A DNA stretch of 64,000 bases, taken from Mycolicibacterium boenickei (GTDB lineage Bacteria > Actinomycetota > Actinomycetes > Mycobacteriales > Mycobacteriaceae). The notes beneath the pieces were generated by a model. That model did no database searches, was not told where the DNA came from, and worked only from the letters and a program-made list of their open reading frames with translations. Of the stretch, positions 1 through 64,000 are shown piece after piece (within the stretch, counting starts at the first letter, position 1; each line of letters starts with the position of its first letter). Both the position numbers and the translations under genes were made by a program. The stretch lies in contig NZ_AP022579.1 of assembly GCF_010731295.1 (NCBI RefSeq), positions 6,386,001 through 6,450,000 on the forward strand, written 5' to 3'.

Positions 1-122
1 AACATCACGTTGTCGGCCAGCTCATCGGTTTCGGCGAACCCGGCGTAGTAGTCGGCACCGATCGGGTCGCCGGGCAGATAGGTGGAGACGTCGACGAGGC
101 TGACGGGAGTCTGGTCAGGCAT
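1..122 (-). CDS. 3-oxoacyl-ACP synthase III-like protein, N-terminal fragment (runs off window)
   Basis: Only the first 40 codons are present; the gene starts with ATG at 120-122 and continues beyond the left edge. The peptide begins MPDQTPVSLVDVSTYLPGD, which resembles the first strand and 'YLP' turn of FabH-like ketosynthases. It lies 9 bp downstream of the SRPBCC gene on the same strand, so the two and the thiamine-diphosphate enzyme before them probably form one operon. If the family call is right it would condense an acyl-CoA or acyl-ACP. The fragment is too short to show the catalytic Cys, so the assignment is tentative. Confidence 0.5.
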   Translation of the reverse strand, partial: MPDQTPVSLVDVSTYLPGDPIGADYYAGFAETDELADNVM

Positions 123-131
123 GACCGAACC

Positions 132-812
132 TCACTTCATCCAGGCCGGGGTGACCGGCAGGCCGTTGTGGTGGCGGTATTCGGCGATTGCCTTGAGATT
201 TCGCAGTTCCAGCAGGTGGCCGGGGCCGAACATGTCCCAGAAGTCACCCACCCAGACCGGCCGTGCCGGGGGCGCGGTCTCCGGGTAGGGGTTCTCGTCA
301 TAGAACGGATGGTGGCAATTCGTCCACAGCACAACCGATCCCGGCTTGTCCAGAACCACCTGCGCATCGACGATGCGCATCAGATAGATCATCCACAGGT
401 GCTTGCCCTGGTCCCAGGCGCAGTGGTAATCCACGGTGAGCGCGTCACGGTTGGCCACGGTGCGGGTGTAGATCTCGCTGCCCGGGCCGGACGGCCCGGC
501 ACCGAGCCGGTCGTGGGCCAGCCACAGCCCGGGCTCCTCGGTCGGGGTGAAACCGCGAAGGCTGTACGTCCACTCCTCGAGGCATCGGGTGTCGGACATG
601 TAGTCGAACAACTCGTCGGGTGGGCACTCGATGTAGTCGTTGACGGTGCAGTACTGGCCGAACACCTGGTCGTGCGGGTACACCGAGCGCATCATGTCCA
701 TGATGATCGGAGTGGCCTGCTCCTTCGGCGAGGTCTCGATCCGGATCAGTCCGTCCAGCGGGGTTCGGGTGGCCCGATGGGCCGTGATGTCTTCAAGCGC
801 GGGCAGTGACAT
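132..812 (-). CDS. SRPBCC (START/polyketide-cyclase fold) family protein
   Basis: A 226-residue soluble protein. The segment around residues 50-90 (VNDYIECPPDELFDYMSD, then a Trp-rich stretch) is typical of SRPBCC ligand-binding proteins, which form a deep hydrophobic pocket and act as cyclases, aromatases or lipid carriers. No catalytic residue can be named. Its start overlaps the end of the upstream thiamine-diphosphate enzyme gene by 20 bp, and the next gene follows 9 bp later, so co-translation is likely. Its role is inferred from context: a tailoring or cyclisation step on the product of the two neighbouring carbon-carbon-bond-forming enzymes. Family confidence is fair; the substrate is unknown. 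Confidence 0.6.
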   Translation of the reverse strand: MSLPALEDITAHRATRTPLDGLIRIETSPKEQATPIIMDMMRSVYPHDQVFGQYCTVNDYIECPPDELFDYMSDTRCLEEWTYSLRGFTPTEEPGLWLAHDRLGAGPSGPGSEIYTRTVANRDALTVDYHCAWDQGKHLWMIYLMRIVDAQVVLDKPGSVVLWTNCHHPFYDENPYPETAPPARPVWVGDFWDMFGPGHLLELRNLKAIAEYRHHNGLPVTPAWMK

Positions 813-2538
813 GGGACCTGTTCTCCTCTGAGGTGGAAGGTGTGCTGTCTGTGGTGGCGAGAAATGCTGCGAACGGCGGGATTTCGTCGGCCGAACATTC
901 GATGCTCAGTACCGACGGGCCGTCGGTGTCCAGTGCCATGCCGAGCGCCCGGGGCAGCTGGCGGAACTCGGTGACGTCGTACGCCGGCAGTCCGGGGAAC
1001 ATGGCCGCCAGCCCGGCACCCAGCCGGCTCGGGCCGAACCTGTTGTAGGAGTAGCGATCGTCGTAGAACAGCTGCTCCCGCGTCACGCACATGGCATGGG
1101 CATGGTTGTCGAACAGGACGAAGGTGATCGGCAGCCGGTACTGCATCGCGGTGTGAATCTCCATGCCGTGCATGAAGAACGAGCCGTCCCCGGCAATCAC
1201 CGCGGTACGCCTCGGGCGGCCGGACGCGGTGGCGGCAGAAGCCCGGTGAAACGTCATCCCGATACCCGCGCCGAAGCTGTAACCCATGCCGCCCATACCC
1301 AGCGCGACCATGAAACGGCCGTCCCGGCGGGCAGGCAGATAGTGGATGGCCGACGCCCCGACGTTGCCCGCGTCGACGACGATGTCGGTGCCGTCGGGCA
1401 GGGCGCCGTCGAGTACGGCCATCGCGTCGCGGTACCTGATGCCCGGGCCGTCGTGGGCCGGTGGACGCAGTTCGGTTCGCGGTGCCGTATCCGGCACCCG
1501 CACCTGAGCCGGACGGCCGGCCCCGGACAGGGCCCGGACCAGCTGTGTCAGCGACACCCGCAGATCGTCTGAGTGCAGGTGGGTGCACGGCAGATAGGGC
1601 ACCTGGGCGCCGATCGAGTAGGTCGGCACCGGCCCCAGCGACTCGTCGAGGCCGGCCCGGGCGGTCACCGTCAGGCGGGTGCCGACGATCAGGCACAACG
1701 CGCTCTGCGCCGCGGCAGCGGACACCCCGGGATGGCCCATCACACCGGATACCCCCAGTGCGGAGGACGAGCCGAATCCGGGGGTGCCCGCCACGTCCTT
1801 GGCATCGGGCACCGTGGCCACCCGCGCCCGCAGGGTGGCTCGCAGGCGTTCCAGTTCGCCTCTGGCGTCGTCGCGGGCCACCTGCTCACCGGCGATGATC
1901 GTGATCGGGCCGTCGACACCGCGCAGCGCCTGCTCGAGCACTCCGAGATCGGCATGTCGGGCCGCCGTCCCGGTGGCATGAACCCGGCCGTTGCCTGCCC
2001 CGGGCTCCCCCAGATCCGCCTGCTGAATGTTCTTGGGCAGCAACAACACCGCCGGTCCACCGGTGCGCGCGGCGGCCAGCGCCTCCGGGAGCGCGGTAAC
2101 GATGTCTGCCGGCGCCAGCAGCCTGCGGCAGTACAGCGAGACCGCCGAGAACAGCGCGTGCCCGTCCAGGCTTCCGTTGTCCCCGCTGGTGTCCTGGAAG
2201 GCCCCGCGCCCGTCGAGCGTGGTCGGGGCCTGCCCGATCAGCGCCAGCACGGGAACGCGGCTGGCCAGCGATTCCGCCAGCCCGGGGACGGTGTTCAGGC
2301 AACCGCCACCGGAGGTTGCCGCCACCACCCCGATCCCGCCGCCGCTGCGGCTGTATCCGTCCGCCATTGTGGCAGCGGAGAATTCGTGTTTGGCCAGCAC
2401 CGCGGTGATGTCGTCGCGGAAGTGCGCCGCGTCGTAGAGGTCCTCGATATTGGCACCGTCCACGCCGAAGATGTGCGTGACCCCGTTCGCGGCCAGCTGG
2501 CCGACGATGTGGTCCACCACCCTGTGCGCCTTGACCAT
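793..2538 (-). CDS. Thiamine-diphosphate-dependent enzyme, acetolactate-synthase-like
   Basis: A 581-residue protein with the three-domain layout of the IlvB/POX family. The N-terminal pyrimidine-binding domain has the conserved Glu in 'AKHEFSAATMADGY' (about residue 50). A central domain follows, then a C-terminal pyrophosphate-binding domain with the GDG...DN metal motif (GDGSFF near residue 447, FDNHAHAM about 25 residues later). Such enzymes decarboxylate 2-oxo acids and transfer the acyl carbanion. No regulatory subunit gene is adjacent and the partners are a SRPBCC protein and a ketosynthase-like gene, so this is probably not the housekeeping acetolactate synthase but an acyloin-type enzyme of secondary metabolism (inference). 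First gene of its operon. Confidence 0.75.
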   Translation of the reverse strand: MVKAHRVVDHIVGQLAANGVTHIFGVDGANIEDLYDAAHFRDDITAVLAKHEFSAATMADGYSRSGGGIGVVAATSGGGCLNTVPGLAESLASRVPVLALIGQAPTTLDGRGAFQDTSGDNGSLDGHALFSAVSLYCRRLLAPADIVTALPEALAAARTGGPAVLLLPKNIQQADLGEPGAGNGRVHATGTAARHADLGVLEQALRGVDGPITIIAGEQVARDDARGELERLRATLRARVATVPDAKDVAGTPGFGSSSALGVSGVMGHPGVSAAAAQSALCLIVGTRLTVTARAGLDESLGPVPTYSIGAQVPYLPCTHLHSDDLRVSLTQLVRALSGAGRPAQVRVPDTAPRTELRPPAHDGPGIRYRDAMAVLDGALPDGTDIVVDAGNVGASAIHYLPARRDGRFMVALGMGGMGYSFGAGIGMTFHRASAATASGRPRRTAVIAGDGSFFMHGMEIHTAMQYRLPITFVLFDNHAHAMCVTREQLFYDDRYSYNRFGPSRLGAGLAAMFPGLPAYDVTEFRQLPRALGMALDTDGPSVLSIECSADEIPPFAAFLATTDSTPSTSEENRSHVTARA

Positions 2539-2731
2539 GTGTCACCTACTTCCGTGCTCTGCCAGTGACACGACCCGCGGGCGGGCTCGGTTCACCGTGC
2601 CGGCGGATTGGTGCGAACTCCCCGCGATCTCACAGGCAACGCCACGATCACGACCATCGCGATCTTGGGCATAGTGGATGACGGGGTCGCTCTCACCGGC
2701 GACCGCGAGACCCCGCGATCGGAGGCATCAG

Positions 2732-3394
2732 ATGACACAGCCCTACCTGGATTGGGACGCCGCGTACCGGCAGGACACCCCGCCGCCGTGGAGCATCGGA
2801 GAACCACAGCCTGAGCTCGCCCGCGTGATCGAGCAGGGCAAGGTGCACGGCGAAGTCCTCGACTCGGGCTGCGGACACGCGGCGTTGTCGCTGGCGCTGG
2901 CCGCACAGGGGTACACCGTGGTGGGGCTCGATGCCAGCGCCACGGCGGTGGCCGAGGCGGCCGCGACGGCTGCCGAACGTGGCCTGACCACAGCGACTTT
3001 CGCCCAGGCCGACATGACCGACTTCGGTGGTTACGACGGCCGCTTCGACACCGTGCTGGACAGTGGCCTGCTCCACGCCCTGCCGATCGACGGGCGCCAG
3101 GCGTACGTGCGGGCGATCCACCGCGCGTCGGCGCCGGGAGCGGCGCTGTTCATCCTGGCCTTTGCGGCCCGACCGTTCGGGGACAGCGCCCCGGGACCGA
3201 GCGGCTTCACCGCCGACGAGTTACGCGACACCGTCGCCACCTGCTGGACCGTCGACGAGGTGCGGCCGGCCAAGCTGTACGGCAACGACACCCCCGCGGC
3301 CGGCGGGCCTGCGGCGCTACCCGGTGTGGAGCGGGACGGTGCCGGGCACATCACCATGCCCGGCTTCCTGCTGAGCGCCCACAAAGCCGGCTGA
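2732..3394 (+). CDS. Class I SAM-dependent methyltransferase
   Basis: I chose the ATG at 2732 (220 residues) because GGAGGC sits at 2721-2726, six bases before it; an upstream in-frame start would add 18 unlike residues. Motif I is VLDSGCGHAALSLALA (about residues 42-57), followed by the acidic strand end GLDAS and 'FDTVLDSGLLH', the usual Rossmann-fold methyltransferase pattern. The family includes small-molecule and thiol methyltransferases; the target cannot be read from sequence. It stands alone, divergent from the thiamine-diphosphate enzyme and convergent with rslA 10 bp downstream. Confidence 0.8.
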   Translation: MTQPYLDWDAAYRQDTPPPWSIGEPQPELARVIEQGKVHGEVLDSGCGHAALSLALAAQGYTVVGLDASATAVAEAAATAAERGLTTATFAQADMTDFGGYDGRFDTVLDSGLLHALPIDGRQAYVRAIHRASAPGAALFILAFAARPFGDSAPGPSGFTADELRDTVATCWTVDEVRPAKLYGNDTPAAGGPAALPGVERDGAGHITMPGFLLSAHKAG

Positions 3395-3404
3395 GCGCGC
3401 TGCC

Positions 3405-4139
3405 TCAGAGCTGCTTTTCCAGCAGCACCTTGCCGTCCGGGGACGTAACCAGTTGCACCGCAGCGATATCCGCCTTCGGCATCTGGGTATTGCCGCTCGG
3501 CAGCGCGGTGGCGCCGGACAACCCGAGCCACGTCGCGATCTCGTTGCGGCTGCCGTCCCGGCCGATCACCACCATGCCCAGGTTCTGCGGGGGCGCATCC
3601 TGCTTGCCCCAGCTTCCGTAACTGCAGGCCATGTCGATCCGGGTGCCCCAGGAGTAACTGGTCATCGCGATGCTGGCGTTGATGGGTGTGTCGGAGACCT
3701 TGTTCATCGCCAGCATCTCCGCGCTCTGCTGCTCGGTGCCGCTGTGCAGGCCGAACACCTCGGGTCGGATCCCGATCACCACACCGACGGCCAGCAGCGC
3801 CGCGGCCAGGCCGACAGCTGCCGTGGTCACCCAGCGCGAACGCCGCCGCCCCCAGCTCACCTTCGCCAGCACAGACTGCAGCACCTCCGGCCGCAGCGGC
3901 GGATCGGGCTGTTCGGATTCGAGGGCCAGCACGTCGTCGAGGTTGAGCATGGCCAACAACGCCGGCATTCCGGTCAACTCGGCGACCGCGGCACGGCACT
4001 GCGGGCAACCGTCCAGATGGGCCTCATACTCGCGGCGCTCGCTGCTTTCCAGCGATCCCAGCACGTAGGCCGCATCCCAGGTCCGGTAACGGTCGGATTC
4101 CACCGGGTCAGGGATGTGGGGTACACCGAACTGTGTCAT
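3405..4139 (-). CDS. rslA: Anti-sigma-L factor, zinc-containing membrane protein
   Basis: A 244-residue single-pass membrane protein. The cytoplasmic N-terminal part has the ZAS motif HLDGCPQC (His41, Cys45, Cys48), which binds zinc and holds the sigma factor in this family. One transmembrane helix follows at about residues 107-127 (TTAAVGLAAALLAVGVVIGI) and then an extracytoplasmic domain with one Cys in 'DMACSYG'. Its ATG overlaps the sigL stop (ATGA), the usual sigma/anti-sigma coupling. Position beside sigL-map-adk-secY matches RslA (Rv0736) of M. tuberculosis. Oxidation of the zinc Cys pair is the expected release signal (family knowledge). Confidence 0.9.
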   Translation of the reverse strand: MTQFGVPHIPDPVESDRYRTWDAAYVLGSLESSERREYEAHLDGCPQCRAAVAELTGMPALLAMLNLDDVLALESEQPDPPLRPEVLQSVLAKVSWGRRRSRWVTTAAVGLAAALLAVGVVIGIRPEVFGLHSGTEQQSAEMLAMNKVSDTPINASIAMTSYSWGTRIDMACSYGSWGKQDAPPQNLGMVVIGRDGSRNEIATWLGLSGATALPSGNTQMPKADIAAVQLVTSPDGKVLLEKQL

Positions 4140-4663
4140 CGTGTCACCCCCATCTCTTGCAAGTTCAGTCGTAATGCGCGTACCGCGTAGTGCAGCCGTG
4201 ATTTCACGGTGCCCTCGGGTATCTGAAGGTCGTCGGCGATCTGCCCGGTGGTCCAGCCCTGGTAGTAGGCCCGGCGGACCACGGCCCGGTGTTCGTCGGA
4301 GAGTTGGCTCAGTGCCGTACTCAGCAGAATTCGATCCAAGGCGTTGTCCACCTGGTCGGGGGTGGCAGCTGCCCCGCCGTGGTCTGCCACCTGTTCGGGA
4401 TCGGGTACCCCGGTTTCATTGCGGAACCGGGCACTTCGGCGTTCATCGATGATCATATTGCGCGCCACGGTGAACAACCAGGCTCGTGCCGATCGATCGG
4501 TGTCGGCGGTGACGTCGGGGTGACGCCACGCACGCAGCAGCGTCTCCTGCACCACGTCCTCGGCCCGGGCCCGGTCACCCGTGAGCCGCAGGGCGTAGCG
4601 CCACAGCGCGGCAGCATGCTCGTCGTAGAGCACCCGCATCATGGCGGCCTCCGGATCATCCAT
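4136..4663 (-). CDS. sigL: ECF RNA polymerase sigma factor SigL
   Basis: A 175-residue ECF sigma factor with region 2 (LYDEHAAALWRYALRLTGD, then AEDVVQETLLRAWRHP) and region 4 (LSDEHRAVVRRAYYQGW and a helix-turn-helix GQIADDLQIPEGTVKSRL). It overlaps rslA by 4 bp, so the sigma and anti-sigma factors are made together. A promoter matching the SigL consensus lies just upstream (4681-4708), implying autoregulation. GGAGG precedes the start. The location next to map, adk and secY agrees with Rv0735. In M. tuberculosis SigL controls envelope-lipid and exported redox-protein genes. Confidence 0.93.
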   Translation of the reverse strand: MDDPEAAMMRVLYDEHAAALWRYALRLTGDRARAEDVVQETLLRAWRHPDVTADTDRSARAWLFTVARNMIIDERRSARFRNETGVPDPEQVADHGGAAATPDQVDNALDRILLSTALSQLSDEHRAVVRRAYYQGWTTGQIADDLQIPEGTVKSRLHYAVRALRLNLQEMGVTR

Positions 4664-4680
4664 TCCCTACCTCCGTCTGT

Positions 4681-4708
4681 GATACGACGTTGGTGGCGAT
4701 CCGGTTCA
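4681..4708 (-). promoter_or_regulatory. SigL-type autoregulatory promoter of sigL-rslA
   Basis: On the minus strand a TGAACC box (plus 4703-4708) is followed after 16 bp by CGTATC (plus 4681-4686). This matches the SigL consensus I recall, TGAACC with a downstream CGT element. Transcription would start about 11 bp before the sigL ATG, leaving just enough leader for the GGAGG ribosome-binding site. Confidence 0.7.
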
Positions 4709-4777
4709 ATTACTACCTTTGCGCGCAGCCGGGCACCAGAGTCGGCCCGTGATTCAGGTAGTGATTGCTGGCGTCAA

Positions 4778-5575
4778 TTACTGGGTGAGGATTCGCGGGC
4801 CGTCTTCGGTGACGGCGACGGTGTGCTCCCAGTGCGCGGCGCGGGTGCCGTCGGCAGTGACGACGGTCCACTCGTCGTCGAGGATCTTCGTCTCGGTGGT
4901 CCCCAGGGTGAGCATGGGTTCGATGGCCAGTACCGAGCCCGGCTCGAGGTACGGGCCGCGCCCGGGCGAACCCTCGTTCGGCAGGAACGGATCCATGTGC
5001 ATCTGCCTGCCGATGCCGTGGCCGCCGTAGCCGTCGACGATCCCGTACTTGCGGTCGTGGCGGGCCTCGGCCGCGTGGGTCTCGACCTCGATCGCGTGGG
5101 AGACGTCGGTCAGCCGATTTCCGGGCAGCATCGCCGCGATGCCGGCCTCCATGGCCGATTTCGTTGCGGCAGAAAGGGCTTCGTCAGCTGCGATCAGCGC
5201 ACCGATCCCGAACGTGACGGCCGAGTCACCGTGCCACCCGTCGACGATCGCGCCGCAGTCGATGGACACCAGATCTCCGGCGGCCAGTTTCTCGCCGGCC
5301 GACGGAATGCCGTGCACCACACGGTCGTTCACGGACGCGCAGATGCTGGCGGGGAATCCGTGGTAGCCGAGGAACGACGGTGTACCGCCACCGTCACGGA
5401 TGACGGATTCGGCGATCTGATCCAGTTCGAGCGTGGACACCCCCGGCGCGGCGGCAGCGCGCACGGCCCGAAGCGCCGAGGCGACCAGCGCCCCGGCCAC
5501 GGCCATCGCGTCCAACTCTCCGGCGCTGCGCTGCGCAACGACCTTGCGCTTGCGCAACCCCGGCAATCTGATCAC
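4778..5575 (-). CDS. map: Methionine aminopeptidase, type I
   Basis: A 265-residue cytosolic metalloenzyme that removes the initiator Met from new proteins. The metal ligands are visible: Asp in '[17 protein letters not shown]' (two Asp), His in 'YGGHGIG', Glu in 'LAIEPM' and Glu in 'WEHTVAVTE'. It is the short form without an N-terminal SH3-binding extension, corresponding to mapA (Rv0734) beside adk. It overlaps adk by 4 bp (5572-5575), so secY-adk-map is one translational unit. A 114-bp gap with its own promoter separates it from sigL. Confidence 0.95.
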
Positions 5576-6117
5576 TTACCCAGTGCGTGCAATGCGCGGG
5601 CGAACACCTCGTCGAGGGCGCCCACCGCATCCACGGTCTTCAGGTCGTCGCGGTAGTACTCCAGCAGCGGCTCGGTCTCGTCGCGGTAGACCTTCATGCG
5701 GTTGCGGATGACCTCGTCGGTGTCGTCGGCACGGCCGCGACCCTTGAGGCGGGTCAACAACTCGTCCTCGGAGACCTGGAACTCCACCACGGCATCGAGC
5801 TTGGTGTTGCGGGCGGCAAGCATGTCCTTGAGTGCGCCGGCCTGCTCGACCGAACGCGGGTACCCGTCGAGGATGAATCCGTCGGCGGCGTCGGCCTGAT
5901 CGATGCGGTCCTCGACCAGACGGTTCGTCAGTTCGGCGGGCACCAGATCGCCGGCGTCCAGGTAGCGCTTGGCTTCCAGTCCGAGCGGAGTGCCGTCACC
6001 GATGTTCTTGCGGAACAGATCCCCGGTGGAGATTTGCGGGATGCCGAGCTTCTCGGACAGCTTCTCTGCCTGCGTGCCTTTGCCCGCACCGGGCGGTCCG
6101 AGTAGAACGACTCTCAC
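5572..6117 (-). CDS. adk: Adenylate kinase
   Basis: A 181-residue enzyme for ATP + AMP to 2 ADP. The P-loop is [10 protein letters not shown] at residues 7-16 and the AMP-binding segment is 'STGDLFR'. The LID region is reduced to '[10 protein letters not shown]', the short form without zinc-binding Cys that is usual in mycobacteria. It overlaps secY by 4 bp at its start and map by 4 bp at its end. The secY-adk-map order is conserved across bacteria and couples protein-export and translation genes. Confidence 0.97.
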
Positions 6118-7439
6118 TTCAGGAACCCTTCGTAGTTACGTTGCATGAGCTGGCTCTCGATCTGTTTGACGGTGTCCAAGCCGACGCCGATCATGATCAG
6201 AACCGCGGTCCCGCCGAACGGCAGATTCTGTACCGAGCCGGTGTTGCCGATCTGCAGGAACAGGTTGGGCAGAACGGCGATGGTACCGAGGTAGATCGAG
6301 CCGGGGAGGGTGATCCGGCTGAGCACGTACCGCAGGTAGTCCGCGGTCGGCTTGCCGGGCCGGATGCCCGGGATGAATCCACCGAACTTCTTCATCTCGT
6401 CGGCGCGCTCGTCCGGGTTGAAGGTGATCGACACGTAGAAGTACGTGAAGAACACGATCAGTCCGAAGTAGATCGCGATGTAAACCGGATCGGCGGGATT
6501 CGTCAGGTAGTCGGCGACGAACTTGTCCCACCAACTGTTGCCCGGATTGGCGCTACCGCTCTGGATCAGCTGCGTGATCAGGTGCGGGATGTAGATCAGC
6601 GACGACGCGAAGATCACCGGGATGACGCCGGCCTGGTTGACCTTGAGCGGCAGGTAGGTGGAGGTGCCGCCGTACATCTTGCGGCCCACCATGCGCTTGG
6701 CGTACTGGACCGGGATGCGGCGCTGGCCCTGCTCGACGAACACCACGCCGACGATGATGAGCAGCGTCGCGGCAACCACCGCGGTGAACACCAGGCCGCC
6801 GCGGCTCTCCAGGATGGTCTGGCCCTCGGACGGGATGCGGGCCGCGATGCCGGCGAAGATCAGCAGGGACATGCCGTTGCCGATGCCGCGCTCGGTGATC
6901 AGCTCGCCCATCCACATCACCAGCGCAGCGCCTGCCGTCATCACCAGCACGATGACGATCAGCCCGAAGACCGAGGTGTCCTGGATGATGTCGAGGCTGC
7001 AGCCCTGCAGCAGGCCGCCGTTGGCGGCGAGCGCCACGATGCTGGTGGCCTGCAGAATGGCCAGCGCGATCGACAGATAACGCGTGTACTGCGTCATCTT
7101 GGCCTGACCGGCCTGGCCCTCCTTCTGCAGTTGTTCGAAGCGCGGGATCACCACGACCAGCAGCTGCACGATGATGCTGGCGGTGATGTAGGGCATGACG
7201 CCCACCGCGAAGACGGTCAGCTGCAGCAGTGCGCCACCTGAGAACAGGTTGATCAACGAGTAGATCTGCGCCGAATCTCCGCCGCTGACCTGCTCGATGC
7301 ACTTCTGGACGTTCGGGTAGTTAACCCCTGGAGACGGGATCGACGCGCCGGCCCGGTACAGGATCACCAGGCCCAACGTGAACAGGATCTTACGTCTGAG
7401 GTCGGCCGTCCGCAGCGATGAGATGAAAGCCGAAAGCAC
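6114..7439 (-). CDS. secY: Preprotein translocase subunit SecY
   Basis: A 441-residue polytopic protein, the central pore of the Sec translocon, which carries unfolded proteins across the cytoplasmic membrane with SecE, SecG and SecA. About ten hydrophobic helices are visible, together with family landmarks such as '[12 protein letters not shown]' early on, '[15 protein letters not shown]' in the middle and '[17 protein letters not shown]' near the C-terminus. The start is GTG at 7437-7439 with GGAGGAAGA just upstream. It is the first gene of secY-adk-map; the next genes on its left overlap by 4 bp. No confident promoter was found in the 316-bp gap upstream. Confidence 0.97.
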
Positions 7440-7755
7440 TCTTCCTCCTGCGCAGCCGACCTCTCAGCGCGGCGTGCCAAATGGGGCTGGGTGGAGCCAG
7501 CGTCAATGGTCAAGTCATGTCCGGCCGCCCAGCAGGCGCGCAGCCTGCGGACTCAGCCGTCAAATCAGTCTACGAGAGTAACAGTTGTCCCGGAGAGGAC
7601 CCTCCATGCACCCGCGTCGGGGCCACCCGATCCGCCCGAGGATCCACCCCCAGCTGCGGAGCGGAGCTTCTCTTCAGAATCGGAGCGTACAGTCGGCGAC
7701 AGCTCATTACACCACCTAACTAACACGTTGATTCTGACTGAACAAAGGGGAATTC
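7440..7755. other. 316-bp divergent intergenic region, secY / methyltransferase
   Basis: The only gap above 300 bp. It must hold the promoters of secY (leftward) and of the methyltransferase array (rightward). I see the ribosome-binding sites at both edges (AGGAGGAAGA before secY; AAGGGG at 7745-7750 before the ATG at 7756) but no well-formed -35/-10 pair on either strand, no convincing small ORF and no strong inverted repeat. Confidence 0.6.
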
Positions 7756-8670
7756 ATGGCCCGGACCGCTGACGACTCATGGGATCTGGCGTCGAGCGTG
7801 GGTGCCACTGCGACCATGGTTGCGGCAGCACGTGCGATGGCCACCAATTCCGATGATCCGGTGATCGACGACCCCTTCGCCGCTCCCCTGGTGCGCGCCG
7901 TCGGGATGGACTTCTTCTCCAAACTGGCCGACGAGAACTTCACCACCGAGGGACTCGACGAAGAGGCGGCGACGGGCCTGATCCGGTTCGCCAACGGCAT
8001 GGCCGCGCGTACCCGGTTCTTCGACGACTTCTTCCTGACCGCATGCCGTGCCGGTATCCGGCAGGCGGTCATCCTGGCGGCCGGTCTGGACTCGCGGGCC
8101 TACCGGCTGCCGTGGCCGGACGGCACCGTCGTCTACGAGGTCGACCAGCCCGAGGTCATCGAGTTCAAGAGCGCCACCATGGCGAGCCTGGGCGCGGTGC
8201 CGACGACCGACCGCCGGACCGTGGCCATCGATCTGCGCTTCGACTGGCCCACGGCTCTGGCCGAGGCCGGGTTCGACGCGTCGGTGCCGACGGCCTGGAT
8301 CGCCGAGGGGTTGCTGGGGTACCTGCCGGGAGATGCGCAGGACCGTTTGCTCGACCAGGTCACGGCGCTCAGCGCGCCCGGCAGCCGCTTCGGTGTGGAA
8401 GGCGTGCCCGCGACCGAGACCAACGACGAGGAGTCCATCCGGGCCCGGATGCAGGAGTTCACCGACCGCTGGCGCGCCCACGGTCTTGACCTCGACCTCA
8501 ACGAGCTGATCTTCCTAGGCGACCGTGCCGACGTGACGACGTATCTGGAAGGGCATGCCTGGAAGACCACCGGCATCTCCTCCAACGATCTGCTGATCCG
8601 GACCGGCCTGCCGCCGGTCGAGGATGAGGCCCACGCCGCGTCGGTGCTCTATATCAACGCCGAGAAGTAG
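7756..8670 (+). CDS. SAM-dependent methyltransferase, Rv0731c/leucine-carboxyl-methyltransferase family (copy 1)
   Basis: A 304-residue protein with the family N-terminus [20 protein letters not shown] and the SAM-binding segment [19 protein letters not shown], followed by '[14 protein letters not shown]'. This is the mycobacterial family (PF04072 type) of putative O-methyltransferases, whose substrates are largely unknown. Start ATG 7756 has AAGGGG six bases upstream. It is the first of four head-to-tail paralogues separated by 8-18 bp, so they are probably co-transcribed. M. tuberculosis carries relatives (Rv0725c, Rv0726c, Rv0731c) at the same place between sppA and secY. Confidence 0.85.
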
Positions 8671-8678
8671 GGAACACG

Positions 8679-9608
8679 ATGACACGGTCCGACACCGACA
8701 GCTGGGATCTGGCCTCCAGCGTGGGTGCGACGGCGACGATGGTCGCCGCGGCCCGCGCGATCGCGAGTGCCGAACCCGATCCGCTGATCAATGACCCCTA
8801 CGCGGCGGACCTGGTCCGCGCCGTCGGGGTGGAGTTCTTCACCAAGCTCGTCGACGGCGAGATCGCCCTCGACGGTGAGTTGGCCGCCGGCGCCGAGTTG
8901 ATGGTGGGCATCATGGCGGTGCGGACGAAGTTCTTCGACGACTTCTTCACCGCCGCCGGAGGCGGCAATTCCACAGAAGCCGCGACAGCGGACGGGGTCC
9001 GCCAGGCGGTGATCCTTGCCTCCGGTCTGGATTCGCGCGCATACCGGCTGCCCTGGCCCGACGGCACCGTGGTCTACGAACTCGACCAACCCGAGGTGAT
9101 CGGCGCCAAGACGGCCACCATGGCGCAGATCGGGGCCACCCCCACAGCCGAACGCCGCACCGTGGCCGTCGACCTGCGCGACGACTGGCCCGCGGCGCTG
9201 CGGGCGGCAGGGTTCGATCCGGCCGCGCCGAGCGCCTGGAGTGCCGAGGGCCTGCTGGCCTATCTGCCGCCGGAAGCCCAGGACCGGTTGTTCGACAACA
9301 TCACCGCGCTCAGCGCGCCGGGGAGCAGACTGGCGACCGAGTTCCATCCCGACATCGCGGCGAACCTGCGCGAGCGCGGCAACCAGATGAGCGAGCAGTG
9401 GCGCAGGCACGGCCTCGACCTCGATCTGGCCAACCTCTGGTACGACGGCGAGCGGAATTCGGTCGTCGACTACCTCAACGACAGCGGTTGGTCGGTCACC
9501 GCCCGGCGGCGGCCCGAGTTGTTCGCCGAATACGGCCGCGCCTTCCCCGACAGTGAAGCGGCCACGCCGCAACGTAATTCGCAGGCTGTCATCGCAATAC
9601 GAGATTAG
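8679..9608 (+). CDS. SAM-dependent methyltransferase, Rv0731c family (copy 2)
   Basis: A 309-residue paralogue of the preceding gene, 8 bp downstream of it. It keeps [20 protein letters not shown] and [18 protein letters not shown]. It differs by an insertion of about ten residues ([13 protein letters not shown]) in the loop just before the SAM-binding strand, where the other copies have only a few residues. It ends in a Gln/Ser/Ala-rich tail unlike its neighbours. This points to diversification after tandem duplication. Substrate unknown. Confidence 0.85.
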
Positions 9609-9617
9609 GAAAACACC

Positions 9618-10523
9618 ATGACCCGCACCGAAGGCGACACCTGGGATCTCGCCACCAGCGTCGGCGCCACCGCGACCGGTGTCGCGGCGTCGCGCGCGCT
9701 GGCCAGCAAGCAACCCGACCCGCTGATCACCGATCCGTACGCCGACGCGCTGGTGCGTGCGGTGGGCCTGGAGCACAGCATCCGGCTCGCCGACGGCGAG
9801 GTGTGCGTCGAAGGCGATCTGATGCTCGATCGGCAGCGGATGTGTGAACAGATCGCCGTCCGCACCCGGTTCTTCGACGACTTCTTCACTGCCGCAGGCG
9901 CGGCAGGCATCCGCCAGGCGGTGATCTTGGCGTCCGGGCTGGACACCCGCGCCTACCGGCTGGCCTGGCCGGCCGGCACCGTGGTGTTCGAGGTGGACCA
10001 GCCTGCGGTGCTGGAGTTCAAGACCGGCACGCTGGCCGGGCTCGACGCCGAGCCGGCCGCCGAGCTGCACTGCGTGCCGATCGACCTCCGGGAGGACTGG
10101 CCGAAAGCCCTGCGTGACAACGGCTTCGACCCCGCAGTTCCGACGGCCTGGATCGCCGAGGGCCTGCTGATCTATCTGCCGCCGGAAGCCCAGGACCGGT
10201 TGTTCGACAACATCACCGCGCTCAGCGCCCCGGGCAGCCGGCTGGCCACCGAGCACATGGACGCCGCCTCGCTCACGGACAAGTGGTCGCAGCGGGTCAG
10301 CGAGTGGTCCAAGAAGGTCGGGTCCGACGTGGACCTGATGGACCTGTTCTATTCGGGTGAGCGGACAGCCGCCCGCGACTACCTCACCACGCTGGGGTGG
10401 GACGCCACCGTGCAATCCACCCGCGCGGCCTACGAGTCGCACGGCTTCCCCTACCCCGAGGAGCTCGCCGATCTCGCGGGCGATTCTGGTTATCTGTCAG
10501 CAACACTGAAGACACCGAACTAG
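9618..10523 (+). CDS. SAM-dependent methyltransferase, Rv0731c family (copy 3)
   Basis: A 301-residue paralogue, 9 bp downstream of copy 2, with GGAAAACACC before the ATG. It has TWDLATSVGATATGVAASRA and ILASGLDTRAYRLAWPAG. This is the most divergent copy in the SAM-binding segment: Ser to Thr in LDSRAY, and LPWPDG to LAWPAG. A stretch coding for '[21 protein letters not shown]' (about residues 189-209) is shared with copies 2 and 4, showing recent duplication or gene conversion. Confidence 0.85.
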   Translation: MTRTEGDTWDLATSVGATATGVAASRALASKQPDPLITDPYADALVRAVGLEHSIRLADGEVCVEGDLMLDRQRMCEQIAVRTRFFDDFFTAAGAAGIRQAVILASGLDTRAYRLAWPAGTVVFEVDQPAVLEFKTGTLAGLDAEPAAELHCVPIDLREDWPKALRDNGFDPAVPTAWIAEGLLIYLPPEAQDRLFDNITALSAPGSRLATEHMDAASLTDKWSQRVSEWSKKVGSDVDLMDLFYSGERTAARDYLTTLGWDATVQSTRAAYESHGFPYPEELADLAGDSGYLSATLKTPN

Positions 10524-10541
10524 ACGGCCGGGAGGCGCACG

Positions 10542-11462
10542 ATGGCACGCACCGATGGCGACAGCTGGGATCTGGCCTCCAGCGTCGGCGCGACCGCAAC
10601 GCTGGTGGCCGCCGGGCGGGCCATCGCCAGCCAGGACTCCCACGGGCTGATCGATGATCCGTTCGCCGCGCCGTTGGTCCGCGCGGTGGGTATCGACGTG
10701 TTCACCAAGATGGTCGACGGTGAGCTGAGCCTTGAGATGCTGGGGCAGCTGGCACCGGACGCCGCCGACCGGGCCCGCGCCAACATCGACGAAATGGCGG
10801 TGCGGACCCGGTTCTTCGATGACTACTTCATTGCCGCCGGCAAAGCGGGCATCAAGCAGGCGGTGATCCTGGCGTCCGGGCTGGATTCACGTGCGTACCG
10901 GCTGCCCTGGCCCGACGGCACCGTGGTCTACGAGATCGACCAGCCCGAGGTGATCGAGTTCAAGACACGCACGCTGGCCGGTCTCGGCGCGGAGCCCACG
11001 GCGGAACGGCGCACGGTACCGATCGACCTGCGCGACGACTGGCCGGCCGCGCTGCGGGCAGCGGGATTCGATCCGGCCGCCCCGACCGCGTGGTGTGCTG
11101 AGGGGCTGCTGATCTATCTGCCTCCGGAGGCACAGGACCGGCTGTTCGACAATATCGCCGCCCTGAGCGCACCCGGCAGCGCCGTGGCCACCGAGTTCGT
11201 GCCCGGGCTCAAGGATTTCGACCCGGAGAAGGCCCGCGCCGCCACTGCGACGTTCACCCAGATGGGGTTGAACATGGACATGCCGTCGCTGATCTACCAC
11301 GGCGAGAGGCATTCGGCTGCCGACTATTTGAATGCCAAGGGCTGGCAGATGACGGGTGTGGTCCGTTCGGAGCTGTTCGTCCGCCACGGTCTGCCCGTTC
11401 CCGACCGCGACGAGAACGACCCGATGGGCGAGATCGTCTACATCAGCGGCACTCTGAGCTGA
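10542..11462 (+). CDS. SAM-dependent methyltransferase, Rv0731c family (copy 4)
   Basis: A 306-residue paralogue and the last gene of the array, 18 bp after copy 3, with GGGAGG before the ATG. It has [38 protein letters not shown] and the shared '[14 protein letters not shown]' block, where the fourth residue after the block is Ala rather than Thr. A long inverted repeat starts just after the stop codon and probably ends the transcript. As for the other copies, no substrate can be assigned. Confidence 0.85.
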
Positions 11463-11466
11463 CACC

Positions 11467-11528
11467 CCGCGTATGAAGCACCACGGCGGAAAATCGGCCT
11501 TGAGACCGCCACCACGCTTCATACGCGG
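11467..11528. terminator. Long hairpin between convergent genes
   Basis: Perfect 13-bp arms CCGCGTATGAAGC (11467-11479) and GCTTCATACGCGG (11516-11528), with an inner GGCGG/CCGCC pairing (11485-11489 with 11506-11510). It lies 5 bp after the last methyltransferase stop and 22 bp from the stop of the opposing DUF3830 gene, as expected for a bidirectional terminator. No U-tract is present. Confidence 0.6.
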
Positions 11529-11549
11529 AACGCGCTGCGACACAAACGA

Positions 11550-12047
11550 TCACGAACCCTTGGCGAAGCGCAGCGTCTCACCTCTGGCTCCGCCCATCCA
11601 CAGGTCCTGACACGCGGCCGCCATGTCGTCGAGCCCGTCGATGATCTCGCCGAACACGTTGCCGGGCACCCAGCCCTGGTCTCCGTTGATCAGCAGGTTG
11701 TTGCGACCGTAGAACAACGCCAGATCGACGATCGCGCCCTTGGTTCCGGTGCCGGCACTGTTCTCGTAGCCGTACGCGGGGTTGCCCAGGTCGTCGGAGT
11801 CGAACGAGAACCAGCACAGGTCACCGGGTATCGGGGTGACCGTGGTGTTCTCCTTGCCCGGGTCGGCGCCGAACGCCGGCAGCAGAGTGTAGATCTCGTT
11901 GCGGGCGTACTTGCCGTGGAACACCTGCGCGGCCAGCGGCAGGGCATCCCACACCGCGGCGCAGGTGCGTGGCGCCGCTTCGTCGAGAAGCCGGGCCACG
12001 CAACTGACGCCACGCTTGTCCAGCGACACCGTGATCAACCGGCTCAT
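11550..12047 (-). CDS. DUF3830 family protein (cyclophilin-like fold)
   Basis: 165 residues starting at ATG 12045-12047 (MSRLITVSLDKRG), with GGAGG upstream; the reading frame extends further up only as overlap with the amidase gene. The sequence 'ALPLAAQVFHGKYARNEIYTLLP' and 'TVTPIPGDLCWFSFD' match the DUF3830 family as I know it, small proteins with a cyclophilin-like barrel and no proven reaction. Its ATG overlaps the amidase stop (ATGA), so it is the third gene of the dehydrogenase-amidase-DUF3830 operon. DUF3830 commonly sits beside amidases and Asp/Glu-racemase-like proteins, so it may act on the same substrate. Confidence 0.75.
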   Translation of the reverse strand: MSRLITVSLDKRGVSCVARLLDEAAPRTCAAVWDALPLAAQVFHGKYARNEIYTLLPAFGADPGKENTTVTPIPGDLCWFSFDSDDLGNPAYGYENSAGTGTKGAIVDLALFYGRNNLLINGDQGWVPGNVFGEIIDGLDDMAAACQDLWMGGARGETLRFAKGS

Positions 12048-13453
12048 GAAACCTCCTCTGCGAGCATCGCGGGCACGCGGCGATGCCAGTCGGTGACGCC
12101 CTGGTATGCCTGCCCGACGCGCAGCACCAGCGCATCGGCATGACGCGGACCCACGATCTGCAACCCGATCGGCAGGCCGCTCGAGCTGAACCCGCACGGC
12201 ACCGAAAGTGCCGGCTGCTGAGTCAGATTGAACGGATAGGTGTAGGGCGTCCAACTCGTCCAGTCCGGTGAGGACGATCCGTCGGGCACATCCTGGCCGA
12301 CCGGAAACGCGGTCAGCGGCAGCGTCGGGGTGACGAGGACGTCGTAGGTCCGGTGGAACCGGCCCATCAGTTCCCCGAGCTTCATCCGGACGGCGGTCGC
12401 GTCCAGATAGTCCGACGCGGTGAAGCTCGCCCCGGTCGTGGCCGTGCGTCGCAGGCCGGGATCGACACGTCCGGCGTCGGGCCCATCCAGCTTGCCTTCC
12501 AACACCTTTGCCTCGCCGGAGAACCACAGCACGTGGAAGGCATGCACCGGGTCGGCGAAGCCCGGGCCGGCCTCCTCGACGTGGGCCCCCGCCGCGGCGA
12601 GCATCTCGACCGCGGCCCGCACCGCGGCGTCCACCTCAGGGTCGTTGACGCCGAAGCCGAGGTCCGGCGAGTAGGCGACGCGTAACCCGGCGATGCCACC
12701 GTCGAGGGCAGACCCGAAAGACGAACTCGGAGAGGGCATCGCTGACCAGTCGCGAGCGTCGAACCCGGTGATCACGTCCAGCAGCGCGGCAACGTCGGCG
12801 ACCGTCCGGGCCATCGGGCCGGCGTGCGAGAGCGTGCCGAACGGGCTCGGCGGATACAGCGGGATGAGGCCGTAGGTCGGTTTGAGGGCGACGGTGCCGG
12901 TGAACGCGGCGGGGATGCGCACCGAACCTCCGCCGTCGGTGCCGACCGACCAGGGGCCCATCCCGAGGGCCACGGCCGCCGCGCTGCCCCCACTGGATCC
13001 GCCCGCGGTCATCGCGGGATTCCACGGGTTGCCGGTCGCCCCGTACCGCGGCGAGTCGGTCACGCCTTTCCACGAGTACTCCGGTGTGGTGGTCTTCCCG
13101 AGCAGCACCGCACCGGATTCCCGCAGCCGCGCCACACTGGGCGCATCCTCCTGCCAGGGTCCCGCGTCGTCGATGAGCCAGCTGCCCCGCAGGGTCGGCC
13201 ATCCGCTGGTCCACAGCGCATCCTTGATCGACGTCGGGATCCCGTCGGCCGGACCGAGCGGATCTCCCTTGTACCAACGTTTTTCGGATTCTCGCGCGGA
13301 GGCCAGTGCACCGTCGGAGTCGACGAGCACGAAGGCATTCACCGCCTCGTCGTGGCGGTCGATCGCGGACAGGGCCGCCTCGGTCGCCTCTACCGGGGAG
13401 AGGGTCTTGGCGCGGTAGGCCTCGAGCAGTTCGACCGCCTGGGGGACCGTCAC
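12044..13453 (-). CDS. Amidase (amidase-signature family)
   Basis: 469 residues from GTG 13451-13453 (MTVPQAVELLEAY); the longer open frame upstream is Arg-rich shadow of the dehydrogenase gene. The Ser-cisSer-Lys triad is visible: Lys in 'PTSIKDALW', and the Gly/Ser-rich signature 'MTAGGSSGGSAAAVALG'. The enzyme hydrolyses a carboxamide to acid and ammonia in the cytosol; the substrate is not predictable. GTGA overlap with the upstream dehydrogenase and ATGA overlap with DUF3830 show tight coupling. Confidence 0.9.
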   Translation of the reverse strand: MTVPQAVELLEAYRAKTLSPVEATEAALSAIDRHDEAVNAFVLVDSDGALASARESEKRWYKGDPLGPADGIPTSIKDALWTSGWPTLRGSWLIDDAGPWQEDAPSVARLRESGAVLLGKTTTPEYSWKGVTDSPRYGATGNPWNPAMTAGGSSGGSAAAVALGMGPWSVGTDGGGSVRIPAAFTGTVALKPTYGLIPLYPPSPFGTLSHAGPMARTVADVAALLDVITGFDARDWSAMPSPSSSFGSALDGGIAGLRVAYSPDLGFGVNDPEVDAAVRAAVEMLAAAGAHVEEAGPGFADPVHAFHVLWFSGEAKVLEGKLDGPDAGRVDPGLRRTATTGASFTASDYLDATAVRMKLGELMGRFHRTYDVLVTPTLPLTAFPVGQDVPDGSSSPDWTSWTPYTYPFNLTQQPALSVPCGFSSSGLPIGLQIVGPRHADALVLRVGQAYQGVTDWHRRVPAMLAEEVS

Positions 13454-14436
13454 GGCCTGCCGCCCGGCACGTATCCGAGCTTCTTGTCCACGATGTTGAC
13501 CAGCGGCTCTCCCGCCAGCCAGCGTCGCGCGTTGTCGGCGAACTGGGCGGCCAGGACGTCGCGGAAGCCTTCGACGTCGCCGGACATGTGCGCGGTGATG
13601 ACGGCCCCGGGCGCGTCCCACAGCGGATGTTCGGCGGGCAGCGGCTCGGTGCTGAACACGTCGAGGGTGGCTCCGCCGATGCGGCGTTCGGTCAGCGCGG
13701 CCAGCAGCGCGCCTTCGTCGACGATGGGACCGCGCGCGATATTGACAAGGTGTGCATCGGGTTTCATCGCCTTGAGCACGGCCTCGTCGACGAGCCCCCG
13801 CGTCTGGGGGGTGAGCGGCGCGGCCAGCACGAGGTGATCGCACCAGCCGACGGCCTCGGCCAGATCGTCGGTCGCCACCACCGTGCCGAGATCAGGATCC
13901 TCGTCGACGGCCACGCGACCGGCACCGCGCACGGACAGCCCGGCCGCCCGCAGCAGGCGGGCGATCTCGCGGCCGATCCCGCCGGTCCCCACCACGAGTG
14001 CGCGCGCGCCCGCGATGCTGCGGGTCTCGCGGTAGCGCCACTCGTGACGACGTTGGTGGTCGTAGCCGGCCTGGCTGCCCTTGGCATACGCGATCACCGC
14101 GCCGAGCACGTATTCGGCTATGGGGCGGTCGAATACCCCGCGGGCGTTGGTGACCACGACGTCGGATCCCCGCAGCTCGTCGAACAGCAGTGTGTCGACC
14201 CCGGCCGCGGCGATGTGAATCCACTCGAGCGCGTCCGCATGCGCCCACACCTCCCGCAGTGCGGTGGAGAAGTAATCCCACAGGAACACCGCCTGTGCAC
14301 CCGCCACGGCCTGTCCCAGTCCGGCCGCGTCGCAGTAGCGGAACTCCGCGTCCACGTCGTCCAGGCCGGGCACCCGGTCGGTCTCACGCTCGCACAACAC
14401 CGCGATCACCGGGCGGGCTGCGTGGGGCGGCACCAT
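13450..14436 (-). CDS. D-2-hydroxyacid dehydrogenase (NAD-binding)
   Basis: A 328-residue protein with the D-isomer-specific layout. The Rossmann motif is 'ALVVGTGGIGREIARLL', followed by 'LVLAAPLTPQTRGLV', the Arg of 'VNIARGPIVDEGALL', a Glu/Asp-containing stretch 'GATLDVFSTEPLP', and the catalytic region 'VITAHMSGD', where His is kept. It would interconvert a 2-hydroxy acid and a 2-oxo acid. It is the first gene of the leftward arm and faces the isomerase-like genes across a 76-bp gap holding a GntR-type palindrome. M. tuberculosis has a serA2-type gene in the same interval (from memory). Confidence 0.88.
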   Translation of the reverse strand: MVPPHAARPVIAVLCERETDRVPGLDDVDAEFRYCDAAGLGQAVAGAQAVFLWDYFSTALREVWAHADALEWIHIAAAGVDTLLFDELRGSDVVVTNARGVFDRPIAEYVLGAVIAYAKGSQAGYDHQRRHEWRYRETRSIAGARALVVGTGGIGREIARLLRAAGLSVRGAGRVAVDEDPDLGTVVATDDLAEAVGWCDHLVLAAPLTPQTRGLVDEAVLKAMKPDAHLVNIARGPIVDEGALLAALTERRIGGATLDVFSTEPLPAEHPLWDAPGAVITAHMSGDVEGFRDVLAAQFADNARRWLAGEPLVNIVDKKLGYVPGGRP

Positions 14437-14461
14437 TCCGAGGCTAGGAACACGCTCGTAG

Positions 14462-14475
14462 GATTGTCAACAATC
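14462..14475. promoter_or_regulatory. GntR (FCD) operator candidate
   Basis: GATTGTCAACAATC is a palindrome with 6-bp arms (GATTGT/ACAATC) and a 2-bp centre. It lies in the 76-bp gap between the divergent dehydrogenase and isomerase-like genes. FCD-type GntR regulators typically bind short ATTGT-N2-ACAAT-like palindromes, and such a regulator is encoded at the end of the rightward arm. Confidence 0.6.
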
Positions 14476-14512
14476 TGTTGCCGGTTTGCCCTCTCGGCCT
14501 CACACTGTGGAC

Positions 14513-15250
14513 ATGACGCTCGAGGATGTCGTTCCTCCCCCACCGTTGCAGCAGGTGGGGATCGGTGTCGTGACGCCTCACGACTTCGCGCTCGACCGCG
14601 AACTGTGGCGCTGGGTGCCCAACGACGTCAGCCTCTACGTCACGCGGTTGCGGTACGCCCCGATGCAGGTCACCGTCGACATGGCGGTGCATGTCTCCGA
14701 ACCCGAGCAGGTCGAGGCCGGCGCCGCGAACGTGCTCGCGGTGGCGCCGCTGGTGACGGCGTACGCGTGCACTGCGGGAAGCTTCGTCAAGGGAATGGCA
14801 GGCGAGGCCGCACTGGTCGCGGCGATGCGCGCGGCCGGAGCCCCGGCCGCCGTGACCACCAGTGGATCCATGCTCACCGCACTCCGCCACCTCGGCGTGC
14901 GCACGGTCGCCACCGTCACGCCGTACACCGCCGATCTCACGAGCGGGCTGACCAGTTATCTCATGGAGGCCGGGATAGAGGTGGCCGCCACCGCGGGCCT
15001 CGGCATGACGTCGCGGATCTGGGCGGTGCCGTATGCGACCACAGCCGAGTTGGTGTGTGCCACCGATTGTCCCGACGCCGAGGCCATCGTCATCAGTTGC
15101 ACGAATCTGCCGACCTACGATCTGATCGCCCCGCTGGAGCGCGAGCTCGGCAAGCCGGTGGTCACCGCCAACCAGGTGACGATGTGGGCGGCCCTGGCCG
15201 TCGCGGGCCGCAAGGCCGTCGGCGCCGGTCAGCGGCTGCTGGAAACCTGA
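14513..15250 (+). CDS. Asp/Glu racemase superfamily protein, maleate isomerase/arylmalonate decarboxylase-like (copy A)
   Basis: 245 residues from ATG 14513; GTG at 14507 is an alternative. It has two conserved half-site cysteines, 'AYACTAGSF' in the N-terminal half and 'VISCTNLPTYD' in the C-terminal half, the arrangement used by maleate cis-trans isomerases and Asp/Glu racemases for two-base or covalent chemistry. The C-terminal 'GKPVVTANQVTMWAAL' is a further family landmark. It is followed after 39 bp by a second, divergent homologue. Likely role (inference): isomerising or racemising a dicarboxylate-like intermediate of the pathway shared with the amidase and dehydrogenase. Confidence 0.8.
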   Translation: MTLEDVVPPPPLQQVGIGVVTPHDFALDRELWRWVPNDVSLYVTRLRYAPMQVTVDMAVHVSEPEQVEAGAANVLAVAPLVTAYACTAGSFVKGMAGEAALVAAMRAAGAPAAVTTSGSMLTALRHLGVRTVATVTPYTADLTSGLTSYLMEAGIEVAATAGLGMTSRIWAVPYATTAELVCATDCPDAEAIVISCTNLPTYDLIAPLERELGKPVVTANQVTMWAALAVAGRKAVGAGQRLLET

Positions 15251-15289
15251 ACGCGGGCAAGCGACACGGACACCATCGAAAGGAAAAGC

Positions 15290-16009
15290 ATGGCGACGGT
15301 GGGGATCCTCTATCCCGGCCACAGCGCCGAAGACGACTTCGACGCATTGCAGGCACGGCTGCCCGCGACGCTCAGCTTGCCGGTCGCGATCACCTCGGTC
15401 GGCGAGGACGCGCATCGCGTCGACGCCCTCCTCGACCTCGGCCGGACCGAGCGCCTCGCCGACGGTGTCGTGCGGCTGAGGACGGCGCGGCCGGATTCGA
15501 TGATGTGGGCATGCACGTCGGGCAGCTTCGTCTTCGGCCGCGACGGTGCCCGACGCCAGGCCGACGAGGTGGCGGCGGCGTCCGGAGTCCCTGCGTCGTC
15601 CACGTCAATCGCCTTCGTAGATGCTTTGCAGCACTTGGGAATACACCGAGTGGCGGTGGCCGCGTCCTATCCTGAGGACGTCGCGGCGCACTTCGTCGCG
15701 TTCCTGGCCGACGGCGGCGTCGACGTGGTGTCGATGGGCAGCCACGGCATCGTCACCGCGGCCGAGGTGGGCCGGCTGGAACAGGCGCAGGTGCTCGCGA
15801 TGGTCACCGCGGCCGACCACCCCGATGCCGAGGCCGTACTGGTGCCCGACACCGCGATGCACACAATGAGTTTCATCGATCAGCTGGAATCCGCTGTCGG
15901 CAAACCGGTGCTCACCGCGAACCAGGTCACGGTCTGGAAGGGGCTGCAGCTGATCGGCCCGGTGCCGTCGCTCCCCGGGCTGGGCCACCTGTTCGGAGCC
16001 AGGCCGTGA
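15290..16009 (+). CDS. Asp/Glu racemase superfamily protein lacking the second cysteine (copy B)
   Basis: 239 residues with AAAGGAAAAGC before the ATG. It shares the fold markers with copy A: 'WACTSGSF' with the first Cys and 'GKPVLTANQVTVWKGL' at the C-terminus. Where copy A has 'ISCTNL', this protein reads 'LVPDTAMHTM', so the second catalytic Cys is absent. It may run different chemistry or form a heteromer with copy A. It overlaps the GntR gene by GTGA. The protein is not truncated: its length is normal for the family. Confidence 0.78.
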   Translation: MATVGILYPGHSAEDDFDALQARLPATLSLPVAITSVGEDAHRVDALLDLGRTERLADGVVRLRTARPDSMMWACTSGSFVFGRDGARRQADEVAAASGVPASSTSIAFVDALQHLGIHRVAVAASYPEDVAAHFVAFLADGGVDVVSMGSHGIVTAAEVGRLEQAQVLAMVTAADHPDAEAVLVPDTAMHTMSFIDQLESAVGKPVLTANQVTVWKGLQLIGPVPSLPGLGHLFGARP

Positions 16010-16671
16010 CCGACTTCATCAGTCCCGTCGAGCAGGAATCGACACCGAGCATCGTCGCCGAAAAGCTCAGGCAGGCCATCGCGTACGGCGCACTGACACC
16101 GGGCACGCAACTGGGCGAGGCCGAGCTGGCGCGCAAGCTCGGAGTCAGTCGCGGACCCCTGCGCGAGGGAATGCAGCGCCTCACCCAGGAAGGTCTGCTG
16201 ATCGCGATCCGCAACCGCGGAGTGTTCGTCAACACCATGGACGCGAGCGAGATCCGCGACATGTACCTGGCTCGCGAGGCGATCGAGCGGACGGCGAGCC
16301 GCCAGATCCTGCAGGGCGACTACGCGAGCGCCGGGGACGCCCTACTCGCCGTGGTCGACGAGATGGCAGCGGCCAAGGACCTGGACGAGGTCAGCGAGGC
16401 CGACATGCGCTTCCACGAGGTGCTCGTCGAACTCGCGGGCAGCCCACGGCTGTCCCGGCTGCACCAGACCTTCCTGGTGGAGACCAGGATGTGCGTGCAC
16501 GCACTGGCCGACACCTACGACGCCCCCGCCGACCGGGTCAGTGAGCATCAGACCCTGGCCGGCGCCATCCGCTCCGGTGACGTCGCGCTCACCGACAAGC
16601 TGATGCTGGCCCACATGGAGGACGCCGTCGAACGGCTGATCGCCCGGCTACCGGTCGGCGGACGCGGCTGA
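16006..16671 (+). CDS. GntR-family transcriptional regulator, FCD subfamily
   Basis: 221 residues with a GTG start overlapping the previous stop. The N-terminal winged helix-turn-helix contains 'LGEAELARKLGVSRGPLREGMQRL' (about residues 36-59), then 'GLLIAIRNRGVFV'. The helical FCD ligand domain has 'MRFHEVLVELAGSPRL' and 'EHQTLAGAIRSGD', including the Asp/His metal-ligand pattern usual in this domain. Expected to repress the divergent cluster until a carboxylate inducer binds; the palindrome at 14462-14475 is the best candidate site. Its 3' end overlaps the convergent MFS gene by 24 bp. Confidence 0.88.
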   Translation: MTDFISPVEQESTPSIVAEKLRQAIAYGALTPGTQLGEAELARKLGVSRGPLREGMQRLTQEGLLIAIRNRGVFVNTMDASEIRDMYLAREAIERTASRQILQGDYASAGDALLAVVDEMAAAKDLDEVSEADMRFHEVLVELAGSPRLSRLHQTFLVETRMCVHALADTYDAPADRVSEHQTLAGAIRSGDVALTDKLMLAHMEDAVERLIARLPVGGRG

Positions 16672-18114
16672 CGTGCCTGCCCCGGTCCCCGTCACGGCCT
16701 CTGGTTCCGGCTCGGTCTCGTAATCGAGTTGGGGCGGCGCTTCCGGTGTCCCGGGGATCTCGGTGCCGCTGATCGGGCACCGGGCGGTCTCGGGCACCTT
16801 GATCAGCGCGACCATCCCGATCACGCAGGCGATCATCATGTAATAGGCAGGCACCAGTTGGTCGCCCGTCTTCGCCACCATCCAGTCGTTGATCGCCGGA
16901 GCCGTGCCGCCGAACAGCGAGGTCGACACGTTGTAGGCGATGGCGAAACCGGCATAACGCACCTGAGTGGGGAACATCGCCGGGAACGTCGCGGAGATGG
17001 TCGACAGCTGGGGCACATAGAGCAGGCCCAGCACCGCGAACGCGATGATCGCGCCGACCATGTTCGTCGACATCAGCAGGAACATCGGGATGCCCGCGAC
17101 GAACAGGCCGATCAGGGAGACCCACCACATCGGTTTGCGACCCACCCGGTCGGAGATGTGGCCGGCGAACGGCAGGAACACCATCATCGACAACATGCCG
17201 ATGATGGGGACCACCAAGGAGTGGCTGCTCGACAAGCCGATCGTCTGTTCCAGGTACGTCGGCATGTAGGTGAGCAGCGTGTAGTTGACCACGTTGAGCG
17301 CGACGACCAGACCGCCCAATCGCAGGATGGGGCCCCAGTACTCGACCACGAGATCCTTGAGCTCAGACGCGGGCCCGCCTTCCCGCTCCCCCTTTGATTC
17401 GAGTTCGCGGAAGATCGGGGTGTCCTCCAACTTCGAACGCAGGTAGACACCAACGAGGCCGAGCGGGGCCGCCACGAGGAAGGGCAGTCGCCAACCCCAT
17501 TGCCCCATCTGGTCATCGGAGAGCAGTGCCGAGAAGCCGAGCATCAACAGCGCACCCATCGAAAAGCCCGCGAGGGTGCCGAATTCCAGGAAACTGCCGA
17601 GGAATCCACGCCGACGCGACGGTGCGTACTCGGCCATGAAGGTGGCAGCGCCGCCGTACTCGCCGCCGGTGGAGAAGCCCTGGATCATCCGCAACGCGAC
17701 CATGAGCACCGGGGCCCACATCCCGATCGCGGCGTAGGACGGAATGAGCCCGGCGCAGAACGTCGCACCGGCCATCAGCACGATGGTTATCGCCAGCACG
17801 TGTTTGCGACCGAGCCGGTCGCCGAGCGGCCCCCAGACGAACCCGCCGAGCGGGCGGACCAGGAACGACACCGCGAACGTCGCGAGCGCCAGCAGGGTGG
17901 CTTGTTGGGCGTCGCCGGGGAATATCGCAGCCGAGATATAGCCGACGCCGTAGGCGTAGATGCCGTAGTCGAACCACTCGGTGGCGTTACCGATCGCCGA
18001 TGCGGCGATTGCCCGCTTCAGTACGCCAGGATCCGGCGGATTCTCGGCCGGTTCGCGATAGTCGATCTCTGGTTTGTCTCCAAAGCCCTTCATCGGGCTT
18101 TTATGCGCGGGCAC
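16648..18114 (-). CDS. MFS transporter, metabolite:H+ symporter (ProP-like) family
   Basis: 488 residues from GTG 18112-18114, chosen because GGAGGA lies just upstream; the open frame extends 14 codons further. About twelve membrane helices are present. Typical loop motifs are 'GDRLGRKHVLAITIV' (loop 2-3) and 'SDRVGRKPMWWVS' (loop 8-9), with 'GNATEWFDYGIYAYG' in the first helix, a marker of the sugar/metabolite-H+ symporter family. It probably imports the substrate of the neighbouring amidase/isomerase cluster. The C-terminal tail is Pro/Glu-rich and cytosolic. Confidence 0.85.
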   Translation of the reverse strand: MPAHKSPMKGFGDKPEIDYREPAENPPDPGVLKRAIAASAIGNATEWFDYGIYAYGVGYISAAIFPGDAQQATLLALATFAVSFLVRPLGGFVWGPLGDRLGRKHVLAITIVLMAGATFCAGLIPSYAAIGMWAPVLMVALRMIQGFSTGGEYGGAATFMAEYAPSRRRGFLGSFLEFGTLAGFSMGALLMLGFSALLSDDQMGQWGWRLPFLVAAPLGLVGVYLRSKLEDTPIFRELESKGEREGGPASELKDLVVEYWGPILRLGGLVVALNVVNYTLLTYMPTYLEQTIGLSSSHSLVVPIIGMLSMMVFLPFAGHISDRVGRKPMWWVSLIGLFVAGIPMFLLMSTNMVGAIIAFAVLGLLYVPQLSTISATFPAMFPTQVRYAGFAIAYNVSTSLFGGTAPAINDWMVAKTGDQLVPAYYMMIACVIGMVALIKVPETARCPISGTEIPGTPEAPPQLDYETEPEPEAVTGTGAGTSAASADR

Positions 18115-18301
18115 GAGTCCTCCATGTGTCTGACGACACCGTTCCCCGCCGCGCACTCTGTTACGGCTGCTCTGACTGGGTTGAACACCGCAGGGACAGG
18201 CCGTCGTATCGTCAGCAATTCATCAGTTGCCAAGACCTGACGTTACAGCCCCCGGGCCCGCGGTGCACCGGCGCGTTACCCCGTCGCAATTATCCTTTGC
18301 G

Positions 18302-20086
18302 TCAAAACCGGTACTCGCCCAGCCAGAGGGCACTGGCGCCGGTCACCGTGCGCCCGGCATTTTCGAGTACTCCGACGACCGATTGCCCGAGCAGGTTTCC
18401 GATGGCCTGCGGCAGCGAGGAGGCCGCCGGTTGTGAGGAAGGCTTGGGCCGCACCATGTCCAGCCACGACGAGCCCGGGTAGCTCAGCACCCGCACCTTG
18501 GTGTCCGGATCCAGTCCGGCCAGTACCTTGGCCCGGGTGATCGCGGTCCGCAGCCCGCCGAGCTCGTCGACGAGGCCGTGCTCCACGGCGTCGGCACCAG
18601 TCCAGATCCGTCCCCTCGCGACCTTGTCGACCTGCTCGACCGACAACTTGCGCCCGTCGGCCACCCGAGCGATGAAATCGGTGTAGAGCAGGTCGGCCTC
18701 GGCTTCGATCTGGGTGTGTTGTTCGTCGGTGAACGGCGCGTTCGACGACCAGGCATCCGCATTGGGGTTGGTACGCAAGGAATCCGAGCCCACCCCGAGC
18801 TTGTCTTTGAGTTCGCGCGAGACCAGCTTGCCGGTGACCACACCGATGGATCCGGTGATGGTGCCCGGGTTGGCCACGATCTCGTCGGCCGCCATCGACA
18901 CGTAGTAGCCGCCCGACGCCGCGACCGCACCCATCGAGGCGACGACGGGCTTGCCGCGCTCACGGGCCCGAACCACCTCTCGCCAAATGGTTTCCGAGCC
19001 GCTGACCGAACCGCCTGGACTGTCCACCCGCAGCACGATCGCCGATACCTCGTCGTCCGAGGCGGCCTCACGCAGGGCCGCGGCGATGGTGTCGCCACCG
19101 GCGTTGGAGCTGCCCAGGGGAAGCACCTGTGGGCCGCCGCGGCCGCTCACGATGGGACCGTGCAGCGTCACCACCGCAACGGTGGGCTTGGACTTGCGGC
19201 CGGGGATGGGCGGCGTCGGCACCTTCGGAGTGGTCCGGGCATAACGCGAGAGATAAAGCCGCGGTAGGGCATCCGGGTGGTTGTCGGCATCCGCACCGGC
19301 CTCCGTCGGGCCACCCGACAGTTCACCGATCCGCGAATAGACCTCGTCCCGGAACCCGATCCGGTCGATCAGGCCGGCCGTGACCGCTTCATCCCGCAAC
19401 ACCGGCGCCCGGTCGGCCAGCGTGTTGATCGTGTCGCCGGTCAGTTGCCGTGATTCGGCGATGGCCTGCCACACCTGCGACTGCAGGCTCTCGATCATCC
19501 GGCCGTCGGCCTCGCGTTGCGCATCGGTGTAGCGGTCTTCGGTGAAAATGTTTGCGGCGGACTTGTATTCACCGCGCGCCACGAACTGCGCCTCGATGCC
19601 CACCTTGTCCAGCGCATCGCGCAGGAACATCGCGTTGGTGGCGAAACCGATCAGACCGACCGTGCCCGACGGCTGCATCCACACCTCACGGAACGCCGAT
19701 GCCAGGTAGTAGGACAGCGTGCCGGGGTAGGTCTCCGCCCAGGCCAGTGTGGGCTTGACGTCGCTGAATGCCGCGATGGCGGCGCGCAGCTCCTGCACCG
19801 GGCCGGGTGCGGCAGCAGGCAGCTGCACCCGCGCGATCAGCCCGGCCACCCGATCGTCCTCGGCGGCACGGTGGATCGCCGCGACGGCCTGCCGCAGCAC
19901 CAGCGGCCGTCCGCCGCCCGAGATCACGGCCAGCGGGTCGAAGCCCGCGGTCTCCGGTGGCATGGTCTGCAGGTCCAGTTCCAGCACACACCCGTTGGGA
20001 ACGCCGTTGTGCCGGGCAGTGTCAACGCGCCGGACCAACGTCTTGAGGTCGTCCTGGCCGGGCAGTCCTGGGAGGAAGGCGAACAT
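18302..20086 (-). CDS. sppA: Signal peptide peptidase SppA (protease IV)
   Basis: 594 residues from ATG 20084-20086 (MFAFLPGLPGQ); the longer frame upstream overlaps the divergent gene and is unlikely. Two SppA domains are present. The catalytic Lys is expected at Lys175 in 'RGEYKSAANIF' and the nucleophile at Ser391 in 'GAVAASGGYYVS', preceded by 'VDSPGGSVSGSE'. It degrades cleaved signal peptides in the membrane. No clear N-terminal membrane anchor is seen, as in other actinobacterial forms. Its place beside rplO matches Rv0724. Confidence 0.9.
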   Translation of the reverse strand: MFAFLPGLPGQDDLKTLVRRVDTARHNGVPNGCVLELDLQTMPPETAGFDPLAVISGGGRPLVLRQAVAAIHRAAEDDRVAGLIARVQLPAAAPGPVQELRAAIAAFSDVKPTLAWAETYPGTLSYYLASAFREVWMQPSGTVGLIGFATNAMFLRDALDKVGIEAQFVARGEYKSAANIFTEDRYTDAQREADGRMIESLQSQVWQAIAESRQLTGDTINTLADRAPVLRDEAVTAGLIDRIGFRDEVYSRIGELSGGPTEAGADADNHPDALPRLYLSRYARTTPKVPTPPIPGRKSKPTVAVVTLHGPIVSGRGGPQVLPLGSSNAGGDTIAAALREAASDDEVSAIVLRVDSPGGSVSGSETIWREVVRARERGKPVVASMGAVAASGGYYVSMAADEIVANPGTITGSIGVVTGKLVSRELKDKLGVGSDSLRTNPNADAWSSNAPFTDEQHTQIEAEADLLYTDFIARVADGRKLSVEQVDKVARGRIWTGADAVEHGLVDELGGLRTAITRAKVLAGLDPDTKVRVLSYPGSSWLDMVRPKPSSQPAASSLPQAIGNLLGQSVVGVLENAGRTVTGASALWLGEYRF

Positions 20087-20162
20087 GAAATCGAGCCTAC
20101 CGATCCGCGGATTCTGCGCGCGACGACAAGAAGCCTCTGCCCGCCCACCCCATCGCCGTACC

Positions 20163-21101
20163 GTGATACGGGTGACGTTCTCCATCTCGCTCCCGCAGCT
20201 CGATCACGACGGCTTCGACGACACGGGCTTCAAGGCCTATCTGGCTCGCGCCGAGGAACTCGGTTTCGAGGGCGGTTGGACGATCGAGCAGACCGTGGGC
20301 CCGGCGCCGACGATCGCCCCGCTGGAGCTGCTGTCCTACGCCGCGGCGGTCACCACGACGCTGCGGCTGGGCGTGGCGGTTCTGGTCACTTCACTGCACG
20401 ACCCGTTGCAGCTGGCGTCCGCGATCACCGCGGTGGACCGGCTCAGCCACGGCCGCCTCGACGTCGGCGTGGCACCCGGCGGAGGTTTTCGGCAGTTCCC
20501 GGCCTTCGGGGTGGACCGCTCGACCTTCATCGCCAGCTTCACCGAAGGGCTGGAGTTGATGAAGGCCGCATGGTCGGACGAACCCCGGATCACCTTCCAC
20601 GGCCGGTTCCGCGATGTCGACGACCTGGCCATCAGCCCCAAACCGGTTCAGCGCCCGCACCCGCCGATCTGGTTCGGAGCCAACGCCCCGGTGGCGCTGG
20701 CCCGGGCCGTGCGCCACGGCGACGCATTTCTCGGCGCCGGCTCCTCGACCACCGCAGCCTTCGCCGAGGCCGTGCGCACGGTGCGCCGGGAGATCGACGA
20801 GCAGGGCAAGGATGCGGACCGGTTCCGAATCGGCAAGCGGGTGTATCTCATCGTCGACGACGACAGCGAGCGCGCTCGGGACCGGGTGGCTGCGGGGCTG
20901 CGCCGCATCTACGGGGACCGGGCCGAGCAGCTCACCGAGGTGGCGGTGGCCGGCACGGTGGACGAGGTGGTGCGGGGGCTTCGTGCGGTTCTCGACGCGG
21001 GCGCGCAGACCATCGTGCTCAACCCGACCGGCGCGACGATCGCCGAGGACCGCGAGCAGATGGAGCGACTGGCCGCCGATGTGATCCCGCGGCTCACCTA
21101 G
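20163..21101 (+). CDS. LLM-class F420-dependent oxidoreductase
   Basis: 312 residues from GTG 20163 (MIRVTFSISLPQ); GTG 20172 is an alternative. Luciferase-like TIM-barrel features: 'YLARAEELGFEGGWTIEQ', 'LRLGVAVLVTSLHDPLQLASAITAVDRLSHGR', 'DVGVAPGG' and 'KPVQRPHPPIWFGAN'. Mycobacterial members mostly use coenzyme F420; the substrate is unknown. It diverges from sppA by 76 bp and is convergent with rplO, with a long hairpin between the two stops. Confidence 0.85.
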   Translation: MIRVTFSISLPQLDHDGFDDTGFKAYLARAEELGFEGGWTIEQTVGPAPTIAPLELLSYAAAVTTTLRLGVAVLVTSLHDPLQLASAITAVDRLSHGRLDVGVAPGGGFRQFPAFGVDRSTFIASFTEGLELMKAAWSDEPRITFHGRFRDVDDLAISPKPVQRPHPPIWFGANAPVALARAVRHGDAFLGAGSSTTAAFAEAVRTVRREIDEQGKDADRFRIGKRVYLIVDDDSERARDRVAAGLRRIYGDRAEQLTEVAVAGTVDEVVRGLRAVLDAGAQTIVLNPTGATIAEDREQMERLAADVIPRLT

Positions 21102-21105
21102 CCTG

Positions 21106-21165
21106 GCGAGCAGACGCGAAAACCCCCTAAACCACGCGGGTTAGGGGGTTTTCACGTCTGCTCGC
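21106..21165. terminator. Long bidirectional terminator hairpin, rplO side
   Basis: Arms 21106-21130 and 21141-21165 pair almost perfectly. The outer part is GCGAGCAGACG/CGTCTGCTCGC, then a 2-bp mismatch, then an inner AAAACCCCCTAA/TTAGGGGGTTTT. It lies between the convergent oxidoreductase and rplO stops. The run of T on either strand inside the stem and the GC-rich base suit a terminator read in both directions. The same arms recur at 58,640. Confidence 0.8.
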
Positions 21166-21174
21166 GCAGAAAAA

Positions 21175-21618
21175 CTACAGCTCGGTGGCCGAACCGCCGG
21201 CAGCGGTGATGGCCTCACGGGCGCTACCGCTGAACTTGTTGGCGGTGACGTCGACCTTGACGGCCAGCTTGCCTTCGCCGAGAACCTTCACCAGGGAGTT
21301 CTTGCGAACCAGGCCCTTGGCAACCAGCTCGTCGACACCGATGGTGCCGCCCTGCGGGAACGCCTTGGCGATCTCGCCGACGTTGACGACCTGGTACTCG
21401 GTCCGGAAGCGGTTCTTGAAGCCCTTGAGCTTCGGCAGCCGCATGTGGATCGGCATCTGGCCACCCTCGAACGTCGCGGGGACGTTCTTGCGGGCCTTGG
21501 TGCCCTTGGTACCACGACCGGCGGTCTTACCCTTGGAGCCCTCACCACGACCAACGCGGGTCTTGGCGGTCTTCTCTCCGGGGGCGGGCTTCAGGTCGTG
21601 AAGCTTGATAACGGACAT
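21175..21618 (-). CDS. rplO: 50S ribosomal protein L15
   Basis: A 147-residue protein opening with [16 protein letters not shown] and a Gly/Arg/Lys-rich extension ([17 protein letters not shown]) that threads into 23S rRNA. Binds late in 50S assembly. Last gene of the leftward spc-type operon; its ATG overlaps the rpmD stop by one base (TGATG). It ends 10 bp from the long hairpin. Confidence 0.97.
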
Positions 21619-21803
21619 CAGGACTTCACCTCCTCCACCTCGATGAGGTGATGAACGGCCTTGATCAGACCGCGGGTCTGAGCGTTGTCCTCACGCACCA
21701 CGGACTGACGAATCTTCTTCAGTCCCAGGGTCCGCAGGCTTTCGCGCTGCTTCCAGCGTGCGCCGATGGTTCCGCGCACCTGGGTGATCTTGAGTTCTGC
21801 CAT
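21618..21803 (-). CDS. rpmD: 50S ribosomal protein L30
   Basis: A 61-residue protein, [19 protein letters not shown], with the L30 '[22 protein letters not shown]' segment. Normal length. It overlaps rplO by one base and lies 2 bp after rpsE, so the three are coupled. Confidence 0.97.
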
Positions 21804-21805
21804 GG

Positions 21806-22456
21806 TTATGCCGATCCCTCACGCGCTGCTGCGGCAGCCAGCGCTTCGCTCTCGCGCCGGGCCTTCAGCATGCCGGCCGGCGCCACGTCCTCGAGCGGCA
21901 GACCGCGACGGGCCGCCACCTCTTCGGGCCGCTGGATCTGCTTCAGCGCGGCAACGGTGGCGTGCACCACGTTGATCGCGTTGTCGCTGCCCAGCGACTT
22001 GGCCAGGATGTCGTGCACGCCGGCGCATTCCAGCACCGCGCGAGCCGCACCACCGGCGATGACACCGGTACCGGGGCTGGCCGGGCGCAACATCACGACA
22101 CCGGCAGCGGCCTCGCCCTGAACCGGGTGCACGATGGTGCCACCGATCAGCGGAACGCGGAAGAAGCCCTTGCGAGCCTCCTCGACGCCCTTGGCGATTG
22201 CGGCCGGAACTTCCTTGGCCTTGCCGTAGCCGACGCCGACCATGCCCTTGCCGTCACCGACGATGACCAGTGCGGTGAAGCTGAAGCGCCGACCACCCTT
22301 GACCACCTTGGAGACGCGGTTGATCGACACCACGCGCTCGATGTAATTGCTCTTCTCGCCGCTGTCGCGGCCTCCACGGCCACCGCGGTCGTCGCGACGG
22401 CCGCGGCCGCCACGGTTCTCCGACGCCGGAGCGGCTCCTGCCTGCTCGGCCATCAT
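21806..22456 (-). CDS. rpsE: 30S ribosomal protein S5
   Basis: 216 residues. An Arg/Gly-rich N-terminal extension (about 35 residues, many RGG-like repeats) precedes the S5 core '[20 protein letters not shown]' and '[20 protein letters not shown]'. The extension is usual for mycobacterial S5. The protein acts in decoding accuracy and the mRNA entry helicase. Confidence 0.97.
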
Positions 22457-22478
22457 GCAGTCCTCTCGTTGACAGTCA

Positions 22479-22886
22479 TCAGAATTTCAGCCCGCCCTCG
22501 CGCGCGGCATCCGCCAGCGCGGCGATCCGGCCGCCATAGGTGTAGCCACCGCGGTCGAACACAACGGTGTCGATGCCGGCAGCCTTGGCGCGCTCGGCGA
22601 TCAGCTGACCGACCCGAACGCTGTGCGCCTTCTTGTCACCTTCGACGGCGCGAACGTCGGCTTCGATCGACGATGCAGCCGCCAGCGTGACGCCCTGCAG
22701 GTCGTCGACGAGCTGCACGTGGATGTGGCGAGCCGAACGGTTGACCACCAGACGCGGGGTCTGAGCGGTGCCGGAGACCTTCTTGCGCAACCGGGCGTGC
22801 CGACGCAGCCGGGAGTTGCGGCGGGTCTCAGAGATGTTCTGCCCCACCGGCTTACGGGCGGTGGCAGCTTCAGTCTTAGCAGCCAT
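22479..22886 (-). CDS. rplR: 50S ribosomal protein L18
   Basis: A 135-residue 5S-rRNA-binding protein. It has '[19 protein letters not shown]', '[22 protein letters not shown]' and the C-terminal '[20 protein letters not shown]'. It lies 2 bp after rplF and 22 bp before rpsE. Confidence 0.97.
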
Positions 22887-22888
22887 GA

Positions 22889-23428
22889 TTACTTACCTGT
22901 CTTTCCGACCTTGCGGCGGATCTGCTCACCCTCGTAACGCACGCCCTTGCCCTTGTACGGGTCGGGGCGGCGCAGGCGGCGGATGACCGCGGAGATCTGA
23001 CCGACCTTTTGCTTGTCGATGCCTGAGACCGAGAACTTGGTGGGCGTCTCGACGGCGAAGGTGATGCCCTCCGGCGCCTCGATCACCACGGGGTGGCTGT
23101 AACCGAGTGCGAACTCCAGGTTGGAACCCTTGAGCTGGACGCGGTAGCCGACGCCGAAGATCTCCATCTTGCGGGTGTAGCCCTCGGTGACACCGGTGAC
23201 CAGGTTGGCCACCAGGGTCCGGGACAGACCGTGCAGGGAGCGGCTGCGCCGCTCGTCATCGGGACGGCTGACCACGATGGCGCCGTCGTCGTTGCGCTCG
23301 ACGGTGATCGGCTCAGCGACATCCAGGGTCAGGGTGCCCTTGGGGCCCTTGACCGAGACGTTGCGGCCGTCGATCGTCACATCGACCCCGGCGGGAACCA
23401 GGACCGGCTGCTTTCCAATACGCGACAT
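22889..23428 (-). CDS. rplF: 50S ribosomal protein L6
   Basis: 179 residues from ATG 23426-23428 ([15 protein letters not shown]), the usual L6 start and length; the open frame continues upstream only as overlap with rpsH. Two L6 repeats are visible, and the C-terminal '[16 protein letters not shown]' is the family signature that contacts 23S rRNA near the sarcin-ricin loop. Confidence 0.97.
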
Positions 23429-23441
23429 GTTTTGCTGCCCC

Positions 23442-23840
23442 CTACCAGACGTAAGCGAGGACTTCGCCGCCCACGCCCTGTCGAGCTGCCTGGCGGTCGG
23501 TGAGCAGGCCCGAGGACGTGGAGATGATCGCCACGCCCAGGCCGCCGAGCACCCGAGGCAGATTGGTGGATTTTGCGTAGACCCGCAGGCCGGGCTTGGA
23601 CACCCGGCGCAGGCCGGCGATGCTGCGCTCACGGCTGGGGCCGTACTTGAGCGACACCACCAGGGACTTGCCGACGCGAGCATCCTCGGTGCGGTAGTCG
23701 TTGATGTAGCCCTCTTTCTTGAGGATCTCGGCGATGTTCGCCTTGATCTTCGAGTGGGGCAGAGTCACCTCATCGTGGTACGCCGAATTGGCGTTGCGCA
23801 GACGTGTCAAAAAGTCTGCGATCGGGTCAGTCATCGTCAT
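23442..23840 (-). CDS. rpsH: 30S ribosomal protein S8
   Basis: 132 residues, [18 protein letters not shown], with the C-terminal signature '[19 protein letters not shown]'. A second ATG two codons in is possible. Binds 16S rRNA and in E. coli is the spc-operon translational repressor; no matching mRNA target was checked here. Confidence 0.97.
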
Positions 23841-23925
23841 GACAACCGGCTCACCTTCCTCGCGGCGGTTCCCCGTACCCAGTTTTTGGGGGAGGCCTTC
23901 CGCAACCTGTTGTTGGGGGTCTGTG

Positions 23926-24111
23926 TTACCAGCTGGACTTCTGCACGCCGGGCAGCTCGCCCGCGTGCGCCATCTCGCGCAGGCAGATACGGCACAGCCC
24001 GAACTTGCGGTAGACCGAGTGCGGGCGACCGCACTTGTTGCACCGCGTGTACGCGCGAACCGCGAACTTGGGCTTCTTGTTGGCCTTGTGGATCAACGCC
24101 TTCTTTGCCAT
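23926..24111 (-). CDS. rpsN: 30S ribosomal protein S14, zinc-binding type Z
   Basis: 61 residues with two CxxC pairs (Cys in '[22 protein letters not shown]'-type arrangement, pairs about 13 residues apart) that bind zinc. This C+ form is the operon copy (rpsN1/rpsZ); mycobacteria usually keep a zinc-free paralogue elsewhere under Zur control. An 85-bp gap, larger than elsewhere in the operon, separates it from rpsH. Confidence 0.96.
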
Positions 24112-24115
24112 GTGC

Positions 24116-24679
24116 TCAGTTCTCCTTGAAGGGGAAGCCCAGCGCCTTCAGCAGCGCACGGCCTTCGTCGTCGTTGGTCGCCGAGGTGACGACGGTGATG
24201 TCCATGCCGCGGGGACGGTCGATGGAATCCACGTCGATCTCGTGGAACATCGACTGCTCGTTGAGGCCGAAGGTGTAGTTGCCGGTGCCGTCGAACTGCT
24301 TGCCGTTGAGGCCGCGGAAGTCGCGGATACGGGGCAGGGCGATCGAGATCAGCCGGTCCAGGAACTCCCACATCCGGTCGCCGCGCAGGGTGACGCGGGC
24401 GCCGATGGGCATGCCCTCACGCAGCTTGAACTGTGCGATGGACTTGCGGGCCTTGCGGATCTCCGGCTTCTGGCCGGTGATCAGCTGCAGGTCACTGACC
24501 GCACCGTTGATCAGCTTGGCGTCACGGGCAGCGTCGCCGACACCCATGTTGACGACAACCTTGACGACGCCCGGGATCTGCATGACGTTGTCGAACTCGA
24601 ACTGCTTGTTCAGCGCCTCACGGATCTCTTCGCGGTAGCGCTGCTTCAGCCGGGGCTGAACCTTCTCTGGTGCAGTCAT
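24116..24679 (-). CDS. rplE: 50S ribosomal protein L5
   Basis: 187 residues with '[23 protein letters not shown]', '[17 protein letters not shown]' and '[16 protein letters not shown]'. Binds 5S rRNA and contacts the P-site tRNA. Its start overlaps the rplX stop by one base, and rpsN follows after 4 bp. Confidence 0.97.
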
Positions 24680-24996
24680 CAGATGTCCTTGCCATTGGTC
24701 TTGGCGATGCGGACCTTCTTGCCGGTCTCCTCATCGACGCGGTAACCCACGCGGGTCGGCTTGCCGTCGGAATCGACGACCATCACGTTGGACACGTGGA
24801 TGGCGGCTTCCTGAGTGACGATGCCGCCCGACGACGCGCCACGCTCGTTCTGCGACTGCGCGGTGTGCTTCTTGATCCGGTTGACGCCCTCGACCAGGAC
24901 CTTGTCGCGGGTCGGGTAGGCCTCGATGACCTTGCCCTTCGCGCCCTTGTCCTTACCCGAGACCACCAGCACGGTGTCGCCCTTGTGGACCTTCAT
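24679..24996 (-). CDS. rplX: 50S ribosomal protein L24
   Basis: 105 residues from ATG 24994-24996 ([18 protein letters not shown]). A GTG one codon upstream is in frame, but the ATG gives the standard start. The KOW motif is at the N-terminus. One of the first proteins to bind 23S rRNA. It overlaps the rplN stop. Confidence 0.97.
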
Positions 24997-25364
24997 CACA
25001 AAACCTCCGGCGCCAGCGAGACGATCTTCATGAAGCGCTTCTCGCGCAGTTCCCGCCCGACGGGCCCGAAGATGCGGGTGCCGCGGGGGTCGTTGTCGGC
25101 CTTGATGATGACGGCCGCGTTCTCGTCGAACTTGATGTAGCTGCCATCGGCACGGCGGCGCTCCTTGACGGTGCGCACCACGACGGCCTTGACGACATCG
25201 CCGCGCTTGACGTTGCCGCCGGGGATGGCGTCCTTGACGGTCGCGACGATGACATCACCGATGCCTGCGTAGCGTCGCGATGAGCCACCGAGCACACGGA
25301 TGCACAAGATCTCCTTGGCGCCCGTGTTGTCGGCGACCTTCAACCGCGATTCCTGCTGAATCAC
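24996..25364 (-). CDS. rplN: 50S ribosomal protein L14
   Basis: 122 residues, [20 protein letters not shown], with '[17 protein letters not shown]' and '[13 protein letters not shown]'. It is the first gene of the leftward block rplN-rplX-rplE-rpsN-rpsH-rplF-rplR-rpsE-rpmD-rplO. Because 33 kb of other genes separate it from rpsQ, this block needs its own promoter; a good candidate is at 25495-25523. Confidence 0.98.
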
Positions 25365-25494
25365 TCGATCTCCTGACCTGGTTTTGTATGCACGCCAGAT
25401 ACCGACCTGGACGTGCGCGGTCTTTGTTTCCGAAGGGCACGCGGGGCTGACTCAAAACAGCAGTCAACCGAGGTCTGCCCAAGGCAACCCCTAC

Positions 25495-25523
25495 ATACTA
25501 GGTGAGCACGGCGAATGCGCCAA
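25495..25523 (-). promoter_or_regulatory. Candidate housekeeping promoter of the rplN operon
   Basis: Minus strand: -35 TTGGCG (plus 25518-25523), 17-bp spacer, -10 TAGTAT (plus 25495-25500). The predicted start near 25,488 gives a leader of roughly 120 nt before rplN. The rest of the 186-bp gap (25365-25550) shows no clear hairpin or upstream ORF. Confidence 0.55.
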
Positions 25524-25550
25524 ATCGCCGCGGATCGCGATCAGCGGCCG

Positions 25551-26426
25551 TCAGCCGGCCACGCAGCGAAATCCGATGTGGGTGGTCGCGCTGTCCTGCG
25601 CTTGCGGTGACCGCGCGGCCGGCCGGTAACGGTGGCAGTACTCCGGCGCGCACAGGTGCGAACCGCCCTTGAGCGCGTGATTCACCGTGGGATCGGCGGT
25701 GGCCGGTGGCGGGCAGCACGCCGGCGCATCGGCCTGCAGCCGGTGCTGGCCGGTGAACCGCGTGGTGGTCCATTCCCACACGTTGCCGATCATGTCCGAG
25801 AGGCCGAACGCGTTCGCCGGGAAGCTTCCGACCGGCGAGGTGCCGCGCCAGCCGAGCGCGCCGTCGTTGCGGTACGGGAACCGCCCCTGCCAGGTATTGG
25901 CCATCAACTGGCCGCGGGGGGTCACCTCGTCTCCCCAGGCATAGGTGCCCTCGACTCCCCCTCGTGCCGCGTACTCCCACTCGGCTTCCGTGGGCAACCG
26001 CCGCCCAGCCCAGGCCGCGTACGCCGCGGCGTCCGGGTACGCCACCTGGACGACGGGATGGTCGGATCCGGCCGGCTCACGATCGGGGCCGAACGGTCGA
26101 CGCCAGTTCGCGCCGGGCACCCAGTCCCACCACTGGCGCCAGTCCCGCAGATCGACGGGTCCGTCGGTGGGCCGGAACACCAGAGCGCCGGGCACCAGGT
26201 CGGCCTCGTCCACGCCGGGATACAACGCAGGATCCATCGGCCGTTCGGCGATCGTGACGTACCCGGTGGCCTCGACGAAGGCCCCGAACTGGGCGGTGGT
26301 GACCGGATGCTTCTCGATGGCGAATGCGGCGACGGTGACGCTGTGCACCGGGGTCTCTTCGGGGTAGAACGCCGTCGAACCCATCTGGAAGGTCCCGCCG
26401 GGAAGTTCGATGAGTTCGGTGGCCAC
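25551..26426 (-). CDS. Formylglycine-generating enzyme (sulfatase maturase)
   Basis: 291 residues. FGE-sulfatase-domain features: 'LPGGTFQMGS' at the start, 'RRLPTEAEWEYAARGG', 'DMIGNVWEWTTTRF', and the C-terminal 'GGSHLCAPEYCHRYRPAAR' with the copper-binding catalytic cysteines Cys259 and Cys264, then 'IGFRCV'. It oxidises the Cys of CxPxR motifs in sulfatases to formylglycine. It is the third gene of atsA-lipoprotein-FGE, so its most likely client is AtsA. Corresponds to Rv0712 by position and sequence. Confidence 0.93.
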   Translation of the reverse strand: MATELIELPGGTFQMGSTAFYPEETPVHSVTVAAFAIEKHPVTTAQFGAFVEATGYVTIAERPMDPALYPGVDEADLVPGALVFRPTDGPVDLRDWRQWWDWVPGANWRRPFGPDREPAGSDHPVVQVAYPDAAAYAAWAGRRLPTEAEWEYAARGGVEGTYAWGDEVTPRGQLMANTWQGRFPYRNDGALGWRGTSPVGSFPANAFGLSDMIGNVWEWTTTRFTGQHRLQADAPACCPPPATADPTVNHALKGGSHLCAPEYCHRYRPAARSPQAQDSATTHIGFRCVAG

Positions 26427-26460
26427 GGCACCGAGGCTAGTCCCGCCGACCGCCGGCCGT

Positions 26461-27177
26461 TCAGCCCGGCATCGTGACCCCGAAGTCGGCGAGCATCGCC
26501 GAGCGGGCTTCGTCGAATCCGGGTGTTTCGCCGGGCGCCTCGAGACGGACGACGGCCAGGAAATCGCCGCTGTTGGTCCACAGGTGCACGATGCGGTCGG
26601 CGTAATCCGTGGCCTTGCCGGGTTGCTCGGCCACCATGCCCATGAGTTTCTGGCCGCTGTAGCCGCACAGGTCGCCGGGTAACACGCTGACGCTGTTGAT
26701 CGGGTACTTCTTCACACGGTCGTCGCTGTAGCGCTCGAAGTCGTCCCGCGCGTCGCGGCTCGTCGGCGTGAGGGTGATCTCGGCGGTCATCCCGGCGGGC
26801 CCGGTCAGCCGTACCCCCTCACCGTGAGATGTCGCCTCGGAGAACCCTTCCGGGACACCGACGGTGAGTGTCGGCGAGCCCGGCACCGAGCTGTGGACGG
26901 TGACGGTGTGTCCGGCCGGGGGCGGGCAGGTGACCTCACCGGGCGCGAGGACCCGCGTGGTGGTGGGCTCGACGCCGTAGACCGGCATCTCGAACGACGG
27001 CGCCGACGAGGTCTCGTCGGATTTCGTCGTCGTGGGCTGAGGTTGCGTGGTGCCGGCCGTCGTCGTGCCAGGGACCGTCGTCGCAGCGTGCGAACCCTCG
27101 ACAGTGCTGGTGGCGCACCCTGACAGCACGGCGATGGCGACCGTGCCCATACCCAACCGGATCAGTGCCGGGTTCAT
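26461..27177 (-). CDS. Putative lipoprotein of unknown function in the sulfatase operon
   Basis: 238 residues. The signal peptide ends in a lipobox 'AVLSGC' with Cys21, followed by a Thr/Pro/Ser-rich linker (about residues 23-60) and a compact domain resembling surface-exposed mycobacterial LpqN/LppX-like modules only loosely. I do not recognise a named family. It lies 3 bp after atsA and 34 bp before FGE, so it is co-transcribed with them and probably works at the cell surface with the sulfatase or its substrate. M. tuberculosis has a different-looking membrane protein (Rv0713) in the corresponding interval. Confidence 0.65.
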   Translation of the reverse strand: MNPALIRLGMGTVAIAVLSGCATSTVEGSHAATTVPGTTTAGTTQPQPTTTKSDETSSAPSFEMPVYGVEPTTTRVLAPGEVTCPPPAGHTVTVHSSVPGSPTLTVGVPEGFSEATSHGEGVRLTGPAGMTAEITLTPTSRDARDDFERYSDDRVKKYPINSVSVLPGDLCGYSGQKLMGMVAEQPGKATDYADRIVHLWTNSGDFLAVVRLEAPGETPGFDEARSAMLADFGVTMPG

Positions 27178-27180
27178 CGC

Positions 27181-29544
27181 TCAGTCCTTCGAGAACGCGA
27201 CGGCGAGCTGACGTTCCAGGTCCTGGTACGGCTCGCCGGACAGGTCGACGGTGACCTGTCCGATGGTGCCGCCGGTGAACGCGAACGGCGCCCGGTATTG
27301 CCGGGACACTGCCGATCCGGTGTTGCGGCCGATGCAGATGCCGCCTCCGGCGAGCGCGAACATGCCCGGGTGAGTCTGCATCCCGGCCAGGGTGGCCACT
27401 GCGGTGTCGTCGACGTACAGGGTGGTGTCACCCACTGGGGTGTGGCTGCCCTCGACAGTGCCGGCCCGCTGGTACTGGACACCGAAGATGTGCCGCCCCA
27501 ACGGGATCGGATCGGGTGAGACCAACGACTGCTCGTGCTCGCCGAGGAAGTTGTAGACGTAGTGCAGGTGCCCGTCGGCCAGGAACAGCACGTGACCGCC
27601 GTGTGCGCCACCCTGCTTGAACAACACGCCCTGGGTGTCGGCCCCGTCCACGGTGACGTCGGCGAGCACGGTGAACGACTGCCCGCGCAGTTCGGCGGCC
27701 GCACCGAGCCCGACTTCCGCGGTGTGCGGGTAATAGGTGTAGCGGGACCGCTCCCCGACCAGGTACGGGCGCCACCGGGTCATGGTCTCCAGGATGTTGA
27801 GGTCGGCCAGCGGCAGCCCGTTGTACTTGCCGGCCTCGTTGAACCACAGCTCTTTCAGTTCGGCGAGCCTGTCCGGTTCTTCGTCGGACAGGTCATGACA
27901 CTGGCTGCGGTCGGTTTCGATGTGGAAGAGCTCCCAGCGGTCGGCGTCGAAGTGCGACCATCCCGACGGGGTGGCGGCGTGGACGGTGTTGGCGAACCAG
28001 CCCTTGTGCCAGATACCCCGGGTGCCGAGCATGGTGTAGAACTGGGTCTCCTTGCCCGTCGGCGCCTCCGGATTGTCCAGTGCCACTTTGAAGCTCACGC
28101 CGTCCAGCGGTTTCTGCGGAACCCCGCGCACACTCGCCGGCGGCGTGATGTCGAGCAGGTCGTAGACCGTCGGGGTGATGTCGCAGACGTTGATGTAGTT
28201 GTCGCGGATCGCACCGTGGGCCCGAATACCGTTGGGCCAGGAGATGATTGCGGTGTCGGCGATTCCGCCCTCGTGGGAGGCGTAGCGCTTGAACAGCTTG
28301 TAGGGCGTGTTGAAGGCCATGGCCCAGCCGATGGGGTAATGGTTGTAGGTCTCGGGTGAGCCCAGCCGGTCGATGAACTTGAGCCCCTCCTCGGCGGTGT
28401 CGATGTAGCCGTTGAAGAACTTGGTCTCGTTGACCGAGCCGTTCGGCCCGCCCTCGCCGCTGGCCCCGTTGTCGGAGATCACCACGATGATGGTGTTGTC
28501 GAGCTGTCCCGTCTCCTCGAGGAAGTCCAGCACCCGGCCGATCTGGGCGTCGGTGTAGGACAGGAAGCCGGCGAACACCTCCGCCATCCGGGCGAACAGC
28601 TGCTTCTCGTCGGTCGACAACGACTCCCACGGTCGGACGGTGTCCTGCGCGGGCCACGGTTCGCCGTTGGGCCCCTTGACATCCGCATAAGGGTTGACGG
28701 GCGACAGCTCGGTGTCGGGCGGCACGATACCGAGCCGCCTCTGGTTCTCCAGCACGATGTTGCGGTAGGCCTCGTAACCCATGTCGAACCGCCCGGCGTA
28801 CCGGTCGGCCCACTCTTTGAACACGTGGTGCGGGGCGTGGCCGGCTCCCGGGCACAGGTAGGTGAACCAGGGTTTGTCCGGGGCGATCACCTTGGCATCC
28901 CTGATGAATTCGATGGTCTTGTCGGCCAGGTCCCGCGACAGGTGATAGCCCTCCTCGGGTGTGGCGGGCGGGTCCACCGGATGGTTGTCGTAGACCAGGT
29001 CCGGATACCACTGGTCGGTCTCGCCGCCCATGAATCCGTAGAACCGTTCGAATCCCCGCGAGCACGGCCAATGCCGTTTGGTCGCAGCGAGGTTGGACTC
29101 CTCCAGCGGAGTCAGGTGCCACTTGCCCACGCAGTAGGTGTTGTAGCCGTTCTCGGCGAGCACCTCCGGCAGAAGCGCGGTCTCGTACGGAATCCGGCCG
29201 TTGCAGTTCGGGAACCCGTCGGTGAACTCCTCGATGGTGGCCATCCCGACCGTCGTGGCGTTGCGGCCCGTGAGCAGTGAGGCGCGGGTGGGTGAGCACA
29301 GCGCCGTGGTGTGGAACTGCGACAGCCGAATTCCGCGCTCGGCGATCCGGCTCATCGCGGGCATGTCCACCAAACCGCCGAAACAGTCCCAGGTGGCGAT
29401 GCCGGTGTCGTCCCACACCAGATAGAGCACGTTCGGAGCGTTCTCGACGGCGGTGGGTGCCGCGTAAGGTCCCCAGTCCGGTGCGGAATCCCTGATGTCC
29501 AGTTCGATCTTGCCGTTGAACGCTGAGTTGGATCCGGTAGCCAT
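27181..29544 (-). CDS. atsA: Arylsulfatase, type I (formylglycine-dependent)
   Basis: 787 residues from ATG 29542-29544 (MATGSNSAFNGKIEL); the longer frame adds a Cys/Arg-rich stretch. The sulfatase signature CSPTR starts at Cys83, which becomes formylglycine. The metal-binding DD pair is at residues 45-46 (VWDDTG), 'LLTGRNATTVGM' follows the signature, and 'GKWHLTP' carries further active-site Lys/His. It hydrolyses sulfate esters; no signal peptide is visible. It heads the operon with the lipoprotein and FGE, so enzyme and maturase are co-produced. Matches Rv0711 by position. Confidence 0.92.
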   Translation of the reverse strand: MATGSNSAFNGKIELDIRDSAPDWGPYAAPTAVENAPNVLYLVWDDTGIATWDCFGGLVDMPAMSRIAERGIRLSQFHTTALCSPTRASLLTGRNATTVGMATIEEFTDGFPNCNGRIPYETALLPEVLAENGYNTYCVGKWHLTPLEESNLAATKRHWPCSRGFERFYGFMGGETDQWYPDLVYDNHPVDPPATPEEGYHLSRDLADKTIEFIRDAKVIAPDKPWFTYLCPGAGHAPHHVFKEWADRYAGRFDMGYEAYRNIVLENQRRLGIVPPDTELSPVNPYADVKGPNGEPWPAQDTVRPWESLSTDEKQLFARMAEVFAGFLSYTDAQIGRVLDFLEETGQLDNTIIVVISDNGASGEGGPNGSVNETKFFNGYIDTAEEGLKFIDRLGSPETYNHYPIGWAMAFNTPYKLFKRYASHEGGIADTAIISWPNGIRAHGAIRDNYINVCDITPTVYDLLDITPPASVRGVPQKPLDGVSFKVALDNPEAPTGKETQFYTMLGTRGIWHKGWFANTVHAATPSGWSHFDADRWELFHIETDRSQCHDLSDEEPDRLAELKELWFNEAGKYNGLPLADLNILETMTRWRPYLVGERSRYTYYPHTAEVGLGAAAELRGQSFTVLADVTVDGADTQGVLFKQGGAHGGHVLFLADGHLHYVYNFLGEHEQSLVSPDPIPLGRHIFGVQYQRAGTVEGSHTPVGDTTLYVDDTAVATLAGMQTHPGMFALAGGGICIGRNTGSAVSRQYRAPFAFTGGTIGQVTVDLSGEPYQDLERQLAVAFSKD

Positions 29545-29599
29545 GGCGACCTCACTCCGGTTGGCGATTCGACACCGGTAAGACTGATCGCGGAGGAGA

Positions 29600-30868
29600 T
29601 TACACCTGCTCGCCGGCATTTGCTGGTGAAACTGACGTTGCCTTCAATCCCAGCTCTGACGTGGCTGACCATTGCTCCGTCGCGCCCGCGCCGGTTCGCG
29701 TGGGCGGTTGATCGGTGAGGCCCGCCAACGGACCCGCCAGGCGAGCGGCAACGGGCGTGGCCGCCGCGATGACGGCGAGCACCGTCGACACCACGATCGG
29801 GCCGGTGCCGCCGTGCGCATCGGCCGCCACGCCGGCGACGGCGGTACCCACTGCGCCACCTACGAGTGCGGCGCTGTTGAGCCAGCCGAACGCCTCCGTC
29901 GCGGAGTGGTCCGCGATTTCCCTCGACACCATCAGGTACAGCGCCGACATTGCCGGGGCGAAGCCCAGACCGGAGACGAACAACGCGGCGAATTCCCATG
30001 CGCGGTTGTCGACGGCCCCGAACACCCCGGTCCCGATTGCCACTGTCGCCAGCGCGGTTACCAAGCCGGCGAGTCCAAATCGGCGGTGCCCGAACACCAG
30101 TCCACCGATCAGGGATCCCACGCTCGCCACTGCGATCGCCAGGCCGGCGGTCAGACCCGTGCGGCCGAACACAGCGACGATGCCGACTTCCAGCGCCATG
30201 AAGGAGGCAACCAGCGCGAGGCTGGCGACCATCGCGAGGATGACCGCCCGGTTCGCCATCACCCGACCGAATGCCGAGGCGCCCTTGCGCGAGGCCGGGC
30301 GAAGATGCCTGGCGCTCAGCAGGAACCAACCGGTCCCGACGACAGTGATCATCGCGGAGGCGATCAACGGGATCGCGGTCGACAGCATCGACGCGAGGAA
30401 GGTCGTGGCCAACGGACCGACAACCCAGATCAGTTCCTGTGCAGTGGTGTCGAACGCGAACAGGGCGCGCACCCCGTCGCGGGATACCAGCTGCGGATAG
30501 AGCGCGCGGACCACCGGCATCAGCGGTGGCACGGAGGCACCGGTCACCACCCCCAGTGCCAGCAGCAGCGCCGGTGTGGGGCCGGCGAAAGCGAGGGCAA
30601 GCATGGCGGCACCGTTCGCCAGGGCCGCGACCACCAGCGTCGCCGTCATTCCCCGCCCGGCCAGCCGGGCGGTTACCGGCATCGCGACGGCTTCCCCGAC
30701 GCTGACGCAGGCCACCGCGGCACCGGCCAATGCGTAGGAGCCGGTCTTGGATTGGACGTGCAGCAGGATCGCCAGGTTGAGCATGCCCAGCGGCAACCGG
30801 GCGAACAGCTGGGAAGCGGTCATGTTGAGCACGCCCGGCGCGCCGAGCACGTCGCGGTACACCCGCAT
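29600..30868 (-). CDS. MFS transporter, drug-efflux-like
   Basis: 422 residues from ATG 30866-30868 (MRVYRDVLGAPGV), chosen for the GAGGAG about 6 nt upstream; the longer open frame overlaps the TetR operator. About twelve hydrophobic helices are present. Motifs are weak: 'ARLAGRGMTATLVVAAL' replaces the usual RxGRR loop. It is divergent from a TetR regulator 88 bp away with a perfect palindrome between, the classical efflux-pump arrangement. The substrate is unknown. Confidence 0.8.
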   Translation of the reverse strand: MRVYRDVLGAPGVLNMTASQLFARLPLGMLNLAILLHVQSKTGSYALAGAAVACVSVGEAVAMPVTARLAGRGMTATLVVAALANGAAMLALAFAGPTPALLLALGVVTGASVPPLMPVVRALYPQLVSRDGVRALFAFDTTAQELIWVVGPLATTFLASMLSTAIPLIASAMITVVGTGWFLLSARHLRPASRKGASAFGRVMANRAVILAMVASLALVASFMALEVGIVAVFGRTGLTAGLAIAVASVGSLIGGLVFGHRRFGLAGLVTALATVAIGTGVFGAVDNRAWEFAALFVSGLGFAPAMSALYLMVSREIADHSATEAFGWLNSAALVGGAVGTAVAGVAADAHGGTGPIVVSTVLAVIAAATPVAARLAGPLAGLTDQPPTRTGAGATEQWSATSELGLKATSVSPANAGEQV

Positions 30869-30909
30869 CACCAGCTCCTCACCATCACGCCGACCGAACC
30901 CGCTCACTA

Positions 30910-30925
30910 TACCGTCCAGACGGTA
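30910..30925. promoter_or_regulatory. TetR operator candidate between MFS and TetR genes
   Basis: TACCGTCCAGACGGTA: 7-bp arms TACCGTC/GACGGTA around a 2-bp centre, in the 88-bp divergent gap. It is the only strong palindrome there. The size and place suit a TetR dimer controlling both genes. Confidence 0.75.
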
Positions 30926-30956
30926 CAGTTCTGGCTCGTTGTCGTAGGCTCTGGGA

Positions 30957-31502
30957 ATGGCTTCGTCGCGGGACCGCATCCTCGATGCCTATGAGGACGT
31001 CCTCGCCGTCGAAGGCGAGCGGTACGCCACCCTCGATGCAGTGGCCGCAAAGGCGGGTGTATCGAAAGGCGGTCTGCTTTACCACTTCCCATCGAAGGAC
31101 CGCCTCGCCGGCGCCCTGTGCGACCGACTGCTGGCGCTGGCCGCTGACGACGTGGAAGAGATGCGGACGGCGCCCGACGGCCCGGCGCGCTACTACATCC
31201 GGTCATCGCACTACGCGGGTACTCCGCTCGATCGCACCCTGGTGGCGGTATCCCGCCTGCAGCAGGCCGGTGACAACCACGCCCGGGCGGTCATCGAGAC
31301 GGTTTCGGCCAACTGGTTGAACCTCCTTCACGACACGCTCGGCGACCTCGACGTGGCCCGCGCGGTGAAGCTGATCGGTGACGGCCTGTACTACAGCGCG
31401 CTGCACCGCGCACTCGGCGGGCACGCGGTGCAGGCGCAGCAGGACGACGGCCTATTGGCGATCATCGATCGGATCACGGCCAATTCAGACGCCACTCAAT
31501 GA
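30957..31502 (+). CDS. TetR-family regulator of the adjacent MFS pump
   Basis: 181 residues. The N-terminal helix-turn-helix reads 'YATLDAVAAKAGVSKGGLLYHFPSKDRL' (about residues 23-50). The C-terminal ligand domain has no named subfamily I can confirm. It is divergent from the MFS gene with the palindrome at 30910-30925 between them, so it most likely represses the pump and itself. Its end overlaps the convergent DUF2306-type gene by 18 bp. Confidence 0.88.
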   Translation: MASSRDRILDAYEDVLAVEGERYATLDAVAAKAGVSKGGLLYHFPSKDRLAGALCDRLLALAADDVEEMRTAPDGPARYYIRSSHYAGTPLDRTLVAVSRLQQAGDNHARAVIETVSANWLNLLHDTLGDLDVARAVKLIGDGLYYSALHRALGGHAVQAQQDDGLLAIIDRITANSDATQ

Positions 31503-32150
31503 TCGGGCGGTGACCGGAACCGGCCGTCGTCGCATCCACAGCTCCACGAGCAGGAGCGGAATCGTCCAGCCCAACCAACCGCCCACGCCCGCTACCGCCC
31601 AGACAAATTTCTCTTCGCTCCCGCCAAAAACGCTGTCGCGCAACGGCTCGAAACTCAGATACAGCACCGGCGACCAGATCCTGTTGGTGATGATCGACAA
31701 CGCCAGAGTCGCGCTGCGCAGCATCTGGCGGCGGTGCGCGCCGAAACGCCGCCGGCGCGCCGCCACAAAGCCGTCGACGGTGAACCACAGCCACAGCGCG
31801 CCGAGCACCACGTCGCTGACCCTAAGAATCGGGCCGAACGGTGTCGCCGCCCCGATCACCATCGCGCAGACGGCGGCCGGGATCGCCATCGCGACGTAGA
31901 CGCGGCCGGTGCGCCGGTGCAGCACCGGGTGCCGACGCCGCAGACCCGGCCAGATCTGCGCGACCGCGCACACCATCGCCACGCTCGCGAACAGGACGTG
32001 CGCGACCAGCAGTGGGTAATGCAAGCCGAACGTGGACTGCACCCGGGTGCCGCCCACCAGGTACGGCGGCAGTGAATACCCGAGAAATGCCACGACGATC
32101 AGTCCGAGTGCCATCGCCGGCCCCGCCGAGCGCTTCGATGCGTATGCCAT
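31485..32150 (-). CDS. DUF2306-type integral membrane protein
   Basis: 221 residues from ATG 32148-32150. Six or so membrane helices are visible. The segment 'LRRRHPVLHRRTGRVYV' followed by later 'AHRRQMLRSATLALS' carries the paired His residues typical of DUF2306 proteins, which may bind heme. The function is unknown. The predicted -10 (TACCCT on the minus strand, plus 32158-32163) lies 7 bp before the ATG, so the mRNA is probably leaderless. A double operator covers the start codon, implying tight control by the divergent TetR protein. Confidence 0.75.
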   Translation of the reverse strand: MAYASKRSAGPAMALGLIVVAFLGYSLPPYLVGGTRVQSTFGLHYPLLVAHVLFASVAMVCAVAQIWPGLRRRHPVLHRRTGRVYVAMAIPAAVCAMVIGAATPFGPILRVSDVVLGALWLWFTVDGFVAARRRRFGAHRRQMLRSATLALSIITNRIWSPVLYLSFEPLRDSVFGGSEEKFVWAVAGVGGWLGWTIPLLLVELWMRRRPVPVTARSLSGV

Positions 32151-32173
32151 ACGCAAAAGGGTATGGCATACGC
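32140..32173. promoter_or_regulatory. Double TetR operator in a 54-bp divergent gap
   Basis: GCGTATGCCATAC (32140-32152) and its exact inverse GTATGGCATACGC (32161-32173) are separated by 8 bp; each arm is itself a small palindrome (GTATGCCATAC). The first arm covers the ATG of the leftward gene and the second lies 32-44 bp before the rightward TetR start. This fits a TetR repressor binding as two dimers and shutting both promoters. Confidence 0.75.
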
Positions 32174-32204
32174 ACTCCGATGTCACTGATTACTCTGAGC
32201 CTTG

Positions 32205-32906
32205 ATGACCGGCCCAGATACCCCGCTCCCCCGCCTGTTGCGCCTGCTCTGGCAACCGGACGCGGCGCCGCGGCGGTCACGTGGACTCACCAGGGAGGCC
32301 ATCGTCGCCGCCGCCGTCGAACTCGCCGACACCGACGGCCTCGCGGCCCTGTCGATGGCCCGGCTGGCCGAGCGGCTCGGGTGCGGCACCATGTCGCTGT
32401 ACCGGCACGTGGCCAACAAGGACGAGCTGGTGACGTTCATGCTCGCCACCGGCCCCGGCCCACCGCCTTCGGCCCCCGAGCGCGCGGATTGGCGTGCGGC
32501 ACTGACGCATTGGGCCGACGAACTGTGGGGCGTCTACCACCGCCATCCATGGATCCTGCAGACGGCGGCTGCCGGTCTGCCCGCTGATCCCGGCCAACTC
32601 GCCTGGCTGGACGCCGGGCTGGCCACCCTGTCGGGCACGGCCCTGACCGAACGCGAGAAGCTCAGCGCGGTCATCGCCGTGCTGATCTTCACGCGAGGGT
32701 CGGCGGCACTGGCCATCGAGGGCCGCGAGGTCGACGACAGCGAGTACCCCGCGTTGCTGCGCCGGCTGGTGACCCCGGCGCGCTTCCCGGCCCTGGCCGC
32801 CGCGATCGACGCCGGCGCATTCGATCAGCCTGACGAGGACCAGAAGACCGAATTCCGTTCCGGGTTGAGCCAATTGCTCGACGGCATCGCCGCCAGGGCA
32901 GTCTGA
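32205..32906 (+). CDS. TetR-family regulator with TetR-type C-terminal domain
   Basis: 233 residues from ATG 32205; a TTG codon directly before it is in frame. About 25 residues precede the helix-turn-helix 'LSMARLAERLGCGTMSLYRHVANKDEL', and the C-terminal part resembles the tetracycline-repressor C-terminal family ('WRAALTHWADELWGVYHRHPW'). The -10 element TACTCT at 32191-32196 lies 8 bp before the ATG, so this transcript also looks leaderless. Divergent partner of the DUF2306-type gene. It ends 4 bp from the next, convergent TetR gene. Confidence 0.87.
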   Translation: MTGPDTPLPRLLRLLWQPDAAPRRSRGLTREAIVAAAVELADTDGLAALSMARLAERLGCGTMSLYRHVANKDELVTFMLATGPGPPPSAPERADWRAALTHWADELWGVYHRHPWILQTAAAGLPADPGQLAWLDAGLATLSGTALTEREKLSAVIAVLIFTRGSAALAIEGREVDDSEYPALLRRLVTPARFPALAAAIDAGAFDQPDEDQKTEFRSGLSQLLDGIAARAV

Positions 32907-32910
32907 CCCG

Positions 32911-33618
32911 CTAGGACCGGTAGCCGTCGAGCCGCAACGAGATACCGTCGAGCAGCAACTCGAGGGCCGATTCACAGCCACTCCGCCTCATCGACTCGTC
33001 GAGAAAACGACTGGTGGCGGCGATGTTCGGATGGGTCTCGGCCGGCAGTTGCGCGTAGGTGTGGCGCCACGTCTCGTCGTCGCGCTCACGGTGTTCGGCA
33101 GGCAACGCCTCGAACGCCGCGTCGAGCGCGGCGAACCCCAGCATCTGGTCGATGAAGGCGTGATACACATCGACGGCTTCCCGCTCGGGAAATCCGGCCG
33201 ACCGGAGTAATCCCAGAACTGTCTCGATGATCTGGACCTCGTGGGCACCGCCGGTCACCCGGCTCGCGGCGAGCACTCCGGCCTGCGGGTGCTCTAGATA
33301 GACGCGGTGTACGCGCAGCCCGAGTTCACGCATGTCCTCCCGCCAGTGCCCGGTCGGTTCCCACCCGTCGACCACCCGCCGCAGGAGTTCGTCGGTGATC
33401 GCCAGCACCACGTCCTCGATGCCGCGGAAGTAGCGGTACAGCGCAGTCGGGTCGGCCCCCAGCGCAAGACCGAGGCGCCGCACACTCAAGCCGGCGGCGC
33501 CGTGGTACTGCAACACACGCAGCGCGGCCTCGACGATGAGCTCCTCGGACAACACCACGCCCTGCTTCGTCTGCCGCCGCCGTCGCCTCGGCGATTCGGA
33601 CTTCAGTGTTCTGCCCAT
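32911..33618 (-). CDS. TetR-family regulator (third in the region)
   Basis: 235 residues with a basic N-terminal tail (PRRRRRQTKQG). The helix-turn-helix is 'LSVRRLGLALGADPTALYRYFRGIEDV' (about residues 44-70) and the C-terminal domain is rich in acidic helices. It lies downstream of the cupin/FAD-oxidoreductase operon on the same strand, separated by 77 bp containing a long inverted repeat, so it may be transcribed separately. The target is unknown; the FAD-oxidoreductase operon is the nearest candidate. Confidence 0.85.
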   Translation of the reverse strand: MGRTLKSESPRRRRRQTKQGVVLSEELIVEAALRVLQYHGAAGLSVRRLGLALGADPTALYRYFRGIEDVVLAITDELLRRVVDGWEPTGHWREDMRELGLRVHRVYLEHPQAGVLAASRVTGGAHEVQIIETVLGLLRSAGFPEREAVDVYHAFIDQMLGFAALDAAFEALPAEHRERDDETWRHTYAQLPAETHPNIAATSRFLDESMRRSGCESALELLLDGISLRLDGYRS

Positions 33619-33648
33619 CCGCGCGCCTTCTTCGCCCTTACGTCAACA

Positions 33649-33691
33649 CCCTCGTGCCATTGTGCGGCGTCACCGCACCATGGCACGAGGG
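33649..33691. terminator. Inverted repeat between cupin and TetR genes
   Basis: Perfect 12-bp arms CCCTCGTGCCAT (33649-33660) and ATGGCACGAGGG (33680-33691), with an inner TGCGG/CCGCA pairing. It begins 4 bp after the cupin stop and 30 bp before the TetR start. Most likely a terminator; an autoregulatory operator is the alternative. Confidence 0.55.
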
Positions 33692-33695
33692 AACG

Positions 33696-34043
33696 CTATG
33701 CGATGAAGACTTTTCTCAGCGTCTCGCGGACCGTCCAGGTGGTGCGTTGCCCTTCGTGCAGCCGGACCAGGCTGCCCGCACGGAGATCGAGCGCCGGCCC
33801 ACCGTCGTCGAACGATATGGTCGCGTCGCCGCTGAGGACGACGAACACCTCGTCGGCCTCCACGTCGCGGGACACCCCGGGCGTGTGTTCCCAGATCCCG
33901 ATCGTCACGTCCGACAATCCGGTGAGGTCACGATGTCCTGTCGTCGGCGCTCCCGCCACCACCAGTTCGTCGGGCAGCGGGGTGTGGTCGAGCACCAGCG
34001 CCGAGGCGTCGACGGCGCCGCTGGGCAGGGCGGGCTCACTCAC
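33696..34043 (-). CDS. Cupin-domain protein (DUF861/EutQ-like)
   Basis: 115 residues from a GTG at 34041-34043 that overlaps the oxidoreductase stop (GTGA). A single cupin barrel is seen: 'IGIWEHTPGVSRDVEADEVF' and 'LRAGSLVRLHEGQRTTWTV'. The second stretch has the usual Pro/Gly-His positions partly altered. Such cupins often accompany FAD-dependent amine or amino-acid oxidases; the reaction is unknown. Confidence 0.75.
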   Translation of the reverse strand: MSEPALPSGAVDASALVLDHTPLPDELVVAGAPTTGHRDLTGLSDVTIGIWEHTPGVSRDVEADEVFVVLSGDATISFDDGGPALDLRAGSLVRLHEGQRTTWTVRETLRKVFIA

Positions 34044-35464
34044 GAGTCGAACCCCAACCCCACGGAATCGAGCGCCTTCAGCAGGACGTTGCGCCGCCCC
34101 TCACGATGGTCGGCGCGGTCGAGTGACCACCGGGTGGCCTGAATTCCGGCTGAGGCCAATGGTTCTGGAGGGAACGGTGCCGGGATGGACTTGACCATCT
34201 CGAGTTCGGTGCGGGGCGTCGGCGCGCCGGCGAATCGGTCGAGCATGACCTCGGCCGCGAATCGCGTGGCCGCCACGCCGAGCCCGGTGAATCCGGCGGC
34301 ATATCCGACTCGATCCCCGTACGCCGATCCGAAGAAGGCACAGAACCGCGTCGAGGTGTCGATCACACCGGCCCAGCGGTGGGTGAACCTGACGTCCTCC
34401 AATTGCGGGAACGTCGTGAAGAAGTGGCCTGCCAGCCTGCGGTAGGTGGCATCGCGATCCTCGTACTGGGGCCGGATCCGGCCGCCGAAGTGATAGATCG
34501 CGTCGTACCCACCCCACAGGATCCGGTTGTCCTTCGACAGCCGGTAGTAATGGAACTGGTTCGACATGTCGCTGATGCCCTGCCGGTTGCCCCAGCCGAT
34601 CTCGGCCAGCTGCGAATCGGTCAGCGGTTCGGTCATCAAGGCGTAGTCGTAGACCGGCACCGTGTGGTAGCGGTAACGCTTCAGTAGCGACGGAAAACCG
34701 TTGGTCGCCAGGATCACTCGGTCGGCTTGCACCGACACGCGCTCGGTCCGCACCGACAGCGGCCCGTCCCGATGCTCCTGCCGGAGCCCCAGCACCTTGC
34801 TGTTCTCGTAGATTTCCACGCCGAGTTCACCTGCGGCACGGGCGAGTTCGCTGGCGAGCTTGGCGGGGTGAACCAGCGCGGCGGCGTCTTTGGACCACAC
34901 CCCGGCCAGGTATGTGGGTGACTGCACCTCGGCGCGGATCGCCTGCTGGTCGAAGTAAACCTGGTCCGGCCGCAGTGCGGCACCGGCCAGTTCGGCAGCC
35001 TGGTAGGGCTCGACCGCTACCGCGATCGAGCCGGTCCGCTCGAAGTCACAGTCGAGGCGAAGCGAAGCGACGGTCTTCTCGATGCCGTCGAGGTTCTCCA
35101 GGCCCAGCCGGTCGAGGGTCTCGATCTCGTCGGGCCAGCGGCTGCGGCCGTTCTCGGCACCGTGGGTCAACGACGCCTCGACGAAACCGCCGTTGCGCCC
35201 CGAGGCTGCCCATCCGATGGTCTGGCCCTCGATGAGAGCGACCCGGATTCCCGGGTCCCGCTGTTTTGCCAGCAAGGCCGACCACAGCCCGGTGTAGCCG
35301 CCGCCGACCACGACCAGGTCGTAGCGGGAGAACGGCTTGGTCAGCCCCGGGTAGCGGGTTTGACCAGGCAGGTCATCGAGCCAGAACGGCTGGAGTGCCG
35401 ATGTGGCCAACGAGCGGTCGATGAGGCTGCTTGCAGGGGCGTTTCGTTCGAAGACGGTTTGCAC
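34040..35464 (-). CDS. FAD-dependent oxidoreductase, DAO superfamily (PuuB/OrdL-like)
   Basis: 474 residues from GTG 35462-35464 with AGGAAG six bases upstream; the frame is open 17 codons further. The dinucleotide motif is 'YDLVVVGGGYTGLWSALLAK', followed by 'GWAASGRNGGFVEASLTHGAEN', a hallmark of gamma-glutamylputrescine-oxidase-like enzymes, and C-terminal 'WAGVIDTSTRF...GYAAGFTGLGVAATRF'-type FAD contacts. It oxidises an amine or amino acid in the cytosol. It is coupled to the cupin gene by GTGA. No ferredoxin or aminotransferase partners are adjacent, so the pathway remains open. Confidence 0.83.
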   Translation of the reverse strand: MQTVFERNAPASSLIDRSLATSALQPFWLDDLPGQTRYPGLTKPFSRYDLVVVGGGYTGLWSALLAKQRDPGIRVALIEGQTIGWAASGRNGGFVEASLTHGAENGRSRWPDEIETLDRLGLENLDGIEKTVASLRLDCDFERTGSIAVAVEPYQAAELAGAALRPDQVYFDQQAIRAEVQSPTYLAGVWSKDAAALVHPAKLASELARAAGELGVEIYENSKVLGLRQEHRDGPLSVRTERVSVQADRVILATNGFPSLLKRYRYHTVPVYDYALMTEPLTDSQLAEIGWGNRQGISDMSNQFHYYRLSKDNRILWGGYDAIYHFGGRIRPQYEDRDATYRRLAGHFFTTFPQLEDVRFTHRWAGVIDTSTRFCAFFGSAYGDRVGYAAGFTGLGVAATRFAAEVMLDRFAGAPTPRTELEMVKSIPAPFPPEPLASAGIQATRWSLDRADHREGRRNVLLKALDSVGLGFDS

Positions 35465-35519
35465 GGTTATCTTCCTGGATGGTGAGTTACCACCAGTAAG
35501 GACCACCGCTCGCACTACC

Positions 35520-36044
35520 TCAAGGGTGTTGACGTAAGCGCAGCAGCTGCGGGATCAGGACCCGGGTATCAGGGACGAACGGCCAGTCCGGGTCGGCCAG
35601 GTGCATTGCCAGCTCCTCGTCGGTCCACCACCAGCCGTCGACGATCTCCTCGGGTTGGTGGTGGATCGGACCGTCCCAGCGCACCTCGTAGGCGAACAGG
35701 TGACACCGCATGGGTTTTCCCGCCCACTGCCCGTCCCAGGCCGCCGAGGCCAGCGCCGCCAAGGGCGGGCCGCTGATACCGAGTTCCTCGGCCAGTTCCC
35801 GGGTTGCGGCCTGCCGCGGCGTCTCCCCGGGGTCGACAACCCCGCCGGCCAGGCAGTCGTGCATGCCGGCGAACACGGCCTTGGTCATCGTGCGGCGGTG
35901 GACATAGATGCGCGCCCCGTCGGCAGAACGCACGAGCACACCGGCGCTGGCGTGCCACAGACCCTCGGCATAGACACGCGAACGTGGCTCCGCGCCAATC
36001 ACATTGCCGTCGGCGTCATACACGGCGACGAGTTCTTCGGTCAC
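35520..36044 (-). CDS. Nudix hydrolase (isopentenyl-diphosphate-isomerase-like Nudix subfamily)
   Basis: 174 residues. The Nudix box is complete: Gly-Gly-Val then Pro-Gly-Glu-Thr and 'RELAEELGIS', matching Gx5Ex7REUxEExGU, at about residues 67-90. The N-terminus 'ELVAVYDADGNVIGAEPRSRVYAEGLWHAS' is typical of the YfcD/IDI-like subfamily. Expected to hydrolyse a nucleoside-diphosphate-type compound with Mg2+. It lies 9 bp downstream of the LuxR-type gene and 55 bp upstream of the FAD oxidoreductase. Confidence 0.88.
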   Translation of the reverse strand: MTEELVAVYDADGNVIGAEPRSRVYAEGLWHASAGVLVRSADGARIYVHRRTMTKAVFAGMHDCLAGGVVDPGETPRQAATRELAEELGISGPPLAALASAAWDGQWAGKPMRCHLFAYEVRWDGPIHHQPEEIVDGWWWTDEELAMHLADPDWPFVPDTRVLIPQLLRLRQHP

Positions 36045-36053
36045 GGCATCACG

Positions 36054-38645
36054 CTAGCGGGCCGCCCGGTTGATGGCTTCTCGCCGGTTGGTCGCACCGA
36101 GTTTGCGGTAGATGGCGCGCTGGTGGGTTTTGAGCGTGTTCACCGAGATCGACATCTTGTCGGCGATCTCCTGCATCGTCATCGGCGTCCGCAGGAAGGC
36201 CAGAATCTCGCGCTCACGCGGCGTCAGGCTTCCCGCGCCAGAATCCGACCGGCGATGCTCGCTCGCCAGCAGTGCTTGCTCGACGAAATCGGGGTATGCG
36301 GTATACGAGCGGTGGGCGGCCAGTAATTCTTGGCAGACCGGGTCCGGGTTGTCGACGAACTGGTAGCGCACGTGCTCGGGGCACGCGGCGGCCAACATCT
36401 CTTCCATCCGCTGATGAGCCTGTTCGGCCTGTCCGTTCTGCCAGGCCAACAGCGCCAGCGTGTACAGCGCATACGCGCCGATATACCCCGGTAGCTGCGG
36501 TTCCAGCGCCTGGTGGGCCAGGCGGTCGGCCAGGCTCAGACCACCCAGACGACGGCACATCCCGGCGAGGACCGCTGACACCATCGGAACGTGTTGAGAA
36601 CCAACCACACTCGCGGCCAGGTCCAGCGCGAGGTTGCGATCACCGCGGGCTTCGGCCAGACGGGCACGGCTGGCCGTCTTGTAGCTGACCCACGGCACTC
36701 CGTGCGTGTCGGCATCGGGCATCCGGGCCACGGCGGCTTCAGCGACGGCCAGCACACGGTTGTCGCGGAGGGTGGCCGCGCTGAACGCCAGGAACATCCG
36801 CGACGTATCGGGGTACCCCACGCCGACGGTGCCGCTCGATGGGATCAAATCCTCGACGGCCGAGGTGATCTCACCATGCCAGAAGTGAATCCATCCCGCC
36901 GTGAAGCGTTCGATACCGTCACCGTCGTGCGACAGCCAAAGCTCGGGAGTGGATTCGCCGGATGACACAGCCAGGTGCAGCGCCTGCTGCGCACGGCCCA
37001 ATTCGCCCGAGTGAGCCAGTGCGAAAGCGAGGCTCTGCCTGGCGCGGTAAGCCACCTCCGGCAGCCCGAGGGCCGCACACTCGTGCACGGCGGCCTCCAG
37101 ATACTCCGAACCACGGGTCGGACTGCGCCGCATCCGCGAATCCGCCCAGCCCAGCACGAACAGCGCGCACGCATAGACACGCGGTGCGACCAGTTCACGG
37201 TCTGACAGCGCGGTCTCGACGCGCCCTGCGGCGCTGTCCATCACGTCACGGTCGTCAGATATCAGGAGCTGCGTGAGATCGGCGATCAGGTCGAGCCGCC
37301 CCGGCTCCTGCTCCGACTGCGACATTCGCGCGGCCCGGTTGAACAACAGCGCCGCCGTCACGTCGTCGCCGGCCATGGCACGACAGCTGGACCGGATCAT
37401 CAGGATCTCGGGATTCTCACCGAAGGCCTCGGTGAGTCGCACGCAGGCCAGATCGAGTGCACCCGAACGAGACTGCAGCAGGAGCTCGAGCCAGTGGTCG
37501 GCGACGATGTCATATCCGAAACGGTCATCACCCCGGACGGCGTGCTCGACAGCTTCCAGCGGGTACTGCTGGGCCAGCTCGACCGCCGCCAACCGGTTGA
37601 GCCGCGTCCACTCCTCCGGCCGACGCCGCCTCAGGATCTCCTGGCAATGCTTGACGAAGATCGAATGCCATTGAAAGACTGCGCTTTCCCCTGAACTGAT
37701 GCGCTCGAGGAACAGGCCCGCTGCCACGCAGTCATTGAGCAGTTCACCACTGTCCTGACGGTCCGTGAGTACGCGGGCCAGATGCTCGTCCACGCGGGGG
37801 CAGACGGTGGCCTTCAGCGCGAAATCGGCCAGGTCCGGCCGCATCCGGGCCAGCACCGCGGTACCGATGTAGTCGGTGAGGTCGACATCGTCGGAGAACG
37901 CGGCGGCCTCGTCGCCGCTGACCAGGATGAGTCGAACCGCACCGGGCCAGCCGCCGCTCGCCGTCAAGATGCGGTCGACGTCCTCGGGCCTGGTCGACGT
38001 ACCGCGTTGCTCGACGAGTGCCTGCACGTCGCCGCGGGTGAAAGACAGTTCGGCCGAACCGATGACCGCCACCTTGTCGTGGACCCGCAGCCGAGCCCAC
38101 GACGGGCCGACCGGGTCAGTCGTGATCAGGACGAACCGCAACCACTGCGGTCCGTTCTCGACCAGCTCCACGACATCGTCATCAGCCCATACCGACCGGG
38201 CGAATTGGAAATCGTCGATCACGATGGTCACGTTCCGGCGCGGATCGATGGCCATCAGGGCCGCAACCGCCGCATCGTAGGAGGCCGAGTCGAACGCCCC
38301 GGACAAGGCCTGATCCAGCGAGCCGTCCCCGGCGTCACGTGCGCTGTTCAGCAACGCGGTCAAGATGCCGCGCAGGACGTCCCTGCGGTCGTTGATCCGC
38401 TCGGTCAGCGTCAGCCACGCCAGTGAGCCGGGTTCGGCACGTTGACGCTCGTGAGCCCACTGCGCGACGGAGACGGTCTTGCCGAACCCCGACGGAGCGG
38501 CGACGAGCACGGCCCGTCTGCCGGTGTTGTGCTCGTTCAGGGTGCGGCCGATGGCCGGACGCGGCAGCATCCCGGGGCTCGACGACGGGATGGTGGCGAG
38601 AAACCACGGCACCGGCTGCATCGAGGATGTTCCGGAGGGCTGCAC
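36054..38645 (-). CDS. Large ATP-binding LuxR-family regulator (MalT/LAL type)
   Basis: 863 residues. The P-loop APSGFGKT is at residues 50-57 and Walker B 'VTIVIDDFQ' at about 138-146. A long helical, TPR-like middle follows (about 350-780), then a C-terminal LuxR helix-turn-helix 'LTPREREILAFL...MTMQEIADKMSISVNTLKTHQRAIYRKLGA'-type segment. This is the layout of signal-transducing STAND ATPases, in which the TPR part senses an inducer and ATP drives oligomerisation on DNA. It lies directly downstream of the first alkyl sulfatase on the same strand, so it may control the sulfatases; a shared 17-bp palindrome nearby is a candidate site. Confidence 0.88.
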   Translation of the reverse strand: MQPSGTSSMQPVPWFLATIPSSSPGMLPRPAIGRTLNEHNTGRRAVLVAAPSGFGKTVSVAQWAHERQRAEPGSLAWLTLTERINDRRDVLRGILTALLNSARDAGDGSLDQALSGAFDSASYDAAVAALMAIDPRRNVTIVIDDFQFARSVWADDDVVELVENGPQWLRFVLITTDPVGPSWARLRVHDKVAVIGSAELSFTRGDVQALVEQRGTSTRPEDVDRILTASGGWPGAVRLILVSGDEAAAFSDDVDLTDYIGTAVLARMRPDLADFALKATVCPRVDEHLARVLTDRQDSGELLNDCVAAGLFLERISSGESAVFQWHSIFVKHCQEILRRRRPEEWTRLNRLAAVELAQQYPLEAVEHAVRGDDRFGYDIVADHWLELLLQSRSGALDLACVRLTEAFGENPEILMIRSSCRAMAGDDVTAALLFNRAARMSQSEQEPGRLDLIADLTQLLISDDRDVMDSAAGRVETALSDRELVAPRVYACALFVLGWADSRMRRSPTRGSEYLEAAVHECAALGLPEVAYRARQSLAFALAHSGELGRAQQALHLAVSSGESTPELWLSHDGDGIERFTAGWIHFWHGEITSAVEDLIPSSGTVGVGYPDTSRMFLAFSAATLRDNRVLAVAEAAVARMPDADTHGVPWVSYKTASRARLAEARGDRNLALDLAASVVGSQHVPMVSAVLAGMCRRLGGLSLADRLAHQALEPQLPGYIGAYALYTLALLAWQNGQAEQAHQRMEEMLAAACPEHVRYQFVDNPDPVCQELLAAHRSYTAYPDFVEQALLASEHRRSDSGAGSLTPREREILAFLRTPMTMQEIADKMSISVNTLKTHQRAIYRKLGATNRREAINRAAR

Positions 38646-38676
38646 GTTGGTTCCTATCGATCACTGTCCCGGGCAC

Positions 38677-38711
38677 GGTGTGCCGCCCTGCGGGCGGCAG
38701 GGCAGCACACC
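38677..38711. terminator. Hairpin downstream of alkyl sulfatase 1
   Basis: Arms GGTGTGC (38677-38683) and GCACACC (38705-38711) enclose a GC-rich inner hairpin GCCGCCC-TGC-GGGCGGC. It follows the sulfatase stop (38725) by 13 bp on the minus strand and precedes the LuxR-type gene, so it likely ends or attenuates the sulfatase transcript. Confidence 0.55.
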
Positions 38712-38724
38712 ATTCTCGCAGTAG

Positions 38725-40806
38725 CTAGGGAGTGACGATGTTGAACCAGAACGGGAAGGTGTCGAGCAGGCCCATGAACTCGTCGAACGACGCCCGGTTG
38801 CCGTCAATCGTGACCTTGTTCTGCGAGATCGCGTCCTGCAGCTTGAGGTTCCCGAGCTGGATGTCGTCGAGCGTCGCCTTGTCGAGGGTGACCGTGACAT
38901 TGGCGTTCGGTACCGGTGCCGGCGCGTAGTTGAGCACGGCATTCTCGACCGTCAGGCCATATTCTTTCTTCAGGTCCTTGAAGTTGACGTTCATCGTGAT
39001 GTTCTTCCCCGCAGCCTTGGGCCCGTTCAGCCGGACCCCGAGGTAGTCGAACAGCAACTCGGGCGGCATGGCCTTGATGGTGTCGGGGCTCGCCGAGTTT
39101 GTCGCAGCCACGTCGGGCACTCCGTTGCGCAGCTCGTAGGCACCTTGCAGGTACACCGAGCGCCAGGGCCCGGACTCGGCCTGGTAGCCGAGTTGCTCGT
39201 AGCTGTCGGCAAGGAGATTCTTGGCATCGGAGTTGTCCGGGTTGGCGAACACCACCTGCTTGAGCACCATCGCGGTCCAGCGGTAGTTGCCGGCGTCGAA
39301 ATCCTTTTTTGCCTTGTCCAGGATCGACCCCTCTCCGCCCATGTACTCGACGTACTTTTTGGCCGCATCCGCCGGCGGCAGGTCGTCGAGGTCGGACGGG
39401 TTGCCGTCATACCAGCCCATGTACCGCTGATACACCGCACGGGAGTTGTGTTTCAGCGTGCCGTAGTAGCCGCGGTCGGGCCAGAAGTTGTTCAACTCCG
39501 GCGGCAGCGAGATCGCTTCGGCGATTTCGGACCCGATCATGCCGGTGTTCATCATCCGCACCGACTGGTCGTGGATGTACTTGTACATGTCACGCACGCG
39601 CTTGAAATAGTCGATGACCTTCTCGTTGCCCCACATCGGCCAGTGGTGGCTCTGGAATTTCACGTCGGTGTTCGGTCCGTACAACCGGATCGTCTCGTCG
39701 AGGAACTGGGACCACTTCAGCGGATCGCGCACCTGCGCCCCGCGCAGGGTCAGCAGATTGTGCATTGTGTTGACCGTGTTCTCGGCCATCCACAGGGCTT
39801 TGAACTGCGGGAAGAAGGTGTTCATCTCCGACGGCGCCTCGGTACCGGGAGTCAACTGGAACTCCATGTCGACCCCGTCGACCGTCATCTTGGTCCCGGT
39901 GGTCGTGATGACGTCGGTCGGAATGATCAGCGTGGGCACACCATTCGAAATCGTCTGCCCCAGTCCTGCATTCACGCCGCCCTGGGCGTTGCGGGGTAGC
40001 TGTGCGCCAAACATGTAGACCGCGCGGCGCGACATGGCGTTACCCGCGATCACGTTCTCACTCACCGCGTGGTCGACGAAACCTTCCGGTGTGATGACCT
40101 TGACCTTGCCCGAGTCGACGTCGGCCTGGTTGACGACTCCACGGATACCGCCGTAATGGTCGGTGTGAGAGTGACTGATCACCACCGCATGGATCGGCCG
40201 GGCGCCCAAATGTTGGTTGGCCAGGTCCAGCGCGGCTTTGGCGGTTTCCGGCGAGACCATCACGTCGACGAGGATCCAACCGGTGTCTCCCCTGACCAGG
40301 GTGAGGTTGGACAGGTCGTAGTTGCGGACCTGATAGATGCGGTCGGGCACGACCTCGAACAGGCCGTACTGCATGTTCAGCTGGGCATTGCGCCACAAGC
40401 TGGGATTGACGGTATCCGGCGCTGGTTTGTCGTCGCCGATATATTTCTTGTATTCCTCCAGATCCCAGACGATATTGCCGTCGGCGTCCTTGATCGTCAG
40501 GGTGTCGGGTTTGGCGAGCAGACCTCGCTTCGCGTCCTCGAAATCGCTCTTGTCGCTGAACGGCAGTGTGTCGAGCAGCTTCTGGTTGGCCGCCTTGGTC
40601 GCTTCGGTGGCGCCCTTGACACTGTTGTCGGTGCTGACTCCTCCCGCACCGCCGGACGTGGAGCCACCGCTCTTGTCGTTACACGCGGCGACGAGAGTCG
40701 TGGCGACGCCGGCGACCGCCAGGCCGCCCAACATCCTTCGCCGCGGCAACTGCGCCCGCAATTCGTCAGGCTTATCTGCTTGATATGACTTCGAATTGGG
40801 ATCCAT
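38725..40806 (-). CDS. Alkyl sulfatase, metallo-beta-lactamase type (SdsA-like), Tat lipoprotein, copy 1
   Basis: 693 residues. The N-terminus has three Arg (22-24) before a hydrophobic stretch ending in 'LVAAC' (Cys42), i.e. a twin-arginine lipoprotein signal. The zinc site reads HSHTDH (His212, His214, Asp216, His217), then Glu in 'GTEAPSEMN' and 'WMAENT' and His in 'NTMHNLL'. The last 130 residues resemble the SCP2-like domain of SdsA1. Type III sulfatases of this kind release sulfate from long alkyl sulfates such as SDS. Probably leaderless: CATAAT is 8 bp before the ATG. A near-copy lies upstream. Confidence 0.9.
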   Translation of the reverse strand: MDPNSKSYQADKPDELRAQLPRRRMLGGLAVAGVATTLVAACNDKSGGSTSGGAGGVSTDNSVKGATEATKAANQKLLDTLPFSDKSDFEDAKRGLLAKPDTLTIKDADGNIVWDLEEYKKYIGDDKPAPDTVNPSLWRNAQLNMQYGLFEVVPDRIYQVRNYDLSNLTLVRGDTGWILVDVMVSPETAKAALDLANQHLGARPIHAVVISHSHTDHYGGIRGVVNQADVDSGKVKVITPEGFVDHAVSENVIAGNAMSRRAVYMFGAQLPRNAQGGVNAGLGQTISNGVPTLIIPTDVITTTGTKMTVDGVDMEFQLTPGTEAPSEMNTFFPQFKALWMAENTVNTMHNLLTLRGAQVRDPLKWSQFLDETIRLYGPNTDVKFQSHHWPMWGNEKVIDYFKRVRDMYKYIHDQSVRMMNTGMIGSEIAEAISLPPELNNFWPDRGYYGTLKHNSRAVYQRYMGWYDGNPSDLDDLPPADAAKKYVEYMGGEGSILDKAKKDFDAGNYRWTAMVLKQVVFANPDNSDAKNLLADSYEQLGYQAESGPWRSVYLQGAYELRNGVPDVAATNSASPDTIKAMPPELLFDYLGVRLNGPKAAGKNITMNVNFKDLKKEYGLTVENAVLNYAPAPVPNANVTVTLDKATLDDIQLGNLKLQDAISQNKVTIDGNRASFDEFMGLLDTFPFWFNIVTP

Positions 40807-40814
40807 GGGGGTGA

Positions 40815-40820
40815 ATTATG
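40815..40820 (-). promoter_or_regulatory. -10 element of alkyl sulfatase 1 (leaderless)
   Basis: CATAAT on the minus strand, 8 bp before the ATG, predicts transcription starting at or next to the start codon. The same AGGCATAATT sequence precedes copy 2 at the same distance. Just upstream, TCAACAGCTTGTTGA (40829-40843) is a palindrome in the -35 region, absent from copy 2. Confidence 0.6.
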
Positions 40821-40881
40821 CCTCCGCGTCAACAGCTTGTTGATGATTTACCGACTGACGCCGAGCGCAGATTCACAAGAA

Positions 40882-40926
40882 GCCTGTTGCCTCACCCATT
40901 TTGGGTGAGGCAACAAGCAACAGGCT
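40882..40926. repeat. Palindromic element between the two alkyl sulfatase genes
   Basis: The core GTTGCCTCACCCA (40886-40898) and TGGGTGAGGCAAC (40902-40914) forms a perfect 13-bp stem with a TTT loop; an outer AGCCTGTTGC/GCAACAGGCT repeat overlaps the stop codon of copy 2. It can serve as the terminator of copy 2. Its central 17 bp (40892-40908) recur exactly, in inverse orientation, at 45408-45424 upstream of the GMC oxidoreductase, which suggests an operator. Confidence 0.65.
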
Positions 40927-43012
40927 ACGGGGTGACGATGTTGAACCAGAATGGGAAGGTGTCGAGCATGCCGACGAAGTCGTCGACCGATTGTCGGTTG
41001 CCGTCGAGCGTGACCTTGTTCTGGTCGATGCCGTCGTTGAGTTTGAGCTTGCCCAACTGAATCTGGTTCATCGTGTCTTTGGTCAACTTCAAATTCGCGT
41101 TGGCGTTCGGGATCGGCGCAGTCGTGTAGTTGAGTACACCGTTCTCGACGCGCAGACCGTATTGCTTGTTGAGATCGGTGAAGTCAACGTTCAACGTGAT
41201 GTTCTTACCAGCGGCCTTCTGGCCATTGAGTCGCACGGCCAGATAATCGAACATCATCTCCGGAGGCATGGCGTTGATGGTGTCCGGGCTGGCGACATCG
41301 GTTCCGCCCGCGCTCGGCACACCGTTGCGCAGTTCGTAGGCGCCCTGCAGATACACCGACCGCCACGGACCGGATTCCGCCTGATAGCCCATCTGCTCAA
41401 AGCTGTCTGCCAGAAGGTTCTTGGCGTCGGCATTGTTCGGGTTGGCGAACACCACATGCTTGAGGACCATGGCCGTCCACCGGTATTCGCCGTTGTCGAA
41501 GTCCCTCTTGGCCTTCTCCAGGACCGCGGACTCCCCACCCATGTACTCGACGTACTTCTTGCCCGCTGGCTCGGGCGGCAAGTCATCCAGGTCGGCCGGA
41601 TTACCGTCATACCAACCCATGTAGCGCTGATACACCGCCCGCGAATTGTGCTTCAGCGTGCCGTAATACCCACGGTCGGGCCAGAAGTTGTTCAACTCCG
41701 GCGGCATCTGGATCTCTTCGGCGATCTCCGAACCGATCAGGCCGTTGTTCATCAGGCGCACCGACTGGTCGTGAATGTACTTGTACATGTCACGCTGTTT
41801 CTTCCAGTAGTCGATGATCTTGTCCTTGCCCCACATCGGCCAGTGGTGGCTCTGGAACTTCACGTCGATGTTCGGCCCGTAGATGTTGATCGTGTCGTCG
41901 AGGAACTTCGCCCAGATCCGCGCATCACGTACCTGCGCACCGCGCAGGGTGAGCAGGTTGTGCATGGTGTTGGTGGTGTTCTCCGCCATCCACATGGCCT
42001 TGAACTGCGGGAAGTAGGTGTTCATCTCGGTGGGCGCTTCCGTGCCCGGGGTGAACTGGAACTCCATGTCGACACCGTCGACGGTCATCTTCTGCCCCGA
42101 CGCCGAAATCGTGTCGGTGGGCAGGACCAGCGTCGGCAGACCAGTGGACACCGTCATACCCAGGCCACCGTTGACACCACCCTCGGCATTACGTGGCAAC
42201 AGTGCGCCGTACATGTAGACCGCGCGCCGACCCATGGCGTTGCCCGCGATCACGTTCTCGCTGACCGCGTCTTCGACGAAGTTCGCCGGAGCGATGATTT
42301 TCACCTTGCCCGAGTCGACGTCGGCCTGGTTGATGATGCCACGCACGCCGCCGTAGTGATCCACATGTGAGTGGCTGTGCAGCACGGCGACGATCGGTCG
42401 TGGACCCAGCTTCTGATTGACCAGATCCAGTGCCGCCTTGGCGGTTTCGGGCGAGATGAGGGTGTCGTACACGAGCCAGCCGGTATTGCCCCGGATGAAC
42501 GTGATGTTCGACAGGTCATACCCGCGGACCTGATAGATCTTGTCCGGAACCACCTCGAACAACCCGTATTCCATACACAGCTGGGCGTTTCGCCACAAGC
42601 TCGGGTTGACGGTGTCCGGTGCCGGCTTGTCCTCGGCGATGTACTTCTTGTATTCCTCAAGGTCCCACACCACGTTGCCGTCGGCGTCCTTGATCGTCAG
42701 GGTCTCCGGTCGCTCCAGCAGCCCACGTTTGGCATCCTCGAAATCGGACTTGTCGTTGAACGGCAAGGCATCGGCGACCTTCTTGTTGGCTTCCTTGGTG
42801 GCCTCGCTCGCGCCCTTGACACTGTTGTCGGTCTTGACTGCGCCCCCACCGCCGCCGCCGGACGATCCGCCGCCAGACTCGTCGTTGCACGCTGCGATCA
42901 GGGTGGTCGCCACACCGGCCACCGCCAGCCCACCCAGCATCCTGCGCCGCGGCAGCCTCCCACGAAATTCGTCAGACTTATCTGCTTGATATGACTTCGA
43001 ATTGGGATCCAT
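40925..43012 (-). CDS. Alkyl sulfatase, metallo-beta-lactamase type (SdsA-like), Tat lipoprotein, copy 2
   Basis: 695 residues from ATG 43010-43012; a TTG three codons upstream is open but would lie inside the promoter. It is a close paralogue of copy 1 along its whole length, with the same Tat/lipobox start (Arg22-24, Cys42). The linker after Cys42 is a Gly run. The zinc motif is HSHVDH preceded by an extra His ('VLHSHSHVDH'). It has the SCP2-like C-terminal domain. CATAAT lies 8 bp before the ATG. The tandem copies differ mostly in the linker and in surface positions, so they may differ in chain-length preference. Confidence 0.9.
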   Translation of the reverse strand: MDPNSKSYQADKSDEFRGRLPRRRMLGGLAVAGVATTLIAACNDESGGGSSGGGGGGAVKTDNSVKGASEATKEANKKVADALPFNDKSDFEDAKRGLLERPETLTIKDADGNVVWDLEEYKKYIAEDKPAPDTVNPSLWRNAQLCMEYGLFEVVPDKIYQVRGYDLSNITFIRGNTGWLVYDTLISPETAKAALDLVNQKLGPRPIVAVLHSHSHVDHYGGVRGIINQADVDSGKVKIIAPANFVEDAVSENVIAGNAMGRRAVYMYGALLPRNAEGGVNGGLGMTVSTGLPTLVLPTDTISASGQKMTVDGVDMEFQFTPGTEAPTEMNTYFPQFKAMWMAENTTNTMHNLLTLRGAQVRDARIWAKFLDDTINIYGPNIDVKFQSHHWPMWGKDKIIDYWKKQRDMYKYIHDQSVRLMNNGLIGSEIAEEIQMPPELNNFWPDRGYYGTLKHNSRAVYQRYMGWYDGNPADLDDLPPEPAGKKYVEYMGGESAVLEKAKRDFDNGEYRWTAMVLKHVVFANPNNADAKNLLADSFEQMGYQAESGPWRSVYLQGAYELRNGVPSAGGTDVASPDTINAMPPEMMFDYLAVRLNGQKAAGKNITLNVDFTDLNKQYGLRVENGVLNYTTAPIPNANANLKLTKDTMNQIQLGKLKLNDGIDQNKVTLDGNRQSVDDFVGMLDTFPFWFNIVTP

Positions 43013-43020
43013 GCGGGCCA

Positions 43021-43026
43021 ATTATG
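43021..43026 (-). promoter_or_regulatory. -10 element of alkyl sulfatase 2 (leaderless)
   Basis: CATAAT on the minus strand with 8 bp to the ATG, within an AGGCATAATT stretch identical to that of copy 1. The sequence upstream of this element differs from copy 1, so the paralogues probably share a start mechanism but not the same operator. Confidence 0.55.
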
Positions 43027-43183
43027 CCTATGTACGATCCGGATTACGCGGAAAACCAACTCAGCGATCTAATTCGACCCACAAAGGAACGCCACTACCG
43101 CCGCGTTGCCAGCAAAGCGAATCGCACAGCAAGCAAAACGATGTCGCATTGCGGCGGTTCCTATACTCCCGGCTCTGCACGGC

Positions 43184-43513
43184 TCAGCCGGAAATGGTTA
43201 TCATTCCGTCGGTTTCGGTGACCTCATATGTGGCCAGCGGCCGGACCGCGGGGCCCTTGAGTACCGTCCCCGTGGCGATGTCATAGCGGCACCCATGGCA
43301 CTGGCACAGAATGGTGGTTCCGGTCAGCATTCCGGCGGACAACGGACATGCCTCGTGCGTGCACAGATCGTCGAACGCGTAGAGCTTCCCGGCGACCCGC
43401 GCTACCGACACCCGCCATTTGCGGTCGTCGAGGTAATACGGGTTGACGGCGCCATCCGGCAATTCGTCGGCGCGCCCGAGGCGCCGCTGCGTCGGTGCAT
43501 TCGGTGTCGTCAT
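43184..43513 (-). CDS. Rieske [2Fe-2S] ferredoxin-type protein
   Basis: 109 residues. The Rieske ligands are Cys51-x-His53 ('LCTHEACPL') and Cys70-x-x-His73 ('LCQCHGCRYD'). Two extra Cys sit beside the clusters (Cys56 and Cys72), more than is usual for small soluble Rieske ferredoxins. It lies 24 bp downstream of the GMC oxidoreductase on the same strand and likely passes electrons for it or for a partner oxygenase. No oxygenase gene is adjacent. Confidence 0.9.
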   Translation of the reverse strand: MTTPNAPTQRRLGRADELPDGAVNPYYLDDRKWRVSVARVAGKLYAFDDLCTHEACPLSAGMLTGTTILCQCHGCRYDIATGTVLKGPAVRPLATYEVTETDGMITISG

Positions 43514-43537
43514 GGTGACCTCGCTGATTCTGGGCGC

Positions 43538-45277
43538 TCAGTACGGGTAATCGGGAATGACGTCCTGGTGCCGGGCGTCCAGTCGAAGCTCCCCGGGTGC
43601 GCCGGCGGGGACGACCGGCCGGTGCGGCATGGTCGCGGTCAGCCGTTGGTAACCGGATCCGAGTGGAGGCCGACCGTCCTGGTCACCCTTGTTGGGCCAG
43701 AACGACATTGCACGTTCGGCCATCGCGGTGATCGTCAGCGACGGATTGACGCCGGGATTGGACGGCATCACGCTGCCGTCCAAGATGTGCAGGCCGGGTT
43801 GACCGAACACCCGGTGATAGGGGTCGACGGCACCTTCCTCGGCGGTGTCGCCGATCGGCATGCCGCCGATGAAATGCGCCGAGGCGGTGCGGTTGATCGA
43901 TTCGAACAGCATCGCGTACTGCTGTGACCCCATCGTCTCGGCGAGCCGGTCGGCGAACTGCTCGACCACGGGGATGTGTACCGGCGGTGACTTCACGCTG
44001 CTCTTGCGACTGCGCAACATGCCGTTCTTCCAATACAACTCGAGCGACGTGTCGTCGGCCTGCATGCACAGCAGGACGGCCATGCGCTCCGACCAATGTC
44101 GGGGATCGCTGCCACGCAACACGTTGCCCGGATGGGTGACGAGTTCCTTCAGCAGGTTCAGCGTCGGATGCTTCTGGTCGCCGCGCTGGTGGTAGCTCAA
44201 CATGAACGCCATCAGGTTGCTGCCGACGCCGTAGTAGACCGGTTCGATGCTGGTCATCTCGTCGGGCCAGACACCGGACGTGATCGACACCGCACCGGGG
44301 GTGATGTGGATCTTCTCGGGATCCTCCTTCCACTCGGGGTACGAGCGATTCACGCTCAGCAATTGCTCCGAATTGGTGCGGGCCCGCTCACCGAGCTGGT
44401 TCGACATCCCGCGCAGTTTGCCGGCATGCTGCATGTGCAGCAGCAGCTTTGCCGTCCCGTACGCGTGTGCCGCCACGATCACCTGGTCGGCGGTGTAGCG
44501 TCGGCGCTGCGCGCGGGCCGCCCGATGTGCCCAGCCCGGATGGCGGGTCAGCACTTCGAACCCGCCGCCCTCCAGCCTCTCGACCTCGTACACCTCGTGT
44601 AGTTCGTGAACCTCGGTACCGAGCTTTTCGGCGAGATACAGATAGTTGACCGTCAGCTTGTTCTTGGCGTTGCGCCCGCAGCCGATCATGCAGTCGCCAC
44701 AGTTGACGCAGCCACGACGACGAGGCCCGGCCCCGCCGAAGTAGGGGTCCTCGACTTCCTCGTCAGGGGTGCCGAAATACACACCCACCGGCGCCCGGTT
44801 GAACGTGTGCCCGATACCCATCTCATCGGCGACCTGCCACATGTAGCGGTCAACATCGGTCGGCATGTACGGCACCCGGACCACACCCAACATGCGCCGG
44901 GCCTGGTCGATGTAGGGCGCGAGTTCGTCGGCCCAATCGGTGATCCCGGCCCATTCCTGCGCATCGAAGAACCTCCGCGGCGGCACATACAGCGTGTTCG
45001 CATACACGTGCGAGCCACCACCGACACCGGCGCCGGACAGAATCAGCACATCATCGAGGAGTTCGATGCGCTGTACTCCGAACATCTCGAACTCTGGCTG
45101 CCACAGGAACTTCCGGACATTCCAGCTTGTCTTCGCGATCGAGGCATCGGGCCAGCGTTTGCCGGATTCCATCACGGCAACGCGATAACCCTTCTCGGCG
45201 GCCCGCATCGCGGCGACACTTCCGCCGAATCCAGAGCCGATGACGATGACGTCGTAATGGGTACCTGAGGCGGTCAT
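43538..45277 (-). CDS. GMC-family flavin oxidoreductase, cholesterol-oxidase (ChoD)-like
   Basis: 579 residues from ATG 45275-45277 with AAAGG just upstream; GTG 45283 is an alternative. The FAD motif GSGFGG is at residues 14-19. A Cys-rich loop 'GCVNCGDCMIGCGRNAKN' and the C-terminal 'VDPYHRVFGQPGLHILDGS' and 'NPGVNPSLTITAMAERAM' match the ChoD-type sterol oxidase group of mycobacteria. It would oxidise a sterol or other lipid alcohol. Paired with a Rieske protein. The 17-bp palindrome at 45408-45424 lies 131 bp upstream. Confidence 0.85.
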   Translation of the reverse strand: MTASGTHYDVIVIGSGFGGSVAAMRAAEKGYRVAVMESGKRWPDASIAKTSWNVRKFLWQPEFEMFGVQRIELLDDVLILSGAGVGGGSHVYANTLYVPPRRFFDAQEWAGITDWADELAPYIDQARRMLGVVRVPYMPTDVDRYMWQVADEMGIGHTFNRAPVGVYFGTPDEEVEDPYFGGAGPRRRGCVNCGDCMIGCGRNAKNKLTVNYLYLAEKLGTEVHELHEVYEVERLEGGGFEVLTRHPGWAHRAARAQRRRYTADQVIVAAHAYGTAKLLLHMQHAGKLRGMSNQLGERARTNSEQLLSVNRSYPEWKEDPEKIHITPGAVSITSGVWPDEMTSIEPVYYGVGSNLMAFMLSYHQRGDQKHPTLNLLKELVTHPGNVLRGSDPRHWSERMAVLLCMQADDTSLELYWKNGMLRSRKSSVKSPPVHIPVVEQFADRLAETMGSQQYAMLFESINRTASAHFIGGMPIGDTAEEGAVDPYHRVFGQPGLHILDGSVMPSNPGVNPSLTITAMAERAMSFWPNKGDQDGRPPLGSGYQRLTATMPHRPVVPAGAPGELRLDARHQDVIPDYPY

Positions 45278-45407
45278 GTTCACCTTTACCTAGCGGGCTG
45301 TGCTGGGAAATGCGCGCGAACAGAACCTGACCGTAGTACGAAAGCGCCGGGCCAGCAGCGAATTCGCTGACCTTCATTACGATTTCGCGCTCTCTCGATA
45401 AGATTCC

Positions 45408-45424
45408 TCACCCAAAATGGGTGA
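45408..45424. promoter_or_regulatory. 17-bp palindrome upstream of GMC oxidoreductase
   Basis: TCACCCAAAATGGGTGA, 7-bp arms around AAA. It is the exact reverse complement of the core at 40892-40908. It lies between the beta-helix gene stop and the GMC start. Operator for a shared regulator, or a short terminator of the beta-helix gene. Confidence 0.55.
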
Positions 45425-45447
45425 CTGACCAATGGCTCAAGTACCGG

Positions 45448-46734
45448 TCACAGGGCCCACCAATTCGCCCCGTCGGAGATCACATCGACAGCCGCACGAT
45501 CCGCAACGGTGAAATCGCTCTTCCCGTCGATCTCCTGATCCCGTGCGGCACTCAGTGTCACGGCTGCGCCGGAGACGTTCTTGACGGTGTACCGGCAGGT
45601 GTTTCGCGCGGCAGTGGGCAGCGTGACGGCCGAAACCCCCGGCGGGACCAGGTAGACGTACTCGGCTCCGGGCGAATCCTCGAACGTGTCACCCCCGGAC
45701 AACGTCGCGACCGTGCGGTGCACCGGCGACACCGGATTGCCCGATGTATTGCCCGCAATCCCGACGTTACGACCTTCGGCCCGCACCGGGGCGATGCTGT
45801 ATCCGTTGTTGTCCCACTGGTTTCCGGAGATCGCGATGTCGTCGACATACTGCGCGTCCACCGCGTAGCTCCAGCCCGCCCCGTCGTCGGTGTTGGCGAT
45901 GAAGTTGCCCGTGATGTTGAACCCTTTGGTCCGGCGGTCGGCGTCAACCGAATAGATGCCGATCGCGGGATACTGGTTCGGCGCGCCCTTGCCGCCGTTC
46001 GTGATGTTGTTGCCGACGATCGCCACCTGCTCGTCATCGGACTCCAGCCACGGCGGCATCGTGAAAACGATGGCCTCCCGGCGCGCGCCTTCACAGATGT
46101 TGCCGATGATCGTCAGTTGCTTGTTCCCGCGTAGCTCGATGTTGTGCTGCGGCGCCCCGTCGAGGTGGTTGGCCAGGATGCGCACCGGCCCGGCCTCGAT
46201 CGACAGGTTGGGCCCCGTCGATCCGATGTTGTTGTTCACGATCCACGAGTCGAAGAACCGGTATGTGGTGTAAATGCCGTAGCCCGTGCTCTGCTCGATG
46301 AAATTGTCATCGACCCAATTCAGCAGGCCCTCGGTGTTGGCGTTGAGCCGCATGCCGTAATCGGTCCACCCGACCATCCAGCAGTGCTTGACGTAGCTCT
46401 TGTCCAGGTCGACGTCCAGTGCCGGCGAGCCCTGAAAGTCGGTATCTATCTTCAGATTCTCGATCCGGCTTTCGGTCCAGCATCCACTGATCGGCGTGAC
46501 GTTCGTGGTGACCCGCAGGCGCGCGGCACGCTCACCGTCACCGAGCAGCCAGACGTGGGAGAACCCGTCCGCGCCGTTCCCGATCGAACCCGACAGCGCG
46601 TATTCACCGGCGGGGAAGAACACGGTGCCGCCACCGGCCTCGGCAGCCTGCCGGATCGCGGCCATCACAGCCGCATGGTCGTCGGTCGTCCCATCCCCGG
46701 TGGCACCGTGCGACGTCACATCGATCACAGCCAT
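45448..46734 (-). CDS. Right-handed parallel beta-helix (pectate-lyase-3-like) protein
   Basis: 428 residues from ATG 46732-46734 (MAVIDVTSHGATGDGTTDD); an ATG at 46776 is also open. The N-terminal 'GATGDGTTDDHAAVMAAIRQA' and 'GGTVFFPAGEY' are landmarks of the pectate-lyase-3 group used by phage tailspikes and polysaccharide-active enzymes. Repeated Asn-rich coils follow ('IVNNNIG', 'IVGNNITNGG', 'ITGNFIANT', 'ISGNQWDNNG'). A small C-terminal beta domain (about 340-428) ends in 'DGANWWAL'. No signal peptide. It lies near the exopolysaccharide operon and may cut or bind a glycan; this is inference. Confidence 0.7.
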   Translation of the reverse strand: MAVIDVTSHGATGDGTTDDHAAVMAAIRQAAEAGGGTVFFPAGEYALSGSIGNGADGFSHVWLLGDGERAARLRVTTNVTPISGCWTESRIENLKIDTDFQGSPALDVDLDKSYVKHCWMVGWTDYGMRLNANTEGLLNWVDDNFIEQSTGYGIYTTYRFFDSWIVNNNIGSTGPNLSIEAGPVRILANHLDGAPQHNIELRGNKQLTIIGNICEGARREAIVFTMPPWLESDDEQVAIVGNNITNGGKGAPNQYPAIGIYSVDADRRTKGFNITGNFIANTDDGAGWSYAVDAQYVDDIAISGNQWDNNGYSIAPVRAEGRNVGIAGNTSGNPVSPVHRTVATLSGGDTFEDSPGAEYVYLVPPGVSAVTLPTAARNTCRYTVKNVSGAAVTLSAARDQEIDGKSDFTVADRAAVDVISDGANWWAL

Positions 46735-46853
46735 GCTGCCCAATCTATTACCGAAGACGGTCGTCCAATCGGCCATCCGGCGTAGCCACAGCGCCCGCAG
46801 TGAAATGATGGAGGCCGCCCACCGCATACGGATCACCAGCTAGGGGACGCCAG

Positions 46854-48047
46854 ATGGTTCGAGTCGTCGTCGCGCTCTTATTCGCTCTCGCCGTCCTCAC
46901 CGCGTGCGGTGGATCGTCGGACCGGGCCGCGACCGAACGTCCCGACGACGCCGGCCACGTTCTCTCCGAAGCGCCGCTGGAGAATCTGGTCCCGGACCTG
47001 CGCGAGGCCAGCTCGTCGGCCAAGACCATCACGTACGCCTCCCGCAACGGAGTCAACGACGCGGTCTCGCACGTGACCGGGACGGTGTTCGTGCCCAAGG
47101 GCAATCCGCCCAAAGACGGATTCCCGGTGGTCGCGCTGGGGCACCGAACGGCGGGGACGGCCGCTGACTGCGCACCGTCCCTGTCGCCCGACCTGCGCGG
47201 CGAAGCGAGCACCGTGGTGGCGCTGCTGAAGGCCGGGTACGTCGTGACCGTGCCCGACTATCAGGGGCTCGGAAAGCCCAGTGCACCCGACGAGTACGAC
47301 TTCCACCCCTATCTGGACTCCACCACGGCCGGCTACAACATGATCGACGCCGTGCGGGCCGCCCGGACCATGGTGCCCGATACGTCGACATCCTGGGCGG
47401 CGCTGGGCGCCCGCGAGGGTGGCCAAGCCGCCTGGGCCGCAAACGAACTCATCGACAACTACGGTTACGACCTCAATCTGGTCGCCACCGCGTCACTGGC
47501 TCCGACGGCGAACATCGACGACCTCGCGGATGCCGCGATGGCCGGCACGCTGAACACCGACCAGAAACTGGCCTACATCGCCTACCTCGCCGCGCTGAAA
47601 GACCAGTACTACTACGACTTCGAACTCGACGACTATCGGCGTGGGGCGGCCCAGGAGAATTGGGATGCGCTGCTCGGCTGTGGGGATGGCGCACAACGAA
47701 TCGCACTGGCGGACAAACTCAGCGCCGACGACCTCCGCCCGGCGGATCCCGAGGCGCTGGCGACCTTGCGGGGCTACCTCCAGAAAACGAACCTGCCGCA
47801 GGGACCCACCGCGGCGCCGATGTACATCATCTACGCCGGGAGGGACTCGGTCATCCCCGCTGCGTCGACGGAGCGGGCACTCACCGAAGCCTGCAAGATG
47901 GGCGACGGCATCCAGATCGCCTTCTGGCCCGACGCCACACGGGAAGCGGTGGAACCCGTCGCCGCGCTGGGCTGGCTCAACGATCGCATGAAATCCATTC
48001 CGGCGGCCAATGACTGCCAGGCATTCCTCGCAGCTCACCCACGCTGA
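46854..48047 (+). CDS. LIP-family (secretory lipase-like) lipoprotein lacking catalytic Ser
   Basis: 397 residues with GGGGA before the ATG and a lipobox 'AVLTAC' (Cys18). The LIP-family fold is clear: 'VVALGHRTAGTAADCAPSL' near residues 92-110, 'VTVPDYQGLG', and a late Asp in 'YAGRDSVIP'. The nucleophile elbow, normally G-x-S-x-G, reads 'LGAREGG' with Arg187 in place of Ser. The C-terminal region normally holding the His reads 'FWPDATREAVEPV' without a His. The protein is full length, so it is probably a non-hydrolytic binding protein. Its stop is 4 bp from the convergent polysaccharide operon. Confidence 0.8.
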   Translation: MVRVVVALLFALAVLTACGGSSDRAATERPDDAGHVLSEAPLENLVPDLREASSSAKTITYASRNGVNDAVSHVTGTVFVPKGNPPKDGFPVVALGHRTAGTAADCAPSLSPDLRGEASTVVALLKAGYVVTVPDYQGLGKPSAPDEYDFHPYLDSTTAGYNMIDAVRAARTMVPDTSTSWAALGAREGGQAAWAANELIDNYGYDLNLVATASLAPTANIDDLADAAMAGTLNTDQKLAYIAYLAALKDQYYYDFELDDYRRGAAQENWDALLGCGDGAQRIALADKLSADDLRPADPEALATLRGYLQKTNLPQGPTAAPMYIIYAGRDSVIPAASTERALTEACKMGDGIQIAFWPDATREAVEPVAALGWLNDRMKSIPAANDCQAFLAAHPR

Positions 48048-48051
48048 TCCG

Positions 48052-49740
48052 TCATCCCCGGCCGACTGGCTCGTTCACCCGGTAGAGCCGCCAATCCGGC
48101 TGGCCATCACCGTCATTGGGGATCTCCAACTCCAGCGTCGCGACCTCGGCCCCGGTGTCGTACAGCGTCGGGTAGCGAACGTTGAGTGCATCGGAAGTGC
48201 CCCGGCCGGTCCGCGGCACCGCGAGCAGATACCGGATCCCGTTGGCGGGCGGATCGTTGAGCAGCTCGGTGAAATCCGGGTCTGACGGGATCACGAAGAC
48301 CCGCGGCCTGCTCGACGCGGCCAGGATACCGAAACCGTAGACGGTGTCGGTGATCACCGAGCTGTCCGGCAGATTCAGGGTCTCCAGGTACTGGGCGATC
48401 TTGCGCTCGGTGCCGAACGTCCTGGCGATCCGGTGCTCGATGGACTTGCGATCGGTGACGTTGTACGGGTCGGGGTTCAGTATCGCGCCGAGCCCGTATT
48501 CCTGTGGCGCATATTTGGGTTGCGCCATGCCGAACAACGTCAGCGGAATGCCCAGGGCAACCGTTGCGGCGACGGCGACGTACCGCGCCGTGGAACCGCG
48601 CTGCGGTGTCTCAGTCGGCGCCGGTGGCGCATACCTACCGCGTCGGGTCGGCTCTCTGAGCACACCGTCCGGCACCGCGAGCATCGCCAGGCAGGCCGTC
48701 ATCGGAATGGCGATGATGAAGAACCGCAGGAATGGGAACGTCGAACCGGTTGCGTAGCTGTAGGTCTGGAATGCCAGCACAGCACCGAACATCGTCAGCG
48801 GCACGACGAGCACCTGCCAGTGCGGGCGCGCCCAGCGTTGCATCGCAACCCACAACGCCAGCGGCAGCATGGTCGGAGCCAGCAGCATGATGCAGACCAT
48901 GGCGAACTCGACGCCGTTACCGAAGTTGGGCGCCGTCTGCCCGGACTGCTCGAGGATGGCGGTGTTGCCGTACTGCGAAGTGAATTGCGCGAACGCCTCA
49001 CCGGTGATCAACCAGCCCGCGGCTGCCCACCCGAAGAACGCCAGGACACCCGGGCCGCTCACGATCAGCATGTCCAAGACGGCCCGCCGCATCCTGGGCG
49101 GCGGCTTGGCGCGCAGGTACGTGGTGATCCCCACGAGCAACCCGGCGGAACCGACCGAGGCGAGCGCGTCGTAGCGGGTGAGGTAGGCCAGCCCCATCGC
49201 GATGCCGCCGGCGGTGATGAGATGGTGCACATCGTCATCGGCCATCCACAATATGAGCCGACGCACCGCCCACGACATGAAGAAGATGAACGGCGCCTCA
49301 CTCATCCCGTTGGAGCCGTAGAAGACGATCATCGGGTTGAGGGCGAACAGCAGCGTGATGGTCACCGAATATGCCCGTGGCAGACCGCGATCGGTGCCCA
49401 TGCTCAGGATCTGCACGGCGGCGCCGGCCATGAACAACGACGACATGATCGTCCCCGCGAAGGCCCGGACCGCGATGTCGGGCCACCACGGGCTCAGCAG
49501 GACTGCGGGAATCTGCACCATGGCGGACACCGGGGTGAAGATGAACCCCAAGGCCGCCAGGTGCGGATCGCGGCTGAACAACACGGATTGAGTGGCCACC
49601 ACGCGAGACAGGGTGTCGCCCATGATGAAGTCGTGGCCGACCTGCAGCCAGTAACCGACCGCGAGGTAGACGACCAGCAACGCGAAATAGACCGTGATCT
49701 TCATTCGGCGGTCCGAGCCGCCGAGCACGGCGCCGGTCAC
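48052..49740 (-). CDS. GT-C-like polytopic membrane glycosyltransferase
   Basis: 562 residues from GTG 49738-49740, which overlaps the BcsA-like stop. About eleven helices occupy residues 13-420, and a soluble C-terminal domain of about 140 residues faces outside. The first periplasmic loop has acidic residues 'GHDFIMGDTLSR', the expected place of the GT-C catalytic Asp, and 'YLTRYDALASV' resembles ArnT/PMT-type proteins that use polyprenyl-linked sugars. Last gene of the four-gene operon. Probable role: adding a side sugar or lipid-linked unit to the polymer. Confidence 0.7.
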   Translation of the reverse strand: MTGAVLGGSDRRMKITVYFALLVVYLAVGYWLQVGHDFIMGDTLSRVVATQSVLFSRDPHLAALGFIFTPVSAMVQIPAVLLSPWWPDIAVRAFAGTIMSSLFMAGAAVQILSMGTDRGLPRAYSVTITLLFALNPMIVFYGSNGMSEAPFIFFMSWAVRRLILWMADDDVHHLITAGGIAMGLAYLTRYDALASVGSAGLLVGITTYLRAKPPPRMRRAVLDMLIVSGPGVLAFFGWAAAGWLITGEAFAQFTSQYGNTAILEQSGQTAPNFGNGVEFAMVCIMLLAPTMLPLALWVAMQRWARPHWQVLVVPLTMFGAVLAFQTYSYATGSTFPFLRFFIIAIPMTACLAMLAVPDGVLREPTRRGRYAPPAPTETPQRGSTARYVAVAATVALGIPLTLFGMAQPKYAPQEYGLGAILNPDPYNVTDRKSIEHRIARTFGTERKIAQYLETLNLPDSSVITDTVYGFGILAASSRPRVFVIPSDPDFTELLNDPPANGIRYLLAVPRTGRGTSDALNVRYPTLYDTGAEVATLELEIPNDGDGQPDWRLYRVNEPVGRG

Positions 49741-51224
49741 GCCACGGCCTTCGCTTCGGCGGCCGCCTCCCCGGGGCGCCCGGACAGACCGTGAAACGTC
49801 TTCTCCCAGTAGGACGGCTGGCGGATCAACTGGTACAGGCCCTTGGCCGCGGCGATGCTCATCATCAGCCAGAACAGCGGCACGCTCAGCGCAGCCAGGA
49901 GCAGATCGGACCGGTCGTCCTCACGCAGCGCGATCATGTTCATGTACATCACGGTCACATTGCCGATGATCATCGCGATCAGCGCCGGGAAGTAGATGAG
50001 CGGCGGAAACACCTGCGCGACCACCCCGGGCTGGCCCAGGAACCACAGCACGGTGATGAACCAGAACAACAGGTTGAGTACCGCGATGATCGGCGTGCCG
50101 GCGAGCACCAGGTTGAACCGGACGAAACTGCGTAACCCCAAGGTGCGGTACAGCTTCAGCGGCTCACGGATATGGACCAGCCAGGTCTGCAGATAACCCT
50201 TGTACCACCGGGACCGCTGCCGGACCCAGTTGATCGCGTCACTGTTGGCCTCCTCCAGCGTGTACGAGTCGATCACAGCGGTGCGATATCCGTATGACGC
50301 GATGCGCAGGCCGAGGTCGGCGTCCTCGGTGACGTTGAACGGATCCCAGGCGCCGATCTCCCGCAGGATGTCGCGGCGCAGGTGATTGGACGTGCCGCCC
50401 AACGGAATCGGCGACGAGCTCACCATCATGCCGGGCAGCAGGTAGCCGAACCACAATGCATACTCGGCGGTGAACCAGGCGGTCAGCAGGTTCTGGTGCC
50501 CGTTGTGATACACCAGTTTGGCCTGCACACAGGCCACCTCGTCGGGAAGATCGCGGAACGCCGCGACCACCCGGCGTAACTGCAACGGCTCGGGCAGGTC
50601 CTCGGCGTCGAAGATCGTGACGATCTCCCCCGTGGCGAAATGCAGACCGTAGTTGCACGCCTTGGGCTTGGTCCGCGGATCCGCCGGCGGCACCAGCAGG
50701 ATGGTGATGACCTCTGACTCTCCGCATGCTTTCGCTGCTTCGATGGTCACGTGATCGTCGGCCTCCAACAGCAGGAGCACCTGCAAGCGGTCCCGCGGAT
50801 ACTCCAGCGCATCCATCGCCGCGATGAGGTCGGCCACCACTTCCGGCTCGTTGTAGGCAGGCACCAGGATGGTGTACGGCGGCAACTCCTCGTCCGGAAT
50901 GGCTCGCGCCACGTCATCGGGAATGACGATGGGCCGTGACGCGAGGCCGCGCTTGAAGATCAACACCCGGTCGGCGAGTGTCAAAAGATAAGCGAGCGTG
51001 CACAACCCGATCAGCACGACGACGGTCTCCAGCGGCTTCCAGATACCGAGGGCGACCACGATGATCAGAACGGCCACGATCACCGGCCGCTGCCAACCCA
51101 TCAAGGGCTTCGACGCCGAATGCATCGGCTCGTCGTCACGCAGGCCGTTGATCGCCCGGTCGAGCGCGTACGCCCGCTGTTCCTCGGTGACGCTGTCCGC
51201 ATCGAACGTCCCGTTGAATGTCAT
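49737..51224 (-). CDS. Family 2 processive glycosyltransferase, BcsA/cellulose-synthase-like, no PilZ domain
   Basis: 495 residues. Two N-terminal helices are followed by the GT domain and four C-terminal helices. Processive beta-glycan synthase motifs are complete: 'VPAYNEPEVV' at the start of the domain, DxD as 'FDAED', the TED base in 'VTEDADLGLR', and QxxRW in 'RQRSRWYKGYLQTW'. The protein stops after the membrane part, without the PilZ domain through which c-di-GMP activates true BcsA. It uses a UDP-sugar in the cytosol and would secrete the chain. It overlaps both neighbours by 4 bp. Confidence 0.88.
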   Translation of the reverse strand: MTFNGTFDADSVTEEQRAYALDRAINGLRDDEPMHSASKPLMGWQRPVIVAVLIIVVALGIWKPLETVVVLIGLCTLAYLLTLADRVLIFKRGLASRPIVIPDDVARAIPDEELPPYTILVPAYNEPEVVADLIAAMDALEYPRDRLQVLLLLEADDHVTIEAAKACGESEVITILLVPPADPRTKPKACNYGLHFATGEIVTIFDAEDLPEPLQLRRVVAAFRDLPDEVACVQAKLVYHNGHQNLLTAWFTAEYALWFGYLLPGMMVSSSPIPLGGTSNHLRRDILREIGAWDPFNVTEDADLGLRIASYGYRTAVIDSYTLEEANSDAINWVRQRSRWYKGYLQTWLVHIREPLKLYRTLGLRSFVRFNLVLAGTPIIAVLNLLFWFITVLWFLGQPGVVAQVFPPLIYFPALIAMIIGNVTVMYMNMIALREDDRSDLLLAALSVPLFWLMMSIAAAKGLYQLIRQPSYWEKTFHGLSGRPGEAAAEAKAVA

Positions 51225-52744
51225 CGGGCAGCCTCCGCGTGGGCGAACTGCGCGGCGACGAACGCGCGGCCGAACTCAGTCAACAGCTCCTCGTCTTTGA
51301 AAGACGGCCGGCTCTGGACCAGCACCGCATTACCCCGGAACAGCACGGTCAGCAGATTGCGGAGGGTCGACACCAGACCCCGCTGCGGATTGGGAAACGG
51401 CGCGTCCGGCAGATGGTTGTCCACCGCGAAGATGTCGACGACCATCTCCTCGTCCTGGTCACCCCACGCGAACCGCAACACGTCCCAGGTGACCAACAGA
51501 CGGTCGTCGACCGCCGACACCAGCTTGCCCGTGACCCCGTGCCCGAGGTCGATCGACAGCTGGCTGCTCAGCCGCGCAGCCGTGGTGTCATAGAGCACCT
51601 GACCGGGGTAGGCGTCGAACGAGAACGGCAGGTCGCTGACGATGCTGTCGACCATGAGGGTGCGCGGCGCCGACAGTTTGTCGAACCGCGGATCACCGAC
51701 GTCGGCGGTCATCCGCTGCCGCACCAGTTTCGCGCCGTCGCCGTAATAGCGAGATACGTCGGCGACGGTGTCCACCCCGGTGATCGACCAACCCGGCGGG
51801 GCAACCAGCCCCTGCCCGGGCGTCAGGTCGAATGGCACCGTCCGGCTGATCTGGGTGGTACTCGTCTGAGTGGGAAGCGGCATGAGCGCCAATCCCACCG
51901 CGACCGCGACCACGACCGGGATGGCCGACCAGATCTGTTTGGCGGCAAGGGGTTCGACCTTGCGGGTGAACAGCTCCTTGGTCAGGTTCCGGCGCCGGTA
52001 CACGAACGCGGCGCCGCCGACCACCACGATGGACGTCAGCGACGGGATCATCTGATATGCGAGGATCGGCGCGTCGGGCGCCAGCACCTCCAGACCCACG
52101 AGCACCACCAGGCCGAAGGCGAACGACACCGCCGCTCCGATGGCCGCGCGCCTGCGCGTGCGGCCCACCGCGATCGCCGAAGCGGCGGCGGCGATCAACA
52201 ACGTCCCGATCCCGGCGGGGAACTTCCCGCCGCCGAGCAGGATCACGACCACCTGATAGGGCAGCGCCGATGACAGTCCCATCAACGCCCAGGCCCAACC
52301 GAATCTGGCCACCGGGCGGATCCCGAACAACACCAGTGCGCTGCTGAGTACGAAAACCCACATCGCGAAGATGTCGAGGCGCACCAGGTGGAAGAACTCG
52401 GAGTACCGCTTGAGCAGGACACCTTGGACCATAAGTGCCAGGCCGAGCCCGATGACACCGACGATCACATCGGTCTGGCGGTCATGGATGGGCAGTTCGG
52501 TGCGGCGACGGAAATCGATCCCGACCGCCGCCAGGGCGGCTGCGACCGGAACCATCCACATGTATCCGATCAGGCCGCCGGCCAGCGTGGTCTGCCACAG
52601 GTTCGCCAGACTGTGCCGGAATGCCACTGCGGTGAGCGCCAGGATGAGGGCCCAACGGGCAGTCAGCCGGACCGCTGGATTCAGCGAGAACCACCACGCT
52701 GCCAGCCGGTCCCACTCGCCACGGGTGTCTGCGGCCGTCGTCAC
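51221..52744 (-). CDS. Polytopic membrane protein of the exopolysaccharide operon, unknown function
   Basis: 507 residues from GTG 52742-52744, overlapping the BcsB-like stop. Around ten hydrophobic helices (residues 20-310) are followed by an outward C-terminal domain (about 320-507) rich in charged residues ('GDPRFDKLSAPRTLMVDSI', 'QDEEMVVDIFAVDNHLP'). I do not recognise the family. There is some superficial likeness to EpsH/exosortase membrane cores, but I cannot find the Cys/Arg/His catalytic set. Its position between BcsB-like and BcsA-like genes suggests a polymer export or modification role. Confidence 0.6.
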   Translation of the reverse strand: MTTAADTRGEWDRLAAWWFSLNPAVRLTARWALILALTAVAFRHSLANLWQTTLAGGLIGYMWMVPVAAALAAVGIDFRRRTELPIHDRQTDVIVGVIGLGLALMVQGVLLKRYSEFFHLVRLDIFAMWVFVLSSALVLFGIRPVARFGWAWALMGLSSALPYQVVVILLGGGKFPAGIGTLLIAAAASAIAVGRTRRRAAIGAAVSFAFGLVVLVGLEVLAPDAPILAYQMIPSLTSIVVVGGAAFVYRRRNLTKELFTRKVEPLAAKQIWSAIPVVVAVAVGLALMPLPTQTSTTQISRTVPFDLTPGQGLVAPPGWSITGVDTVADVSRYYGDGAKLVRQRMTADVGDPRFDKLSAPRTLMVDSIVSDLPFSFDAYPGQVLYDTTAARLSSQLSIDLGHGVTGKLVSAVDDRLLVTWDVLRFAWGDQDEEMVVDIFAVDNHLPDAPFPNPQRGLVSTLRNLLTVLFRGNAVLVQSRPSFKDEELLTEFGRAFVAAQFAHAEAAR

Positions 52745-54666
52745 GACGTGCCCCGGGACCGCCCACGCCAAGCGACCAGACCGGCGCCCAGCGCCGCGAG
52801 CACCACAGCACCGGCTCCGACCCACAGCCGCAGCGACTTTCGATCCGCGACGACCGCACCTTCCGGCTCGGCGGCCGGCGTGGTCAGCGAGAAGGGTTCG
52901 CGTCCCGGCATCGCCAGCGCGGCGTTACCGGACAATCCCGACCACAGTTCCACGTCACCGCCCAACCAGCCGAGCAGCCGGTCCAGCTCGGCAGGCGCAT
53001 TGCTTGAGGTAGCGATCAAGACCGACCGACCACCCGTGTACACGGACTGCAGTGATCCGAAGCCAACCTTCGGATCCAGGGTCAGCGTGGACGAGTTGCC
53101 CGACCCGTCAACGTCTTCGACGGTGATGACGCCTTCGGAATCGACCGCGACGGGCAGCGCGATCCGCTTGTCGTTCCAGCCCTCGGCACTGATCAGCAAG
53201 GCAGGGTTGGACGAGGCAACCGCGTCGGCCACCGAACGGACCTCCGCCTCGAACGGACGCGAGCTCAGGCGCTGCAGCCCGGTCAGGATCTGGACCGCAC
53301 GCCGGAGATCGGCGAACCCTTCGTCCATGCCCACCTCGACCCGCGGCATCAGCGCCTGCGGCAGCGACTGGAAACCGGCAGGCACAGGAGGTTTCGCCAG
53401 CTTGCTCTCCACCGGGCTCTCGCCGTCGATCGTCAGCGTGATCGGCTGGAATTCACCGCACCGGCCGGTGTTTCCCGCGGCATCGATCGCGACGTCCAAG
53501 TTGGTGTAACGCTGCAGGAGCCGGTCCGGTACGTCGACCCACCTGTCGATCCGGCCGTTCGCCTCGGTCGACCACCGATCGAGGGTCTGCCCACCGATGC
53601 TGACCACCACTTGGCCCGCGATACCGGCGGGCAGTGGGGTGTAGGACCCCTGCAGATGGATCCGCACATCGTGCACCGTCCGACCGAGCCTGGTCTGATC
53701 CAGCGGGATGGTGACCCTGGGATTGACCAGTGCGGTCGCATTGACTCCGGGCTGGCCGAGCTGACGGATCGTGGTGTGCTCAGCGGGCAGCTGGGGGGTG
53801 TTGGACAGCGGCCCCACAACGGCCTTCGACTGCACGGCAAGTTTCGAAATGTCGCTGGACAGCAACCGGGCCTGGTTCGTCACCTCACCGGCGGGTCCCG
53901 AAATCAGCAGGGCCGGAACCGTATTCGGGCCCTGCAGGCTCAGGCCGGGTGCGTCGCCCTCGCGCACTATGACCTGGCGCTCCAGCGGCTGCGGCGCCGC
54001 GACCGGTCCCCCGTCCGTCGTGACGATGTCGACCGCCGGCCGCTGGAAGCTGTAGCGGGCCACCACCGCCGTCGCGACCCGGATCGCCGCATCGGACTCG
54101 GACCGTGACGGATTCGGCGGGACGAACAGCGTCAGCTTGTCCAGCACCGGCGGCAGGAAGTCGGCGATCGCGGTCGGCGGTTGTTCCAGACCGGTGAACC
54201 GCACGTCGCTGTTGATCAGCCGCAGCGGATTGTGCAGCTCGTATGCGCAGTACCCGTCGGGCATGGTCAGGTAGCTGTTCAACTGCACCGTCACCGCATT
54301 CCCCACCACCCGCGCACCCGCGAGGGGAACGGTGATCGATGCCTGATCCGGCGGCAGCGGTACCCGGGACAGCACCCGCCGATCCTGGGTCACCTCGAGA
54401 GTCCCGCCGCGGGTGTTGACGGGGAGTTGCACGGTCCCGACCAATTCGGCGGGGGTCAGTCCGCGCGGCACCGGGACGGTCAGGGTTTGCGACCCCTGAA
54501 GGCCGTACAACGCGATGTCCGAATCGACACCGAGCGTGCGGAGGTTCAGCGTCGGGGAACTGACCAGCGAGGGGTCGTCGCCCGGGGCGGCCGTGGCCGT
54601 CCCCGGCATGACGACCGCGGTAGCGACAAGGGCGGTGGCAAACAGCCGAGAGATGCGGGCAGTCAC
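52741..54666 (-). CDS. BcsB-like periplasmic cellulose-synthase subunit
   Basis: 641 residues from GTG 54664-54666, giving a clean signal peptide (ISRLFATALVATAVVMPG, cleavage near TATAAPG). Large beta-rich, carbohydrate-binding-like domains contain 'FTLFVPPNPSRSESDAA'-type segments between helical linkers. A single C-terminal membrane helix (LWVGAGAVVLAALGAGLVAW) precedes a basic tail, the topology of BcsB, which anchors and activates BcsA through that helix. First gene of the operon; all four genes overlap by GTGA. There is no c-di-GMP-binding signature. Confidence 0.78.
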   Translation of the reverse strand: MTARISRLFATALVATAVVMPGTATAAPGDDPSLVSSPTLNLRTLGVDSDIALYGLQGSQTLTVPVPRGLTPAELVGTVQLPVNTRGGTLEVTQDRRVLSRVPLPPDQASITVPLAGARVVGNAVTVQLNSYLTMPDGYCAYELHNPLRLINSDVRFTGLEQPPTAIADFLPPVLDKLTLFVPPNPSRSESDAAIRVATAVVARYSFQRPAVDIVTTDGGPVAAPQPLERQVIVREGDAPGLSLQGPNTVPALLISGPAGEVTNQARLLSSDISKLAVQSKAVVGPLSNTPQLPAEHTTIRQLGQPGVNATALVNPRVTIPLDQTRLGRTVHDVRIHLQGSYTPLPAGIAGQVVVSIGGQTLDRWSTEANGRIDRWVDVPDRLLQRYTNLDVAIDAAGNTGRCGEFQPITLTIDGESPVESKLAKPPVPAGFQSLPQALMPRVEVGMDEGFADLRRAVQILTGLQRLSSRPFEAEVRSVADAVASSNPALLISAEGWNDKRIALPVAVDSEGVITVEDVDGSGNSSTLTLDPKVGFGSLQSVYTGGRSVLIATSSNAPAELDRLLGWLGGDVELWSGLSGNAALAMPGREPFSLTTPAAEPEGAVVADRKSLRLWVGAGAVVLAALGAGLVAWRGRSRGTS

Positions 54667-54847
54667 TCGATGCAGCTTATGCCGCACGTGGGGACTTAGC
54701 TGGATGAACGGAAAAGGTGATGCAATGCGCACCCACGGCGCGGCGCGGAAGGTTTCGGACGAATTCGCTGAGACTTCCGGTCGCCGTTGAAGTGCCGCAA
54801 ACAGCGGCTCGAACTCACCCGAAGGCTCGTTCGCCGGGTGGGGCCAC

Positions 54848-55534
54848 TCACGTCAACGAAAGCCGCGCCACCATCTCCCCCGTCGGCCGCGGCGACCCGC
54901 CGTCGGGCTCCATGGTGAACGCCAACGCCGTCGAATCCCCCAGATCCCGCACCATGGCAGTGGTCGACGGTGCGACCGCCTCCAGCATTCCCGCGGACGC
55001 CGGCCCCGCATCGGTCATCAGCCACATCTGATAGGCCATGCCCGGCGGGGGCGGTGCCGCGTTGTTCACCACCAGGACCCCGCTCCGTTCGTCGCGGGAG
55101 TACATGAACGTCGCGGTGCCACCGGCGCCGAGTTGCGCTGTCGCCGTGCGGACATCGCCCGCCGAGAGCACCTGTTCCGCCGTCGTCGGGGCGCTCGCCG
55201 GACGGAGGGCCAGGCCCGCACCGAAGCCCCCCGCAGCGACCACCACGGCCGCGGCGGCCGCCACCAACCCTGTGCGCCAACGGGAGCGGTCACGGCGCGG
55301 AGCCCCCGAAACCGCAAGCGCCTGTTGCCGCAGCGACGCCGGTGGCGCCGTCGCGTACGTCGACGAGGCCTTCGCCATCGCCTCGCGCACCGCTCGTACC
55401 TCGGCGCGGAACGCCTCGGCGATCTCGGCGGGCGCATCGGCCAGCCGACGTTCGATGTCGGCGCGCTCGGCGTCGGACACCGCATCCAACGCGTATGCGG
55501 TCGCCAGATCGGGCAGCTCGGAATCGCTGGTCAT
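54848..55534 (-). CDS. rskA: Anti-sigma-K factor
   Basis: 228 residues from ATG 55532-55534 (MTSDSELPDLATAYALDAVS), overlapping the sigK stop (ATGA). The N-terminal anti-sigma domain has no zinc motif, as in RskA. One membrane helix (LVAAAAAVVVAAGGFGAGLAL) is at about residues 90-112, and the C-terminal RskA domain contains 'SGVLVVNNAAPPPPGMAYQMWL'. Regulated proteolysis of this membrane protein releases SigK (family knowledge). Confidence 0.9.
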   Translation of the reverse strand: MTSDSELPDLATAYALDAVSDAERADIERRLADAPAEIAEAFRAEVRAVREAMAKASSTYATAPPASLRQQALAVSGAPRRDRSRWRTGLVAAAAAVVVAAGGFGAGLALRPASAPTTAEQVLSAGDVRTATAQLGAGGTATFMYSRDERSGVLVVNNAAPPPPGMAYQMWLMTDAGPASAGMLEAVAPSTTAMVRDLGDSTALAFTMEPDGGSPRPTGEMVARLSLT

Positions 55535-56130
55535 GTCACCCCCAGACAATCACGGAGCCGGCGCAGCCCATCGCGCATTCGGGTCTTGACCGTGCCCAGA
55601 CTGGTCGACAGCCGCTCCGACACCTCCGGGTACGTCAGCCCGTCGTAGTACGCCAGCTCGATGGCCTGTCGTTGCAGGTCGGTCAGCGAACCCAGGCAGT
55701 CGGCCACCTGCCGTCGTTCGTCGGACCGGATCGCCGAATCTACGACCACATCGGTGTCGGGTTCGGTGCTCACCGCGGTGTAACGCGCCTCGCGCCGGCT
55801 TGAGGCCACTTCGGACCGCACCCGATCCACCGCGCGGCGATGCGCCAGGGTCATCAACCACGCCAGCGCCGACCCCTGCTGCGGGTCGTAGTCCGACGCA
55901 TTGCGCCAGACCTGCGCGTAGACGTCCTGCGTGGTCTCTTCGCTGTATCCGGGATCGCGCAGGATGCGGATGACCAGTCCGTATACCCGGGCGCTGGTGG
56001 CGTCATACAGCCCGGCGAACGCCTCGGCGTCGCCGCGGGCCACCCGGCGCAACTGAGCGTCGAGGACGGTGCTCACGTCCGGCATGCGTGCCATCGATCG
56101 GTAGCCTAACGCCGAGTCGACACTGCTCAT
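55531..56130 (-). CDS. sigK: ECF RNA polymerase sigma factor SigK
   Basis: 199 residues. Region 2 is 'FAGLYDATSARVYGLVIRIL' and 'EETTQDVYAQVWRNA'; region 4 is 'LTDLQRQAIELAYYDGLTYPEVSERL', then a helix-turn-helix 'STSLGTVKTRMRDGL'. It starts only 6 bp after the dipZ stop and overlaps rskA, so dipZ-sigK-rskA is one operon read from the dipZ promoter, which carries a SigK-type sequence. Hence SigK should amplify its own synthesis. Confidence 0.93.
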   Translation of the reverse strand: MSSVDSALGYRSMARMPDVSTVLDAQLRRVARGDAEAFAGLYDATSARVYGLVIRILRDPGYSEETTQDVYAQVWRNASDYDPQQGSALAWLMTLAHRRAVDRVRSEVASSRREARYTAVSTEPDTDVVVDSAIRSDERRQVADCLGSLTDLQRQAIELAYYDGLTYPEVSERLSTSLGTVKTRMRDGLRRLRDCLGVT

Positions 56131-56136
56131 CGTCGC

Positions 56137-57852
56137 TCACCCATAAGTGAACGAGAAAGCCTGCAGCCCTTGGCTCAACCGGACCTCGATCTCACCACGG
56201 TGCGCGTCGCGATCACTGACGATCTGACGCAGGGTGGGCGGCCCGCTCACCGCCACGGTTGTCGTCTCACCGCCGCGCAGCACCGTCACTGTGCCGGTCC
56301 CTCCCACGACGAGGTAAACCTGCCTGGCCTGGTAGTTGAGCTTGATCGCCGAACCGTCGCCCTGCGCGGTGGCGCCCTGGTAGTCCAGGTGCCACGGCCC
56401 GCGCAGCGCGAACGAGTCGCCAGGCAGGTTCTTCGGATAATCGAACGTCGCGTCGCCCTCGTCGTACGTGCCACCGCCCGCATAGTTGATCTCCTTGCCC
56501 ACCCCGAGATAGGTCTCGGGCGTCAGCACCGACGTCGGCGTGGAATCGGCTGAGTTCACCGGGGCCGGCAATGCGCTGCCCTTCGCTTCCATCAGCAGCT
56601 CGCGGATCAACCGTTCCGTCGTGTCGTAGCCGCCTTCACCGAACTTCACATGCCGCACAACACCATTCGCATCGATCAGGTACTCGGCCGGCCAATAGCG
56701 GTTCTCGTAATTCGTCCACGTGGAGTACGAGTTGTCCAGGGCGACCGGATACGTGATGCCCAGGTCGGCCGCACCTTTCGCCACGTTGCCGGGAACCCGC
56801 TCGAATGCGTACTCCGGGGTGTGCACACCGATCACGGTCAGACCGGAGTCCTGGTATCTGTCGTACCAGTCGACGACGTGGGGAATCGCCCGTTGGCAGT
56901 TGATGCACGAGTACGCCCAGAAGTCGATGAGTACCACTTTGCCGCGCAGCGACTTGAGGTCGACCGGGGCTCCGTCAGGCGTGTTGAGCCAGCTGGCAAT
57001 GCCGGTGATTTCCGGTGCGGGACCGCAGTTCTGGAGTTCCTCCGCACCTTCTGGGCATTTCGACAACTCCTCGCCGGCGGTCGGACCCAGCCGGTCCCGA
57101 ACCTCGCCGGCCGTGGCGACCCGGTCCTGCAACCCGCTGGTGTAATCCGGAATCGCTCGCTGCAGCTTCGCCGGGACGTCGGCAGCCAACGCCACCGCGA
57201 ACACCAGCATGACGATGCCCCCGATCAGCCGGATCTTGCGCTGCTGACGGCGGAATGCGTTGACGCGCTCGACAACCCGCCGCCCAGCCAGCGCGAAGGC
57301 AAACAGAGGAAGCGCGGCGCCGATCGCGAACGACAGGGTCAGCACGACTGTGTTGGCTCCGATCGAACCGGTCGCTCCGGCGACGACGATTGCCGCGAGA
57401 ACCGGACCGGCGCATGGCACATAGAGCACACCGAGCGCCAAGCCGAGGCCGAAACCACTACTTCCAGAACCGAACTGCTTCTGCGGAATCCTGCTGAACG
57501 GTTTCTCCAGAAGCTGCTCGAGGCGCGGGAAGATCAGGCCCAACCCGATCAGTGTCAGCGCCAGCAGGCCCGCCCAACGAAGCGCGTCCTGAGGCAGGTG
57601 CAACAGCTGCAGCAGCGCCGAGCCGGCCAACGTCACCACGCTGAAACTCAGCACCAGCCCGGCGATCACGCGATACGGGCGCAGTGTCTCGGACAGTGTG
57701 GGCTTCGCGGAAACGATCGTCGTGCCGTGCGCCTCGGTGACGCGCGCACTCTGCGCTCCCGAGAAGAAGATGACCGGCAGCACCGGCAGGATGCACGGCG
57801 AGATGCCGGTGATGAGACCGCCGAGGAATCCGATGAGCACCAATGTGTACAT
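56137..57852 (-). CDS. dipZ: DipZ-like CcdA/thioredoxin fusion, membrane thiol-redox protein
   Basis: 571 residues from ATG 57850-57852. An N-terminal CcdA-type membrane domain carries the redox pair Cys20 (GISPCILP) and Cys147 (VPCAGP). A periplasmic thioredoxin-like domain has CINC (Cys316, Cys319) in '[16 protein letters not shown]', and a C-terminal beta domain (about 430-571) follows. It passes reducing power across the membrane to exported proteins. Partner of the divergent Mpt83-like protein in the SigK regulon. Extra Cys266 and Cys276 lie in the linker. Confidence 0.9.
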
Positions 57853-57859
57853 GCCCGGT

Positions 57860-57886
57860 ATTCGGCGCCGACGTCGCGCCGGATTG
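57860..57886 (-). promoter_or_regulatory. SigK-type promoter of dipZ-sigK-rskA
   Basis: Minus strand: CAATCC (plus 57881-57886), 15-bp spacer, CCGAAT (plus 57860-57865). This differs from the SigK -35 CCATCC at one position and keeps the -10 exactly. The start codon of dipZ is 7 bp beyond the -10, so the transcript is close to leaderless. Confidence 0.65.
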
Positions 57887-57900
57887 GTTCGTATCGAAAC

Positions 57901-57927
57901 CCATCCGGATCCGCACCCGCTCCGAAT
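57901..57927 (+). promoter_or_regulatory. SigK-type promoter of the mpt83-like gene
   Basis: CCATCC (57901-57906), 15-bp spacer, CCGAAT (57922-57927): a full match to the SigK consensus as I know it from mpt70/mpt83. It lies 58 bp before the ATG at 57986, giving a leader of about 50 nt with GGGAG near the start. Confidence 0.75.
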
Positions 57928-57985
57928 ACCCACCGACCGAGAAAGCGACGGCGGTCACCGTCAATCACCCACAGGGAGTCGGAAA

Positions 57986-58639
57986 ATGTTGATCCTTCAA
58001 TACAAGATGGCCGCGGTGGCGGCGATGTCTGCGACAGCACTGTTCGCGCTGCCCGCCTGTTCGACTGACACCGCACAATCCGCACCGGCAACGCCGGAGA
58101 TGACCATGGCACCCGCGGCACCGATAGCCGCAGACCCGGCGTCAGACCTGGTCGGCCCGGGCTGTGCGTCGTACGCGGAAAAGGTTCCGTCCGGTCCGGG
58201 GTCGGTCATGGGGATGGCCCAGGATCCGGTCACCGTCGCCGCGTCGCACAACCCGCTGCTGACGACGCTCACCGCGGCAGTCTCCGGAAGGCTGAATCCG
58301 AACGTGAACCTGGTCGACACCCTCAACGGAGGTGAGTTCACCGTATTCGCGCCTACCGACGACGCTTTCGCCAAGATCGACCCGGCCACCATCGAGGTGC
58401 TGAAGTCGGACTCCGCGATGCTGACCAAGATCCTGACCTATCACGTCGTGCCCGGGCAGGCCAGCCCGGCCAAGGTGATCGGCAACCGGCCGACCGTGCA
58501 GGGTGCATCCGTGCGGGTGACCGGCTCGGGTGACGCGCTGAAAGTCGATGACGCATCGGTGGTCTGCGGCGGGGTCCACACTGCCAACGCGACGGTCTAT
58601 CTCATCGACACGGTGCTCATGCCGCCCGCCGATCAATGA
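57986..58639 (+). CDS. Fasciclin-domain lipoprotein, Mpt83/Mpt70-like
   Basis: 217 residues from ATG 57986 with GGGAG upstream. The signal peptide ends in a lipobox 'ALPAC' (Cys25), so it is an Mpt83-type lipoprotein rather than a secreted Mpt70. A Pro/Ala-rich linker leads to '[15 protein letters not shown]' and one fasciclin domain (about 84-215) with '[14 protein letters not shown]' and 'LTYHVVPGQ'. Two Cys, in 'GPGCASY' and 'VVCGGVH', probably form a disulfide, a likely substrate for DipZ. Divergent from dipZ with a SigK promoter. Confidence 0.9.
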
Positions 58640-58697
58640 CGAGCAGACGGAAAAACCCCCAAAACCCGAGAGTTTTGGGGGTTTTCGCGTCTGCTCG
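58640..58697. terminator. Long bidirectional terminator hairpin, rpsQ side
   Basis: Arms 58640-58665 and 58672-58697 pair over about 25 bp: outer CGAGCAGACG/CGTCTGCTCG and inner AAAACCCCCAAAAC-type stem with a CCGAGA loop. It starts immediately after the mpt83-like stop and ends 11 bp before the rpsQ stop. Same outer arms as the hairpin at 21106-21165. Confidence 0.8.
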
Positions 58698-58707
58698 CGC
58701 GAGAAAG

Positions 58708-59004
58708 CTACTTCGCCTTCTCCAACACCTCGACCAGGCGCCACCGCTTGGAGGCCGACAGCGGCCGGGTCTCCATCAGCGAGACGCGGTCGCCGATGCC
58801 GGCGTCACCGTTCTCGTCGTGCGCCTTGACCTTCTTGGTGGTCCGGATGATCTTGCCGTAGAGCGGGTGGCTCTTACGATCTTCCAGCTCGACCACGATG
58901 GTCTTCTGCATCTTGTCGCTCACCACGTAGCCGATGGCGGTCTTGCGACGGCCACGGGTCTCTTCGGTGCGCGGAGTGTGCTTGGGGCCCTTAGTCTCCG
59001 CCAT
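58708..59004 (-). CDS. rpsQ: 30S ribosomal protein S17
   Basis: 98 residues, with '[21 protein letters not shown]' and the signature '[21 protein letters not shown]'. Last gene of the S10-type block; here the ribosomal series breaks off for 33 kb before rplN. Its start abuts the rpmC stop (one-base overlap). Confidence 0.97.
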
Positions 59005-59237
59005 TAGCTTTCCTCACCTCCGGGCCCGGAAGCCAGACCCAACTCACGTTCACGCAGCACGGTGTAGACCCGTGCGATCTCCTGGCGCACAGTGCGCAGC
59101 CGACGGTTGTTGGCCAGCTGACCGGTTGCCATCTGGAAGCGCAGGTTGAACAGCTCTTCCTTCGACTCGCGCAGCTTGTCCTTCAACTCGGTGTCGGACA
59201 GTTCGCGCAGTTCACCAGGCGTAGTTCCCACTGCCAT
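59004..59237 (-). CDS. rpmC: 50S ribosomal protein L29
   Basis: 77 residues from ATG 59235-59237 ([18 protein letters not shown]); the open frame upstream is overlap with rplP. Helical hairpin with '[20 protein letters not shown]' and '[18 protein letters not shown]'. Sits near the peptide exit tunnel. Confidence 0.97.
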
Positions 59238-59653
59238 CAGAACTGCTCCTCTCGACTCACGATGCGTGCCTTGATCGGCAGCTTGTGGATTGCGCGAGTC
59301 AGTGCTTCCTTGGCGATCTTCTCGTCGGGGTAGCTGATCTCGAACAAAATGCGGCCCGGCTTGACGTTGGCGACCCACCACTCCGGCGAACCCTTACCGG
59401 AACCCATGCGGGTCTCGGCGGGCTTCTTGGTCAGCGGGCGGTCCGGGAAGATGTTGATCCAGACCTTGCCGCCACGCTTGATGTGCCGGTTGATGGCGAT
59501 ACGAGCGGACTCGATCTGCCGGTTGGTGATGTAGGCGTGGCCCAGGGCCTGGATGCCGTAGTCACCGAAGCTCACGGACGTGCCACCGCTGGCGATGCCA
59601 CGCTGCCGTGGGTGGTGCTGCTTACGGTGCTTGACCTTGCGGGGAATCAGCAT
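59237..59653 (-). CDS. rplP: 50S ribosomal protein L16
   Basis: 138 residues, [19 protein letters not shown], with '[19 protein letters not shown]' and '[15 protein letters not shown]'. Helps place the A-site tRNA. Overlaps rpmC by one base. Confidence 0.97.
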
Positions 59654-59655
59654 GA

Positions 59656-60949
<1,294 letters not shown>

Positions 60950-60953
<4 letters not shown>

Positions 60954-61231
60954 CGCCGCTTGCTCTTCCGGTCGTCCTTGATGTGACCCTTGAAGGTGCG
61001 CGTCGGGGCGAATTCGCCGAGCTTGTGCCCGACCATCGCCTCGGTGACGAACACCGGGACATGCTTGCGGCCGTCATGCACCGCAAAGGTGTGCCCGATG
61101 AAGTCGGGGAGGATGGTCGACCGACGCGACCAGGTCTTGATGACCTGCTTGGTGTTCTTCTCGTTCTGAACGTCGACCTTCTTGAGCAGATGGTCGTCGA
61201 CGAACGGACCCTTTTTGAGACTACGAGGCAT
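60950..61231 (-). CDS. rpsS: 30S ribosomal protein S19
   Basis: 93 residues, [19 protein letters not shown], with '[19 protein letters not shown]' and '[12 protein letters not shown]'. Binds 16S rRNA with S13 in the head. It lies 21 bp after rplB. Confidence 0.98.
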
Positions 61232-61252
61232 CGCTGCTACTCCTTCCGCGGC

Positions 61253-62089
<837 letters not shown>

Positions 62090-62118
62090 ATCAGTTAAAT
62101 CCTCTTAGTTCCCGGCGA

Positions 62119-62421
62119 TTACGCCGGGGCTCCGAACAGTTCGATCGGCTTGCTGCCGGCGGCCAGGGTCACGATGGCGCGCTTGGTGTCCTTGCGCTTG
62201 CCGAAGCCCGAGCGGGTGCGCTTGCGCTTGCCCTGCCGGTTGGCGGTGTTCACCGAGCTCACCTTGACGTCGAAGATCTTCTCGATCGCGATCTTGATCT
62301 GCGTCTTGTTCGAGTCCGGGTGCACGATGAACGTGTACACGTTGTCCTCGATCAGCCCGTACGACTTCTCCGAGATGACCGGGGCCAGGATGATGTCGCG
62401 GGGGTCGGTCACGGTAGCCAT
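62119..62421 (-). CDS. rplW: 50S ribosomal protein L23
   Basis: 100 residues with '[19 protein letters not shown]' and '[19 protein letters not shown]'. Docking site for trigger factor and SRP at the exit tunnel. Overlaps rplD by one base; 29 bp before rplB. Confidence 0.97.
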
Positions 62422-63068
62422 CAGGCCGACACCTCCTCTTTGGTATTCGCCGAGATGTAGGCGTTCAGGGCCTCGACCGAGAACACCACGTCATCAGCGT
62501 TGAGCACGTCGTAGGTGTTCAGCTGATCCGGCGAGATCACGTGCACACCAGGCAGGTTGCGGACGCTCTTGGCGCCGACCTCGTCGGTGCGGCCGATGAC
62601 GACGAGAACCTTCTTGTTCTCGGTCAGGCTGCCCAGGAACGCCTTGGCGCTCTTGGTCGACGGGGTCTGACCCTCGATCAGCTCGGTGATCGCGTGGATC
62701 CGCTCGTTGCGGGCCCGGTCAGAGAGCGCACCGCGCAGGGCGGCGGCGATCATCTTCTTCGGGGTCCGCTGGCTGTAGTCGCGCGGCTGCGGGCCGTGGA
62801 CGATGCCACCACCGGTGAACTGCGGTGCGCGGGTCGAACCCTGACGTGCCCGGCCGGTGCCCTTCTGCCGGTACGGCTTCTTGCCGCCACCGGAGACCTC
62901 ACCGCGGGTCTTCGTCGAGTGGGTGCCCTGGCGCTTGGCGGCCAACTGAGCGTTGACGACCTGGTGCATCAGAGCGATGTTGGGCTCGACGTCGAACAGC
63001 GCGGCGGGCAGCTCGATGGAGCCGTCCTTCTTGCCTGCCGGCGTCTTAACGTCAATCTTCAAAGTCAT
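62421..63068 (-). CDS. rplD: 50S ribosomal protein L4
   Basis: 215 residues. The tunnel loop '[20 protein letters not shown]' is intact. L4 represses S10-operon expression in E. coli; whether that holds here is unknown. One-base overlaps with rplC and rplW. Confidence 0.97.
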
Positions 63069-63718
63069 TACTTCTCGCCTCGCTTGATTGCGCTGCGGAC
63101 AACCACCAGACCACCGTTGCGTCCGGGGATGGCGCCCTTGATCAACAGCACGCCGTTCTCGGCATCGACCTTGTGAACCTTGAGGTTCTGCGTGGTCACC
63201 CGGTCGTGGCCCATGCGGCCCGACATCCGGGTGCCCTTGAACACGCGGCCCGGGGTGGCGCAGCCACCGATGGAGCCGGGACGACGGTGCACCGCCTGGG
63301 CACCGTGGGCAGCGCCCTGGCCGGCGAAGCCGTGACGCTTCATGGTGCCGGCGAAGCCCTTGCCCTTGCTGGTGCCGGTCACGTCGACGTAAGCACCGTC
63401 GGCGAAGATCTCGGCGGTCAGCTCCTGGCCCACCTCGTACTCGGCGGCAGCAGCCTCGTCGACCCGCAGCTCGGCCAGGTGGCGGCGCGGGTTGACACCC
63501 GCGGCGGCGTACTGACCGGTGACGGGCTTGTTGACCTTGCGCGGGCTGATCTCGCCATAGGCGAGCTGCACGGCGCTGTAGCCGTCGCGCTCGGGGGTAC
63601 GGATAAGGGTCACCACGTTGGGGCCGGCCTTGACGACCGTCACCGGGACGACTTTGTTGTTCTCATCGAACACCTGCGTCATGCCCAGCTTGGTGCCCAA
63701 AATGCCTTTTCTAGCCAT
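63068..63718 (-). CDS. rplC: 50S ribosomal protein L3
   Basis: 216 residues, [19 protein letters not shown], with the signature '[18 protein letters not shown]'. Binds the 3' end of 23S rRNA early in assembly. It lies 14 bp after rpsJ. Confidence 0.98.
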
Positions 63719-63732
63719 TTTTCTCGGGTCTC

Positions 63733-64000
63733 CTACTGGATGTTGACGTCGACACTGGCCGGCAGATCGATGCGCATGAGCGCGTCAACCGTCTTCGGCG
63801 TCGGGTCGAGGATGTCGATCAGTCGCTTGTGGGTGCGCATTTCGAAATGCTCCCGCGAGTCCTTGTACTTGTGCGGCGACCGAATGACGCAATACACGTT
63901 CTTCTCGGTCGGCAGCGGCACGGGGCCCACCACACTGGCACCGGTACGGGTGACCGTCTCGACGATCTTGCGCGCCGAGGCATCAATGGCCTCATGGTCG
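63733..64000 (-). CDS. rpsJ: 30S ribosomal protein S10, C-terminal part (start outside window)
   Basis: About 88 C-terminal residues are visible. The frame stays open to the right edge (…[20 protein letters not shown] before [14 protein letters not shown]), so the normal 101-residue protein starts roughly 40 bp outside. First gene of the S10 operon; also the NusB partner in antitermination. Confidence 0.97.

Follow-up and report, generated by a model that had tools for sequence, protein, structure and literature searches.

The analysed window, a 64,000-nucleotide stretch of Mycolicibacterium boenickei contig NZ_AP022579.1, contains the four ORFs on a single strand that the initial annotation had recognised as a set. 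All are read from the reverse strand. Gene A (52741-54666, 641 amino acids, with a GTG start) encodes a predicted BcsB-like protein with a C-terminal transmembrane helix and an arginine-rich tail, and gene B (51221-52744, 507 amino acids) encodes an exosortase/EpsI-like membrane protein that lacks the catalytic Cys-Arg-His. Gene C (49737-51224, 495 amino acids) encodes a processive-type GT2 with neither PilZ nor MshEN, and gene D (48052-49740, 562 amino acids) a polytopic, GT-C-like membrane protein that also has a C-terminal domain. All of the genes had been described as overlapping by GTGA; this is the case for the A/B and C/D junctions, but B and C overlap by ATGA.

Two accessory neighbours that had been named as flanking proteins both find matches in Pfam: a LIP-family lipoprotein-like lipase, convergent with the operon on the forward strand (46854-48047, LIP, 2.9e-13), and a beta-helix, pectate-lyase-like protein on the reverse strand (45448-46836, Pect-lyase_RHGA_epim, 2.6e-12). 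Directly upstream, and on the same strand as the operon, are rskA and sigK (54848-56130), identified by RskA_N/RskA_C and by a SigK model score of 293.3 bits against a cut-off of 226; these genes fall outside the conserved four-gene set. Control of the operon by SigK was considered and rejected: a SigK-type pattern occurs once in the window, where 1.49 matches would be expected, and the site lies upstream of a fasciclin gene, not of A. GC content is similar in the operon and its flanks.

Window A matches no Pfam family, and among the 13 sequences aligned for A, three reach the BcsB family, with a best value of 3.9e-4. When the A profile was searched against the PDB using HMMER, BcsB was not found even at an E value of 10. 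The A alignment compared with E. coli BcsB alone gave a probability of 1.4% (E = 0.036), which was too weak, and eight further BcsB proteins were therefore added. With 38 A and nine BcsB proteins, hhalign produces an end-to-end alignment over 546 columns (probability 97.6, E = 3e-12), with controls at or below 0.3%. Judged from this comparison with nine BcsB proteins, A is a BcsB homologue. An AlphaFold2 model of A (pLDDT 81.8, pTM 0.79) has the order beta, alpha-beta, beta, alpha-beta and a final helix (609-636), and the N-terminus, judged by eye, resembles a signal peptide. The hhalign result and the C-terminal helix agree with the earlier view of A as a BcsB-like anchored protein.

The product of gene B had been described as an unrecognised membrane protein with an outer domain, for which structure prediction was proposed. 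An AlphaFold2 model (pLDDT 88.9, pTM 0.86) consists of a helical half followed by a beta domain (319-441); the protein itself can now be assigned as a de-catalysed exosortase/EpsI relative. Window B has no Pfam match, PF09721 included, a family matched by 10 of 11 exosortase-side proteins, and searches of Pfam and NCBIfam with B returned chance matches only. Its identity was instead traced through a relative in one other locus (L130). An hhalign comparison of 35 B proteins with 10 exosortases gives a probability of 99.9 (E = 4.6e-36), with controls of 1.0% for reversed B, 0.3% for D and 0.6% for C. Profiles of A, B, D and the exosortases found nothing relevant among PDB sequences.

Exosortases are characterised by the motifs Cys-x-Gly, Asn-x-x-Arg and His-x-x-x-Gly, according to excerpts of PMC1569441. 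In the B proteins the catalytic cysteine is present in 0/35, the arginine in 0/35 and the histidine in 2/35, and the segment that carries the exosortase cysteine is a gap of 48 columns in all 35. Besides window B, the sample takes in 34 B stretches out of the 44 from loci with both A and B; near-copies and two fragments at contig ends were left out. Among these 35 proteins, no Cys, His or Ser is conserved to 90%. CSG is absent from every B ORF that was labelled, and one B protein (L050) was called short at 335 amino acids. On this sequence evidence, B is an exosortase/EpsI relative without an active site. In a tree with an outgroup of our own choice, all 35 B sequences fall into a single clade with support of 100, next to exosortases that carry the triad. 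PEP-type tails occur in the fetched stretches at 5/10 loci with a CSG-bearing exosortase versus 2/88 others; the pattern was drawn up after examples had been seen, and the Fisher value of 7e-5 is descriptive. One of those two is an A protein (L149), the sole A matched in the fetched Mycobacteriales stretches.

Gene C matches Pfam Glyco_trans_2_3 (6.1e-27) and contains the motifs LEADD, DAED, TED and QRSRW. Of the GT2 features listed previously, TED, QxxRW and the absence of PilZ stand, but DAED is not a strict DxD. The best solved relatives of C are cellulose synthases, and its top NCBIfam match by E-value is CelA, at 76.9 bits against a cut-off of 699.1. Scores for the XrtG-associated GT2 model TIGR03111 (38.0 bits, cut-off 363.95) and the XrtP-associated GT2 model (32.3 bits, cut-off 520) are also low, and MftF gives 70.4 bits. 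No PilZ match was found in C or in its own genome (5/14 control genomes match), in keeping with the initial inference that c-di-GMP control is absent, and BcsZ had likewise been reported missing; the genome has no GH8 (PF01270) match (3/14 control genomes match). Window D matches no Pfam family; of the 13 sequences aligned for D, five reach PMT_2, the best at 1.1e-7.

MshEN is also missing from window C, and was detected in 0/58 proteins on the window's side of the C family versus 24/26 in the outgroup, using a model seeded with eight proteins that were later counted. Among further proteins of the phylum 14/15 carry MshEN; the sole exception, from an A-D type locus (L144), is a fragment of 248 residues. 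In trees of C, the 27 rows from A+B loci group together without exception (27/27, support 100/99), within an MshEN-less side of 41 rows with support of 100/99. Sister rows without A are supported at 71/82, and 5/15 of them have triad-bearing exosortases; among the GT2s sampled, with BcsA not in the trees, the sisters of the window-type GT2s include exosortase-linked ones. The first tree dropped two second or weak C rows and trimmed long rows, and a later tree took 54 of 84 rows. In Chloroflexota, Dormibacterota and Acidimicrobiaceae, related GT2s have exosortases with an intact triad nearby.

Gene calling places all four genes together in 45 of the 48 strong C loci of the genus. In one of the other three (L082/L199) D was missed by the gene caller and recovered by an ORF search of the same contig as it appears in the named collection; the other two sets are cut at contig ends (L088, L095). 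Linkage of all four in 45/48 strong genus loci puts the arrangement beyond chance. Weak GT2 matches in the genus (9/57 places, 280-392 bits) lack a neighbouring A or B and were treated as a different family. The A+B clade of C accounts for 41 of the 80 loci in the named collection, and all four genes are present in 40 of these 41, the remaining one being cut (L167). A search in other actinobacteria, which the initial annotation had proposed, located the set in Nocardia, Rhodococcus, Gordonia and Williamsia. Two further sets come from another family of the phylum (L129, with a B match of only 24 bits) and from an uncultured actinobacterium (L177). The earlier notion of a machine adapted to the mycobacterial envelope is consequently too narrow, as the set extends across Mycobacteriales and to these two loci. 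In R. erythropolis and Prescottella (L158, L159), D and A are on the opposite strand from B and C, and the set is therefore not invariably a single operon. D lies within 4.5 kb of C in 55/58 loci on the window's side and in 25/40 others.

Neighbouring genes within three genes of the set were counted in 68 loci, which are not independent species because at least three contigs, judged by their length, were entered twice (L033/L147, L064/L155, L077/L154). The LIP neighbour is found in 9/68 and the beta-helix neighbour in 7/68, all within the genus. A GH5-like protein is present in 21/28 loci outside Mycobacterium and 0/40 inside; two members were tested against Pfam (1.1e-3 and 3e-4), and both fall below the cut-off. 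A sulfatase, known as atsA in M. tuberculosis, is found in 18/68; a role in polymer sulfation was set aside, and its presence was taken as positional, as a neighbour of the S10 operon.

The set shares features with several known systems. Like BcsA-BcsB, it pairs a processive-type GT2 with a BcsB-type outer subunit, and the GH5-like gene near the set in relatives parallels BcsZ in Bcs operons. Unlike that system, it has no PilZ or GH8 match, C is far below the CelA cut-off, and exosortase-like and GT-C-like subunits are added. Streptomyces CslA/GlxA represents an actinobacterial cellulose-like synthase. B aligns almost full-length with exosortases (PF09721; PEP-CTERM) that bear an outer C-terminal domain, and shares their tie to polysaccharide genes; it differs in lacking the Cys segment, the Arg and a conserved His, and no PEP-CTERM-like protein was seen adjoining B. 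The XrtG/TIGR03111 and XrtP GT2s are also exosortase-associated, and C scores weakly with both models; to our knowledge, these systems have no BcsB. E. coli NfrB, an MshEN-GT2 exopolysaccharide synthase, resembles the outgroup GT2s in carrying MshEN, and one of these (L131) matches the MshEN part of NfrB models; this domain, N-terminal in the outgroup, is missing on the window's side. Excerpts of PMC8669469 give NfrA and YbcH as the partners of NfrB.

The reading we favour, with a probability of roughly 0.6, is that A-B-C-D constitute a c-di-GMP-independent glycan synthase in which the pseudo-exosortase B is now a structural subunit. The four proteins would form a single inner-membrane machine, in which C may polymerise sugar in the cytosol from a nucleotide donor and feed the chain across the membrane through a channel of its own, and A, the membrane-anchored outer subunit, would take up and steer the chain. 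As a GT-C enzyme, D might add a sugar donated by polyprenyl phosphate outside the membrane as a branch, cap or linkage. B would derive from an exosortase/EpsI fusion whose membrane bundle and outer domain survived the loss of Cys-Arg-His, and would now have a structural or assembly role, joining the other components. We tentatively suggest, as a somewhat doubtful refinement, that the pocket for a substrate's C-terminal transmembrane-Arg tail now clamps the tail of A. On this refinement, the putative order of losses would begin with an active exosortase, located beside a GT2/GT-C synthase, that released proteins of the PEP-CTERM type, followed by deletion of the catalytic segment in the Mycobacteriales line; the pocket would then hold the matching A tail permanently and dock A on the synthase. 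Excerpts of PMC1569441 state that disruption of EpsH in Methylobacillus left its polymer unaffected, and this result, as given there, weighs against our best explanation. No polymer assigned to these operons was found in the portions of the literature consulted.

It is unlikely, though conceivable, that the set instead performs lipid-linked glycosylation, with C placing a single sugar on polyprenyl phosphate, D passing that sugar on to a protein or glycolipid of the envelope, and the acceptor kept in place by A and B. GT2 and GT-C proteins are the classic pair for this process, no other part of the set is linked as widely as C and D (those 25/40 loci away from the window's side), and C also scores with MftF, a GT2 that makes oligomers. 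The TED and QxxRW motifs of C, its cellulose synthase relatives and its linkage to a BcsB homologue argue against this pathway. The set might also be a plain cellulose synthase with altered accessory genes, in which A and C produce cellulose; the homology of A to BcsB, the top rank of CelA and the GH5-like neighbour in relatives are consistent with this. We nevertheless regard it as improbable, given the distance of C from the CelA cut-off, a genome with no PilZ or GH8 match, and exosortase-like and GT-C subunits that belong to the set.

Finally, B may still work as a sorting peptidase by means of other residues, acting on A or on an unlinked protein. Every uncut set contains B, and A has a hydrophobic stretch and an Arg-rich tail at its C-terminus, as exosortase substrates do. 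The near-complete loss of the triad, the lack of any Cys, His or Ser at 90% conservation and the restriction of PEP-like tails to one A protein in the fetched Mycobacteriales stretches make this very improbable.

According to the sections of PMC6364259 consulted, M. tuberculosis has neither BcsA nor BcsB. The set described here looks like an uncharacterised machine that makes and exports a surface sugar polymer, and many species of Mycolicibacterium, Nocardia, Rhodococcus and Gordonia share it as a conserved candidate for the synthesis of a surface glycan. It also maps out an example of a pseudo-enzyme: an exosortase whose triad is gone is still retained in the set, in a GT2 line that lacks the c-di-GMP domain found in related GT2s.

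The operon comprises four minus-strand ORFs, whose coordinates were confirmed in the window sequence: A (52741-54666), encoding a BcsB-like protein; B (51221-52744), an exosortase/EpsI-like membrane protein; C (49737-51224), a processive-type GT2; and D (48052-49740), a GT-C-like protein. The initial annotation had every junction overlapping by GTGA, which holds for A/B and C/D, but B/C overlaps by ATGA. C matches GT2 families and contains LEADD, DAED, TED and QRSRW; of the motifs claimed for it, TED and QxxRW are present, and DAED stands in the place of the DxD. By C, the closest named relative is Mycolicibacterium houstonense (98% identity), a member of the M. fortuitum group, and this match points to that group. 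The operon is separated from the S10 ribosomal operon by sigK, rskA, a DipZ-like gene of the DsbD/thioredoxin type and a fasciclin gene (54848-58639); many relatives have it directly after the S10 genes. Elsewhere in the window, two large tandem ORFs (38725-40734 and 40925-42940) belong to the same sequence cluster.

B itself gives only chance matches in Pfam and NCBIfam. A B relative in locus L130, whose neighbours are a GT2 and a GT-C from the families of C and D, matches Exosortase_EpsH (9.1e-25) and TIGR04178 (56.8 bits, cut-off 23), and the B profile matches this protein with 130 bits in two stretches spanning most of its length. Profile alignment of 35 B sequences with 10 exosortases gave an E-value of 4.6e-36 (probability 99.9), with controls at 1.0% (reversed B), 0.3% (D) and 0.6% (C). 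Passages of PMC1569441 give the exosortase motifs as Cys-x-Gly, Asn-x-x-Arg and His-x-x-x-Gly, and a passage of PMC4343526 also names the Cys, Arg and His. In the alignment with B the exosortase side contributes five rows, of which all but L191 keep the three residues. Among the 35 B sequences, Cys and Arg are kept in none and His in two, and 48 alignment columns of the Cys segment are empty in all 35. Columns G174, R176, W458 and Y557 are conserved across B and exosortases; B is therefore not simply decaying. At the level of sequence, B is a de-catalysed exosortase. In the M. boenickei genome, Exosortase_EpsH has no match (one of 14 control genomes matches). In a tree rooted on Bacillota exosortases, the 35 B rows form a single clade (SH-aLRT 100), neighbored by exosortases of Chloroflexota, Dormibacterota, an Acidimicrobiaceae MAG and L130.

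The identification of A as BcsB-like is upheld by profile-profile comparison, in which 38 A sequences align with nine BcsB proteins over 546 columns (probability 97.6, E 3e-12) and the controls (reversed A; B, C and D) do not exceed 0.3%. Pfam BcsB matches three of 13 members of the A alignment (best 3.9e-4). Two results speak against the homology: E. coli BcsB by itself reaches 1.4%, and HMMER searches of the PDB with A profiles did not find BcsB. As judged from its profile, A is a BcsB homologue. BcsB has two carbohydrate-binding and two flavodoxin-like domains, and the domain order of the predicted A model (pLDDT 81.8, pTM 0.79; beta, alpha/beta, beta, alpha/beta, helix 609-636) fits this plan. 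A second BcsB-like gene in the genome (G000:C1:830395-832284; L032, 8468-10282) is 30% identical and is followed by two LIP-family genes; B, C and D matches are absent beside it in the fetched stretch. Other BcsB-like genes outside sets (L047, L049, L050, L052, L056; L038, L040, L042; L046, L059) lie beside Wzz- or Wzy-like genes, TetR pairs or a wax ester synthase gene.

Searching 148 genomes from the genus with a C profile (E 1e-60 or better) yielded 57 places in 49 genomes; 48 of the places, from 42 genomes, exceed 450 bits. Gene calling places A, B, C and D together at 45 of these 48; in L082 an ORF search finds the D missed by the gene caller (the same contig is L199 in the named collection), and L088 and L095 are cut by contig ends. 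The remaining nine places (280-392 bits) have neither A nor B nearby. A separate GT2 group of the genus (L096-L101 and L103) is flanked by conserved membrane-protein genes that are MFS-transporter-like by eye. Type I layouts (25/48) mostly read A-B-C-D, and at 15 of 25 the fetched stretch also contains rpsC from the S10 operon; variants are B-A-C-D (L034, L065, L066) and B-A-B-C-D (L062, L063, L064). Type II layouts (23/48) are B-C-A-D, with pta adjoining in 20. Two B copies occur in L033, L062, L063, L064, L148 and L155, mostly as B-A-B-C-D, from which the single-B and B-A-C-D layouts could arise by loss.

A search for the same four genes in other actinobacteria found the set beyond the genus, including in Nocardia, Rhodococcus, Prescottella, Antrihabitans, Gordonia, Williamsia, Lolliginicoccus and one Corynebacterium MAG. 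In the C tree, 41 of the 80 loci from the named collection belong to the A+B clade (rows with A and B linked); 40 of the 41 have all four genes, the other being a cut Dietzia contig. B and C are encoded on one strand and D and A on the other in both R. erythropolis (L158) and Prescottella (L159). Across the phylum, C was detected at E 1e-90 or better in 23 of 396 genomes; the full set occurs in L128, from a different genus of the same family, and in L129, from a different family, where B scores only 24 bits. In L129 a GH3 protein adjoins D. Outside Mycobacterium, 21 of 28 loci have a GH5-like protein no more than three genes away from the set, and within it none of 40 do; two members tested match PF00150 below cut-off (1.1e-3 and 3e-4), and the best PDB match is an endo-beta-mannanase (E 0.018). 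LIP and beta-helix genes, found in 9/68 and 7/68 loci with one contig counted twice in each (L033/L147), are all within the genus.

A careful tree built from 54 GT2s unites the 27 A+B rows in a single clade (100/99), which sits within a 41-row side (100/99) lacking MshEN, a c-di-GMP-binding domain according to a passage of PMC8669469; the other 14 rows of this side group at 71/82. A quick tree of 84 rows is concordant (A+B clade of 44 rows at 97). Pfam detects MshEN in all eight outgroup proteins tested (seven above cut-off) and in neither of two from the clade side, and a local profile in 24/26 outgroup ORFs, 14/15 further phylum ORFs and 0/58 on the clade side. D is no more than 4.5 kb from C in 55 of the 58 loci on the clade side and in 25 of the 40 elsewhere. 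Exosortases bearing the Cys motif (CSG) are present in 10 of 98 loci, and five of these ten encode a protein whose tail follows the PE[ASPT]P-hydrophobic-basic pattern, compared with two of the other 88, one of those being an A. PEP-CTERM-like tails, in which VPESP, VPEAP or LPEAP precedes hydrophobic and basic stretches, are seen in L130, L182, L194, L197, L200 and L216, on actinobacterial, Chloroflexota, Dormibacterota and Bacillota contigs; passages of the 2006 description (PMC1569441) tie PEP-CTERM to outer-membrane bacteria. In L131, L132 and L133, MshEN-GT2 and GT-C genes lie beside two conserved genes, one weakly PBP_like_2 in L131.

The order of events that we infer begins with a GT2 and GT-C under c-di-GMP control, which would have lost MshEN and gained a link with an exosortase, whose active site may then have been lost together with the arrival of the BcsB-like protein; the middle step is less settled, because exosortases are patchy in the sister rows. 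The titles, abstract openings and passages of the literature consulted do not describe the A-D set or a dead exosortase in a synthase, and the main text of an operon survey (PMC7112194) contains no word starting 'mycobacter'. A passage of a review (PMC6364259) mentions that M. neoaurum and M. cosmeticum have putative components of a cellulose synthase. The best reading of A-D is a c-di-GMP-independent synthase, in which C would polymerise and translocate a putative sugar chain from a presumed donor and A would guide it; more tentatively, D may add or link a sugar outside and B may hold the assembly.
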